The translations under genes and the position numbers were made by a program. The notes beneath the pieces are model-generated. The model saw only the letters and a program-made list of their open reading frames with translations. It ran no database searches and was not told the DNA's origin. Source: Pseudomonadota bacterium (lineage in GTDB: Bacteria > Desulfobacterota > JAPLJL01). Taken from it: a stretch of 40,438 nucleotides of DNA. The stretch spans positions 1-40,438 of the forward strand of contig JAPLJI010000177.1 of the NCBI GenBank assembly GCA_026388655.1. The letters are read 5' to 3'. Of this stretch, positions 1 through 40,438 are shown in pieces (the stretch's first letter is position 1; each line of letters begins with the position of its first letter).

Positions 1-62
1 TGAAGTTGCCCTTGTTCTTCCTGAGAAAGTTTAATCATGGTTTTGGGACGTCCAGCTTTCAA
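1..62 (-). CDS. IS630-family transposase, N-terminal fragment
   Basis: Only the first 20 codons are in the window. They start at a TTG (62-60) and read MKAGRPKTMIKLSQEEQGQL. An AAAGGAGG ribosome binding site lies just upstream on the minus strand, which supports the TTG start. The G-R-P-x followed by a short basic and then acidic helix is typical of the start of IS630-family transposases, ahead of their helix-turn-helix and DDE domains, which are not visible here. The family call rests on this short stretch together with the TA-bounded end at 139-140. Confidence 0.55.
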   Translation of the reverse strand, partial: MKAGRPKTMIKLSQEEQGQL

Positions 63-140
63 GGGTATCCTCCTTTCTTTCTATTATGAGGATACCCCAG
101 CTTAAATAATTATGCAAGTTATTTATGGGACATTACACTA
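1..140 (-). mobile_element. End of an IS630-like insertion sequence (truncated by window edge)
   Basis: The segment holds the first codons of a transposase reading leftwards, a strong ribosome binding site, and a terminal sequence reading inward from TA at 139-140 as TAGTGTAATGTCCCATAAA. Tc1/mariner-IS630 elements use TA targets and have short terminal repeats like this. The same end motif bounds the two MITE-like elements at 18719-18946 and 25536-25770, so this IS is a candidate source of the enzyme that moved them. The other end lies outside the window, so length and intactness are unknown. Confidence 0.6.
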
Positions 141-230
141 GAAGAATTCTCATATATGTTTTTGGTTTGTCAGCTTTGATATTATTTCTGCGGATTATCC
201 ATTCGCTGAAGATTGTAAATCGGAAATTTA

Positions 231-259
231 TTGCCTATTTTCGAAAATTCAGATATTAT
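231..259 (+). promoter_or_regulatory. Probable sigma-70-type promoter of the toxin-antitoxin pair
   Basis: TTGCCT at 231-236 and TATTAT at 254-259 are separated by exactly 17 bases. Transcription would start near 266, about 30 bases before the AbrB-like start codon at 298, leaving room for the GGAGG at 290-294. The call is by consensus only. Confidence 0.45.
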
Positions 260-297
260 GATAGTAGGAAAAAGTCCATTATCGGGGGTGGAGGATC

Positions 298-576
298 ATG
301 AACAAACTGCGCCAGATCAACGTGAAGAATCAAATTACCCTCCCGGCCGGATTTCTTAAAGCGGCGGGAATAAAACCCGGAGACTTCCTCGAACCTACCG
401 CCAGGGGTTCGGAGATTATCCTCAAGCCGGTCCGGCTGGAGGAATCCTTCTGCGAAGAGGATTGGGAAGCCCTGGGGGCGTGCGTTTGCCGGCAGGTAAA
501 AAAGAAGAAATACCAGGAGTATTCATCTCTGGAAGATGCCCGGGAACATCTAAGGAAGCGGATGCCAAAACCCTAA
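298..576 (+). CDS. AbrB/MazE-fold antitoxin
   Basis: This 92-residue protein begins with a SpoVT/AbrB swapped-hairpin domain, roughly residues 4-46: a V-K-N-Q-I-T-L-P stretch, then G-I-K-P-G-D and a strand ending I-I-L-K-P. That domain binds DNA and usually autorepresses toxin-antitoxin operons. The lysine-rich C-terminal half is where such antitoxins normally wrap around the toxin. The start is well supported by GGAGG a few bases upstream and by a consensus promoter at 231-259. The stop codon overlaps the start of the downstream toxin gene by one base (TAATG), which indicates translational coupling. The cognate partner is inferred from position. Confidence 0.82.
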   Translation: MNKLRQINVKNQITLPAGFLKAAGIKPGDFLEPTARGSEIILKPVRLEESFCEEDWEALGACVCRQVKKKKYQEYSSLEDAREHLRKRMPKP

Positions 577-851
577 TGATCGTCCGCTACCTAAGTTCCT
601 TCGACCGATCCTTCGCCAGTCTCGAGCCCAGTTTAAAAGAGAGGGTGACCCAGGCGATCGATGCGCTCTTTCGATATCTTGAAACCTCGGAGAAAACCGC
701 GGGACTGGGTCTGAAAAAACTGCGGCATCCTTACTGGGAAATCCGGGCGGGATTGAAAATCCGGATAATTTTCTCTCTCGATAAAAAGCTGCTTACCTTT
801 ATCCTGGCCGGCGATCATTCCGCGATCAAAAGGTATCTGCGTCAGGATTGA
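576..851 (+). CDS. RelE/ParE-superfamily toxin
   Basis: I place the start at the ATG at 576-578, which overlaps the antitoxin stop, rather than further upstream inside the antitoxin gene. The 91-residue product then has normal toxin length. Its pattern fits the RelE/ParE fold: an N-terminal strand and F-x-R-S-F, a helix with L-K-E-R-V, a K-L-R-H-P-Y-W-E-I-R-A-G strand-turn, then K-I-R-I-I-F-S and a final strand ending G-D-H-S-A-I. RelE-type members cleave ribosome-bound mRNA and ParE-type members poison gyrase; the sequence does not separate the two. The R-A-G-L-K-I-R-I-I-F core looks like the RelE/mRNA-interferase branch, but this is a guess. No frameshift is seen. Confidence 0.75.
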   Translation: MIVRYLSSFDRSFASLEPSLKERVTQAIDALFRYLETSEKTAGLGLKKLRHPYWEIRAGLKIRIIFSLDKKLLTFILAGDHSAIKRYLRQD

Positions 852-922
852 GGGTTGTTCGACCCCCGGAAAGATCCTTCCCGGCGAGGCCGAAGCGAAC
901 CCCACGCCTTGGCCGGAGGTTC

Positions 923-2026
923 CTATTTTTTCTTGGTCGTGGTCGATTCGATCGGGGAATTTTTCCGGGTTTTAATCACCCGGTCATAACCCCGCTGGTG
1001 GAAGGGGCAGACCTTCAGGCAAATTGAACAGCCCATGGCTTCGTAGAAATACCCGATGCATTTGTCCTGATCGATTCGGGTGATTATCCCGTTTTCCTTC
1101 ACCCCCGGTTCTTTCAGAACCGCGCCCGCCGGGCAGGCGGAAACACACTTTCGGCATTGGTCGCAGTATTCCGAGATTCCGAGTTTAGGGGGAGCGGTTT
1201 CCGGGAGGGGGGAGGCGTCGGTCGAGACCAAGGACAGCCGCTGGCGGGGACCGTACCTTTTCGTGATCAGGAGCCCGCTTCTTCCCATCTCGCCCAGGCC
1301 GGCCCGGACTGCCATGGCCGGGTAAAGGATCGGTCCCCCGAGAGGATGGCAGGCGATCGCGCGGTAGCCCCGGGAGCGGATGAAATCGGCGAGCCGGTTG
1401 GTGGCGACCCCCAGCTCCGCGTAAATCCGCATGGCCTCCAAGCCCGCCTCCGGCCCCGGCGCCGAATCGATGGCGGTAAAATCCATTTCCATTCCCAGGA
1501 CAATCCCGTTTGCGTATAACCGGTCCATCTTGCCGACGAAGTCGCTGGTGAAAATCAGGTTTTCATCCACCGGGGCGAAGCCCACCAAGCCGATCCCCAG
1601 CGATTCCGCCCGTGCGATCACCTCGTTCCAGAATTCCCGGGGGGCCGGTTTCGGCGGGCGGGAAGGGGAAGCCAGCTCTTTCCGGTAATCCCTTCTCGAT
1701 TTGATCACCCCGCTGATGATCCGTCCGAAAATCCGAAAGGACCTGGTCACCATTTTCCTTTCGATGAAGGGATCGAGGTTGAATTGACTCAGGTCGATGT
1801 ACTTGGATTTCAATCCTTTCGATCGTTTCAGGCCGTCAGGTCCCTTTGCGGACTTCCGGGGTCGCGGGAGTTTGCGGGCCAATTTTCCCAGCCGGCTGTT
1901 TTCCGGATCGGATAGGCCCAGGAGCCGGAGCGAGGCTCCGTTGATAACCTTGATCAGGTTTCTCATTCTTTTCTGGGCAAAGGAGATTTGGGCGGGCTTT
2001 CTTTCGGTCGCGGTGGTTTTTTTCAC
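923..2026 (-). CDS. QueG-like double-cluster 4Fe-4S protein
   Basis: The 367-residue protein has a basic N-terminal stretch of about 125 residues of unknown role. A region resembling the catalytic fold of epoxyqueuosine reductase (QueG) and reductive dehalogenases follows, with an A-G-L-G-E-M-G-R-S-G-L-L-I-T segment near residues 240-255. The C-terminus has two cluster motifs: CDQCRKCVSACP, then C-x9-C-x2-C-x3-CP. The role is probably corrinoid- or flavin-linked reduction of an unknown substrate. The N-terminal extension makes it unlikely to be canonical queG. The start is a GTG at 2026-2024 that overlaps the TGA of the upstream FGGY kinase gene (GTGA), so it is translationally coupled and last in a three-gene operon. 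Confidence 0.7.
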   Translation of the reverse strand: MKKTTATERKPAQISFAQKRMRNLIKVINGASLRLLGLSDPENSRLGKLARKLPRPRKSAKGPDGLKRSKGLKSKYIDLSQFNLDPFIERKMVTRSFRIFGRIISGVIKSRRDYRKELASPSRPPKPAPREFWNEVIARAESLGIGLVGFAPVDENLIFTSDFVGKMDRLYANGIVLGMEMDFTAIDSAPGPEAGLEAMRIYAELGVATNRLADFIRSRGYRAIACHPLGGPILYPAMAVRAGLGEMGRSGLLITKRYGPRQRLSLVSTDASPLPETAPPKLGISEYCDQCRKCVSACPAGAVLKEPGVKENGIITRIDQDKCIGYFYEAMGCSICLKVCPFHQRGYDRVIKTRKNSPIESTTTKKK

Positions 2027-3594
2027 TTGTTTAACCTTCTGAACATCCGTCGATTGTTCTTGTAGATGTTTAAAAATTCCCGGAAAAGATCGTCATATAT
2101 CTTTCGGTTACCCGGATTGGGTTGGTAAATATTGGCGAACTTGACCAGGCTGGGGATATCCTCGAATTTGATATAGCCCAGGGCCACGGAAGCCAGGAAG
2201 GCCGCCCCCCGGGCGTTGCCGAGGAGGGGATCCTGGACCTGCCGGACGGTTCGGTCAAAAACGTCCGCGAAGATCTGACCCCAGGTATTCAGGCGCGCCC
2301 CTCCGCCGATGAGGTTAAGGGGATCAAGCTTTCTTTTCACGAATTTTTCAACGTACTGGAACACCCACCGCGAGTTTAAAGCGACACCCTCCAGAACCGC
2401 CCGGACCAGGTCCTCCCGGCAGGTCCGCAGGGAGAGGTTGTAAAACCCGCCGCGGAGGTTCTTGTCTTCCACCGGGGTTTTCTCGCCGTTCAGCCAGGGG
2501 GTGAAGATCGCCCCGTTGCTCCCGGCCGGCACCCGGGCCGCGGCCCGGTCGAGGCGTTCGAAGATGTCTTCCGGGGGAGGAACGGCGGCCAGCCCGTCGG
2601 AGGGAAAAAGCAGGTTGTTGATCAGGAAAAGGAGGCTCCCGCCCGCGGTATCCTGCTCGTTGGCGCAGAAGTATTTTCCGGGGATGGCCGAGGGCAGGGA
2701 GGTGATGATGTGCAGGACGTCGGTTTTTTTGAAGGGAATATGGCAGAGAATCCAGGAGGAGGTTCCGACGTAAACGTGGGCCTCGTAATCCCGGACCGCC
2801 CCGGAGCCCACGCAGGCCGACTGGAGATCGGCGGAGCCGACGATGACCCGGACGGTTTCGGGAAGCCCGAGGTCGCGGGCGGCCTCCGGGGCGAGCGTTC
2901 CGAGGATGTCGATCGAGGACCGGAGTGGGGGAAGTTTACTCCCGTCCACCCCCAGGGCCCGGAGCAGGGTCTGGTCATATCTGACGTTGTTGATGTCCCG
3001 GATATCGGCCAGCCAGAAAAGGGCGATGGAATCAGGGGAAGCCGCGATCTTGCCGGTCAGGCGGAGATTCAGGTAATCCTTGCTGCCTAGGAACATGTGA
3101 GTCCGGGCGTATATCTCGGGGCGGCGGTTTTTCCAGAAGAGGATGTGCCCGGCGTCGTCTTTTCCGGAGAGGGCGGGGGCGCCGCCGGCCCGCGGGATCC
3201 ATTTCAAAATGTTGGATATAGAGTATCCCTGGAGATTGAGGAAACCTTCCATCCGGCTTTTTACCTCGGGGGCTCCCCGGGAGTCCATCCAGGTGAGGGA
3301 ATTCATCAAGGGCTTTCCCGCGGCGTCCACCGCCACGGTGGACGCGAAGGTGCTCGAGCAGGCGACGGCGACAATGTCCTCCCGGGGCGCGAGCTTCCTT
3401 TCCAGGAGGCGGCGGGTGGTCTGGACGATCGCCCGCCACCAGTCCTCGGGGTCCTGCTCGGCCCCGCCCCCCTCGAAGAGATGGATCGGGGTGGCTTCGA
3501 ACTCGAATCCCAGGGCCTCGCCGCGGGTGGAGAAGAGGGCCGTCTTGGCCCCGGTGGTGCCGTGGTCGATGGCGAGGATGTATTTATCTTTCAT
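2023..3594 (-). CDS. FGGY-family carbohydrate kinase
   Basis: At 523 residues this is full length for an FGGY sugar kinase. The N-terminal phosphate-binding loop I-D-H-G-T-T-G-A-K is at residues 9-17, with W-M-D-S-R-G near 105-110. An S-A-D-L-Q-S-A segment near 255 supplies the probable catalytic aspartate, and a glycine-rich I-G-G-G-A-R-L-N-T-W motif near 425 closes the ATP site. It should transfer phosphate from ATP to a sugar or polyol in the cytoplasm; xylulokinase-like members look closest, but the substrate cannot be read from sequence. It lies 48 bases after the saccharopine-dehydrogenase-like gene and overlaps the 4Fe-4S gene by four bases. The ribosome binding site is weak (AGG near the ATG). 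Confidence 0.85.
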   Translation of the reverse strand: MKDKYILAIDHGTTGAKTALFSTRGEALGFEFEATPIHLFEGGGAEQDPEDWWRAIVQTTRRLLERKLAPREDIVAVACSSTFASTVAVDAAGKPLMNSLTWMDSRGAPEVKSRMEGFLNLQGYSISNILKWIPRAGGAPALSGKDDAGHILFWKNRRPEIYARTHMFLGSKDYLNLRLTGKIAASPDSIALFWLADIRDINNVRYDQTLLRALGVDGSKLPPLRSSIDILGTLAPEAARDLGLPETVRVIVGSADLQSACVGSGAVRDYEAHVYVGTSSWILCHIPFKKTDVLHIITSLPSAIPGKYFCANEQDTAGGSLLFLINNLLFPSDGLAAVPPPEDIFERLDRAAARVPAGSNGAIFTPWLNGEKTPVEDKNLRGGFYNLSLRTCREDLVRAVLEGVALNSRWVFQYVEKFVKRKLDPLNLIGGGARLNTWGQIFADVFDRTVRQVQDPLLGNARGAAFLASVALGYIKFEDIPSLVKFANIYQPNPGNRKIYDDLFREFLNIYKNNRRMFRRLNK

Positions 3595-3642
3595 CCTAAT
3601 TGATTATTTGGCTGCCTGACTGCTTCGTACTTGGGTGCTTTT

Positions 3643-4857
3643 CTAAAGAACCGTCCGCTCGACTTTTCCGTTTTCGTCCACGCTGTCAATGATCAAGCCC
3701 TCGAAGGATTTGCCGTCCTTCCCCGGCTTGACCACCTCGTTGATCAGGCTGATGAATTCCAGGGGATTGACGCAGGCCTCGGGGGGAAGGACGCCCTTCT
3801 CCGTGATCTGGCCGCGGTTCATCAGGACCACCCCGAGGGCGGCCGGGATGCCGGTGCCCTCGCCCAGGGCTTGGCTTTGCGAGGCCATGGAGAAGATGTA
3901 TTTGCGGGGTTTGCCGTCTTTCCGGCCGGTCGCCACCACCTTGACGCAGCCCTTCTGGGAGCCGAACCGGGTTTCCTTCAGGATCCGCTCCCTTTCCTTC
4001 AGGATGTAGGCGATGGAGAAATCGTAGATGCTCAGGGTTTTACCTTTCACCCTGAGGGGCTCCCGATGGTGGAGGCCGAGGTCGACGATTTTCAGGATCA
4101 GGTGGTAATACTCCTCGGGGAGGACGGTACCCTTGTTGGTGACCCGCCGGACCTTCAGGTAGCGGGGGAGCGTGATCTGCTCGGGGTGAGGATAGGGATA
4201 GACCCGGATTCCGTCACCGAGCAGGTGGAAATCCACCTCCTCCCGGAGGGCGATTCCCTCCGGGGAGAGAAAGCCGACGTATTTCAGCTCGCCGTCGATA
4301 AATTGGGGGACGTCGATGGACATGCAGTGGAAGCGGTGGGCGATCACGCCTTCGCCTTCCTCCGGCTCGCCGCCGTGGGCGTGGTAGATATCGATCGCCT
4401 CGGTTTCCTCCAGAAGGGTCTCGGCGGCAAAGCGGGCCAGGAGGTTGGTCACCCCCGGGGAACTGCCCATTCCGATCAGGCAGGTGATCCCCGCCTTTTT
4501 CGCGGCGGCGTCCATTTTCAGGATTTCGAGAGTGGCGTCCACGTCGTCGCAGATATCGACGTAATTGACTTTCGCGCGGATCACGGCCTTGAGGATCGGG
4601 GAGGCGAAGAGATAGAAGGGGCCGGTGCAGTTGAGGACGATATCCGTCCCCCGGATCGCCTTTTGCAGGCTTTGCGGACTGCGGGCGTCCACCTTCACGG
4701 CCGAAACCTTTTTCCCGGCGGCGGCGGCGATTTTCCGCGCCCCGGCCAGATCGAGATCGCCGATCACCACGCTTTTGAACTCCGGGAGCCCGGCCAGGGT
4801 TTTCACCGCCATGCTCCCCACTTTGCCCGAACCGCCTAAAACCAATACTTTGGACAT
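3643..4857 (-). CDS. Saccharopine dehydrogenase-family NAD(P)-dependent oxidoreductase
   Basis: The 404-residue protein opens with a Rossmann dinucleotide-binding motif, V-L-V-L-G-G-S-G-K-V-G at residues 4-14. It continues with the acidic strand end I-G-D-L-D-L-A and the family's V-L-N-C-T-G-P-F segment near 75-85. The Y-V-D-I-C-D-D and G-S-S-P-G-V-T-N motifs are typical of the saccharopine dehydrogenase/carboxynorspermidine-synthase superfamily. Many members outside lysine metabolism have unknown substrates, so I give no pathway. The start is supported by GAAAGG eight bases upstream. It is the first gene of the operon with the FGGY kinase and the QueG-like protein. A reading frame of nearly the same length lies antisense to it and is treated as a shadow. 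Confidence 0.83.
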   Translation of the reverse strand: MSKVLVLGGSGKVGSMAVKTLAGLPEFKSVVIGDLDLAGARKIAAAAGKKVSAVKVDARSPQSLQKAIRGTDIVLNCTGPFYLFASPILKAVIRAKVNYVDICDDVDATLEILKMDAAAKKAGITCLIGMGSSPGVTNLLARFAAETLLEETEAIDIYHAHGGEPEEGEGVIAHRFHCMSIDVPQFIDGELKYVGFLSPEGIALREEVDFHLLGDGIRVYPYPHPEQITLPRYLKVRRVTNKGTVLPEEYYHLILKIVDLGLHHREPLRVKGKTLSIYDFSIAYILKERERILKETRFGSQKGCVKVVATGRKDGKPRKYIFSMASQSQALGEGTGIPAALGVVLMNRGQITEKGVLPPEACVNPLEFISLINEVVKPGKDGKSFEGLIIDSVDENGKVERTVL

Positions 4858-4865
4858 GATTTTGA

Positions 4866-5036
4866 CCTTTCGTTAATAACCAATAACCAAATTCCAATTA
4901 CCAAACAAATACCAATGACCAATGAATAAGAAACGGAAATTTATTATAGTTTTGTTTATTTGTTTAAGTATTTGAATTTAGAATTTGGATCTATTTTTTG
5001 GAGCTTGGGATTTGGTTATTGGTAATTGATTTTAGA
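4866..5036. repeat. Facing short-word arrays (AACCAAT / ATTGGTT type)
   Basis: The gap between two minus-strand genes begins with an array of near-copies of AATAACCAA, AATTACCAA and AATGACCAATG. It ends with the reverse-complement style (GATTTGGTTATTGGTAATTG). Between them is AT-rich DNA. The two arms could form a long imperfect stem. The same architecture, with different words, occurs at 7307-7507 and 26812-26930. Confidence 0.7.
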
Positions 5037-5828
5037 TTACCATTCCAGCACCCTTTTCCGCTTCAGGTAAATGAAGAAATTGATGGCATCGTACTTGGTC
5101 GGGCTTGAATCGACGATCTTCTGGATGTTTTTTTTCCCGTCGACCTGTTCGATGGTCTGCTTTTCCTGGGGGGAGAAGATGAAGCTGTCCAGCAGTTCCC
5201 GGCTCAAGATCCGGGGCACCTTGTCCAGAAAGCTCGCGGGGTTGTAAACCTCGATCCGCAGGTAGTCGGGCTGGATCTTTTTATTCCAGAACTCGTTCAG
5301 GTGGGGCTCGGTCTCGCTGTCTTCCTCGGGGGTCGGCGGGCAGGCGGCCGCCTCCGGGGCCGGGTTCGGCCTTTCTTCCTCGTTCCCACAGCCCACCAGG
5401 CACTCAAGCATCTTGACCTGCCCGGTGATTTCAATTTTCTTGTTTTCGCCGGAAAGCAGGGAATGGAGCTTGTCCTGGAGCCGTCCCTCGAGTGTCTCGG
5501 GGCGCTCCAGGAGCTCGCTCACCCGGTAAGCGCGGCCGTTGTCCGAGAGGGAGAGTTTCTTGAGATTGACCCCGCATTCCCGGAGCGCGGCGGCGAGCTT
5601 GGTGATCTCGAGCAGTTTATCGTCGGATTCTTCCGGGGAGAGGAACCAGTCCGTGAACTTGGCCTTTTCCTGGTTGGTGATCTCGAGGAAATAATCCAGA
5701 ACCTGCTGGTTGGCCTCGGCCAGCTTTTCCCGGATCAGCTCCACCAGCCAGAGCTCCTCCGGGCGGCAGTTTTTCTCCATCTGGGAGAGGTTGGAACCGA
5801 TGGCCTGGATTTTTTCCTCGGTGTTCAT
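5037..5828 (-). CDS. Hypothetical protein, mostly helical, acidic linker
   Basis: I do not recognise this 263-residue protein. Residues 1-130 are charged and predicted helical, with L-x3-L heptad-like spacing that could form a coiled coil. A proline/glutamate-rich linker with isolated cysteines lies near 145-175. The last 80 residues form a compact domain that includes R-I-L-S-R-E-L-L-D-S-F-I-F-S-P and ends in an F-F-I-Y-L-K-R-K-R-V-L-E-W tail. That tail resembles the helical ends of two-component-linked DUF4388-type regulatory modules, but the match is weak. No signal peptide or membrane segment is seen, so it is probably cytoplasmic. It lies 90 bases downstream of the PsbP-like gene and may be cotranscribed with it. 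The ATG lacks a clear ribosome binding site. Confidence 0.65.
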   Translation of the reverse strand: MNTEEKIQAIGSNLSQMEKNCRPEELWLVELIREKLAEANQQVLDYFLEITNQEKAKFTDWFLSPEESDDKLLEITKLAAALRECGVNLKKLSLSDNGRAYRVSELLERPETLEGRLQDKLHSLLSGENKKIEITGQVKMLECLVGCGNEEERPNPAPEAAACPPTPEEDSETEPHLNEFWNKKIQPDYLRIEVYNPASFLDKVPRILSRELLDSFIFSPQEKQTIEQVDGKKNIQKIVDSSPTKYDAINFFIYLKRKRVLEW

Positions 5829-5918
5829 CGGGGGTTTCGATCGGTGTTTTCGCCGCCGGGTCTGAAAAAGGTTTTCCGCCCCAAAGGTTAACCAGGCAAA
5901 TTCCCGTCCGGAGGTTCC

Positions 5919-6503
5919 TCAGGGTTTGGTGAACTCGAAGGATTTGGCCATTTTTTCCACCTGCCTCATATACCAGTCGAAGTTTTTAACGTCCTGCAGA
6001 TAGCCGAGGGCGTAACCCTGCTGTCCTTTCAATACATGGATCTGGAGTTTTTTATACTCGATTCCGCCTTGGGAGAAAGTGTAGACCAAACGGTGGGCCG
6101 GGAGCCCCCCCAGGGTGGTGTCGCTCGAGTCGAGCATCTGGAAACCGCGGTAGAAGGTTTGCATGTCCACGATTTCGTTCGCCACGTGGTCCGGGAGTGA
6201 AACCCCCTGGGGAACAGGGTAGGCGATGATATTGACGAAGTTGTCGATGTCGCCGGGCTTATTGTCGGGGGTCAAAAAGGCGATAATGTTGATCACCCGG
6301 TTTTCCTTGATCATCTTGTGTTCGAAAGCCGTGGGCCAGTCGGCGGGGTGATCGATCTTGAGGCCATACATCCGGTCTTCGTAGGTCAGGTATTTCTCAA
6401 AGAAGTGCCGGTAGAGCAGGTAACTTCCGGCCGCGGCAATGACGATTCCGACCAGAATGAGCGCGATCAGAATATCCCGATTTTTTCCTGAAATTTTTCC
6501 CAT
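5919..6503 (-). CDS. Membrane-anchored PsbP/DUF1795-like protein
   Basis: The 194-residue protein has one N-terminal transmembrane segment (about residues 9-30) and a periplasmic domain. The domain starts Y-L-T-Y-E-D-R-M-Y-G-L-K-I-D-H-P-A-D-W-P. This opening, a strand followed by a D/Y-P-x-x-W turn, is the hallmark of PsbP-like and DUF1795 small alpha/beta domains. G-L-P-A-H-R-L-V-Y-T, characteristic of the second half, follows near residue 130. Bacterial members are extracytoplasmic and of mostly unknown role. The start is firm: GGAGGTCAGTC directly precedes the ATG. It sits 60 bases after comB and 90 bases before the hypothetical gene at 5037, in the same direction. Confidence 0.7.
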   Translation of the reverse strand: MGKISGKNRDILIALILVGIVIAAAGSYLLYRHFFEKYLTYEDRMYGLKIDHPADWPTAFEHKMIKENRVINIIAFLTPDNKPGDIDNFVNIIAYPVPQGVSLPDHVANEIVDMQTFYRGFQMLDSSDTTLGGLPAHRLVYTFSQGGIEYKKLQIHVLKGQQGYALGYLQDVKNFDWYMRQVEKMAKSFEFTKP

Positions 6504-6563
6504 GACTGACCTCCGGTGTTTATATTTTAAAATATTAGGCCGATTTAAAAAATAGCGGCTTTT

Positions 6564-7298
6564 TCAGGCCCGGATTTCCAGGCCCAGGGGTGAATGGGGC
6601 GACATTCCCGGGACCAGCGAATAGAGATCTTCCTGGGCGGCGAAACGGATCTCGTCTTCGGTGCCGTAGGTAAGGATGGCGCGGCTCGAAAGGGTATCCA
6701 GGAAAGCGGGGAAAGTCCGCTCCCGGCCCTGGCGGTAGACGTCGCGGGCGGCCAGGGCCGCGTCGTTGGTCCGGTACTCGCGGGAGGCCAGGAGCTTTTC
6801 CACCAAAAGGCCGCCGCAGAAAAAATCCTCGTAGGCGATTTTCCCCAGGTTGCCGGAGCAGACAATGGTGATTTTTTCCGTCTGCTCGCGGACCAGGAAA
6901 TCCACCACCGCTCGGGCGTTAACCACGGCGGCGAGGATAACCCGGGCGGCCGGGCGGCAGGCGTAGGCGGCCCGGGTGCCGTTAGTGGTGTTGAGGACGA
7001 TCGTCTGGCCCCGGACCCGGGGGGAGCGGAAATTGGAGGACAGGGGGGAGAGCTCGAATTCCCGGATGAAGCTCGAGCCGATCTCCCCGGCCCGGAGTCG
7101 GCTCTCCGGGGGGAGCTTTTGGGCCAGGGCCTCGGTTTCCTCCCGGTCCCGGGCTAGGATAAACCTTTCCACCCCGTGGGCGAGCCCGGTGATGATGTTG
7201 GTAGTGGCGGCCAGGACGTCGATGACCACCGCGGTGGCCCCTTTCAGGCGCTCGGGGTAAACCTCCTGCCAGGAAGTTACTAAATAGATGCGCGGCAT
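6564..7298 (-). CDS. comB: ComB-like 2-phosphosulfolactate phosphatase
   Basis: At 244 residues the protein is the usual length for ComB, the Mg-dependent phosphatase that converts 2-phosphosulfolactate to sulfolactate, named for coenzyme M synthesis in methanogens and widespread in bacteria. The diagnostic strands are present: A-V-V-I-D-V-L-A-A-T-T-N-I near residues 24-36, G-E-I-G-S-S near 72-77, T-I-V-L-N-T-T-N-G-T-R-A near 98-109, and V-C-S-G-N near 150. Two conserved positions differ from what I recall of the family: the usual D-V-L-R-A-T/S has A for R, and the G-E-R-G-G stretch reads G-E-I-G-S. Substrate specificity may therefore differ. No other coenzyme M gene is in the window. No clear ribosome binding site precedes the ATG. 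Confidence 0.78.
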   Translation of the reverse strand: MPRIYLVTSWQEVYPERLKGATAVVIDVLAATTNIITGLAHGVERFILARDREETEALAQKLPPESRLRAGEIGSSFIREFELSPLSSNFRSPRVRGQTIVLNTTNGTRAAYACRPAARVILAAVVNARAVVDFLVREQTEKITIVCSGNLGKIAYEDFFCGGLLVEKLLASREYRTNDAALAARDVYRQGRERTFPAFLDTLSSRAILTYGTEDEIRFAAQEDLYSLVPGMSPHSPLGLEIRA

Positions 7299-7304
7299 GA
7301 TTAA

Positions 7305-7507
7305 GAAGGGTTCAAGGGTTCAGGGTTCACGGTTCAAGGTTAAAGGACACGCGTGTCAGAATCTTCCGGGCCGTCAAAAAAAGTTTGATGGGTTCGTGAA
7401 GTTTATCGGATTTATTGGGTTCGTTCAGATCATTTTGATTTTTTATTGGATTCATCTGGTTTCTCTGATTTCCTTTGAGCCTTGAACTTTGAACGCTGAA
7501 CCCGGAA
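7305..7507. repeat. Facing short-word arrays (GGGTTCA / TGAACCC type)
   Basis: Near 7305-7345 the plus strand shows repeats of GGTTCAAGG, GGTTCAGGG, GGTTCACGG and GGTTCAAGG. Near 7474-7507 it shows the inverse words CCTTGAACTTTGAACGCTGAACCC. The middle (7378-7470) is a looser array of GGGTTCGT, GGATTTATT, GGATTCAT and GATTTCC words. Together they form a long imperfect inverted repeat between two minus-strand genes. Confidence 0.65.
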
Positions 7508-7537
7508 CATCTTTTGGGGCTATTGCCCCAAAAGATG
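7508..7537 (-). terminator. Perfect 13-bp hairpin spanning the stop codon of the CrtC-like gene
   Basis: CATCTTTTGGGGC and GCCCCAAAAGATG are exact inverse copies separated by four bases. On the minus strand the end of the CrtC/AttH-like gene forms the left arm and its TAG stop lies in the loop and start of the right arm. No uridine tract follows, so it is not a textbook intrinsic terminator. It may protect the 3' end of the mRNA or terminate transcription by another route. Confidence 0.5.
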
Positions 7538-8398
7538 TTCCTCCACCCCCGACCCTTTCTGGCCGGTTTCGAGGAGGGTGAACTCGGCGAAATTCTCGTA
7601 GACGAAGGCGCCTTTCTGCACCGGGAGCCGGATCTGGGAGAACTTCTTCGATTGGATCCGGAGCGTCCGTCCGTCCTCGGCCTGGGCGGTATAGGTGGAA
7701 GCCAGCGGGTTCAGGCCGTCGGCTTCGTACTCGGTCTTAACCTCGACCGAGACAATGCGCACCCCGCCCCGGGAACTGGAGATGAAACCGCCGGGAATCG
7801 TCTCTTCGGCTTTCCGGGTGATCATGATATTCACGGCGCAGTCGTCGAACTGGCCGACCAGCCAGTTCCAGCCCTTGAGCTTGGATTCCTCCCGGAAGCC
7901 CCAGCTGTGATCCCGCTGGCCCAGGCAGTCCACCGGGATTTCCTTGCCTTTAAGCTTGAGGATGCCCGTAACCCGGCAGCTCTGCTCGTAGTGGGCCATG
8001 CTCAGGGAGATGTCCTTCTCGTCCTGGAGGTCATGCTCGTAATCATAGATAGGAAAACGGCCTTCGACCCGGAGGAGAAGCTCGTGGTCTTTACCCCGGT
8101 AATCCGCCTGGTAGGTCTGGAGCGGCTCCAGGCACTTGATCGCGACCACGCCGTCGGTCAGGAGATTGCCGGGGAAGGACCCGGGAATCTCGATCACGTT
8201 GGAATAGATGCGCGGCTGGCCCTGGACCACGTGGGCGGCGGTGAAACGGGCCTTGCCCTTGTTCCGGACCAGGCTCAGGTGGTTGAAGCCCCAGATGCCC
8301 TTTTCGCGGTCGATGAAATTGAAATACCAGTTTTCCTTCCAGGTTTCCTTTAGGTCCCGGGGAAAGGGATGAATAAATTCGTCTTCGGGTTTTAACAC
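7520..8398 (-). CDS. CrtC/AttH-like lipocalin-type protein (DUF7064-like)
   Basis: The 292-residue protein has a beta-rich sequence and the motif L-G-Q-R-D-H-S-W-G-F-R near residues 165-175. I associate this R-D-H-S-W-G pattern with the DUF7064/AttH/carotenoid 1,2-hydratase (CrtC) superfamily, in which two lipocalin-like barrels enclose a hydrophobic ligand site. It has no signal peptide, so it is probably cytoplasmic. Ligand and reaction are unknown; related proteins act on isoprenoids or other lipids. The start is a GTG at 8398 with GGAGG six bases upstream, and I see no ATG nearby that fits better. The gene stands alone, with repeat-filled gaps on both sides. A different secreted member of the same broad superfamily is encoded at 14588-15859. 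Confidence 0.7.
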   Translation of the reverse strand: MLKPEDEFIHPFPRDLKETWKENWYFNFIDREKGIWGFNHLSLVRNKGKARFTAAHVVQGQPRIYSNVIEIPGSFPGNLLTDGVVAIKCLEPLQTYQADYRGKDHELLLRVEGRFPIYDYEHDLQDEKDISLSMAHYEQSCRVTGILKLKGKEIPVDCLGQRDHSWGFREESKLKGWNWLVGQFDDCAVNIMITRKAEETIPGGFISSSRGGVRIVSVEVKTEYEADGLNPLASTYTAQAEDGRTLRIQSKKFSQIRLPVQKGAFVYENFAEFTLLETGQKGSGVEEHLLGQ

Positions 8399-8755
8399 CA
8401 GCGCCTCCTCTTTGTTAGCAATCAGCTTTCAGCTTCAATCGAACCAGAAACTCGAAAGAATTTTTTATTCTATAATCTTCTCATTTCTTCTTCTTGGTAG
8501 CCGCAGCCTTTAGGTTGCGAAAATTCAAATCCTTTACATCCGTTCATTAATAATTACGCAGCCTAAAGGCTGCGGCTACCTGTTACCGGCGATTTGTCTA
8601 TCTGGTCTATCTGAGTTTCATTCGTCATTCGTAAATCGTCAATTCTTTAAATTTTTCTAACCACCCAACCACAGATTTGCCAGGCGGGACGTCCGGCCTC
8701 CTGTTGGTCTGCTGGTCTTTTCACCTGTTACCTGTTTCCGGCGACTGGCTACTTG
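8399..8755. repeat. Gene-free gap with a GGTAGCCGCAGCC palindromic repeat
   Basis: At 8496-8580 a unit begins GGTAGCCGCAGCCTTTAGG and ends with its inverse, CCTAAAGGCTGCGGCTACC, around about 45 bp of AT-rich DNA. A half copy is at 39546-39569 and a diverged one at 25426-25451. The rest (8583-8755) is short-word sequence of the TCTGGTCTATCTG and CCTGTTACCTG kind plus a CCAGGCGGGACGTCCGGCC palindrome. I see no gene or promoter of note. Confidence 0.65.
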
Positions 8756-9274
8756 CTACTTCTTCTCCTCCCCTCCGGTGCTGATCTTTTTTAAAAGCGT
8801 GGGGCGGAGGAGTTTCAGGTTGCGCTTGTTGATGTATCCGAGGTGCGCGCCTAAAAGTTTTTCGATCCTCGTTTTTTCTTCCGGGGGTATCACTTCCCGG
8901 ATCTTGTGAAAGAGCTGTTGGGCGAGCTCCAACAGGCGGTTGGTCCGGTTCCTAAGCTCCAGGAGCTCCTTTCCGTTTTTCGGGGCGGCGGCCTCCTGGC
9001 TTTCCTTTTCACGGAAAAAGTCCAGGGTCGCCTCCCGGATTTCGGGGCCCAGGGTCTTCAGGGCCTCCGCAACGGGTGAAATAACTCCCCGGGCGCGGCT
9101 GATCTCGTCCTCCAGGAGGTCCGAGCGGTATTCCACCCAGTTCTGCATCTGGTTCAGGATCTCCATCACCGCGAAGACCTGCCCCCGGGCATAGGGCGAG
9201 GAGATGTGCGGGACGACTACCTCTTCGAGGGTCTGCTGAATCCCGGTGAATTGGTTTTCAATGGACAAAAGCAT
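8756..9274 (-). CDS. Hypothetical all-helical protein next to a phosphotransferase gene
   Basis: This 172-residue protein is almost entirely helical by composition. It opens L-S-I-E-N-Q-F-T-G-I-Q-Q-T-L and has an amphipathic E-L-R-N-R-T-N-R-L-L-E-L-A-Q-Q-L helix near 105-125. The C-terminus is basic, and there are no cysteines, signal peptide or membrane segment. I cannot assign a family. The AGGAGG eight bases before the ATG fixes the start. It follows the phosphotransferase pseudogene by 99 bases in the same direction, and small helical genes often accompany this class of acyl-CoA-dehydrogenase-linked phosphotransferase, so a joint role is possible. The gap between them is a short-word array. 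Confidence 0.6.
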   Translation of the reverse strand: MLLSIENQFTGIQQTLEEVVVPHISSPYARGQVFAVMEILNQMQNWVEYRSDLLEDEISRARGVISPVAEALKTLGPEIREATLDFFREKESQEAAAPKNGKELLELRNRTNRLLELAQQLFHKIREVIPPEEKTRIEKLLGAHLGYINKRNLKLLRPTLLKKISTGGEEKK

Positions 9275-9296
9275 TATTAAAACCTCCTTGGAAAAT

Positions 9297-9373
9297 CTAA
9301 GGGTTCTAGGGTCCGAGGGTCCGAGGGTCCAGGGGTTCGAGGGTTTAAGGGTTTAAAATTCCGCATTCCGCAT
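9297..9373. repeat. Short-word array (GGGTCCGA type)
   Basis: Near-copies of an 8-9 base word run in tandem: GGGTTCTA, GGGTCCGA, GGGTCCGA, GGGTCCAG, GGGTTCGA, GGGTTTAA, GGGTTTAA. They are followed by ATTCCGCATTCCGCATTTAA. The array fills the gap between two genes of one operon. No facing inverse array is visible here. Confidence 0.7.
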
Positions 9374-10268
9374 TTAAACCATCCCCAGCGTTTTGGCCAA
9401 CACATAGAAAAACGGATACGTCCGGTAATGGAAAACCGCGATCCGGAGGTCACGGGCCTTTCCTCCCGAGAAGGCCTTGGCCGCGCCCACCCCGAGGGCG
9501 ACCGCCTTCAAGGCGTTCAGGACGCGGTAATACTCGAGCGATTCCTTTTTGATCGTGAGGCTGCTTTTCTCCTGGTAGAGTTTCAGGAACTCGGCTTCGG
9601 TCATCAGGTGGCTGACCAGGAAGTCGGGAGGGCCCGATCTCCAGCCCAAGTCGATCACGTAGGCCAGCTCCTCCATCGGGTCGCCGAGATGCACGAATTC
9701 CCAATCGAGGATGGCCTGGATCCGGCCGTCCCGGGAAATGTAGTTGCCGGTCCGGTAATCCCCGTGGATGATGCTCGTCTTTTCCGCTTCCGGCAGGTGG
9801 TCCTTTAGCCAGAGGACCGCCTGGGTCACGACCGGGTGGGGCTCGAGCTGGTCGTGGCGGGAAATCCTCGGCCAAGGTACGGCGGATTTTTTCGTCCGCG
9901 AAAAGGACCTGCTTCTCGTCCTTCATCGGCGGGACGGGCACCTCCCCCAGAACCCGCTCCATCACGTAGAAGGGCCGCCCCATCACGGCCGGGTCGGGCT
10001 CGAACCAGAAAACCTTCGGGCTTTTCATGTCGGTGGACATCAGGGCTTTTAAAACGCGGAATTCTTTTTCCATGTTGTAGTGGCTGATCATCCCGACGGG
10101 AGGCTCCTTCCGGATGATGAATTCGCGGGGGTCGTTTTTCAGGTCCAGGGTCGCCCGGAAGGTCTCGCACGACCAGCCCTCGGTATACTGGACGAGCTCG
10201 CTGAGCGTGAGCCCCGGGTCGTTGAGGTTCTTCCGGAAAAAATCCTGGAGGTTTTTCTTCAGGTCCAT
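9374..10268 (-). pseudogene. Aminoglycoside-phosphotransferase-family protein (ACAD10/11-type), frameshifted
   Basis: Two frames together make one protein of the phosphotransferase family that accompanies acyl-CoA dehydrogenases. The N-terminal part starts at the ATG at 10268, M-D-L-K-K-N-L, and carries the nucleotide-binding strands F-I-I-R-K-E-P-P and the V-M-E-R-V-L-G hinge. The C-terminal part has the catalytic I-H-G-D-Y-R-T-G-N and the metal-binding I-L-D-W-E-F-V-H-L-G-D-P motifs. The frame breaks near 9855-9865. The stretch normally separating the two halves (a helix with an L-H-x-V-D-type motif) is also missing, so this is a deletion of tens of residues and not only a one-base slip. 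Real decay and an assembly fault both remain possible. Codons upstream of 10268 come from a repeat and are not counted. Confidence 0.72.
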
Positions 10269-10285
10269 GGCTTGAACTTGCAATT

Positions 10286-10446
10286 CCCCATGGTCTTGCC
10301 ACGGGGTTACCTTATTTCCGTCATTCCGCACTTGATGCGGAATCCAGTTGCTTTGATTTTCTGGATTCCTGCTGGAGTTTATCCCGCACTCTGATGCGGG
10401 ACAGGAATGACATTTGACTTAGATACCCCGCGGTCTTGCCGTGGGG
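10286..10446. repeat. Nested repeats: GTCATTCC palindrome between two GGTCTTGCC REP units
   Basis: Two copies of a REP-like hairpin, CCCC-(A/G)-(T/C)-GGTCTTGCC-(A/G)-(C/T)-GGGG, lie at 10286-10306 and 10426-10446. Between them is a GTCATTCC...GGAATGAC unit (10320-10411) that holds its own inverted GGAATCCAG/CTGGATTCC arms. The layout suggests that the GTCATT unit inserted between, or inside, an older REP pair. The left REP lies immediately upstream of the start codon of the pseudogene at 9374-10268. Confidence 0.65.
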
Positions 10447-11013
10447 AGCTTCATTATCCTACAAAATTTACCTCGCCGAGTCTATTTCGGCCAATGGCAT
10501 AAATTAGTTTCTAGTTTCTGGTTTCTAGTCTCTGGTTTTTTAAATCTATGAAATAAACTCAAAAGTATGAACTCAAAACTCGAAAATTTGTTTTCAGAAG
10601 GTGTCATTCTGAGCACATTCACTTCGTTCAGTGTAAACTCCGCGAAGAATCTCGGTTTTTTCCTAACGTTTATTCACTTCTTACTCCTCCCTTTGTCGAA
10701 AGGGAGGTTTATCCCGAAGATTCCTTTTCCTGAGGGACCGGGAGGGATTTTCATCTCTGAATTTGCAATTCATCAATCGTAAATCGTCCCTCGTCATTTT
10801 CCCATGACCCATCATCCAACACCCATGACATGATTTTTCTAATTGACATTCTTTATTCTTTTGGCTTAATTTATACAGTCGGCAAAGCTCAAAGTCTGAC
10901 TTCGGACAAACTTAAAATCTCCGACAAAGCAACAAGTAACCAACCCCTAGTGGCCCTAGATATTTTAACGCGCCTGATTTAAATATATTATAATATTAAA
11001 AGGGAAAAAATTT
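10447..11013. other. Gene-free gap: short-word array, GTCATTCTGAG repeat and AT-rich upstream region
   Basis: 10500-10590 is an array of AGTTTCTAG, AGTTTCTGG and AGTCTCTGG words followed by inverse AACTCAAAA words. 10603-10655 is a unit that starts GTCATTCTGAGCACATTC and ends GAAGAATCTCGG; its inverse is at 38336-38388. 10800-11013 becomes AT-rich. TTGACA at 10843-10848 and TATAAT at 10989-10994 are candidate promoter elements for the ferredoxin gene, but neither has a well-spaced partner. Confidence 0.5.
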
Positions 11014-11913
11014 ATGGGAATGATCCGGGCACTCCAAGGTCGTTTTGACGATTATTATCGAAAACACTGGGCTTTAAGCTCGGATAACTGGGAATATTTT
11101 ACGGCTAAGGTTTTCCCGTTTGTCGTAAAAGAATGTTTTTCAAGATTTAATCATCCCTTTTTCGGCCCGTTCCTGCGCCGTCTATTCCGTTTTACCGGGA
11201 AAAATCATCATGCGGAGGCATGCATAGTACCGATTTACAAAGACCTCAGTTTCAAGGCGAATCGTGAAAATTCCTTCCTGCCCATACAAAAAATCCGAGA
11301 ATCGATTGAGGAATCAAGCTTCAGGGTGATAATGAAAAGATGCATCTGCAGGGACAGCTTCAAATGCAAAAAATTCCCCCGTGATTTTGCCTGCATAATG
11401 CTGGGCGAGGCCTGCCACACCATGGTGGATAATGGAATTGCCAGGCCGGCCACCGTCAGGGAGTGCCTCGATCATCTCGACCGGGCATCGGGGTACGGCC
11501 TGGTCGGCATATGCGCATGGACGGAGATGGAGTCAATCGCAAAAGGAATACCCGCGGAAAACAAACTAAAATATTTCGAGATATGCTTCTGCTGCCCGTG
11601 CTGCTGCAACGGGCTGGTCAGCTTTAAGAAATGGCATGAAATACCAGAGTTGCGAAAATTATTTAAATCTACAGGATGGCGGCCGAGGGTAACGGAAAAG
11701 TGCACCGCCTGCAAGGCCTGCGAAAAGGTCTGTCCAATGGAAGCGATTGCCGTCCTGAAAGACAATTCAGTAACAATAGATAATTCGTGCATCGGATGCG
11801 GATTATGCTCAATCCACTGCAGGGCGGGTGCCATTGTGATGGAGGAATTCGAGCCGATGAAGGATCACATTCTGGATTATTTTAGAGACATCCGGCCGCA
11901 GATTAACGGATAA
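11014..11913 (+). CDS. 4Fe-4S ferredoxin-type protein with cysteine-rich N-terminal domain
   Basis: The 299-residue protein ends in a classical two-cluster ferredoxin domain: C-T-A-C-K-A-C-E-K-V-C-P near 230-240 and C-I-G-C-G-L-C-S-I-H-C near 256-266. Upstream is a second cysteine-rich region, R-C-I-C-R-D-S-F-K-C-K-K-F-P near 108-121 and then an unusual C-F-C-C-P-C-C-C-N cluster near 193-201, which could hold further metal. There is no signal peptide. It is probably a cytoplasmic electron carrier or regulatory subunit, but the partner is unknown because the gene is isolated. An AAGGG sits about ten bases before the ATG. The flanks and the gene itself are more AT-rich than the minus-strand block before it. 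Confidence 0.75.
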   Translation: MGMIRALQGRFDDYYRKHWALSSDNWEYFTAKVFPFVVKECFSRFNHPFFGPFLRRLFRFTGKNHHAEACIVPIYKDLSFKANRENSFLPIQKIRESIEESSFRVIMKRCICRDSFKCKKFPRDFACIMLGEACHTMVDNGIARPATVRECLDHLDRASGYGLVGICAWTEMESIAKGIPAENKLKYFEICFCCPCCCNGLVSFKKWHEIPELRKLFKSTGWRPRVTEKCTACKACEKVCPMEAIAVLKDNSVTIDNSCIGCGLCSIHCRAGAIVMEEFEPMKDHILDYFRDIRPQING

Positions 11914-12188
11914 TTGATCTACGGGACGTTAGATAAAACAATGGAACTAATTTATCCTTTAAAGCTTTAGCGAAGGAGGACGGAAGTACGTCCCCCGATT
12001 AATTTAAATCAAGAAACAAAGGCCAATACATTTCAGAACATTCGAATACGACCACAAAATTAAGGGCAAAACCAATGGTAAACAAACAGCGTTGATGCTA
12101 TTTGATCGGCTGATCCCGGGAGCAAGGTTTATTTCTTGAAATTCCCGAAAACAAAAATCAGGTGCTAAAAAGGACATTTTCTTTGCCG

Positions 12189-13559
12189 ATGGGAAATAAG
12201 ACTCACGAAATCATTGGAGCGGGACTAATTTGTATTCTAATTTGGGCCGGTTGCGGGGGGGAAAATCAGCCGACTGACCTTCGAGCGTGGTGGCAGAAAC
12301 CCGGTCTCGGGATTATGTTCCAGATCGAGTACCGCCCCGGCATGGACTGGGACAGGGACTACACCCTATTCAATCAATCAATGATGGACACGCAGGGACA
12401 GCTCAATTTCAACGGCCCCTTGCCCCAGATCGATGAGTGGGTCAAAACCAGTCAGACGGTCGGGGTAGATTACCACATCATGGAGATTAAATGGCACGAT
12501 GGTATTTGCTACTTTAACACCGAGCTTACCGACTGGAAAACCGAAACCGACTACGCCAGCCGGTTTGCCAAATTGAGCCGGGAGGTTGATATACCTTTTA
12601 TGTTCTACTATTCCGCCATCTTTGACCACAACCCTCAGTTCGATTCAATCCAGCCGGATCTCCACCAAACCTTCTCGGTAATTTTGGAAACACCCCAGCC
12701 CCAATATGAAGAATACCTTCGCGGCCAGTACCGGGAGATCATGGAACAATACCACCCCGACGGAATGTGGATTGATTGGTATTGGACAGACGGGTCAACC
12801 CAGCTAACCCTCGATTTCTTCAAAAGGTATTACCCGGACGTGGTTCTTACCTTCAACGCTTCAAACTATGTCTCCCCTTCCTATGATCAGATTTATTATA
12901 CTTCGGGTGAAGCCCACGGTCTGGAAGGCCCCGCGGTAAAAACCGTGGATTTAGGAGGACGCACCATCACGGTTTTCGAAAGCGCCTGGAACTGGGCAAA
13001 CTCAAACCGGAGACTTTTCGATCATCCCTGGGAGCTAGTCGGACCGGCGGGAAAGTGGTGGCAGGATCCGAGCGCCCGCGATGACCTCTACGAACTAGTG
13101 CGAATGGTCGCGGTTGTCCTGGCCTGCGGTGGCAAGTACGTGGTTGGGGCCACCTCACAGATGGATGGCAGCATCTATCCCAATCAGGTCATGCAGCTCG
13201 AAATGCTGGGGGAATGGTATGTTCCCCGAAAGAGGTTCTTCCTGGGTTCCGCCGCGGTAAAATACGGTGGTGATTGCCCGCCCGGAGCAGGAGTAGACCG
13301 GGATCGCTTCAATATTATCGCCAGCAGGTTGGGAAACGAAACGCTACTCCACATCATCAACATGGAGGGACAGACCGGATCACTCATTCTGGAATTGGAA
13401 CGCAAGTCCTGGGCCGGGATAAACCATGTATACCTCGAACCCACGCACCATAAGCTGAAAGTTGACAGCTCCGGCTCGACTATGAAAATTAACCTCAGTC
13501 CAGAAGATGTTGACCCGGTTGATACCATCATCCGAATCGAGGGGTTCCCGGTTTCTTAG
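12189..13559 (+). CDS. GH29 (alpha-L-fucosidase)-like lipoprotein
   Basis: From the ATG at 12189 the protein has 456 residues and a lipoprotein signal, G-L-I-C-I-L-I-W-A-G-C, with Cys22 as the lipid site. A GTG at 12162 would add nine residues and is less likely. The mature protein looks like a GH29-type barrel: W-W-Q-K-P-G-L-G-I-M-F-Q, H-I-M-E-I-K-W-H-D-G, and P-D-G-M-W-I-D-W-Y-W. The aspartate in the last motif matches the position of the GH29 nucleophile. A beta-rich C-terminal domain follows. It may cleave fucosyl or related sugars outside the cytoplasmic membrane. The W-H-D-G in place of the usual K-H-H-D-G-F suggests a diverged member. It stands alone between AT-rich gaps. Confidence 0.65.
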   Translation: MGNKTHEIIGAGLICILIWAGCGGENQPTDLRAWWQKPGLGIMFQIEYRPGMDWDRDYTLFNQSMMDTQGQLNFNGPLPQIDEWVKTSQTVGVDYHIMEIKWHDGICYFNTELTDWKTETDYASRFAKLSREVDIPFMFYYSAIFDHNPQFDSIQPDLHQTFSVILETPQPQYEEYLRGQYREIMEQYHPDGMWIDWYWTDGSTQLTLDFFKRYYPDVVLTFNASNYVSPSYDQIYYTSGEAHGLEGPAVKTVDLGGRTITVFESAWNWANSNRRLFDHPWELVGPAGKWWQDPSARDDLYELVRMVAVVLACGGKYVVGATSQMDGSIYPNQVMQLEMLGEWYVPRKRFFLGSAAVKYGGDCPPGAGVDRDRFNIIASRLGNETLLHIINMEGQTGSLILELERKSWAGINHVYLEPTHHKLKVDSSGSTMKINLSPEDVDPVDTIIRIEGFPVS

Positions 13560-13942
13560 TTGAAAACCGAAACGAAATTCTGGTGAAATTCTGGGGTCAG
13601 CCCTTGACATTGGATGTTCTGGTCTGTTTAGTCCATCTGCTCTATTCCGATGGGTCATCTACGATGGTCAGCGGGACAGGTCTGGTCCATTTAATCTTAT
13701 GTGGGCGCAAGGTGATAAGTTGAAAAGAGGCGTTTGCGGAACCATTTAAACACAGTTTCGGGTTTCGAGTCTCTAGTTTCGAGTTAAAAGCCATATGAAT
13801 TTGAAGGACGTTGATTCCTGAATTGCAAAACTACTTGCAGGTAGATAAAGATTTACACTTGAATTCTTAATCCTAAAAAACAGGAAGGAAAAGCATTATA
13901 ATTTTTCTTGACTTTTGTTGAACCTTGGTGTATTAAAAGAAC
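13560..13942. other. Gene-free gap with a 19-bp dispersed motif and a short-word array
   Basis: GGGGTCAGCCCTTGACATT at 13593-13611 recurs exactly, inverted, at 31342-31360. 13757-13787 is an AGTTTCGGG, TTTCGAGTC, TCTAGTTTCGAG array. The remaining sequence shows no coding potential that I trust. The last 35 bases hold the promoter of the XRE regulator. Confidence 0.5.
13908..13936 (+). promoter_or_regulatory. Strong sigma-70-type promoter, predicted leaderless transcript
   Basis: TTGACT at 13908-13913 and TATTAA at 13931-13936 are exactly 17 bases apart. Normal start-site spacing puts +1 at or within a base or two of the ATG at 13943. No ribosome binding site is visible between the -10 box and the ATG, so the XRE mRNA is probably leaderless. 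Confidence 0.55.
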
Positions 13943-14299
13943 ATGGATCCAAATATCCTAATCAAGGAACTTGGAAAGAAATTAAGATTTATAAGGCGGG
14001 AAAAGAATATGACCCAGCAGCAGTTGGCCAAGCTTGCTGATCTTAGCTATAAATACGTCGGAGAGATAGAAAGAGCCGAGAAAAATCCCTCAATCGGTGT
14101 GCTGAACAGAATAGCCAATGCCATTGAAATTGACTTATTGGAATTGCTTGAATTTGAACCTTTATCAGAGCCCACCAAGCAGGAAAAAGCCAGGAATGCT
14201 TTAATTGTTAAGCTGAACCGCCAGATTAAAAATCTGAAGCCAGAAGATCTTGAAAAACATTCCAAAATAATCCGCATTCTTTCTGAGAAAAAAGAATAG
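13943..14299 (+). CDS. XRE-family helix-turn-helix regulator
   Basis: The 118-residue protein has a lambda-repressor-type HTH at about residues 8-65. L-R-F-I-R-R-E-K-N-M-T-Q-Q-Q-L-A leads into the recognition helix segment S-Y-K-Y-V-G-E-I-E-R-A-E-K-N-P-S, followed by L-N-R-I-A-N-A-I. The last 45 residues are charged helices that probably dimerise. It should bind DNA as a dimer and repress a nearby or its own promoter; the -10 box abuts its start codon, which suits autoregulation. The target is unknown. The gene is more AT-rich than its neighbours and sits alone, so horizontal acquisition is possible. Confidence 0.85.
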   Translation: MDPNILIKELGKKLRFIRREKNMTQQQLAKLADLSYKYVGEIERAEKNPSIGVLNRIANAIEIDLLELLEFEPLSEPTKQEKARNALIVKLNRQIKNLKPEDLEKHSKIIRILSEKKE

Positions 14300-14379
14300 A
14301 GACGATCTTATCTTCAAATAATTTTTAAGTTCTATATTAAAAAAGGAGTCCCAATTTTTGGGTACGTACTTTACCCGCA

Positions 14380-14540
14380 TCCGCAGAAAGCCACGGGTTT
14401 TCCCCGTGGATGAATGCTCTTTGGCGGGTAACCCTCCGGAGCTTTACGGACGGCATGTCGGTTCATTTCGGGATTCATTCAGGCGGATGTCCAATCCTGA
14501 GCGTACCCCGGGCTTCAAGACGGGGAAGTCGAGGGGCTGA
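14380..14540 (+). mobile_element. Possible transposase-less relic of an IS200/IS605-type element
   Basis: Two hairpins about 110 bases apart resemble the subterminal hairpins of IS200/IS605 elements: CCACGGG-ttttc-CCCGTGG at 14391-14409 and CCCCG-ggcttcaaga-CGGGG at 14506-14525. The DNA between them has a short open frame but nothing I recognise as a Y1 transposase or TnpB. It could instead be two unrelated REP hairpins. Confidence 0.3.
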
Positions 14541-14550
14541 TATTCTCGTA

Positions 14551-14651
14551 ATTATTTCCAAACCGGGTTAGCAGGAATTAAACCGTCGTGGTTTCGCGAC
14601 CGGTCAAAGTCCGGAAGCTCCTACCGAGGATTGACCCGGACCAGCTCGAAG
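14551..14651 (+). repeat. Copy of the 5' end of the DUF2284 gene (copy 1)
   Basis: This segment is a direct repeat of 16011-16112. The upstream 40 bases are diverged but alignable (ATTATTTCC...TTAGCAGGAATTA against AATTTTTTTC...TTAGCAGAAATT). The 60 bases 14592-14651 match 16053-16112 at 57 positions. It places the leader and about 21 codons of a DUF2284 gene in frame ahead of a lipoprotein signal peptide. Confidence 0.85.
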
Positions 14652-15859
14652 TGAAATTCCAGGATCAGATCTTTAAGTTGGGGATTAACCGAACCGTCTT
14701 TATTATTTCCATGCTGGCCTGGGGATTTTTCCTCTGGGCCTGCGGCCAGGAGGAGAAGGTCGGCATCCGGCAGGTCACCCTGACCGATGAGGTTTCCCAG
14801 TTGTCGGACGAGCCGGGATCCTATGAATGGTGGAATTTTTTTGCCTTCGACTCTTCCGGCGATTTGGGGATTTCCATGATTTTTCTTTCCGCCAATCTCT
14901 GGGATGTTGATTACCGCAATGCCACCTATGCCTACCGGGATAATCCCGAGGGGGTAACCAAGCCCGTTCCCGGCGATTATTATTTACTCCAGCTTAATGT
15001 GACCCAGGGGGGGAGAAAAGTTTTTTCCACCATGAGGAATCCTCCGGGAACGACGGCGGAATTTTTCCCCGATGAACCCCGGGGACGGATTGGCCAGAGC
15101 ACCTTTTCCGGCAGTCTGGATAACGGGTTCAAGGTTTTTCAAGTCCACATCGATTCGCCGGACCTGAACAATCTTCTGCGGCTCGAGGTGGAGGTGGAGT
15201 TTCGCGAGTCTGCCCCGGGCTTCACCGTGGACGGATCGGGGCTTTATGGCCGGATCCCCGGAGGGTCGCGGCATCAGTGGGAATGGCCTTTGGGCTATCC
15301 CGAGACGAACGGGACCATCAAAATCACGGACCGGGCGGGCGCGGTTCATCTGGATCAGTCCTTCACCGGCGGAGGGTATACCGATCACATGTGGGGGGAG
15401 GGCCTCTGCGGAGACATGCTCGATTCCTGGTATTTCGGGCGCCTGGATCTCGGCGATCAGGGGGCGCTGATTTATGTTTGGCTTACTCCCAAATCGGATA
15501 CGGTCAAACCTTACGGGTACGTTTTCCGGATCCCGATCGGCCAGTTAGCGGAGGCGCTTGAAATTGAGGATTTTATCGGGACTGAGCCGGACCGGGGCAT
15601 TTACGGTTTGGAATATTTCAGCCGCATTACCATGAACCTGGAGGGCGGCGGCAGGGTGGAATCCCGCTTCGGCAACCCGGCGGGGGAGGACTGGCCGTTT
15701 CAGGTGGCCGGCCCGGCCGTCATCTCGGCCCGGTTGCCTGGAGATATCGAGGTGGTGGAACAGCCGGGCCTGGGGGAGTATTTGTGGCAACCCGGAATCG
15801 ATAGCGAGGAATATCGGTTCATGTTTTCCGTCCTCCCGGGCCTCCCCTGGTATCCTTGA
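14588..15859 (+). CDS. CrtC/AttH-like lipoprotein with a borrowed N-terminus
   Basis: The main part is a secreted beta-rich protein of the carotenoid 1,2-hydratase/AttH lipocalin superfamily. It contains S-Y-E-W-W-N-F-F-A-F-D near the start of the mature chain, Y-G-R-I-P-G-G-S-R-H-Q-W-E-W-P-L-G, and G-G-Y-T-D-H-M-W-G-E-G in the centre. A lipobox, F-L-W-A-C, makes it a probable lipoprotein. From the GTG at 14588 the first 21 residues (M-V-S-R-P-V-K-V-R-K...) duplicate the start of the downstream DUF2284 protein. A TTG at 14678 would give a normal signal peptide, M-G-I-N-R-T-V-F-I-I-S-M-L-A-W-G, so the original start was probably there. Which start is used now is open. The substrate is unknown. 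Confidence 0.68.
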   Translation: MVSRPVKVRKLLPRIDPDQLEVKFQDQIFKLGINRTVFIISMLAWGFFLWACGQEEKVGIRQVTLTDEVSQLSDEPGSYEWWNFFAFDSSGDLGISMIFLSANLWDVDYRNATYAYRDNPEGVTKPVPGDYYLLQLNVTQGGRKVFSTMRNPPGTTAEFFPDEPRGRIGQSTFSGSLDNGFKVFQVHIDSPDLNNLLRLEVEVEFRESAPGFTVDGSGLYGRIPGGSRHQWEWPLGYPETNGTIKITDRAGAVHLDQSFTGGGYTDHMWGEGLCGDMLDSWYFGRLDLGDQGALIYVWLTPKSDTVKPYGYVFRIPIGQLAEALEIEDFIGTEPDRGIYGLEYFSRITMNLEGGGRVESRFGNPAGEDWPFQVAGPAVISARLPGDIEVVEQPGLGEYLWQPGIDSEEYRFMFSVLPGLPWYP

Positions 15860-16010
15860 GGGATGGGCAAAGAATATCGGGGAGTTTAGTTTGGGATCAG
15901 TTTTTCCGTTCGCGAAAGCCTACCCTCTGCCGACGTATAAACCCAAGCCGAACCTGTTTATTGGGAGAGGACATCATTTTAAGCGCGTGGTAATATCTTG
16001 ATGTACCCTG

Positions 16011-16112
16011 AATTTTTTTCAAACGGTATTAGCAGAAATTGAGCCGCCATGATTTCGCGACCGGTCAAAGTCCGGAAGATCCCGCCGAGGATTGACCCGG
16101 ACCAGCTCGAAG
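16011..16112 (+). repeat. 5' end of the DUF2284 gene (copy 2, probable original)
   Basis: This is the partner of 14551-14651. It is probably the source, because the encoded D-P-D-Q-L-E-A-D-L-K-D-F-A-G-Q-A-R-E-E-G-A runs smoothly into the DUF2284 domain. In copy 1 the similarity ends abruptly and a signal peptide follows. Confidence 0.8.
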
Positions 16113-16678
16113 CCGACCTGAAAGACTTCGCGGGCCAGGCCCGGGAGGAGGGGGCGGGGGAGATCGCGATCATCGGGAGCGCCGAGGTGATTTTTTCCCC
16201 AGAAATTCTGTCACGGGTGGAGGCCGATTCGGGGTACCGTTCCTTCCACTGGCCCCTCAAGCATCCCCGGGATTCCTTCGCGGAAGCAGTCCAGGCTTAC
16301 CGGAGGGGGCTCTTTTTCACACTGCCGGGCGCCGCAGAAATGCCGGATTACCGGGGCGGGCCGATTTCCAACCCGGCCCACCGCGAGGCCTACCGGAGAA
16401 TTTATCGGATCGTGGGGAAGATCGAAGCCGCGGCTTTCTACCTGGGCTATCACCTAGCCCTGGGGCTCGCGTCGGGAAACTGCCGCGCGGTTTTCTGTGA
16501 AAACGAGAGGCTTTGCGCCGCGCTGGTCAAGCCCGAAAACTGCCGCTACCCGCTGAAAAGCCGGGCCTCCCTGGAAGCGATGGGGATAGACGCCGGGGCC
16601 ATGGCCGGGAACCTGGGATGGAAACTGCCCGCGGACCGGGCGGCCGGGTTCCCGGCGGGTCTCGTGATGGTGGCGTGA
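16049..16678 (+). CDS. DUF2284 protein lacking the N-terminal cysteine cluster
   Basis: The 209-residue protein belongs to the DUF2284 family of predicted metal-binding proteins. The C-terminal cysteine set is present in S-G-N-C-R-A-V-F-C-E-N-E-R-L-C and the following E-N-C-R-Y-P. The front cluster seen in the neighbour (K-C-x5-C...C-x2-C-P-P) is replaced by L-K-H-P-R-D-S-F, so any front metal site is gone. The length is normal. It is followed seven bases later by a second DUF2284 gene with both cysteine sets, which suggests tandem duplication with specialisation. No ribosome binding site is visible before the ATG at 16049. Function unknown. Confidence 0.72.
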   Translation: MISRPVKVRKIPPRIDPDQLEADLKDFAGQAREEGAGEIAIIGSAEVIFSPEILSRVEADSGYRSFHWPLKHPRDSFAEAVQAYRRGLFFTLPGAAEMPDYRGGPISNPAHREAYRRIYRIVGKIEAAAFYLGYHLALGLASGNCRAVFCENERLCAALVKPENCRYPLKSRASLEAMGIDAGAMAGNLGWKLPADRAAGFPAGLVMVA

Positions 16679-16685
16679 GGTTTTG

Positions 16686-17360
16686 ATGGTTTCTCCAAAG
16701 GTTAAAAACGGTCGTTCCGATCCCGCCGGGCTCGAGCCCCTCCTTTCCTACGCCCGGGAGCGCGGGGCAAACGACGCCCTGATCATCCCCGCCACGGAGG
16801 TGCTGGTCGACCCCCGGGTCAGGTTCAAATGCATGGTTCCCAAGTGCTTCAGCACCGGAACCTGCAGCCACTGCCCGCCCCATGGACTCTCTTTCCGGGA
16901 GACCCGCGAACTCGTTTCCCGCTTCCGGTGGGGCGTCTTTTTCCGGGTGCTGGCGAAAAGCGCCTACGTCACGGAGAAAAGCTTTTACGCGAACTACCTC
17001 TCGGGAACCGTGGACCAGAAAGGCAACATGCTGAACGTGGGCGGCTACTGTCTCCTGGTTTACACGATCGCCAAGCTGCTCGAAAAGAAGGGCGGGGAGC
17101 TCGGCTACCGGCAGGCCCAGGGGTTCGCCTCCGGAAATTGCCGCGACCTTTTCTGCCGCTTCCAGCCCGATTGCCAGAGGCTCTCGAGCGGCCGGGGATG
17201 CCGACACCCGGGGATCAGCATCCCCTCGATGGAATCGTCCGGGATCGACGCCCTCACCATGGCCGCCCGGGCGGGGTGGGAGGTTTATACCGTGGGCGGG
17301 TCGCTCGGGCCCTCGGACGTTCCGCACGGCACCTTTGTGGGGCTTACGCTTTTCGCTTGA
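16686..17360 (+). CDS. DUF2284 predicted metal-binding protein
   Basis: I start the protein at the ATG at 16686, preceded by GTGAGG at good spacing, and not at the TTG one codon earlier. The 225-codon gene encodes both cysteine groups of the family: K-C-M-V-P-K-C-F-S-T-G-T-C-S-H-C-P-P near residues 45-65 and S-G-N-C-R-D-L-F-C-R-F-Q-P-D-C near 145-160. These could hold an iron-sulfur cluster or zinc. Family members are common in anaerobes and their role is not established. It is translationally close to the upstream paralogue (7 bases) and to the small basic protein downstream (7 bases), so the three are likely one operon. Confidence 0.78.
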   Translation: MVSPKVKNGRSDPAGLEPLLSYARERGANDALIIPATEVLVDPRVRFKCMVPKCFSTGTCSHCPPHGLSFRETRELVSRFRWGVFFRVLAKSAYVTEKSFYANYLSGTVDQKGNMLNVGGYCLLVYTIAKLLEKKGGELGYRQAQGFASGNCRDLFCRFQPDCQRLSSGRGCRHPGISIPSMESSGIDALTMAARAGWEVYTVGGSLGPSDVPHGTFVGLTLFA

Positions 17361-17367
17361 GGGGAAG

Positions 17368-17625
17368 ATGGGGAAAAAGGAAATACCGGGGCTCACCCGC
17401 AAACTGGCCGGCGCCGCCTGGAAAAGGCTCCAACCCTTCCGGGATAGGCTGGTCTTAATCCGGAGGAAGATGCTGACCCCCGCCCAGCTCGCCGCGGCCA
17501 GGCGGGAAAAGGAGCTCTGGAGGCACATTTCCGAAAATTTCCGCGAGCTGGAGGGCTCCTGGTGGGCCGCCCTCAAACGGCAGGTCCTTTTCCTGAAGGG
17601 GAATCCCAAGAAAAAAAGCCGGTAG
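17368..17625 (+). CDS. Small basic hypothetical protein
   Basis: I choose the ATG at 17368, preceded by GAGGGGAAG, which gives 85 residues (M-G-K-K-E-I-P-G-L...). An in-frame start further upstream lies within the DUF2284 gene and has no ribosome binding site. The protein is rich in lysine and arginine and looks like two or three long helices (K-R-L-Q-P-F-R-D-R-L-V-L-I-R-R-K, then E-K-E-L-W-R-H-I-S-E-N-F-R-E-L). It has no cysteine or membrane segment. I recognise no family. Its position directly after the DUF2284 pair suggests cotranscription. Confidence 0.55.
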   Translation: MGKKEIPGLTRKLAGAAWKRLQPFRDRLVLIRRKMLTPAQLAAARREKELWRHISENFRELEGSWWAALKRQVLFLKGNPKKKSR

Positions 17626-17651
17626 AATTACTTTAAGGGCCGGCCCGGAAT

Positions 17652-17694
17652 AAGGCGGGTTATCCCGCCGTTATGATAATCCGCGGATTATTTT
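17652..17694 (+). terminator. Double hairpin after the DUF2284 operon
   Basis: GGCGGG-ttat-CCCGCC (17654-17669) is followed by the perfect palindrome ATAATCCGCGGATTAT (17676-17691) and a short T run. It lies just after the last gene of the operon and before the BrnT remnant, so it may end transcription. The T run is weak. Confidence 0.4.
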
Positions 17695-17725
17695 GATATA
17701 ATTTACTTTAGGAGAAGAAGGTTAA

Positions 17726-17797
17726 ATGGATTTCGAATGGGATCCTAAGAAAGCCGCGGCAAATCAGAAAAAGCAAGGCATTTATTTTTTAAAATAA
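17726..17797 (+). pseudogene. BrnT-toxin remnant (23 codons)
   Basis: After AGGAGAAGAAGG comes a short frame reading MDFEWDPKKAAANQKKQGIY, then three residues and a stop. F-E-W-D-P-x-K-A-A-x-N-x-x-K-x-G is the conserved opening of BrnT, a small ribonuclease toxin of about 90 residues. Everything after the first strand and helix is gone, replaced within a few bases by the start region of the next gene. The active-site residues of BrnT are in the lost part, so it cannot be a toxin. Confidence 0.7.
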
Positions 17798-17803
17798 GAA
17801 TCT

Positions 17804-18052
17804 ATGAAGAAGGTTAAATCAGAAGGATTGCGGCCTGAGTATAGCCGGGAGGAACTGGGCCCGGGCGTCCGGGGCAAATACCTTGTCGATTACCGGAAAG
17901 GGACCAATCTGGTTCTTCTCCGTCCTGATGTAGCCAAAGCGTTTCCTACTGAAGAAGCCGTTAATAACGCCTTGCGCTCTCTGATGAATATTGCCCAGAG
18001 AACAGTAAGTTCATCCAAACGCCCGAACGGACGGGCTTCGGCCCGCCGCTGA
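17804..18052 (+). CDS. Small protein of a toxin-antitoxin-associated family (possible antitoxin)
   Basis: The 82-residue protein reads L-R-P-E-Y-S-R-E-E-L-G-P-G-V-R-G-K-Y, then G-T-N-L-V-L-L-R-P-D-V-A-K-A-F-P and V-N-N-A-L-R-S-L. I know this pattern from small proteins that sit beside toxin genes (BrnT or PIN-like), where they act as probable antitoxins; the family has no settled name. It starts seven bases after the BrnT remnant, as in an intact pair, which supports the reading. It may be a surviving antitoxin whose toxin was deleted. The C-terminus ends in a basic tail (K-R-P-N-G-R-A-S-A-R-R). Confidence 0.6.
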   Translation: MKKVKSEGLRPEYSREELGPGVRGKYLVDYRKGTNLVLLRPDVAKAFPTEEAVNNALRSLMNIAQRTVSSSKRPNGRASARR

Positions 18053-18111
18053 ATCTTTGAGAAGAATGAAAGGAAGCATTAGAACAATTTAATTCAGAGT
18101 CGGAGGCGGGA

Positions 18112-18567
18112 ATGAAAACGAATGTGGATGTCAAAGTCAAAGTAAAACGCAAGTATAAGTTCGAGGGGGAGGAATACGGCTCGATCGAGGATCTGCCCGC
18201 CGAAGGTCAAGCGGCCTTTAAAAAAGCGGTGCCTTCGGGATCCGAACGGGTCCAACAGTCAGACCCGAAGGCAGGCCAGACCAAGATCGTGTATAAAGGC
18301 CAGGAATACGATCTCAATGATTTGCCCCCGATTGTTCGGAAGGTATACGAAAAATTGATGGAGAAATCCCAAAAGGAAACGGGAGCTCCCGAAGACTCCA
18401 CCCCCCTGGAAATCGGGGATCTCCCGGAGCCGACCGCGGATATCCAGGCGGAGGAGATGTCAACCGAACCCATTAACCCGACGGCAACTTCCCCGGCCGC
18501 AAGGTTTGTTCTCATTCTGCTCGCCCTGGGGGCGATTATTTTCCTTTTTTACTTTCTGCGCCGCTAG
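18112..18567 (+). CDS. Tail-anchored protein with two short sequence repeats
   Basis: The 151-residue protein has a predicted C-terminal transmembrane segment (R-F-V-L-I-L-L-A-L-G-A-I-I-F-L-F-Y-F-L) two residues from the end and no signal peptide, so it should sit in the inner membrane facing the cytoplasm. Residues 14-40 and 59-83 are related repeats: Y-K-F-E-G-E-E-Y-G-S-I-E-D-L-P and I-V-Y-K-G-Q-E-Y-D-L-N-D-L-P-P. A proline/glutamate-rich linker joins them to the anchor. Function unknown. GGAGG precedes the ATG. The TAG stop lies at the TA of an IS630-type end that begins at 18565, so the element may have supplied or replaced the original end of the gene. Confidence 0.65.
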   Translation: MKTNVDVKVKVKRKYKFEGEEYGSIEDLPAEGQAAFKKAVPSGSERVQQSDPKAGQTKIVYKGQEYDLNDLPPIVRKVYEKLMEKSQKETGAPEDSTPLEIGDLPEPTADIQAEEMSTEPINPTATSPAARFVLILLALGAIIFLFYFLRR

Positions 18568-18718
18568 GGTAGTGTCTCAATAACTGCTTTGCCGCAGTTA
18601 AACCCGAAAAATGCGATTGGATCCATTCCTTCGTCATTTGCCAGCGGGATTTTTTGTAGTCTGCCGATTCATCGGCGGGTTTCAAAATCGCCCGATAAAT
18701 CGGGCAACTACGAAACGC
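18565..18718. repeat. Extra IS630-type left end and REP units
   Basis: The segment begins TAGGGTAGTGTCTCAATAA, which aligns with the other TA-bounded ends in the window. It continues with a hairpin (AACTGC-tttgcc-GCAGTT, 18585-18602). TTAAACCCGAAAAATGC at 18598-18614 is mirrored at 18959-18974. A palindromic unit follows near 18652-18714 (TTGTAGTCTGCCGATTCATCGG...CCCGATAAATCGGGCAACTACG). A relative of the latter is the terminator at 29421-29446. Confidence 0.55.
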
Positions 18719-18946
18719 TAATGTCGTGTCCCTCAAAATGCTTTCATAATATAGATACTCAAATAATGAAGTCATTGCGAGCGGACCTGTCCTCCGAAGC
18801 CTTGGCGTAGGGGGAGCGAAGCAATCTCATCCGCCCGGCTCGACGTAAAATAAGCAAAGTCGTAGAGATTGCTTCGTCGCCGGAAGCTTCTCGCAATGAC
18901 CCTAATGGTTTTTTATTATTGAATGTATTTTCGGGACACCACACTA
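18719..18946. mobile_element. MITE-like element with IS630-type ends (copy 1)
   Basis: The element is about 228 bp, bounded by TA, with imperfect inverted ends: TAATGTCGTGTCCCTCAAAA on the left, and on the right, read inward, TAGTGTGGTGTCCCGAAAAT. Similarity of the ends continues for about 30 bases (both reach ...CAATAATA or CATAATA). It encodes no protein. Its core at 18771-18900 is a GTCATTGCGAG...CTCGCAATGAC inverted repeat. The ends match the IS630-like end at 1-140 and the element at 25536-25770. Confidence 0.65.
18771..18900. repeat. GTCATTGCGAG palindromic repeat (copy 1)
   Basis: The unit starts GTCATTGCGAGCGG and ends TTCTCGCAATGAC. Inner arms GAAGCAATCTC and GAGATTGCTTCG are also inverted. 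The second copy is at 20975-21058. Repeats of this kind are widespread in bacterial genomes. Confidence 0.8.
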
Positions 18947-19063
18947 GGAGATAACAGCAGCATTTTTCGGGTTAAAATCTCCGATATCAATTATGTAAGG
19001 GCGGCCTTCCACGGCCGCCCGGGGAAGGAGCCCATAAAGGGCTCCCCTACGAAATAAATATTA
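18947..19063. repeat. GGCGGCC...GGCTCCCC palindromic unit upstream of uvrC
   Basis: 18995-19050 holds two adjacent hairpins: GGGCGGCC-ttccac-GGCCGCCC and GGAGCCC-ataaa-GGGCTCC. They end 14 bases before the uvrC start codon, in the place where a leader would be. The stretch before them carries GCATTTTTCGGGTTAA (18959-18974), which mirrors 18598-18614. Confidence 0.55.
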
Positions 19064-20926
19064 ATGGTGGAGAAACTCGAAACCAAAACGGAGACGGTTG
19101 AATCCCTCGATCTGACTCAGGATAAGCCCCAGGTCTCCCTGGAACAGGTGCCCGAGCGGACCGGGGTCTACCTCTTCCGCGACGGGAAGGGAAAAGTCCT
19201 CTACGTCGGCAAGGCCCGGGACCTGAAAAGCCGGGTGAGAAATTACTTCACCGGAGAGGACTCCCGCCCTTCGGTGCGGTATCTCACCCCCAAGATCCGC
19301 GGGGTCGAGTGGATCGTCACCGCCAACGAGACCGAAGCCCTCATCCTCGAAGACAACCTGATCAAGAAATTCAAGCCGCGCTACAACATCCGGCTCCGTG
19401 ACGACAAATCCTTCGTCAGCCTGGTCCTGACCGCCGGGGAGAAATTTCCCCGCCTTTATGTGGGCCGGTCGCGGATGACGCCGGAGAAGGACAGCTTGAT
19501 TTTCGGCCCATATCCCTCGGCCGATTCCGCCCGGGAGGCGCTGAAGCTCATCCGGAAAATCTTTCCTTTTCGAACCTGCAAAACGAGCCAGTTCAAGAAC
19601 CGCGCGCGCCCCTGCCTCAATTACGAGATCGGGCTCTGCCTCGGCCCCTGCGGCGGGAAGGTCGGGGAGGCGGAATACGCCCGGATCATCCGCGAGGTGA
19701 AGGTCATCCTTTCCGGGAGGGGGGAGGAACTCGTCGGCAAGTTAACCCGGGAGATGCGGGAGTCCTCGCGGGAGCTGAACTATGAGAAAGCCGCGGTTCT
19801 CCGCGACCGGGTCCAGGCCCTGGAAAAAATCCTGATCCGCCAGCGGCTTTCTTCCCCGCGCCTCTCGGACCGGGACGTGATCGGCTTCCACCGGGAAGGC
19901 AACCTCGCGGCGGTGGTGGTCTTCTCCGTGCGGGGCGGGAAGCTCAACCAGTCAGAACCCTATTCCTTCCAGGGGGTGAGGATCGGGGACGCGGAGCTCC
20001 TCGGCTCGTTTCTTTCCCAGTATTATCATCCGCCCCGGGAAATCCCCCCGGAGATCATCTTGATGATCGAGCCCGAGGACCGGGCCATGCTGGAGGGGTA
20101 CCTTTCCGAAAAAACCGGGGGCCGGGTGAGGGTCGGCGTGGTCAACCGTCCGCCCCGAAAATCTCTTCTCCATCTGGCCCGGGAAAACGCCCGGGCCTTT
20201 TCCCTGAGCATTCTTTCCCAGGGAAGCGGGAAACCCCTCAAGACCGTCCAGGACGCGCTCCGTCTTCCGCGCCTCCCCCGCCGGATCGAGGCTTTCGATC
20301 TTTCCCACCTTTCCGGCTCCAACGCGGTGGGGGCGATGGTGACTTTCCGGGACGGGGAGCCGGATAAGGACAACTACCGCCGCTTCCGGATCAAGGAAGC
20401 CTCCGGGCAGGATGACCTGGCCATGCTTTACGAGGTGGTTACCCGCAGGTTCCGGCGCCTGAAAGAGGAAGGAAGCGATTTCCCCGACCTGGTCCTGATT
20501 GACGGCGGCCGGGGCCAGCTCCAGGCGGCCGAGAAAGCCCTAGCTGACCTCGGGGTCACTCCGCCGCCGCTCGCGGCCCTGGCCAAAGGCCGGACATATA
20601 ATAATAAGGAAGAGGGTATCTACCTGCCCGGGCGGAAGAACCCCCTGCGCCTGAAAGCCCGCCATCCCGCCCTCCGGTTCCTGGACCGGATCCGGGACGA
20701 AGTCCATCGCTTCGCCATCGCCTACCAGAGGAAAAGCCGGAAACTGGCCCTGGAAACGGATCTTGACCGGCTTCCCGGGATCGGCCCGGCCCGCCGTAAG
20801 GCTTTACTCCAGCATTTCGGGAGCTGGGAGAAGATCAAGGAAGCGACGGTTGAGGAGTTGTCCGAGGTTTCCGGGCTGAGTCCTGAACAAGCCGAAAGGA
20901 TTTATCAGAAGATCCGAAGTAAGTAA
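19064..20926 (+). CDS. uvrC: Excinuclease ABC subunit C
   Basis: At 620 residues this is a full UvrC, the nuclease that makes both incisions in nucleotide excision repair with UvrA and UvrB. The GIY-YIG domain begins near residue 29 (T-G-V-Y-L-F-R-D...L-Y-V-G-K-A-R-D-L-K-S-R-V). The cysteine group C-L-N-Y-E-I-G-L-C-L-G-P-C lies near 185-197. The UvrB-binding UVR motif (L-N-Y-E-K-A-A-V-L-R-D-R-V) lies near 240. The RNase H-like domain includes I-E-A-F-D-L-S-H-L-S-G and V-L-I-D-G-G-R-G-Q-L. The C-terminal helix-hairpin-helix pair has L-P-G-I-G-P-A-R-R-K-A-L-L near 570. The first 24 residues extend beyond the usual start. No good ribosome binding site is seen. It is monocistronic, flanked by repeats. 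Confidence 0.96.
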   Translation: MVEKLETKTETVESLDLTQDKPQVSLEQVPERTGVYLFRDGKGKVLYVGKARDLKSRVRNYFTGEDSRPSVRYLTPKIRGVEWIVTANETEALILEDNLIKKFKPRYNIRLRDDKSFVSLVLTAGEKFPRLYVGRSRMTPEKDSLIFGPYPSADSAREALKLIRKIFPFRTCKTSQFKNRARPCLNYEIGLCLGPCGGKVGEAEYARIIREVKVILSGRGEELVGKLTREMRESSRELNYEKAAVLRDRVQALEKILIRQRLSSPRLSDRDVIGFHREGNLAAVVVFSVRGGKLNQSEPYSFQGVRIGDAELLGSFLSQYYHPPREIPPEIILMIEPEDRAMLEGYLSEKTGGRVRVGVVNRPPRKSLLHLARENARAFSLSILSQGSGKPLKTVQDALRLPRLPRRIEAFDLSHLSGSNAVGAMVTFRDGEPDKDNYRRFRIKEASGQDDLAMLYEVVTRRFRRLKEEGSDFPDLVLIDGGRGQLQAAEKALADLGVTPPPLAALAKGRTYNNKEEGIYLPGRKNPLRLKARHPALRFLDRIRDEVHRFAIAYQRKSRKLALETDLDRLPGIGPARRKALLQHFGSWEKIKEATVEELSEVSGLSPEQAERIYQKIRSK

Positions 20927-21188
20927 TCAAAATAATTTGGAGGCCGGGCGTCCCGCCCGGCAAATCCATTTTTTGTCATTGCGAGCGACCAACGGGAGCG
21001 TGGCAATCTCAAAAAGAAATCATTAGATTGCTTCGTCGCTTAGGCTCCTCGCAATGACAAAAGAGGGTGTCAAAAGGGGGGTGAGCCCGGACTTCGCCAA
21101 TCCTACTTCGCTGAAGCTACGAAGGACAGGGGCTACGTCGGGTTCGCAGAGCTCGGGGGATTTTCATTAATCGGGGTGAATATATCGC
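20927..21188. repeat. Repeat-filled gap after uvrC
   Basis: 20939-20961 is a GCCGGGCGTCCCGCCCGGC palindrome (relatives near 8680-8698 and 39598-39616) and may act as a terminator-like hairpin for uvrC. 20975-21058 is the second GTCATTGCGAG...CTCGCAATGAC unit. 21085-21160 carries CTTCGCCAATCCTACTTCGC and TCGGGTTCGCAGAGCTCGG, the latter echoed at 25480-25500. Confidence 0.65.
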
Positions 21189-21217
21189 TTGATAAAGAAC
21201 TTTTCGTATCTGATAAT
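21189..21217 (+). promoter_or_regulatory. Probable promoter of the FG-GAP lipoprotein gene
   Basis: TTGATA at 21189-21194 and GATAAT at 21212-21217 are 17 bases apart. Transcription would start near 21224, leaving a short leader that contains the AAAGGAG before the ATG at 21248. Confidence 0.45.
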
Positions 21218-21247
21218 CACCGAACACCTTTATTAAAGGAGACAAAA

Positions 21248-24200
21248 ATGAAAAATCTGAAAGCGATTTCGGTTTTGGTATTATTCCTGGGGATTTTCCT
21301 GGCGGGTTGCGCGGGAAGTAAAGGACCGGAAGGTCCCCCGGGAGCAGGGGTGACGGTGGCGGTCACGGCCGAGGCGGAGGGGACGAACTGCGCTACGGGT
21401 GGATCCAAGGTGGACTTCAAGGATTCGGAAGGGACGGTCTTGAACTCGATCTTCGTCTGCGATGGGGCCAACGGCGATTCGCCGGTGGTGACGGCGGAAA
21501 ATCCGGGGTTGAACTGCGACCTGGGCGGGGTGAAAGTGGATTACTTGGGGACGGTGAGTTTCGTCTGTAATGGGGCCAACGGCCAGTCGGTGACGGTGAC
21601 GGTGGAAGTGGCGGGAGCCAATTGCGAGGCCGGGGGATTGCGGATCGTATCGGCGGCGGGAACCAACTATGTCTGCAATGGGGCGGCCGGGGTTGCCGGT
21701 CAAAGCGTAGCGGTGACGGTGGTGGCGGCCGGGGCCAATTGCGCCGCCGGGGGATTGAAGCTCGTATCGGCGAGCGGGACGAACTATGTCTGCAATGGGG
21801 CCAACGGCCAGTCGGTGACGGTGACGGTGGAAGTGGCCGGGGCCAATTGCACTAACGGGGGCCTGAAGCTCACCTCTGCCGGTGGGGCCAACTATGTCTG
21901 CAATGGCGCTCCCGGAACGAACGGGACCAACGGCCAGTCGGTGACGGTGACCGTGGAACCCGCGGGACCGAACTGCCCGAGCGGCGGGATCCGGGTGGAT
22001 TCGGCCGGCCCGACTACCCGGTATGTGTGCAACGGTTTGAACTGCTGGGACCTGGACGGGGACGGGGTGGGAGATCCGGAAGAGGATTTGAATCTGGACG
22101 GGTTTGTGGACGTGTGGGACTGCACCATGGTACCGGAGAAGCACGGGACCGTATATGGCTGGGTGCTTTACGCCCCCGGCAAGCCGGCCGAGGGGGCGCT
22201 TGTGTATCTGCAGGGGGAGAATCGCTACGCGGTGACGGACCAAGCCGGATATTATGAGTTCGATTATGTGGGGGTGGGCGCGCATCATCGCCTGACCGCG
22301 ACGATGGGGGACTATTACCTTGAAGAAGAGGAAAACATCCAGGTGACGAATGGATACTGGTATGGGGTTCATGACCTTTACCTGCATTACAAACACCCGG
22401 GACTGAAAGGGGATTTCGATCTCAACTGGGCGGATGCTTCGTTTGCCGGTAAAACGGTGTCGGACCAAAGCGGCAACTCCGTGGCCGGCGCGGGGGATGT
22501 GAACGGCGACGGCTACGACGATATCCTCATAGCTGACCAGTGGGCCGACCCGAACGGAAAGAACATCGCGGGTGAGGCCTATCTTTTTTATGGCAGTCCA
22601 TTTCTGAAGGGTGGATATGATTTATCTTGGCCGGATGTGGTTTTTCAGGGCAAAGCGGACTCTGACTATTGCGGCAGGGTGGTTTCCAGCGCCGGCGATG
22701 TAAACGGGGATGGATACGATGATATTTTAATCTCGTCTCCTAATGCCGGCGGAAGCAAAGGAGAGGTTTACCTGGTCTACGGTAGCTCTTATCTGCCGGC
22801 GGTTTGGGATTTCGCGGCCACGCCGCCGGATGTTATCTTCCAGGGCAAGGCCTCTAATGCCGGGATTGGCGATTCTATTTCCGAGGCCGGGGATGTGAAC
22901 GGGGACGGATACGACGATTTCCTGATCGGGGCTTATAACGCCGATCCGCTCGGAAGGACTAATGCCGGAGAAACCTACCTGGTTTACGGCCGTGACGAAC
23001 AGTTATATGAAGTTTGGCCTTTCGCGATCACCGCTCCCAGTGTAACTTTTCTCGGGATCGCGGCGGGCGATAACAGCGGTTACGCGGTTTCCGAGGCGGG
23101 GGATGTGAACGGGGACGGCTTCGACGACATCCTGATCGGGGCCTGGAAGGTCCATGTGGGCGGTAAAAGCGATGCCGGCGAAACCTACCTGATTTACGGA
23201 GGAAGATCCCTGCCCGCGTCCTGGGACCTGGCGGGCGATGCGCCAAACGCGACCTTCCAGGGTAAGGCGGTGGACGATCAGAGCGGCGCTTCGGTATCCG
23301 GAGCCGGAGATGTAAACGGCGATGGGTATGACGATATTCTTATTGGAGCCAAACTGGCCGATCCCAGCGGAAAATCCGCGGCGGGTGAAGCGTATCTTGT
23401 TTACGGTTCTGCCACTTGGCCCGCAAATATGGTCCAAGATTTTTCAGTTACCCCTCCGGATGTTACCTTCCAGGGCAAGGCGGTAAATAACGAAAGCGGC
23501 AGAGTGGTTTCCGGTGCCGGTGATGTGAATGGGGACGGCTTTGCCGACATCCTCATCGGGGCTTGGGGCGCCAGTCCGAGCGGAAGGCCGGGGGCGGGCG
23601 AAACCTACCTGATTTATGGCGGCAAGTACCTCCCGGCAACCTGGGATTTTTCCGGCGTGTCTCCCGATGTGGTCTTCCAGGGAAAGAGTATTGGCGATTC
23701 GAGTGCTTATTCGGTCGCTGGAGCGGGGGATGTGAACGGGGACGGGTATGCCGATATCCTCATCGGGGCTACGACTGCGGACCCGCCAGGAAGAACCAGT
23801 GCCGGGGAGACCTACCTGGTTTACGGCGGCCTCGACCCGGAGAACTACCGGCACCGGGAGCTGGCCGGGGATTTCAAGGTCCGGGAGGCGGATAACCTGT
23901 TCCTCGGAGCGGGGATCAACGGGAAGAGCGGCTGGTCGGCGGCCCTGGTCGGCGACGTGAACGGGGACGGATACGACGACATCCTGATCGGGGCCTGGGA
24001 TATGGGTAGGCTCGGGAGATTTCACAACGGCGAGGCGTATCTCTATTACGGGAAACCCGGGTTGAAGGGGGCGCACAGCATAAATTTCCCCGAGTCCATG
24101 CCTTCCCAGCCAGATGTCAAATTTATCGGTATAAAAGAGGATGACAATCTCGGCTACTCGGTTTCCGGGGCCGGCGACCTGAACGCTGATGGATATGACG

Positions 24201-25321
24201 AAATCCTGATCGGGGCGCCCGGCGCCTGGGGAGGCAAGGGCGAGGCATACGTGATTTACGGCGGCAATTCCATGACCCCCGGCACCATCTGGGATTTCTC
24301 GACCTGGTCTCCCCAGATAACCATCACCGGGAAGGCGGCCGGCGACATCCTGGGCTGGTCGGTATCCGGGGCGGGGGATGTGAACGGGGACGGATACAGT
24401 GACATGCTCATCGGGGCGCCCGGCGCCGACCCGTCCGGCAGGATCAACGCGGGCGAAGCTTATATTATTTACGGCGCCCGGGTGCTTTCCTCAACCTGGG
24501 ACCTGTCCGTCACCCCGCCGGACGTGACTTTCCAAGGCCAGGCGGCCGGCGATGGCCTGGGTTGGTCGGTCTCCGGGGCGGGGGATGTGAACAGGGACGG
24601 TTTTGCCGATATCCTCCTCGGGGCCTACCAGGCCAGCCCGGGGGCGAAACCCCAGGCGGGCGAAGCCTATCTGATTTATGGCAGCAACTCCCTGCCCGCT
24701 GCCTGGGATTTGTCCACCACCCCGGCGGGCGCGGCCTTCCTGGGCAAAAACTCGGGCGACCAATGCGGCTCTTCGGTCTCCGGGGCGGGGGATTTCAATG
24801 GGGATGGGTATGCCGATATCCTCTTGGGGGCTCCCTTTACCGCCGTGGGCGTATTGAGCGGAGCGGGGGAGGCCTATCTGGTTTATGGAACGGCCTTGCC
24901 CTTGGGGACGAAGGATCTTGCGATTACCCCGCCCGACGTGACTTTCCAGGGCCGGGATACGAATGGCAACCTGGGTGGATCGGTCAATAAAGCCGGGGAT
25001 GTTAATAGAGACGGCCTGGCCGATACGATCATGGGCGCTCCCGCGGCGGGAGCCGCCGGCGAAGGGGAGGCCGACTTGGTTTACGGGAGAGCCCAGCTCT
25101 TCGGGACCTGGGATTTTTCGAGCATTCCACCCGACGCAGATTTTCAAGGCGCGGGCGCCTCGGACTATTGCGGAGGCTCGGTATCCGGGGGCGGGGACGT
25201 GAACGGCGATGGATTTGACGATCTCCTGATCGGGGCCTACCTGGCCGCCCCGCTGACGCTGGGAAACCACCTGGGTGAGACTTATCTGTTTTACGGCTCC
25301 GGCCGGAGGGCGCTGGATTAA
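21248..25321 (+). CDS. Giant lipoprotein: DUF7151-like repeats, carboxypeptidase-regulatory-like domain, 14 FG-GAP repeats
   Basis: I start at the ATG at 21248, behind AAAGGAG, which gives 1357 residues with a lipobox (F-L-A-G-C, Cys21). A G-P-E-G-P-P-G collagen-like bit follows. Next come six repeats of about 35 residues, each N-C-x2-G-G ... V-C-N-G, resembling DUF7151. A D-L-D-G-D-G-V-G-D / N-L-D-G-F-V-D calcium-binding stretch and a carboxypeptidase-regulatory-like domain (G-T-V-Y-G-W-V...T-D-Q-A-G-Y-Y-E-F) complete the front. The rest is 14 FG-GAP repeats, each with a D-V-N-G-D-G-Y-D-D-I-L-I-G-A calcium loop and a G-E-A-Y-L-V-Y-G end. Repeats 1 and 8 share the opening L-K/A-G-D-F, so I read two seven-bladed propellers. 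It is probably a surface adhesin or binding protein; the ligand is unknown. It sits alone. Confidence 0.85.
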   Translation: MKNLKAISVLVLFLGIFLAGCAGSKGPEGPPGAGVTVAVTAEAEGTNCATGGSKVDFKDSEGTVLNSIFVCDGANGDSPVVTAENPGLNCDLGGVKVDYLGTVSFVCNGANGQSVTVTVEVAGANCEAGGLRIVSAAGTNYVCNGAAGVAGQSVAVTVVAAGANCAAGGLKLVSASGTNYVCNGANGQSVTVTVEVAGANCTNGGLKLTSAGGANYVCNGAPGTNGTNGQSVTVTVEPAGPNCPSGGIRVDSAGPTTRYVCNGLNCWDLDGDGVGDPEEDLNLDGFVDVWDCTMVPEKHGTVYGWVLYAPGKPAEGALVYLQGENRYAVTDQAGYYEFDYVGVGAHHRLTATMGDYYLEEEENIQVTNGYWYGVHDLYLHYKHPGLKGDFDLNWADASFAGKTVSDQSGNSVAGAGDVNGDGYDDILIADQWADPNGKNIAGEAYLFYGSPFLKGGYDLSWPDVVFQGKADSDYCGRVVSSAGDVNGDGYDDILISSPNAGGSKGEVYLVYGSSYLPAVWDFAATPPDVIFQGKASNAGIGDSISEAGDVNGDGYDDFLIGAYNADPLGRTNAGETYLVYGRDEQLYEVWPFAITAPSVTFLGIAAGDNSGYAVSEAGDVNGDGFDDILIGAWKVHVGGKSDAGETYLIYGGRSLPASWDLAGDAPNATFQGKAVDDQSGASVSGAGDVNGDGYDDILIGAKLADPSGKSAAGEAYLVYGSATWPANMVQDFSVTPPDVTFQGKAVNNESGRVVSGAGDVNGDGFADILIGAWGASPSGRPGAGETYLIYGGKYLPATWDFSGVSPDVVFQGKSIGDSSAYSVAGAGDVNGDGYADILIGATTADPPGRTSAGETYLVYGGLDPENYRHRELAGDFKVREADNLFLGAGINGKSGWSAALVGDVNGDGYDDILIGAWDMGRLGRFHNGEAYLYYGKPGLKGAHSINFPESMPSQPDVKFIGIKEDDNLGYSVSGAGDLNADGYDEILIGAPGAWGGKGEAYVIYGGNSMTPGTIWDFSTWSPQITITGKAAGDILGWSVSGAGDVNGDGYSDMLIGAPGADPSGRINAGEAYIIYGARVLSSTWDLSVTPPDVTFQGQAAGDGLGWSVSGAGDVNRDGFADILLGAYQASPGAKPQAGEAYLIYGSNSLPAAWDLSTTPAGAAFLGKNSGDQCGSSVSGAGDFNGDGYADILLGAPFTAVGVLSGAGEAYLVYGTALPLGTKDLAITPPDVTFQGRDTNGNLGGSVNKAGDVNRDGLADTIMGAPAAGAAGEGEADLVYGRAQLFGTWDFSSIPPDADFQGAGASDYCGGSVSGGGDVNGDGFDDLLIGAYLAAPLTLGNHLGETYLFYGSGRRALD

Positions 25322-25535
25322 AAAACAAAGGTCAAAGCTCAAAGGTGAAAGGTCAAAGGTTAGAGTGTAAAAAACAGATAGCCGGAAACCGGCACAAGTG
25401 TTTAGAAAAACCAGATAAACCCGCTCGGTAGCCGCGGGCTTTAGCCCGCGCCTTGTTTTGCTGGAAGGTTGGAGGCTACCTCGGGCTCGCAGAGCTCGGA
25501 GGCCGGGTTGCTGGGTAGTTAGGTGGTTTGGTAGC
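25322..25535. repeat. Short-word array and palindromes after the FG-GAP gene
   Basis: 25327-25366 is an AAAGGTCAAAGC, TCAAAGGTGAAAGG, TCAAAGGTTAG array on the plus strand. It shares words with 30919-30969. 25425-25451 is GGTAGCCGCGGGC-ttta-GCCCGCGCC, a hairpin of the GGTAGCCGCAGCC family. 25478-25503 repeats CTCGGGCTCGCAGAGCTCGGAG, seen also near 21139-21160. Confidence 0.6.
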
Positions 25536-25770
25536 TAGTGTAGTGCGTCTAACGCTTCTTTACATTTAACTTCGGAGCCGTTGTTCATGTTTTTCTTTTA
25601 AATGCTTGTAAAAAAAGGGGTCATTCCCACGAAACTTGTCCTCGAGTGATTTAATCGGGGAGTGGGAATCCAGATCAAGAAAACTGGATTCCCCCGGATC
25701 AAGTCCGGGGCAGGCTTGGTCAAGCCCGGAATGACAATAAAAGTAAAGGGACTTTCGACTCACTACACTA
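25536..25770. mobile_element. MITE-like element with IS630-type ends (copy 2)
   Basis: About 235 bp lie between TA dinucleotides. Left end TAGTGTAGTGCGTCTAACGC; right end, read inward, TAGTGTAGTGAGTCGAAAGT. The arms stay similar for about 30 bases. No coding capacity is seen. The core at 25620-25735 is a GTCATTCCC...GGAATGAC unit with inner GGAATCCAG/CTGGATTCC arms, as at 10320-10411. The TA-bounded ends relate it to 18719-18946 and to the IS end at 1-140. Confidence 0.65.
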
Positions 25771-25957
25771 GGAGGCTGGGAGGCAAGAAAGCGGGGATGT
25801 TGGATTTAACATGAGCGATTTATCCAATTTATCTCGAGCGAATGCGAGGGAAGCGAATACGAGAGAATCCGAAGGGCAGGATTCAAAATTCTTCGACTTC
25901 GGACTTCGGACTTTTTAGCCTGGCAATGGTACTGGGCTTGTGATAATTTTTTAAACA

Positions 25958-26800
25958 ATGGAGCGCGAGCGGACAATTGCGAAGACCGTCAGCGTTTCCG
26001 GGATCGGACTGCATTCCGGCGCGAACGCCCGCTTGACCCTGAAACCCGCGCCCCCCGGGAGCGGAATTGTTTTTTTCCGTTCCGACCGTGCCCCGGCCCT
26101 GCCGATTCCGGCCCGAATTGATTTCGTGAGCGATGACCGTTTTGCCACCACCCTCTGCCGGGACGGGGTGGAGGTAGCCACCGTGGAACATTTTCTGGCC
26201 GCGGTCTATGGCCTCGAGGTGGATAATCTCGAAGCCTGGATCGAAGGCCCGGAGATTCCGGCCGGGGATGGGAGCGCACGGCTTTTCGTGGAGCTTTTAA
26301 CCGAGGCGGGAGTCGAACTTCAGGGCCAGCCCCGGCCGGTTTTTTCCGTTCCTCGCCCGCTGGAGGCGGTGAATCACGAAGCCAGAATCATCGCCTGCCC
26401 GGAAGCGGGAGCGAATCTTTTTCTGGAGTTCAAGATCGCTTATCCCCATCTCCAGATTTCCGAGCAGACCTTTCAGATCAAACTTTCCCCCGGGGATTTC
26501 CGCCGCGAGATCGCCTCCGCCCGCACTTACGGTTTTTTGGAGAATCTGGCCGGACTGGAGGCGGAGGGTAAGGGCAAGGGGGGATCACTTGCAAACGCGA
26601 TCCTGATAAGTAATGGTAAAATAATAAATCCGGAAGGCCTGCGCTTTCCGGAAGAGCTGGTTAGGCACAAAATTCTGGATCTGATCGGGGATCTGGCCCT
26701 TCTGGGGCGGAGGATCTCCGGGAGGGTGGCGGCGCAATACTCCGGGCATTTTCTGAATCACCAGCTAGTCCGGGAAATGTCCAAAATCATGAAGCCGTGA
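25958..26800 (+). CDS. lpxC: UDP-3-O-acyl-N-acetylglucosamine deacetylase
   Basis: LpxC is the zinc enzyme that commits UDP-acyl-GlcNAc to lipid A synthesis, in the cytoplasm. The 280-residue protein has the expected two-domain layout and length, though it is shorter at the C-terminus than the enterobacterial form. The zinc ligands are visible: His78 in V-E-H-F-L-A-A-V-Y-G-L, and His237 and Asp241 in R-H-K-I-L-D-L-I-G-D. The general acid His264 lies in S-G-H-F-L-N-H. The N-terminal T-V-S-V-S-G-I-G-L-H-S-G motif is also typical. These positions are within one residue of the E. coli numbering. No fabZ or other lpx gene is next to it; ccsA follows after a repeat array. Its presence shows that the cell makes LPS. 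Confidence 0.95.
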   Translation: MERERTIAKTVSVSGIGLHSGANARLTLKPAPPGSGIVFFRSDRAPALPIPARIDFVSDDRFATTLCRDGVEVATVEHFLAAVYGLEVDNLEAWIEGPEIPAGDGSARLFVELLTEAGVELQGQPRPVFSVPRPLEAVNHEARIIACPEAGANLFLEFKIAYPHLQISEQTFQIKLSPGDFRREIASARTYGFLENLAGLEAEGKGKGGSLANAILISNGKIINPEGLRFPEELVRHKILDLIGDLALLGRRISGRVAAQYSGHFLNHQLVREMSKIMKP

Positions 26801-26811
26801 GGCGTTAAAAG

Positions 26812-26930
26812 TTGTCCATAGTGTTCGTAGGGTTCATAGGGTCCGTAGTGTCAAGAGAGAAGAATGAATCCGATTAACTTTTCAGACACGATGGACACGA
26901 TAGACACGATAGACACAATGGACCTGTTTT
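26812..26930. repeat. Facing short-word arrays (GTCCATAGTGT / ACACGATGGAC type)
   Basis: The plus strand reads GTCCATAGTGTTCGTAGGG, TTCATAGGG, TCCGTAGTGTC at 26814-26850. Near 26886-26925 it reads GACACGATGGACACGATAGACACGATAGACACAATGGAC as nearly repeated words, the approximate inverse. The arms frame about 35 bases. The second arm ends just before the ccsA start codon. Confidence 0.7.
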
Positions 26931-26933
26931 AAA

Positions 26934-27725
26934 ATGGATTCACAATTTTTTCTCCTCATCGCCCTGGTTTTGTTCTCCGGGCTCTTCCTGGCGGCGGTTT
27001 TCATCCGTCCCGAGCCGGGGCGGTCAGGTTATCTCTGGTTCCGGATCGGACTTTTCCTGGCGGTGATAATCTTAAGCCTCGGGATCGGGCTGTGTTCCTT
27101 CGAATCCGGGCATCTTCCCCTGACCAATCTTTATGAATCCCTGCTGATTTTTGCCTGGTTTTTAAGCCTGACCCCGCTGGCTTTCAAAAAACTGCCGGTT
27201 TCCCTGGTCCGTTTCGCCTTGTTGCTGGCCGTGGCCGCCCTCCTTTCCGCCAGTCTTCTTCCACAGCGTTTCACCGTTCCCGCGCCCCTTTTGCCGGCCT
27301 TGAAAAGCCACTGGCTGGCTTTTCACGTCCTGACCTGTTTTTCGGCTTATTCCGCCTTTGCCGTCGCTTTTGGATCCGCCCTGCTTTACCTGGTTCCTTC
27401 CTTCCGGGGTTCACTTTCCTTGGAGACCCTGGAGACCATCACCACCACCGCGATCTCCCTGGGATTTCCGCTTCTGACCATCGGGATCGTGACCGGCGCG
27501 GTCTGGGCCAACCAGGCCTGGGGAACCTACTGGAGCTGGGACCCCAAGGAGACCTGGTCGCTGATTACCTGGCTGATCTACGCGGCCTTTCTCCACGCGC
27601 GTTTCGCCCGGGGGTTCCGCGGGCGCCGGTCCGCCCTGCTGGCGGTTTTTGGATTTATCTCCGTGGTCTTCACTTACCTGGGGGTGAATCTCATTCTCTC
27701 CGGCCTGCATTCTTACGCTTCCTAA
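26934..27725 (+). CDS. ccsA: Cytochrome c assembly protein, CcsA/ResC type
   Basis: The 263-residue membrane protein has about eight hydrophobic segments. The heme-handling tryptophan-rich motif reads W-A-N-Q-A-W-G-T-Y-W-S-W-D-P-K-E-T-W-S-L-I-T-W near residues 187-209. It closely matches the WWD motif of CcsA/ResC, which delivers heme for covalent attachment to apocytochromes c outside the cytoplasmic membrane. Histidines that could serve as heme ligands lie in transmembrane parts (S-H-W-L-A-F-H near 120, L-H-A-R near 220, L-H-S-Y near the end). The HemX relative of this family shares the fold but usually lies beside hemA, which is not seen here. No ccsB/resB is adjacent. No clear ribosome binding site is seen, since a short-word array occupies that position. 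Confidence 0.87.
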   Translation: MDSQFFLLIALVLFSGLFLAAVFIRPEPGRSGYLWFRIGLFLAVIILSLGIGLCSFESGHLPLTNLYESLLIFAWFLSLTPLAFKKLPVSLVRFALLLAVAALLSASLLPQRFTVPAPLLPALKSHWLAFHVLTCFSAYSAFAVAFGSALLYLVPSFRGSLSLETLETITTTAISLGFPLLTIGIVTGAVWANQAWGTYWSWDPKETWSLITWLIYAAFLHARFARGFRGRRSALLAVFGFISVVFTYLGVNLILSGLHSYAS

Positions 27726-27794
27726 GAGTCCTTCCCGTCGGCCTGACCCGCTTTTCGTCAGCCATTTCTGCCAAATGAGACTTTTTTCTTTTTT

Positions 27795-27947
27795 GGGGGG
27801 GTGGGTTTCGCTCCGCGCACAATAGGTGCATACTGCAATCACGGCAGGCTGACCCGCAGGGCCTAGCCAGTATCGAGGAATACTTTGTCGTCGAGTTTAT
27901 CGTAACCTGTTTACTAAGAGTGCCCGTTGCGAGAACCCACCCCCCCG
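27795..27947. repeat. GGGGGTGGGTTTCGC element (copy 1)
   Basis: The element starts GGGGGGGTGGGTTTCGCTCC, followed by GCGCACAATA, and ends AAGAGTGCCCGTTGCGAGAACCCACCCCCC. Start and end are inverse to each other over about 12-15 bases (GGGTGGGTT/AACCCACCC). The middle is only loosely like copy 2 at 38036-38203 (shared GCAGGGCCT.GCC). It has no coding capacity and fills the gap between ccsA and the outer-membrane protein gene. The remainder, 27948-28078, is TTGAACTTT/TTGAGCTTTG short-word sequence. Confidence 0.7.
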
Positions 27948-28078
27948 GGCTTCGATGCAATCAAAAACTTCATTTTTGAGTTTTGTCATTTGAACTTTAT
28001 TTGGCATTTGAGCTTTGATATTTGTCATTAGATAAGGATGGGATTGCCAAAATCGCGTGATATTGATAGAAATAAAAC

Positions 28079-28744
28079 ATGGATAAAAAAATAATATCCC
28101 TAATGTTGGCCCGGCTTACCCGAAAAGCGGCGGCCGTCCTGATCGCCGGGGTTTTTCTGCTTCTACCCGCGCTGGCCCGTTCCGAATATGTCGGAGGGGA
28201 GGGGAAGAGCAAACCCGGGCTCCAGGTTTCAATCGAGCCGGTTTTCGGCTTGACCAAGCGGGAGATGAGCGGAGACAGCGGGTCGTTGACCTCTCTGCGG
28301 TTTTTTCTCCGTCCCACCTTTAAAATTTATGACCGGATCGCTTTTTACGCGGATATCGGCGCGGCCGATTTCCACCAGGGCGGGGTAGACGGGGCCCTGG
28401 GTCTGCTCGCGGGCGGAGGAACCAAGATCTTCATTATCAACCATAACCAATACATAAATCTCTATCTCGACGGCCAGTTTTTAACCTTTCCTTCGACCGT
28501 GGGCGATGAAAGCCACCGCTTTTTCGCCTACCAGTTTTCCGGGATCCTCTCGCACCAGGAGAACAACTGGAATATTTACGCCGGTCCGAAATACGCCCAG
28601 CTGCAAAACGGCGCCCACGCGGATCAAAAGGTCGGGATCGTGATCGGGATGGATTACTCGGTTACCCCCATGGTCTTTTTTACCGCCGAAATGCACAACT
28701 TCACCGATGACGCCCTCTACATGGGGGTGGGGTATCGTTTCTAG
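28079..28744 (+). CDS. Predicted outer-membrane beta-barrel protein
   Basis: The 221-residue protein begins with a signal peptide (V-L-I-A-G-V-F-L-L-L-P-A-L-A-R-S, cleavage near residue 36). After that it alternates polar and hydrophobic residues in strands of 8-12 and ends G-V-G-Y-R-F. A terminal phenylalanine is the usual recognition signal for the BAM complex. An eight-stranded OmpX/OmpA-like barrel would fit the size. The substrate or role is not evident. A start at residue 9 (M-L-A-R-L) is also possible and would give a shorter n-region. No ribosome binding site stands out. The next gene starts 36 bases downstream in the same direction. Confidence 0.7.
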   Translation: MDKKIISLMLARLTRKAAAVLIAGVFLLLPALARSEYVGGEGKSKPGLQVSIEPVFGLTKREMSGDSGSLTSLRFFLRPTFKIYDRIAFYADIGAADFHQGGVDGALGLLAGGGTKIFIINHNQYINLYLDGQFLTFPSTVGDESHRFFAYQFSGILSHQENNWNIYAGPKYAQLQNGAHADQKVGIVIGMDYSVTPMVFFTAEMHNFTDDALYMGVGYRF

Positions 28745-28780
28745 CCTTCCGGATTTTCAGCCCGTTCCGGGTTTTGAGAC

Positions 28781-29365
28781 ATGCTGAAGGAAGAAGACGT
28801 AAAAAGCTTAGAAGACCGGATCAATATCCTGAAAAAGGATTACGATCTCTTCCTGGCCGGGATCCTTAAGCTTGAGCCGGTAAAAGGCCGGGAGGATCTC
28901 GGCAAGTGGATCCGCGGCCATACCGCTTCGGAGATCACCAATTCCTCCCTCCGTTTCAAATACAATTCGCTGATTGCGAAATTCAACTCCCTGAAGAACT
29001 TCTGGGACCGGATGGTGCGGATTCGGGATGAGAACAAGGCCAAGCTTTCCGCCCGGAAAGCCGCCCAGACGCCCCCGGTGGCCGCGGCGGCGGCGCCTCC
29101 GCCACCCCGGCCGGAGGGTTTCGTTTTCCGATCCCTGGAGGAGAAAGAGCTCGAGGCCAAGGCCCGGAAGGTCTTCGAGGATTTTACCGCCGCCCGGAAG
29201 AAGACCGGGGAAGGGGCGGGGCCGGATTTTTCCCGGTTTAAAACCACGATTGAGAAAAGACTGCAGGAACTATTTTCCCGCGCCCCCGACAGCGAAGTGG
29301 AATTCAAGGTCGCGGTTGAAGAAGGCAAGGTCAAGCTCAAGGCCGTGGCCCGGACGAAGTCCTAA
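28781..29365 (+). CDS. MXAN_5187 C-terminal-domain-like protein
   Basis: The 194-residue protein begins V-K-S-L-E-D-R-I-N-I-L-K-K-D-Y-D-L-F-L-A-G-I-L-K-L-E-P, followed by I-T-N-S-S-L-R-F-K-Y-N-S-L-I-A-K-F-N-S-L-K-N-F-W-D-R. This pattern recalls the C-terminal domain of the Myxococcus MXAN_5187 family, where the repeated N-T-x-L-R-F-R-F and Y-x-x-W-x-R pieces form helices. A proline/alanine linker (about 86-105) leads to a second helical piece ending in strands (V-E-F-K-V-A-V-E-E-G-K-V-K-L-K). It is cytoplasmic by composition. The role is unknown; family members often sit with regulators or motility genes, which are not seen here. Confidence 0.65.
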   Translation: MLKEEDVKSLEDRINILKKDYDLFLAGILKLEPVKGREDLGKWIRGHTASEITNSSLRFKYNSLIAKFNSLKNFWDRMVRIRDENKAKLSARKAAQTPPVAAAAAPPPPRPEGFVFRSLEEKELEAKARKVFEDFTAARKKTGEGAGPDFSRFKTTIEKRLQELFSRAPDSEVEFKVAVEEGKVKLKAVARTKS

Positions 29366-29424
29366 GACACTCCCTATAATCGACCGCCGACCGCCGTCAA
29401 GGAAAATCTTAATACTTCGTAGTT

Positions 29425-29446
29425 GCCCGATTCATCGGGCTTTTTT
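29425..29446 (+). terminator. Intrinsic terminator formed by a REP-like unit
   Basis: GCCCGA-ttca-TCGGGC followed by TTTTTT is a standard rho-independent terminator about 60 bases after the MXAN_5187-like gene. It belongs to the same palindrome family (CGTAGTTGCCCGATTCATCGGGC) as 18652-18714, so a repeat seems to serve as terminator. A GTCATCCTGAGC...GAAGGATCTCGG unit follows at 29499-29529. Confidence 0.75.
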
Positions 29447-29546
29447 ATTTGGAGCGCATCGGCTTGTTTATCCTGAGCCCAGTCGAAGGGCTGATGCAGT
29501 CATCCTGAGCTGTAGGCGAAGGATCTCGGTTTTTTCTGTTTTCTGC

Positions 29547-31013
29547 TTACTGGCGTTTAGCGCTCCTGCGTCCCAGCTTAATCAATCCCAGTAAAACAAT
29601 CAGCAGTATGGCTGGCTGATCGGCCCCGGCCGGGAAGTTCTGGCAACCCTCGGTTCGCGGAGAAGGTTCCTCGCCGGAGCCGTTTTGCAGCCGGGCTCGA
29701 ATCCAGGGGGCATAGGTTTTCGAGTCGATATCGGAGATGGCGATTTCGGTCGTTCCGAAAGGAGAGATGAGCTCGGTGAAGAGAAAGAGCTGGGAGGGAC
29801 CCAGGCGGTCGCCGGTCTGGAATAGGTCGCGGGGATCCAGCCAGCTCTGCCGGGTCAGGAAATCGAAATTGCCGTCGGCAGGGATGTTCATGATCAGGGG
29901 ATGATTTTCATCCCGGTTGACTCCCCCGGAAATCCATTCCGGGAAGGAATCGGATTCACCTTCCCGGGGGAGCATTTGCTGAGCCACCCGGTAAACCGCG
30001 AGGCCCCGGGACTCGATCCGGCGGTCCCAGAGCGGGAGCCGTCCCCGGTTCTCCACCAGGAAATACCCGGAGCCATCACCCAGGCGGAAAATGTATCTTC
30101 CCTCCGGAGCGGGAGGGATCCTGACCTCCTCCGCTCCCTGGATTAAATACTCCTCGGCCCAACCGACCGCGAGGCGGCTGTCAGCGTCCAGGAGGGGGAT
30201 ATCGCAAATATTTTCATCACTGCAATAAGCGCCCATCAGCGAATAGAGCAGGCCGTAAGAGCTCCGGTCGGGATCGGAAAGTTCGGCGAAGCCCAGAAGA
30301 TGGCCAAACCCATGAAGGAGGGCCGCGTCATTCCGGGTGTAGTCTCCATCGGGCGGGAGGGAGTTGTCCACGATCGTGACCGCGTTGATCCGGACGGGTC
30401 CGGTGATGATTTCGGGGGCCAGCAGGGAAAGGGGAAAGGTGGCTTCCGCCGAGATCCCGTTCTGGGTGAAGAGCAACCCGTCGATCCAGCCGTCCGGGAG
30501 GCCGGCGGGGCCGTTCAGGTCGAAACGGGAGAGGTCAAAATTATACTTTTTCAGATCGCGTATTCTTTTTTCCACAATCGGGAGCCAGACAGAGGTGATC
30601 CCGGCCGGGGAGGTGACCCGGCAGCTCGAGAGGTCAAGGCCGGGGAGGGGGCAGGAATAAAGGGTAATCGGGTCCAGGACCTGAGCCTCGACCTCGAAAA
30701 GACCCCGGGAATTGTCCCGGAAATATCCGGCAAAGGTGGGGACGTCCTCCCGAATGGGCCCGAAGAAGCGTTTCAGGTGCTCGACATTCTGGGGCGGAAG
30801 ACCGGGGAGGGCGAAGTCCACCGGGATTACCAGGACCCGGCTTTTCCCGCGATTCGGAACCTTGACCGGGCCGATGTCGTCTTTTTGGGCGAACTGATCC
30901 ATAAACCCCGCAAAAACAGGTGAAAGGTGGAAGGTCAAGGGTGAAAGGAAAAAGGTGAAAAGTGAGAAGATAAAAACGGGAAAGAAAATGAAGATCAAAA
31001 TAGATTTCCTCAC
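29547..31013 (-). CDS. M6-like peptidase homologue with a degenerate zinc motif
   Basis: The 488-residue secreted protein resembles immune-inhibitor-A (M6) peptidases. The region includes S-R-V-L-V-I-P-V-D-F, F-G-P-I-R-E-D-V-P-T-F-A-G-Y-F-R-D-N-S-R-G and the zinc site L-L-H-G-F-G-H-L-L-G-F-A-E. The family motif is H-E-x-x-H; here the catalytic glutamate is glycine (codon GGG), so hydrolysis is unlikely although both histidines remain. A later S-L-M-G-A-Y-C segment corresponds to the Met-turn. The C-terminus has a hydrophobic segment followed by R-R-S-A-K-R-Q, like a sorting signal that leaves the protein membrane-held. The signal peptide (residues 16-35) is encoded by a short-word DNA array. 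Either a binding pseudo-enzyme or a recent lesion. Confidence 0.7.
   Translation of the reverse strand: MRKSILIFIFFPVFIFSLFTFFLSPLTFHLSPVFAGFMDQFAQKDDIGPVKVPNRGKSRVLVIPVDFALPGLPPQNVEHLKRFFGPIREDVPTFAGYFRDNSRGLFEVEAQVLDPITLYSCPLPGLDLSSCRVTSPAGITSVWLPIVEKRIRDLKKYNFDLSRFDLNGPAGLPDGWIDGLLFTQNGISAEATFPLSLLAPEIITGPVRINAVTIVDNSLPPDGDYTRNDAALLHGFGHLLGFAELSDPDRSSYGLLYSLMGAYCSDENICDIPLLDADSRLAVGWAEEYLIQGAEEVRIPPAPEGRYIFRLGDGSGYFLVENRGRLPLWDRRIESRGLAVYRVAQQMLPREGESDSFPEWISGGVNRDENHPLIMNIPADGNFDFLTRQSWLDPRDLFQTGDRLGPSQLFLFTELISPFGTTEIAISDIDSKTYAPWIRARLQNGSGEEPSPRTEGCQNFPAGADQPAILLIVLLGLIKLGRRSAKRQ
30911..30968 (-). repeat. Short-word array used as signal-peptide coding sequence
   Basis: On the plus strand this is a run of GGTGAAAGG, TGGAAGG, TCAAGGG, TGAAAGG, AAAAAGGTGAAAAG words like those at 25327-25366. 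Read on the minus strand it codes for F-S-L-F-T-F-F-L-S-P-L-T-F-H-L-S-P-V-F-A, the hydrophobic core and cleavage region of the M6-like protein. Confidence 0.7.
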
Positions 31014-31066
31014 CAGAAACCCGAAACTACAAACTCGAAACTTTTTATTTCCCGTTTTGGGAAATA

Positions 31067-31152
31067 TGCCGGGGACGGGAATCGAACCCGTACTCCACTT
31101 GCGCGGAAAGGGATTTTAAGTCCCTTGTGTCTACCGTTTCCACCACCCCGGC
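31067..31152 (-). tRNA. tRNA-Leu (UAA anticodon)
   Basis: On the minus strand the 86-base gene folds as a type II tRNA. The acceptor GCCGGGG pairs with CCCCGGC before discriminator A. The D arm has GGTGGAAACGGTAGAC. The anticodon stem AGGGA/TCCCT carries the loop CTTAAAA, hence UAA. A long variable arm follows, and the T arm reads CGGGTTCGATTCCCG. The CCA end is not encoded. Its first 40 bases are repeated exactly at 35039-35078, so the DNA now upstream of the gene (31153 onward) appears to be inserted and would have to supply its promoter. Confidence 0.95.
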
Positions 31153-31341
31153 AGTGCCTTATGGGCAGTTTCAAATTTATTCGAATTGCGGGAGTGATTC
31201 AATAGGAACTTACAGATTTCCAATATCGGTAATCTTTATCTGAAATTTAGAAAAGCAATAAGCAGACCGTCTCCCCCTAGATCACACAAGCCCTCATTTC
31301 AATTTCATCCCTAAAATTTGATGCCCGAGCCGGAAATGTCA

Positions 31342-31360
31342 AATGTCAAGGGCTGACCCC
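31342..31360 (-). repeat. Dispersed 19-bp motif GGGGTCAGCCCTTGACATT
   Basis: This is the inverse of the copy at 13593-13611, with all 19 bases identical. It is followed by a second TTTGACATTT. Similar GGGGTCAG...TTGACATT sequences often border small transposase genes, but none is seen at either site. Confidence 0.6.
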
Positions 31361-31412
31361 GCCGGTGTCCTTCAAAAAGCAAGGAACAAGCTCTGGTCCT
31401 ATTAGCTGGATT

Positions 31413-31910
31413 CTATATTATGGCCATGCGCGTCTTGTCCCACCCCTCGCTATAGGGCGAATGGAAATTCCACAAAAAGCCGAAATGGCTTATCTTCCAT
31501 TTATTTTCAACCCTTACAAATTCCATATCATACCTGCCGTGGCCCCACATTGCCCTTGCTATACAGCTTGTCTCCAGAAGATAGAATATCCCTGTTGCTC
31601 TGTCTCCATCGATATCAATAACCGGATTTAGAATAAGGTGTGATGCTGAGAAGAGATCTTTTTTATGAACCATGAGACGATAAAAACTTTCTATTTCTTC
31701 TTTACCATTACACTCAAACGCAAAGTTACCCTCACCCTCTTTAACCTCGCCTCTCACCCTGACATCCATGACAGCATCTTCTGTAAAGCATTCAATTACC
31801 TTATCCACTTCGCCGTAGTCCAGCCAGTAGGTGTAGTTAAATATGAGCTTTTTAATATTTTCGATATCCTCAAGCATCTTGATTCTTTTCTCAAGACTTT
31901 TGTCTGACAT
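31413..31910 (-). CDS. SnoaL/NTF2-like fold protein
   Basis: The 165-residue protein starts with a helix (L-E-D-I-E-N-I-K-K-L-I-F-N-Y) leading to Y-G-E-V-D-K-V-I-E-C-F-T-E-D-A-V, the signature of SnoaL_4-type polyketide cyclase or dehydratase-like small enzymes. Later come S-A-S-H-L-I-L-N-P-V-I-D-I-D-G-D-R-A-T-G and W-K-I-S-H-F. Such proteins bind a hydrophobic ligand in a cone-shaped pocket and may act as isomerases, dehydratases or cyclases; the reaction cannot be told. GGAGG lies six to eight bases before the ATG. It is the first visible cargo gene of the tRNA-Leu island, 123 bases downstream of the SDR gene in the same direction. Confidence 0.75.
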   Translation of the reverse strand: MSDKSLEKRIKMLEDIENIKKLIFNYTYWLDYGEVDKVIECFTEDAVMDVRVRGEVKEGEGNFAFECNGKEEIESFYRLMVHKKDLFSASHLILNPVIDIDGDRATGIFYLLETSCIARAMWGHGRYDMEFVRVENKWKISHFGFLWNFHSPYSEGWDKTRMAII

Positions 31911-32033
31911 ATTAGCCTCCAGATTTTTATATAGCTTCTTGTAAGTGAGCGCTGCTTTCGAAAAAAAATATTTAATTATTGAAAAATTTCAAAGTTTACT
32001 ATATGACTTTGTCAGTCAGAAAATTAAACGTAA

Positions 32034-32849
32034 TTACCGATCCTCTCTAAATTTTGAATATGCCCACGCCCCGCCATAACCGATAATCCGTGCAGCCCGG
32101 GGAGAAATGCGTTTTAGGGCGTAAGCAGACCTGCCGAGCCCGGTAATAACCATGCTCCGGTTTCGCTTTACCGCATGTATAATTCTTTTTGATATTCTTT
32201 CCGGTGATAATCCCAGAAAAGCCGGCATGTTTCTAACCCCGGATCGGAATCCCTTTATCTTCAAAGATTTAAAAATATTTGTCTGAACAACCCCGGGACA
32301 TACTACGGTTACGCCGATATTATATCTGTTGAGTTCAACGCGAAGCGCCTCGGAAAGGCCCATAATGCCGAACTTCGCCGCAGAATATGCGCTGTTGCTC
32401 GGTTGCCCGAGCAGTCCCATCCATGAAGATAAATTGACAATGTGTCCGCTTTTGCGTTCAATCATGCCCGGAACAAGATAGTGCAATGCATAAACAGGTC
32501 CCCAGAAATCCACTCCCATCAGCCATTCCCAGTCGGAGAGATCGGTATCCGCAAAATCGGCATAAAGGGCAACGCCGGCATTGTTCACCAGAATATCAAC
32601 CCGTTTATGATTTTCTATAGCGACTCTGCACAGCCTTTCTACATCGTTTCTATTGCCGATGTCAGCTATTACCGGCAAGACCTCCCTTCCTAAAGATTTT
32701 ACCTGCTCTACTGTTGCCATGAGGGTGTCTTTATTTATATCTGTTATTACAAGGTTTGCGCCCTCTTTCGCAAACTGCACCGCGAGTGCCTGTCCGATAC
32801 CGCTTGCGGCGCCCGTGACCAGGACAACCCTGTCTTTTATAGTTCTCAT
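32034..32849 (-). CDS. Short-chain dehydrogenase/reductase
   Basis: This 271-residue classical SDR has the cofactor motif V-T-G-A-A-S-G-I-G at residues 11-19. An acidic residue after the second strand (I-T-D-I-N) suggests NAD(H) preference. The I-L-V-N-N-A-G-V motif and the catalytic S-S-W...Y-S-A-A-K set with Tyr and Lys four apart are present. The C-terminal 45 residues form a basic helical tail (R-I-S-P-R-A-A-R-I-I-G-Y-G) of the kind seen in SDRs that associate with membranes and lipid substrates. The start is firm, with GGGAGGTAG before the ATG. It is probably cotranscribed with the hypothetical gene 17 bases upstream. Pairing with a SnoaL-like protein suggests a small oxidoreduction/dehydration pathway, possibly on a steroid or polyketide-like compound; that is inference. 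Confidence 0.88.
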   Translation of the reverse strand: MRTIKDRVVLVTGAASGIGQALAVQFAKEGANLVITDINKDTLMATVEQVKSLGREVLPVIADIGNRNDVERLCRVAIENHKRVDILVNNAGVALYADFADTDLSDWEWLMGVDFWGPVYALHYLVPGMIERKSGHIVNLSSWMGLLGQPSNSAYSAAKFGIMGLSEALRVELNRYNIGVTVVCPGVVQTNIFKSLKIKGFRSGVRNMPAFLGLSPERISKRIIHAVKRNRSMVITGLGRSAYALKRISPRAARIIGYGGAWAYSKFREDR

Positions 32850-32866
32850 GAACTACCTCCCGAAAT

Positions 32867-33211
32867 CTAGCGTTTCTGTATAATTTTCTGGCAGGGTTTT
32901 ATCATTGCTTCGTTCATGTTCTTGGTGATCTCTTTTCTCACCGCAGGTATTTTTGTCAGGGGTATCATTATTAAATTAAGCAGGATACTTTTAACGTCCT
33001 TGTACGGGAGATCGTAACGCCTGTTCTTCTTGTGATGCATGTGATCATCGGGCATGATAAAGCGGAGTTTTTCCCAGGTAAGGTCCCGTATTGTTTTATG
33101 TATGCCCAGGCCGAGAAAAGTTACCGGCTTGGTGTACTTTTGCCGGGAGGGCACAAGGCCCTTGTATACGGGATAAGGACCATAAAACAAGATCTGCACC
33201 CAAGCTTTCAT
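32867..33211 (-). CDS. Hypothetical basic protein in SDR operon
   Basis: From the ATG at 33211 (GGGGAA eight bases before it) the protein has 114 residues. A GTG at 33238 would add nine residues without a ribosome binding site. The sequence, M-K-A-W-V-Q-I-L-F-Y-G-P-Y-P-V-Y-K-G-L-V-P-S-R, is rich in lysine and aromatic residues. It has an H-M-H-H-K-K-N-R-R-Y cluster near the middle and a helix, L-N-L-I-M-I-P-L-T-K-I-P, towards the end. I know no family. It ends 17 bases before the SDR start, so the two are cotranscribed. The positive charge and amphipathic segments would suit membrane association. It could also be a decayed piece of a longer gene. Confidence 0.5.
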   Translation of the reverse strand: MKAWVQILFYGPYPVYKGLVPSRQKYTKPVTFLGLGIHKTIRDLTWEKLRFIMPDDHMHHKKNRRYDLPYKDVKSILLNLIMIPLTKIPAVRKEITKNMNEAMIKPCQKIIQKR

Positions 33212-33463
33212 CAATGATTTCCCCGAACGTGGAATCACTTGCCGGGGACGTTATATCTATATATTATATATTGTCTGATTGCAAGCTAAATTTTTTGAGT
33301 TTTAGCTCAAAAGATTATTTGACTGAATAGTTTTGGTGAATTATTAATTTGATAAATTATTTGTTTTATGATATTTTCCCCTGTCTTTTTCCGCTGCCGA
33401 CAAATATGTTTCTTTTTTTAATTTTGGAGTAATACCGTCTAAATAAAATAAGAGGAGGTGACC

Positions 33464-34765
33464 ATGAAAGCCACTGTATGCGTTACGGAAATCCGAGGGA
33501 ATCTCAGGGAAGCAATCCGAAAATGCTTTGATGCCTTTGGGGGGATCGACCGTATTTGCAAGGGGGAGGTCTTCATCAAGATCAATGCGCTCATGCCGGA
33601 CTTGACGGCCATGACGGACATCGATGTGATCCTGGAGACGGTCGCTCTGGTCAAGGAGGCACGACCCCAGCCGAAGAAGATTTACGTCTTTGACAGTGCT
33701 GCCGTCGGCTTTACTACTCGTGTTGTTTATATGATGGGAGATCTTGCGAAACGGATTAAGAAACTGGGGGCCATACCCCTGTACCTGGACGAGCAGCCGT
33801 CTGTCGATTTGGATTTCCGGGGAAAGGCATTGGACTATCCTGTGCCGATTCCAAGAATCCTGCATGAGAAACTGATTCTTCACAAGAATGAGAATACCTA
33901 TATCAATATTCCAAAACTCAAATGCCACATCCAAGCCCAGATGACGGCTTGCCTGAAGAATCAACACGGCCTGCTCTACAACAAGGAAAAGGCCTACAAT
34001 CACCACATGATCCATGAAAAGGTCGTTGAAATTTACAGAATGTTTAAGCCCGATTTCAACCTGGTGGAAGCGACTACCGTAACCAATCACGGCAACTTCG
34101 CCTATACGCCGGACTGGGCTATAAAATACGACCTCCTCCTGGCCGGAACCGATGCCGTGGCCGTCGACAGCGTGGGGGCAAGGTTGATGGGTTTTGACGG
34201 TCGGGAAATAGGGCACTTGAAAATTGCCCATGAGCAGGGGCTGGGAACGTGTTTGTATGATGAGATTGAAGTCATTCCGGACCGTTCACTTGTCGAGAAG
34301 AAGAAAAGGAACTTGAACAACCAGCTCGCCCAGGTCCCGATGCAGGCTTCGAAAGGCGTGGTCTTTATCGGGGGCAAAGAACGTTGTTGCGTTGCAGGGT
34401 GCGGATACGTCGAGTTCTGGACCAAGTACATCACGACCAGCGCGAAGAGCAAGCCCTTTGTGGCCGTTGTGGGAAAAGGCCACGACACCGCTGAACTGGA
34501 TAAATATCAGGGCCCATTCTTTGTCAATGGTCCCTGTGCGATACGCGAATTGAAAAGTTACTTCGAGCGACGCAAGGAAAAAGACCGCAAGCTCAAGGTT
34601 ATCTATGTGAATGAGCATTTCGACCTGATTCGGTCAATGATGGGCGTCATGAAAGCGGGACAAGTTTCGATGAAGGGCGCGATGAGCATGCTCAGGATTC
34701 CCATGGGAAAGATGATTATCGGCCTTACCTTGTCCATGGTTCATGGGTCTCGATACAAGACGTAG
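33464..34765 (+). CDS. DUF362 protein
   Basis: I start at the ATG at 33464, six bases after a strong AGGAGG, giving 433 residues. The sequence follows the DUF362 domain of iron-sulfur-associated proteins: V-F-I-K-I-N-A-L-M-P near residue 36, Y-I-N-I-P-K-L-K-C-H near 145, the M-T-A-C-L-K-N-Q-H-G motif, and A-G-T-D-A-V-A-V-D-S-V-G-A-R-L-M-G near 225. A second part from about residue 290 holds a cysteine pair (E-R-C-C-V-A-G-C-G) and ends in a hydrophobic-basic tail. The function is not established; related genes occur in anaerobes and near ferredoxins. It is transcribed away from the SDR operon from a shared AT-rich intergenic region (33239-33457), so a divergent control region is likely there. 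Confidence 0.75.
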   Translation: MKATVCVTEIRGNLREAIRKCFDAFGGIDRICKGEVFIKINALMPDLTAMTDIDVILETVALVKEARPQPKKIYVFDSAAVGFTTRVVYMMGDLAKRIKKLGAIPLYLDEQPSVDLDFRGKALDYPVPIPRILHEKLILHKNENTYINIPKLKCHIQAQMTACLKNQHGLLYNKEKAYNHHMIHEKVVEIYRMFKPDFNLVEATTVTNHGNFAYTPDWAIKYDLLLAGTDAVAVDSVGARLMGFDGREIGHLKIAHEQGLGTCLYDEIEVIPDRSLVEKKKRNLNNQLAQVPMQASKGVVFIGGKERCCVAGCGYVEFWTKYITTSAKSKPFVAVVGKGHDTAELDKYQGPFFVNGPCAIRELKSYFERRKEKDRKLKVIYVNEHFDLIRSMMGVMKAGQVSMKGAMSMLRIPMGKMIIGLTLSMVHGSRYKT

Positions 34766-35249
34766 TCGGAGATCAAAGTTTTCTTCTGGAAGCGTTATAA
34801 GAATCAGGCGGTCCGGCGGTCCGATGGTTATGGTTTGGATGCAATCACCATCGATACAGCTATCACAAGACCTGTAATCGCTGTTTTATCATATGAATAA
34901 ACTTCGCTAATTGCCCGGCTTTAGGCCATTCCCGTTCAGATGTTGATAGGAATTTTCTTTCCGGCCTGGTCAATATGCTTGTGGGGAATTAAGAATTTAC
35001 CAAGAAAGTTGAATGGTTAGTGGATCACAGCATAAAGAATTTTAAGTCCCTTGTGTCTACCGTTTCCACCACCCCGGCCGTATATTTAAAATTATAACAA
35101 TTTATTAGAATCTTTAAAATTTTCCCGTCTTTTAACGTCTGAGTTACGGTAATTTTAACCACAGGGATTACGAGCAATATGGAATTTGAAGCCGGTATTT
35201 GCAGACATGCTTTGACTTGAAAGGGGTTTGGTTTTAATCTGCTGGTTAA
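34766..35249. other. Gene-free end of the island, with right attachment copy
   Basis: 35039-35078 is the exact copy of the first 40 bases of the tRNA-Leu gene. The sequence inside (34766-35038) has no gene I can support; a few codons on the minus strand near 34930-35005 look protein-like but are too short to name. 35079-35249, outside the repeat, would be the original upstream region of the tRNA and begins TATATTTAAAATTATAAC, AT-rich as a promoter would be. Confidence 0.55.
35039..35078 (-). repeat. attachment-site copy of the tRNA-Leu 5' half
   Basis: Identical over 40 bases to 31113-31152 and in the same orientation. Identity stops one base before and immediately after. It contains the acceptor strand, D arm and anticodon arm but lacks the variable arm, T arm and 3' acceptor strand, so it cannot make a tRNA. 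Confidence 0.9.
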
Positions 35250-35723
35250 ATGGACAAGAAAATATCTGAACCAGCAACCGGCGATTTACTGACCCGCGAG
35301 GAGAAGCAACTGGCCGGGCTGATGCGCCTGTGGTCCGTTCTCTTCGGCCTGATGGGATTATTTTTTATCATTTCCCCCCAGATTTTTACCGAATTCCTGA
35401 ACCGATTCAGCCACCTGCTCTCCGGAGGCAACTACATTTCCTTGCCTTATCCCGCGGAGCGTTTCTGGTATTCCTTGACTGTATCCCTGATGGCTACGAT
35501 CACTTACCTGTCTTTCGTCGCTTCCCGGGATATTCGTCGGAATTTTCATTGCGTGATCGCGGTTTTGATCTGCAAGTTCACTTCCACGCTGTTTTTTCTT
35601 CTTTCCTTTGCTACCGGGCTCCGGTCGGCCGGATACCTGGTCTCCGCCCTGCTCTCGGACGGGCCGATCTTTTTGATCACCCTGGTTTTCGTCGTCAGGG
35701 CAATAAGGAGCAGGGTGAAGTAG
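35250..35723 (+). CDS. Small four-helix membrane protein, hypothetical
   Basis: The 157-residue protein has about four transmembrane segments: L-W-S-V-L-F-G-L-M-G-L-F-F-I-I near residue 30, W-Y-S-L-T-V-S-L-M-A-T-I-T-Y-L near 75, V-I-A-V-L-I-C-K-F-T-S-T-L-F-F-L near 105, and G-P-I-F-L-I-T-L-V-F-V-V near 140. The hydrophilic N-terminus of about 25 residues probably faces the cytoplasm. No catalytic or binding motif is seen and I recognise no family. It is the first gene outside the right boundary of the island and its base composition returns to that of the chromosome. The ATG lacks a clear ribosome binding site. Confidence 0.6.
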   Translation: MDKKISEPATGDLLTREEKQLAGLMRLWSVLFGLMGLFFIISPQIFTEFLNRFSHLLSGGNYISLPYPAERFWYSLTVSLMATITYLSFVASRDIRRNFHCVIAVLICKFTSTLFFLLSFATGLRSAGYLVSALLSDGPIFLITLVFVVRAIRSRVK

Positions 35724-36166
35724 GCAAAGGGCATAGGGCTGGGCGCAAAAGCAAAAAGCCTAAGAGCAAAAAGACAAAAGAGAGATCCTTCACTTTGTTC
35801 AGGATGACACCTTTGATGATTGCAGCATCAGCAAGCTGATGCACTCCATATAAGACTCAGACAATCGGCATTAAGGAGTTTGCGTGCCCCGCCAGAGGCG
35901 TGGGGGTCGCGAGAACCCACCCCCAGGGCTTCTAAAAACCAAAGAAGAAAAAGAATGTTATGGAGTGAAATAGCTTGCTATTTCAGAGCACCAGACAGAC
36001 CAGAAAAAGCGAGATCCTTCTCCCGCCAGAGGCGGGATCAGGATGACAACTGCGCGGAGCGGAGCATCAGAAGCTGATGCGCTCCAAAGAAAGACCGCAT
36101 TAGCAAGCTAAGGTACTCCAAAATAGGGGCAGTCTTACCCCTATCTCCAATCTTCTATCTCCTGCT
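35724..36166. repeat. Repeat-filled gap
   Basis: 35730-35780 is a short-word array (GGGCATAGGG, GCAAAAGCAAAAAGCC, AAGAGCAAAAAGAC). 35781-35810 and 36011-36049 are GAGATCCTTC...AGGATGAC units; the second carries a CCCGCC-agag-GGCGGG hairpin. 35899-35935 is a partial end of the GGGGGTGGG element (GTCGCGAGAACCCACCCCCA), followed by AAAACCAAAGAAG words as at 38212. GCATCAG...CTGATGCGCTCC half repeats lie between them. Confidence 0.6.
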
Positions 36167-37924
36167 TTATTGTACTGCTGGTATTTCCAGATACGCCGGG
36201 TTTTTCGGGGAGAAATGCAGGGTTTGCTCGGCGGGGAGGGGGGCTGCGGTCAGGAACCAGTCATGGCCAACATTGGGATGCTGGACCACAGCCGGCAAAC
36301 TGGAACTCATGATTTCCAGGCGCAGGGCTTCCCCGGGTTTTAATGTCCAGAGAAGCGGGGGAAATTCGATTTTCAGGTTTACCACCTCCCCAGGGGTATA
36401 GGGCGCCAACTTATCATCTCCTTCCCGGTGGGAAAGGGTCATCACGCCTTCGCGGAGGTTATAAATCTTGCCGCCGGGGCGGACGAGAGATACCCGGGCG
36501 ATAAAGGCGGTATCCGGGGCGGAGGAGGAGACCGGCAGGTTCAAGATGGCCCTTCCCTCCCAGGTAATCCCTTCCGCGAAAGAACCCGATTCAAAGATAG
36601 CGATATCACCCCGCCCGCAGAGGTCAGGCTGTTCACGACAGCCCGCCCTTTCCGGGATCAGGAGATTTCCCCCCCGGTTGAGGATCGGATTCAGAGGGTC
36701 ATACGTGTAACTGATAGCTGAGGACGCGGCCGGTTGAGAGGTTTCCAGCCGGCCCGGGGTTCCACAGACAGTGGATGCCTGCGTCCCCGCGAGGTAAAGA
36801 CGGAAAGCCGACCGGCCGGGGGACCAGAGCGCGGGCCGGTCCAGCCAGGCATCTTTCCCGGGATCGTAAATTTTAACCGGCCCCCAGTCGATGGGCAGGG
36901 CGCTGCCTTTTAAAAAGGCGGCAAACCAGTCCATCATTAGCTGGTAAAAAGCCGGGAAGTTGCTTCCGTGGGGGAACTCGAGATCGTGGTTTTCCCCGAA
37001 TCCCAGGGAGTGGGTCCAGGGACCGATGATGATCCGATCCAGCCCGTTCGCCTCCGCCCGCGCCTGGGCCCGCTCAAAATCATCCAGCTGGGTCTCCTCG
37101 AAAGGATCAAACCATCCGGAAGCCATGAACATCGGAACCCCGGTAAGTTCAATGGCGTTTTTAGGAAGATAACGGTCGTAGTAGCCGTCATCCAGAGGGT
37201 GCCGGAGCCAGTCATCCAGCCAGGGGAGGTCCCCGCCGGATATATCGTCTCCCTCGATCAACGGCCAGTGGGTCGCGGCGGAGAGAAAGGCGGATTCCGG
37301 CACCACCGCTTCCTGGTCTTTTTCCCGCATCGAGAGGGCCCAATTAACCGTGATATCGGCCCGGGGCAGGCCGTGATGATAAAGCAAGGCATAGGCGCTC
37401 CCGGGGGTGATCAGCGGGGCGATCGCCTTCAGGCTGGAGGGTTTCTGATAGGACACGGCCAGCTGGGTGAAGCCGAAGTATGATCCCCCGGCCATGCCCA
37501 GGTGGCCGTCAAACCAAGGCTGGCTTTCCGTCCAGCGGACGGTGTCGATCCCGTCATCCACCTCGTATTTGAGCGGATACCAATCTCCTTCGCTTCGGAA
37601 ACGCCCCCGGACGTCCTGCACGATCATCGCGTACCCCTCGCCCCGGAACAGGTTGGCCAGCATCACCGCCACGGACCCGCTGAGACCGGCTCCGCTTTTA
37701 CCGTAGGGCAGGCGGATGAGGATGGCCGGGAAGGGGCCGGTTCCGGAGGGCAGGTAGACATCCGTGGCCAGCCGAACGCAATCCCGCATCGGGACCATGA
37801 CTTCGGTAACCGACCCGGGTTCCAGGCTGGTTATCAGGGCCTTGACGTTGCAGGTTTTCGAACCGGAGCAGGAGGCCAGAAGTGGCAGGAGGGCAAGAAA
37901 TAATGGAAGGTAAGTCTTTTTCAT
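36167..37924 (-). CDS. CocE/NonD-family hydrolase, lipoprotein
   Basis: I start at the ATG at 37924, giving 585 residues with a lipoprotein signal (L-F-L-A-L-L-P-L-L-A-S-C). The alpha/beta-hydrolase part begins M-V-P-M-R-D-C-V-R-L-A-T-D-V-Y-L-P and Y-A-M-I-V-Q-D-V-R-G-R-F-R-S-E-G. The nucleophile elbow is G-M-A-G-G-S-Y-F-G (Ser). The acid is probably the Asp in G-W-F-D-P-F-E and the base the His in G-P-W-T-H-S. A C-terminal jelly-roll (X-Pro dipeptidyl-peptidase-like) domain follows, which fits the family. Members are acyl-peptidases or esterases, for example cocaine esterase and glutaryl-7-ACA acylase. Here the enzyme is probably attached to the outer or inner membrane. The natural substrate is unknown. 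It is monocistronic. Confidence 0.87.
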   Translation of the reverse strand: MKKTYLPLFLALLPLLASCSGSKTCNVKALITSLEPGSVTEVMVPMRDCVRLATDVYLPSGTGPFPAILIRLPYGKSGAGLSGSVAVMLANLFRGEGYAMIVQDVRGRFRSEGDWYPLKYEVDDGIDTVRWTESQPWFDGHLGMAGGSYFGFTQLAVSYQKPSSLKAIAPLITPGSAYALLYHHGLPRADITVNWALSMREKDQEAVVPESAFLSAATHWPLIEGDDISGGDLPWLDDWLRHPLDDGYYDRYLPKNAIELTGVPMFMASGWFDPFEETQLDDFERAQARAEANGLDRIIIGPWTHSLGFGENHDLEFPHGSNFPAFYQLMMDWFAAFLKGSALPIDWGPVKIYDPGKDAWLDRPALWSPGRSAFRLYLAGTQASTVCGTPGRLETSQPAASSAISYTYDPLNPILNRGGNLLIPERAGCREQPDLCGRGDIAIFESGSFAEGITWEGRAILNLPVSSSAPDTAFIARVSLVRPGGKIYNLREGVMTLSHREGDDKLAPYTPGEVVNLKIEFPPLLWTLKPGEALRLEIMSSSLPAVVQHPNVGHDWFLTAAPLPAEQTLHFSPKNPAYLEIPAVQ

Positions 37925-38035
37925 ATCGTAAGAGTTTTTTATCTTGGACAAGTTTAGGAAAGTTTAAAATTAAAAACCAGTCTTTGGTCTCTAGTCACCG
38001 GTTAATTGCAACTTGCTGCCGTTATTTTCTTTTTT

Positions 38036-38203
38036 GGGGGTGGGTTTCGCTCCCCGCACAATACCCGCGATCACGTAATCCCGGGCGGCGGGCCCGCCCC
38101 TCCGGGGCAGTCAGGGCCTCGCCTTCTCTAGAGAACTTCGAAGGTTCCTCGAGATTATTGGTGTCTGGTCTAAAAAGAGTGCGAGTCGCGAGAACCCACC
38201 CCC
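38036..38203. repeat. GGGGGTGGGTTTCGC element (copy 2)
   Basis: The 168-bp element begins GGGGGTGGGTTTCGCTCCCC, followed by GCACAATA, and ends AAGAGTGCGAGTCGCGAGAACCCACCCCC. The ends are inverse. The interior has its own GC-rich hairpins (GGGCGGCGGGCCCGCCCC) and shares GCAGGGCCT-type words with copy 1. The unit is directly joined to the satellite at 38212-38335, an order also hinted at by the partial copy at 35899. Confidence 0.7.
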
Positions 38204-38211
38204 AGGGTTTT

Positions 38212-38335
38212 CGAAAACCAAAGAAACCAAAGAAACCAAAGAAACTGAAGAAACCAAAGAAACTGAAGAAACCAAAGAAACTGAAGAAACCAAAGAAACT
38301 GAAGAAACCAGAGAAACTAAAGAAACCAGAAGAAT
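38212..38335. repeat. AAAGAAACC / AAAGAAACTGAAGAAACC satellite
   Basis: A tandem array of a 9-base word (AAAGAAACC) turns into an 18-base unit (AAAGAAACTGAAGAAACC) repeated about four times and then decays. Open frames through it encode only K-K-P-K-K-L repeats and are not genes. A GAGATCCTTC...AGGATGAC unit (38336-38388), inverse of 10603-10655, follows immediately. 38389-38562 has short-word CTAACG sequence and the ribosome binding site of the next gene. Confidence 0.85.
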
Positions 38336-38562
38336 CGAGATCCTTCACGGAGTTTACACTGAGCAAAGCGAATGTGTTCAGGATGACACCATTACGAACT
38401 CAACGATACTAGCGATCTTAACGCCCCTAACGTTCTTAACTCCATGCCCTTGCCCTATGCTATCAGTGGACCAGAGATGCTTGACAACTTTTTTGCGATA
38501 CAGGAAACTGCATTCCTACACCGGATTCAAAAAGACTGATTGCGAAGAAAGGGGGAGCGCAG

Positions 38563-39484
38563 ATGGAAGTTAAAGAACTCACCATGGGAAAACTGAACCC
38601 GAAAATATTCATTGAGGAAAAAATCAGGGAAATCGTCTCCACGGTTGAAAGCGGACTGGCGATCAACGCCCTTTCCGGCGGGGTGGACTCTTCGGCCGTG
38701 ACCATGCTCGGCCACCGGGCCCTGGGGGACAGGCTGAAAACCTATTTCATCGAAAACGGAATCATGCGGGAAGGCGAGGCCAAGCAGATCGTCGGCTGGT
38801 TCCGGTTTCCGGGGCCTGAAAGGGTTGACCGACCCGGAGGAAAAACGGGAAGCCATTACCCAGGCATTCTATAAAGATGTCTTCGGGCCGCTGGTGAAGA
38901 AAAGCGCGGCCCGCTTCCTCATGCACGGGACCAATTACACCGACATTGAGGAAACCGTGGCCGGGGTCAAGCGCCAGCACAATATCCTGGTCCAGCTCGG
39001 GATCGATACCGAGAAGGTTTACGGATACAAGGTGCTGGAACCGCTGAAGGATCTGCGCAAGCCGGCCGTCCGCAAGGTGGCCAAGGCCCTGGGTCTGCCG
39101 GCCGAGATCTACAACCGCCCGCCCTTCCCGGGCCCGGCCCTGGCGGCCCGGGTGATCGGGGAGGTGACCCCCGACCGGGTCAAGACCGTCCGGAAAGCCA
39201 CCCGGATCGTGGAGGAGGAACTGGCCGGGGTCAAATGTTTCCAGTACCTGGCGATCCTGCACCATGACCTGGTCACCGGCGTGCGGGGAGGAAAAAGGGA
39301 TTTCGGCCTCCAGGTCGAGGTCCGTTGCTGGGACAGCGAGGACGCGGTGACCGGCAGCCCCACCCGCCTGCCTTACCCGGTTTTGGAAAAGCTTGCCGAT
39401 CGGATTACTTCCGAGGTCCCGGGGGTGGTGAGCGTAGTTTACAACATCACCCGGAAGCCGCCGTCAACGATTGAAGCGGTCTAA
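38563..39484 (+). pseudogene. guaA: Stand-alone GMP-synthase-type ATP-pyrophosphatase (GuaA-like), disrupted
   Basis: The two frames together encode a protein of the GuaA ATP-pyrophosphatase type without a glutaminase domain, a class sometimes labelled ExsB-like. The first frame has the pyrophosphatase loop A-L-S-G-G-V-D-S-S and F-I-E-N-G-I-M-R-E-G-E. The second resumes at F-R-G-L-K-G-L-T-D-P-E-E-K-R and runs to the end: P-F-P-G-P-A-L-A-A-R-V, then K-P-P-S-T-I-E-A-V. At 38800-38815 about 14 residues expected between them are absent and the frame shifts. TTCCGG and TTTCCGG sit side by side at the joint, as after a deletion between short repeats. GGGGGAG precedes the ATG. It could complement or replace full GuaA, but as read it is not functional. 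Confidence 0.75.
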
Positions 39485-39806
39485 TATCGCAAAGCGCAAA
39501 GGGCAAAGCGCAAAGAGCAAAGCGCAAAGCGCAAAGAGCAAAGGCGGTAGCCGCAGCCTTTAGGCTGCGTGGTGGTTAGGTGGTTAGAAAGAAGGAGGCC
39601 GGGCGTCCCGCCTGGCTTGGCATCCTGTAGGGCAAGGTCAAGGCAAAGCGCAGAGCGCTAAGAGCCTAAAAATCAGGAAGCCTTCAAGCCGAAAGGCGAG
39701 ATTCTTCGCCAGAGGCTCAGAATGACATCTGCGCGGAGCGCAGTGTCAGAATGTCGGATGTTGGGTTAAACACCCGGCGCCATGCTCCGTGCCCTATGCT
39801 TTTTAG
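39485..39806. repeat. Short-word array and palindromic repeats
   Basis: 39486-39545 is a GCAAAGCGCAAAGGGCAAAGCG array. GGTAGCCGCAGCCTTTAGGCTGCG follows at 39546-39569 and a GGCCGGGCGTCCCGCCTGGC palindrome at 39597-39616. GAGATTCTTCGCC...GAATGAC at 39698-39726 is followed by CTGCGCGGAGCGCAG. I see no gene. Confidence 0.65.
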
Positions 39807-40438
39807 CTAATGTAAGCTTTTCTGCGGGGCGTGGAGCGAGCAGGTCACCAAGGTCCCGCCCTTCCGTCCCGCCTGGACACCCAAGGAAGCCCCGATCATC
39901 TTGGCCCGGTAATCCATAATCTGTAATCCCAATCCCCCGTTCACCTTCAGGTTTTTAGGAATGCCCGCGCCGTTGTCGCTCACGGTCATGGTAATTTTAT
40001 TTTTTACCTCCGAGAGGCGGATCTTAATCCGCTTGGCTTTCCCGTGTTTGATAGCGTTGCTAACCGCTTCCTGGGCGATGTAATAGAGGTTGGTGGAGAC
40101 AATGTTGTCGTCAATCAGAATGCGCTTGTTGCATTGGAAAAGGCAGGAAATCCCGAACAGGTTTTCCTGGTTGATCGAAAGCTGTTTGAGCGAGGACATC
40201 AGTCCTTCAGCCCGGAGTTCAACCGGGTAGAGCCCCCGGGCCAGGCTGCGGGTCTGGGAGATGGCCTGGCTGACCAGCTGGGAAATCTTGGCCGCTTCCT
40301 TGGCTTCCGCGGGGGACTTGGCGGCGAGCTTGTTCTCCAGGGACTTGTTCATGAAAGAAATGGCGGTGAGGTGCTGGCTCAAACCGTCGTGCAGGTCCTG
40401 GCCGATCCTCCTCTGCTCGCGGGCGCTGATTTCCAGGA
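39807..40438 (-). CDS. NarL-type sensor histidine kinase, C-terminal part
   Basis: The reading frame continues past the right window edge, so only the last 210 codons are seen. It contains the dimerisation/phosphoacceptor region of the HisKA_3 class: R-I-G-Q-D-L-H-D-G-L-S-Q-H-L, where the histidine takes phosphate. The ATPase domain follows: N-box I-A-Q-E-A-V-S-N-A-I-K-H-G, G1 box V-S-D-N-G-A-G-I-P and G2 box G-G-L-G-L-Q-I-M. These kinases usually pass phosphate to a LuxR/NarL response regulator. No regulator gene is on this side, so it may lie beyond the window. The sensing part is not visible. The stop is a TAG at 39807. Confidence 0.9.
   Translation of the reverse strand, partial: LEISAREQRRIGQDLHDGLSQHLTAISFMNKSLENKLAAKSPAEAKEAAKISQLVSQAISQTRSLARGLYPVELRAEGLMSSLKQLSINQENLFGISCLFQCNKRILIDDNIVSTNLYYIAQEAVSNAIKHGKAKRIKIRLSEVKNKITMTVSDNGAGIPKNLKVNGGLGLQIMDYRAKMIGASLGVQAGRKGGTLVTCSLHAPQKSLH

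Follow-up and report, generated by a model that had tools for sequence, protein, structure and literature searches.

The window analysed here, a stretch of 40,438 nucleotides from a 194-contig, 3.56-Mb MAG (G000), carries an intact tRNA-Leu(UAA) at 31066-31153 on the minus strand, called by ARAGORN as tRNA-Leu(taa) and consistent with the RNA fold and with synteny to a second genome of the same genus (G002; JAQTNV010000002.1, MAG STA_72). Bases 31113-31152 recur exactly and in the same orientation at 35039-35078, with 3.9 kb separating the two copies, and the 40-bp match grows to 48 bp at 94% identity when extended. The repeat is found twice in the window and never in 100 dinucleotide shuffles, and no further copy was found in the genome with up to 3 mismatches allowed, so that the bounding of a 3.9-kb interval by a copy of the tRNA-Leu 5' half, first proposed from a sequence-only reading of this DNA, is upheld. 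On the minus strand the repeat corresponds to tRNA bases 1-40, comprising the acceptor arm, the D arm and the anticodon loop, and the island therefore lies upstream of the tRNA; this placement agrees with the earlier statement that the copied part is the 5' half with the anticodon arm and not the 3' end. A pattern search of G000 found no second UAA-Leu tRNA, and as the only one found reading UUA, this tRNA is presumably essential.

Between the two repeat copies lie three intact reading frames and one pseudogene. Nearest the tRNA, beyond a non-coding gap of 260 bp (31154-31412), a 165-aa SnoaL_4 protein is encoded on the minus strand at 31413-31910 (Pfam PF13577, E 6.6e-26), with remote similarity to the bile acid 7a-dehydratase BaiE (PDB 4l8o, E 4.5e-4) and homologs at 62-66% identity in another family. 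It is followed on the same strand by a 271-aa short-chain dehydrogenase/reductase (SDR) at 32034-32849 (PF00106, E 2.4e-54), whose homolog (59%) adjoins a SnoaL homolog (62%) in the same order in genome G042 (L117/L113), where the contig is short and has no tRNA. The two genes thus form a pair, possibly serving a dehydrogenase/dehydratase step. The third gene, previously listed as hypothetical, is on alignment with its homologs a broken pseudogene of a flavodoxin-type/FMN-reductase-like protein of about 466 aa (32867-33245, minus strand): its open frame of 123 aa (32867-33238) has no Pfam domain and can be aligned to the homologs over their final ~90 residues only, and a frameshifted N-terminal scrap stands just upstream of this C-terminal part, with about 280 residues missing between them. 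The fourth, on the plus strand at 33458-34765, encodes an intact 435-aa DUF362 protein (PF04015, E 2.2e-27) with no close relative in the 59 genomes searched (best 33-35% identity) and no linkage to SDR or SnoaL found elsewhere in the genomes searched. The SnoaL gene and the FMN-reductase piece are absent from both G002 and G001, the two same-genus genomes available for comparison (three genomes of the family in all), a distribution by which the island cargo reads as foreign. The suggestion that the four genes make up a metabolic unit is not supported, given that one of them is a pseudogene and that only SDR and SnoaL are neighbours elsewhere, away from any tRNA.

The island has a GC content of 0.451, against 0.556 in the rest of the window, and self-repeats cover 0.05% of its bases. 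Its description as AT-richer and poorer in repeats than its surroundings is thus numerically correct; as marks of an island, both features are non-diagnostic, with a second stretch from about 10350 being equally AT-rich, the right flank (35079-36000) also being low in GC, and repeat scarcity being common to most of window positions 1-20000 (0.4-2.7%). Neither Pfam nor tblastn finds an integrase in the island, as had been noted, nor is an integrase remnant detectable there. A weak "integrase" match of one homolog (L054) at island positions 2092-2048 (E 0.025) was rejected, the same bases aligning in context with the FMN-reductase homologs.

The displaced repeat copy is directly preceded by a promoter on the minus strand (35079-35129; TTTAAA-16-TATAAT with an extended -10), and the same promoter-like sequence, TTTTAAAGATTCTAATAAATTG(T/C)TATAATTT, precedes the displaced half in both G000 and G002. 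This shared promoter before the displaced halves identifies the copy at 35039-35078 as the original 5' half of the tRNA gene, and we infer that the 5' half of the intact tRNA (31113-31152) was supplied by the element, the 3' half being chromosomal. The conserved position of the native promoter beside the fragment also confirms that the tRNA has been cut off from it, and the promoter is predicted to drive only a tRNA fragment now. No strong promoter for the rebuilt tRNA was found in the adjoining 260 bp; its transcription may come by read-through from the SDR-SnoaL direction or from a weak promoter, and the tRNA would in either case rely for its present promoter on transcription from the island side.

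The same chromosomal site is also occupied in G002. There, a different island of about 131 kb, unrelated in content, lies between the same two flanks and beside the same tRNA: the left flank (window 25939-30978) and the tRNA are syntenic (a 72% identical M6-like protein and DNA matches), and the right-flank homologs adjoin, in the same order, a displaced half with its promoter ~131 kb from the tRNA. A tyrosine integrase of 346 aa (Pfam Phage_integrase, 4.4e-27; PHROG integrase, 8e-60) lies directly upstream of the tRNA and ends ~45 bp from its 5' end. The two 5' halves differ by a few bases in G002 and are identical in the window, and in both genomes copy-to-copy identity stops at, or one base past, the anticodon loop CTTAAAA. 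In addition to the integrase, the G002 island has genes for a primase-like protein and for Type III restriction-modification, the latter including a Type III-like pair at L034:9435-14893 (G002:C2:129435-134893); two stretches sampled from the island, of 11.3 and 20 kb, are for the most part not found in G000 or G001. No DNA shared between the two islands was found, which argues that the integrations in G000 and G002 were independent. The proposal that the four genes move as a block finds no support here, the same tRNA fragment enclosing wholly different DNA in G002, a situation that comes close to the fragment without the four genes that the sequence-only reading itself had named as evidence against it. 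No empty site was found: a scan of genome contigs with the left-flank protein matched only the G002 record, and the UAA-Leu tRNA is missing from the G001 assembly.

On the right flank, a search of 59 genomes found no relatives of a 157-aa gene. Further along, at window 38563-39484, a frame change and missing sequence interrupt a gene whose G002 homolog is one open frame of ~331 aa; we take the gene to be GMP-synthase-like, of the GuaA ATP-PPase type. Short dispersed repeats (window 35762-36049, 38025-38230 and 39489-39727; L033:1782-1933) are present in dozens of copies and are shared by the three genomes of the genus.

Homologs of the G002 integrase from 297 genomes of the phylum were examined for tRNAs beside them. 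Most lie at tRNA 3' ends and six face a 5' end; the six include the G002 integrase, the two relatives that score best against it, and an integrase of G000. In another family, the tRNA-Leu(UAA) of genome G045 has an exact 42-bp copy of its 5' half 29.6 kb away, and the intervening island (L125-L126; G045:C14:25001-65000) contains an integrase and the BREX genes BrxA, BrxC, PglX and PglZ; immediately upstream of this displaced half is a tRNA-Leu(CAA). Integrases beside larger islands, which had been anticipated, thus exist in G002, at this very site, and in G045, at tRNA-Leu(UAA). In a tree of 30 integrases (L036-L065), labelled by tRNA adjacency and with both island ends seen only for G002 and G045, those adjacent to 5' and 3' ends are intermixed, forcing at least three changes, so that use of the 5' end does not define one clade and the carried tRNA half seems to switch repeatedly in evolution. 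The close relatives L056 and L061 face opposite tRNA ends. At the cutoff used, G000 itself holds one moderately related integrase (37% identity, contig C117; L128), encoded near 7255-8088 and facing the 5' end of a tRNA-Arg(tct); this locus is possibly a second 5'-half island, on a contig that ends before a second att copy.

These data support a model where the 3.9-kb region is what decay has left of an integrative genomic island, a reading to which we assign a probability of about three in four. As G002 and G045 both hold integrase-bearing islands bounded by the tRNA-Leu(UAA) 5' half, this half is, on comparative grounds, a real attachment site, with the crossover predicted at the anticodon loop. 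An element of greater size, encoding a tyrosine integrase, would have recombined at the 7-nt anticodon loop. Its copy of the 5' half would have restored the tRNA (31066-31153), and the original half would have been displaced, promoter included, 3.9 kb upstream to 35039-35129. Most of the element would later have been lost, including an integrase expected between the tRNA and SnoaL, leaving the SDR-SnoaL pair, the broken FMN-reductase gene and the intact DUF362 gene. We infer these losses from three features: the empty 260 bp next to the tRNA, where the 3' end of the integrase lies in integrase-bearing relatives; the pseudogene; and the islands of those relatives, with their integrases. The former presence of an integrase, the order of the losses and the present promoter of the tRNA are the conjectural parts of the model. 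What remains is probably unable to move by itself. Several points weigh against the remnant reading: the identity of the two 40-bp halves suggests a recent insertion with little time for decay, no trace of an integrase is detected, and no empty site occurs among the three genomes of the family.

An alternative is a non-autonomous mini-island that never carried an integrase and was mobilised in trans, by an integrase encoded on a co-resident island at the same tRNA 5' half. In its favour, the two att ends are preserved and match over all 40 bp, the genus contains integrases that use this site, and the SDR, SnoaL and DUF362 frames are intact. We nonetheless consider this origin unlikely: the FMN-reductase pseudogene indicates decay, the only related integrase of G000 at the cutoff adjoins the tRNA-Arg 5' end rather than tRNA-Leu, no second repeat-bounded unit is seen, and the G042 SDR-SnoaL pair has no tRNA nearby on its short contig. 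Its fullest form, a minimal integrase-free metabolic island with functional att sites that is moved in trans by integrases of larger islands sharing the site and has taken over the expression of an essential tRNA, is likewise unlikely. Local duplication or illegitimate recombination copying the tRNA 5' half upstream without an integrase would suit an island that lacks one, and is highly improbable given that the repeat runs from tRNA base 1 to the anticodon loop, as integrase sites do, that the native promoter remains with the fragment, and that the integrase-bearing islands of sister genomes are bounded in the same way. A chimeric join at a repeat short enough to mislead short-read assembly, conceivable in a MAG of 194 contigs and to that extent a further reservation about the remnant reading, is just as improbable, as the flanks match those of G002 on both sides, including the promoter and the right-flank gene order.

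Overall, the locus most likely represents a worn-down remnant and not a novel type of mobile unit. Its significance lies in revealing that tRNA-Leu(UAA) is a recurrent target of integration, within its 5' half, in a poorly known bacterial genus: sister species carry independent islands there, of 3.9 and ~131 kb, and a genome of another family has a comparable one of 29.6 kb with BREX genes. Furthermore, an apparently single-copy tRNA loses its own promoter through such insertions, and how it stays expressed becomes a testable question.

Integration at the 5' half is uncommon but already known (PMC4383910, PMC8371274, PMC5495485). Among the 3919 islands of the Islander collection, 159 carry a 5' tDNA fragment, and 2083 sites are anticodon-centred (PMC4383910). 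The window resembles the 5'-fragment type of that collection (anticodon-centred 'A' sites, PMC4383910) in having an intact tRNA with an upstream fragment in the same orientation, its 3.9-kb island fits the Islander range of 2-200 kb, and the end of copy identity in both the window and G002 agrees with a crossover at the anticodon loop. Islander islands must contain an integrase; those of G002 and G045 do, whereas that of the window does not, and it is therefore filed as a remnant and not as a full island. In archaea, pTN3-like integrases use the 5' half, the tRNA then being expressed from the integrase promoter, an arrangement seldom met in bacteria (PMC8371274), and in pTN3 itself 41 bp of the tRNA-Leu 5' half are shared and the tRNA is separated from its promoter (PMC5495485). 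The window is thus comparable to pTN3/IntpTN3 of Thermococcus nautili (PMC5495485, PMC8371274) in that a tRNA-Leu 5' half is common to attP and attB and the tRNA is rebuilt without its original promoter. The pTN3 system is archaeal and its integrase gene is split by integration, whereas the element here is bacterial, the G002 integrase is unsplit and the window has none. The nearest counterpart compared here, the 131-kb island of G002, shares with the window the site, the tRNA half and the promoter at the displaced copy, and differs from it in its unrelated content and in the presence of an integrase.
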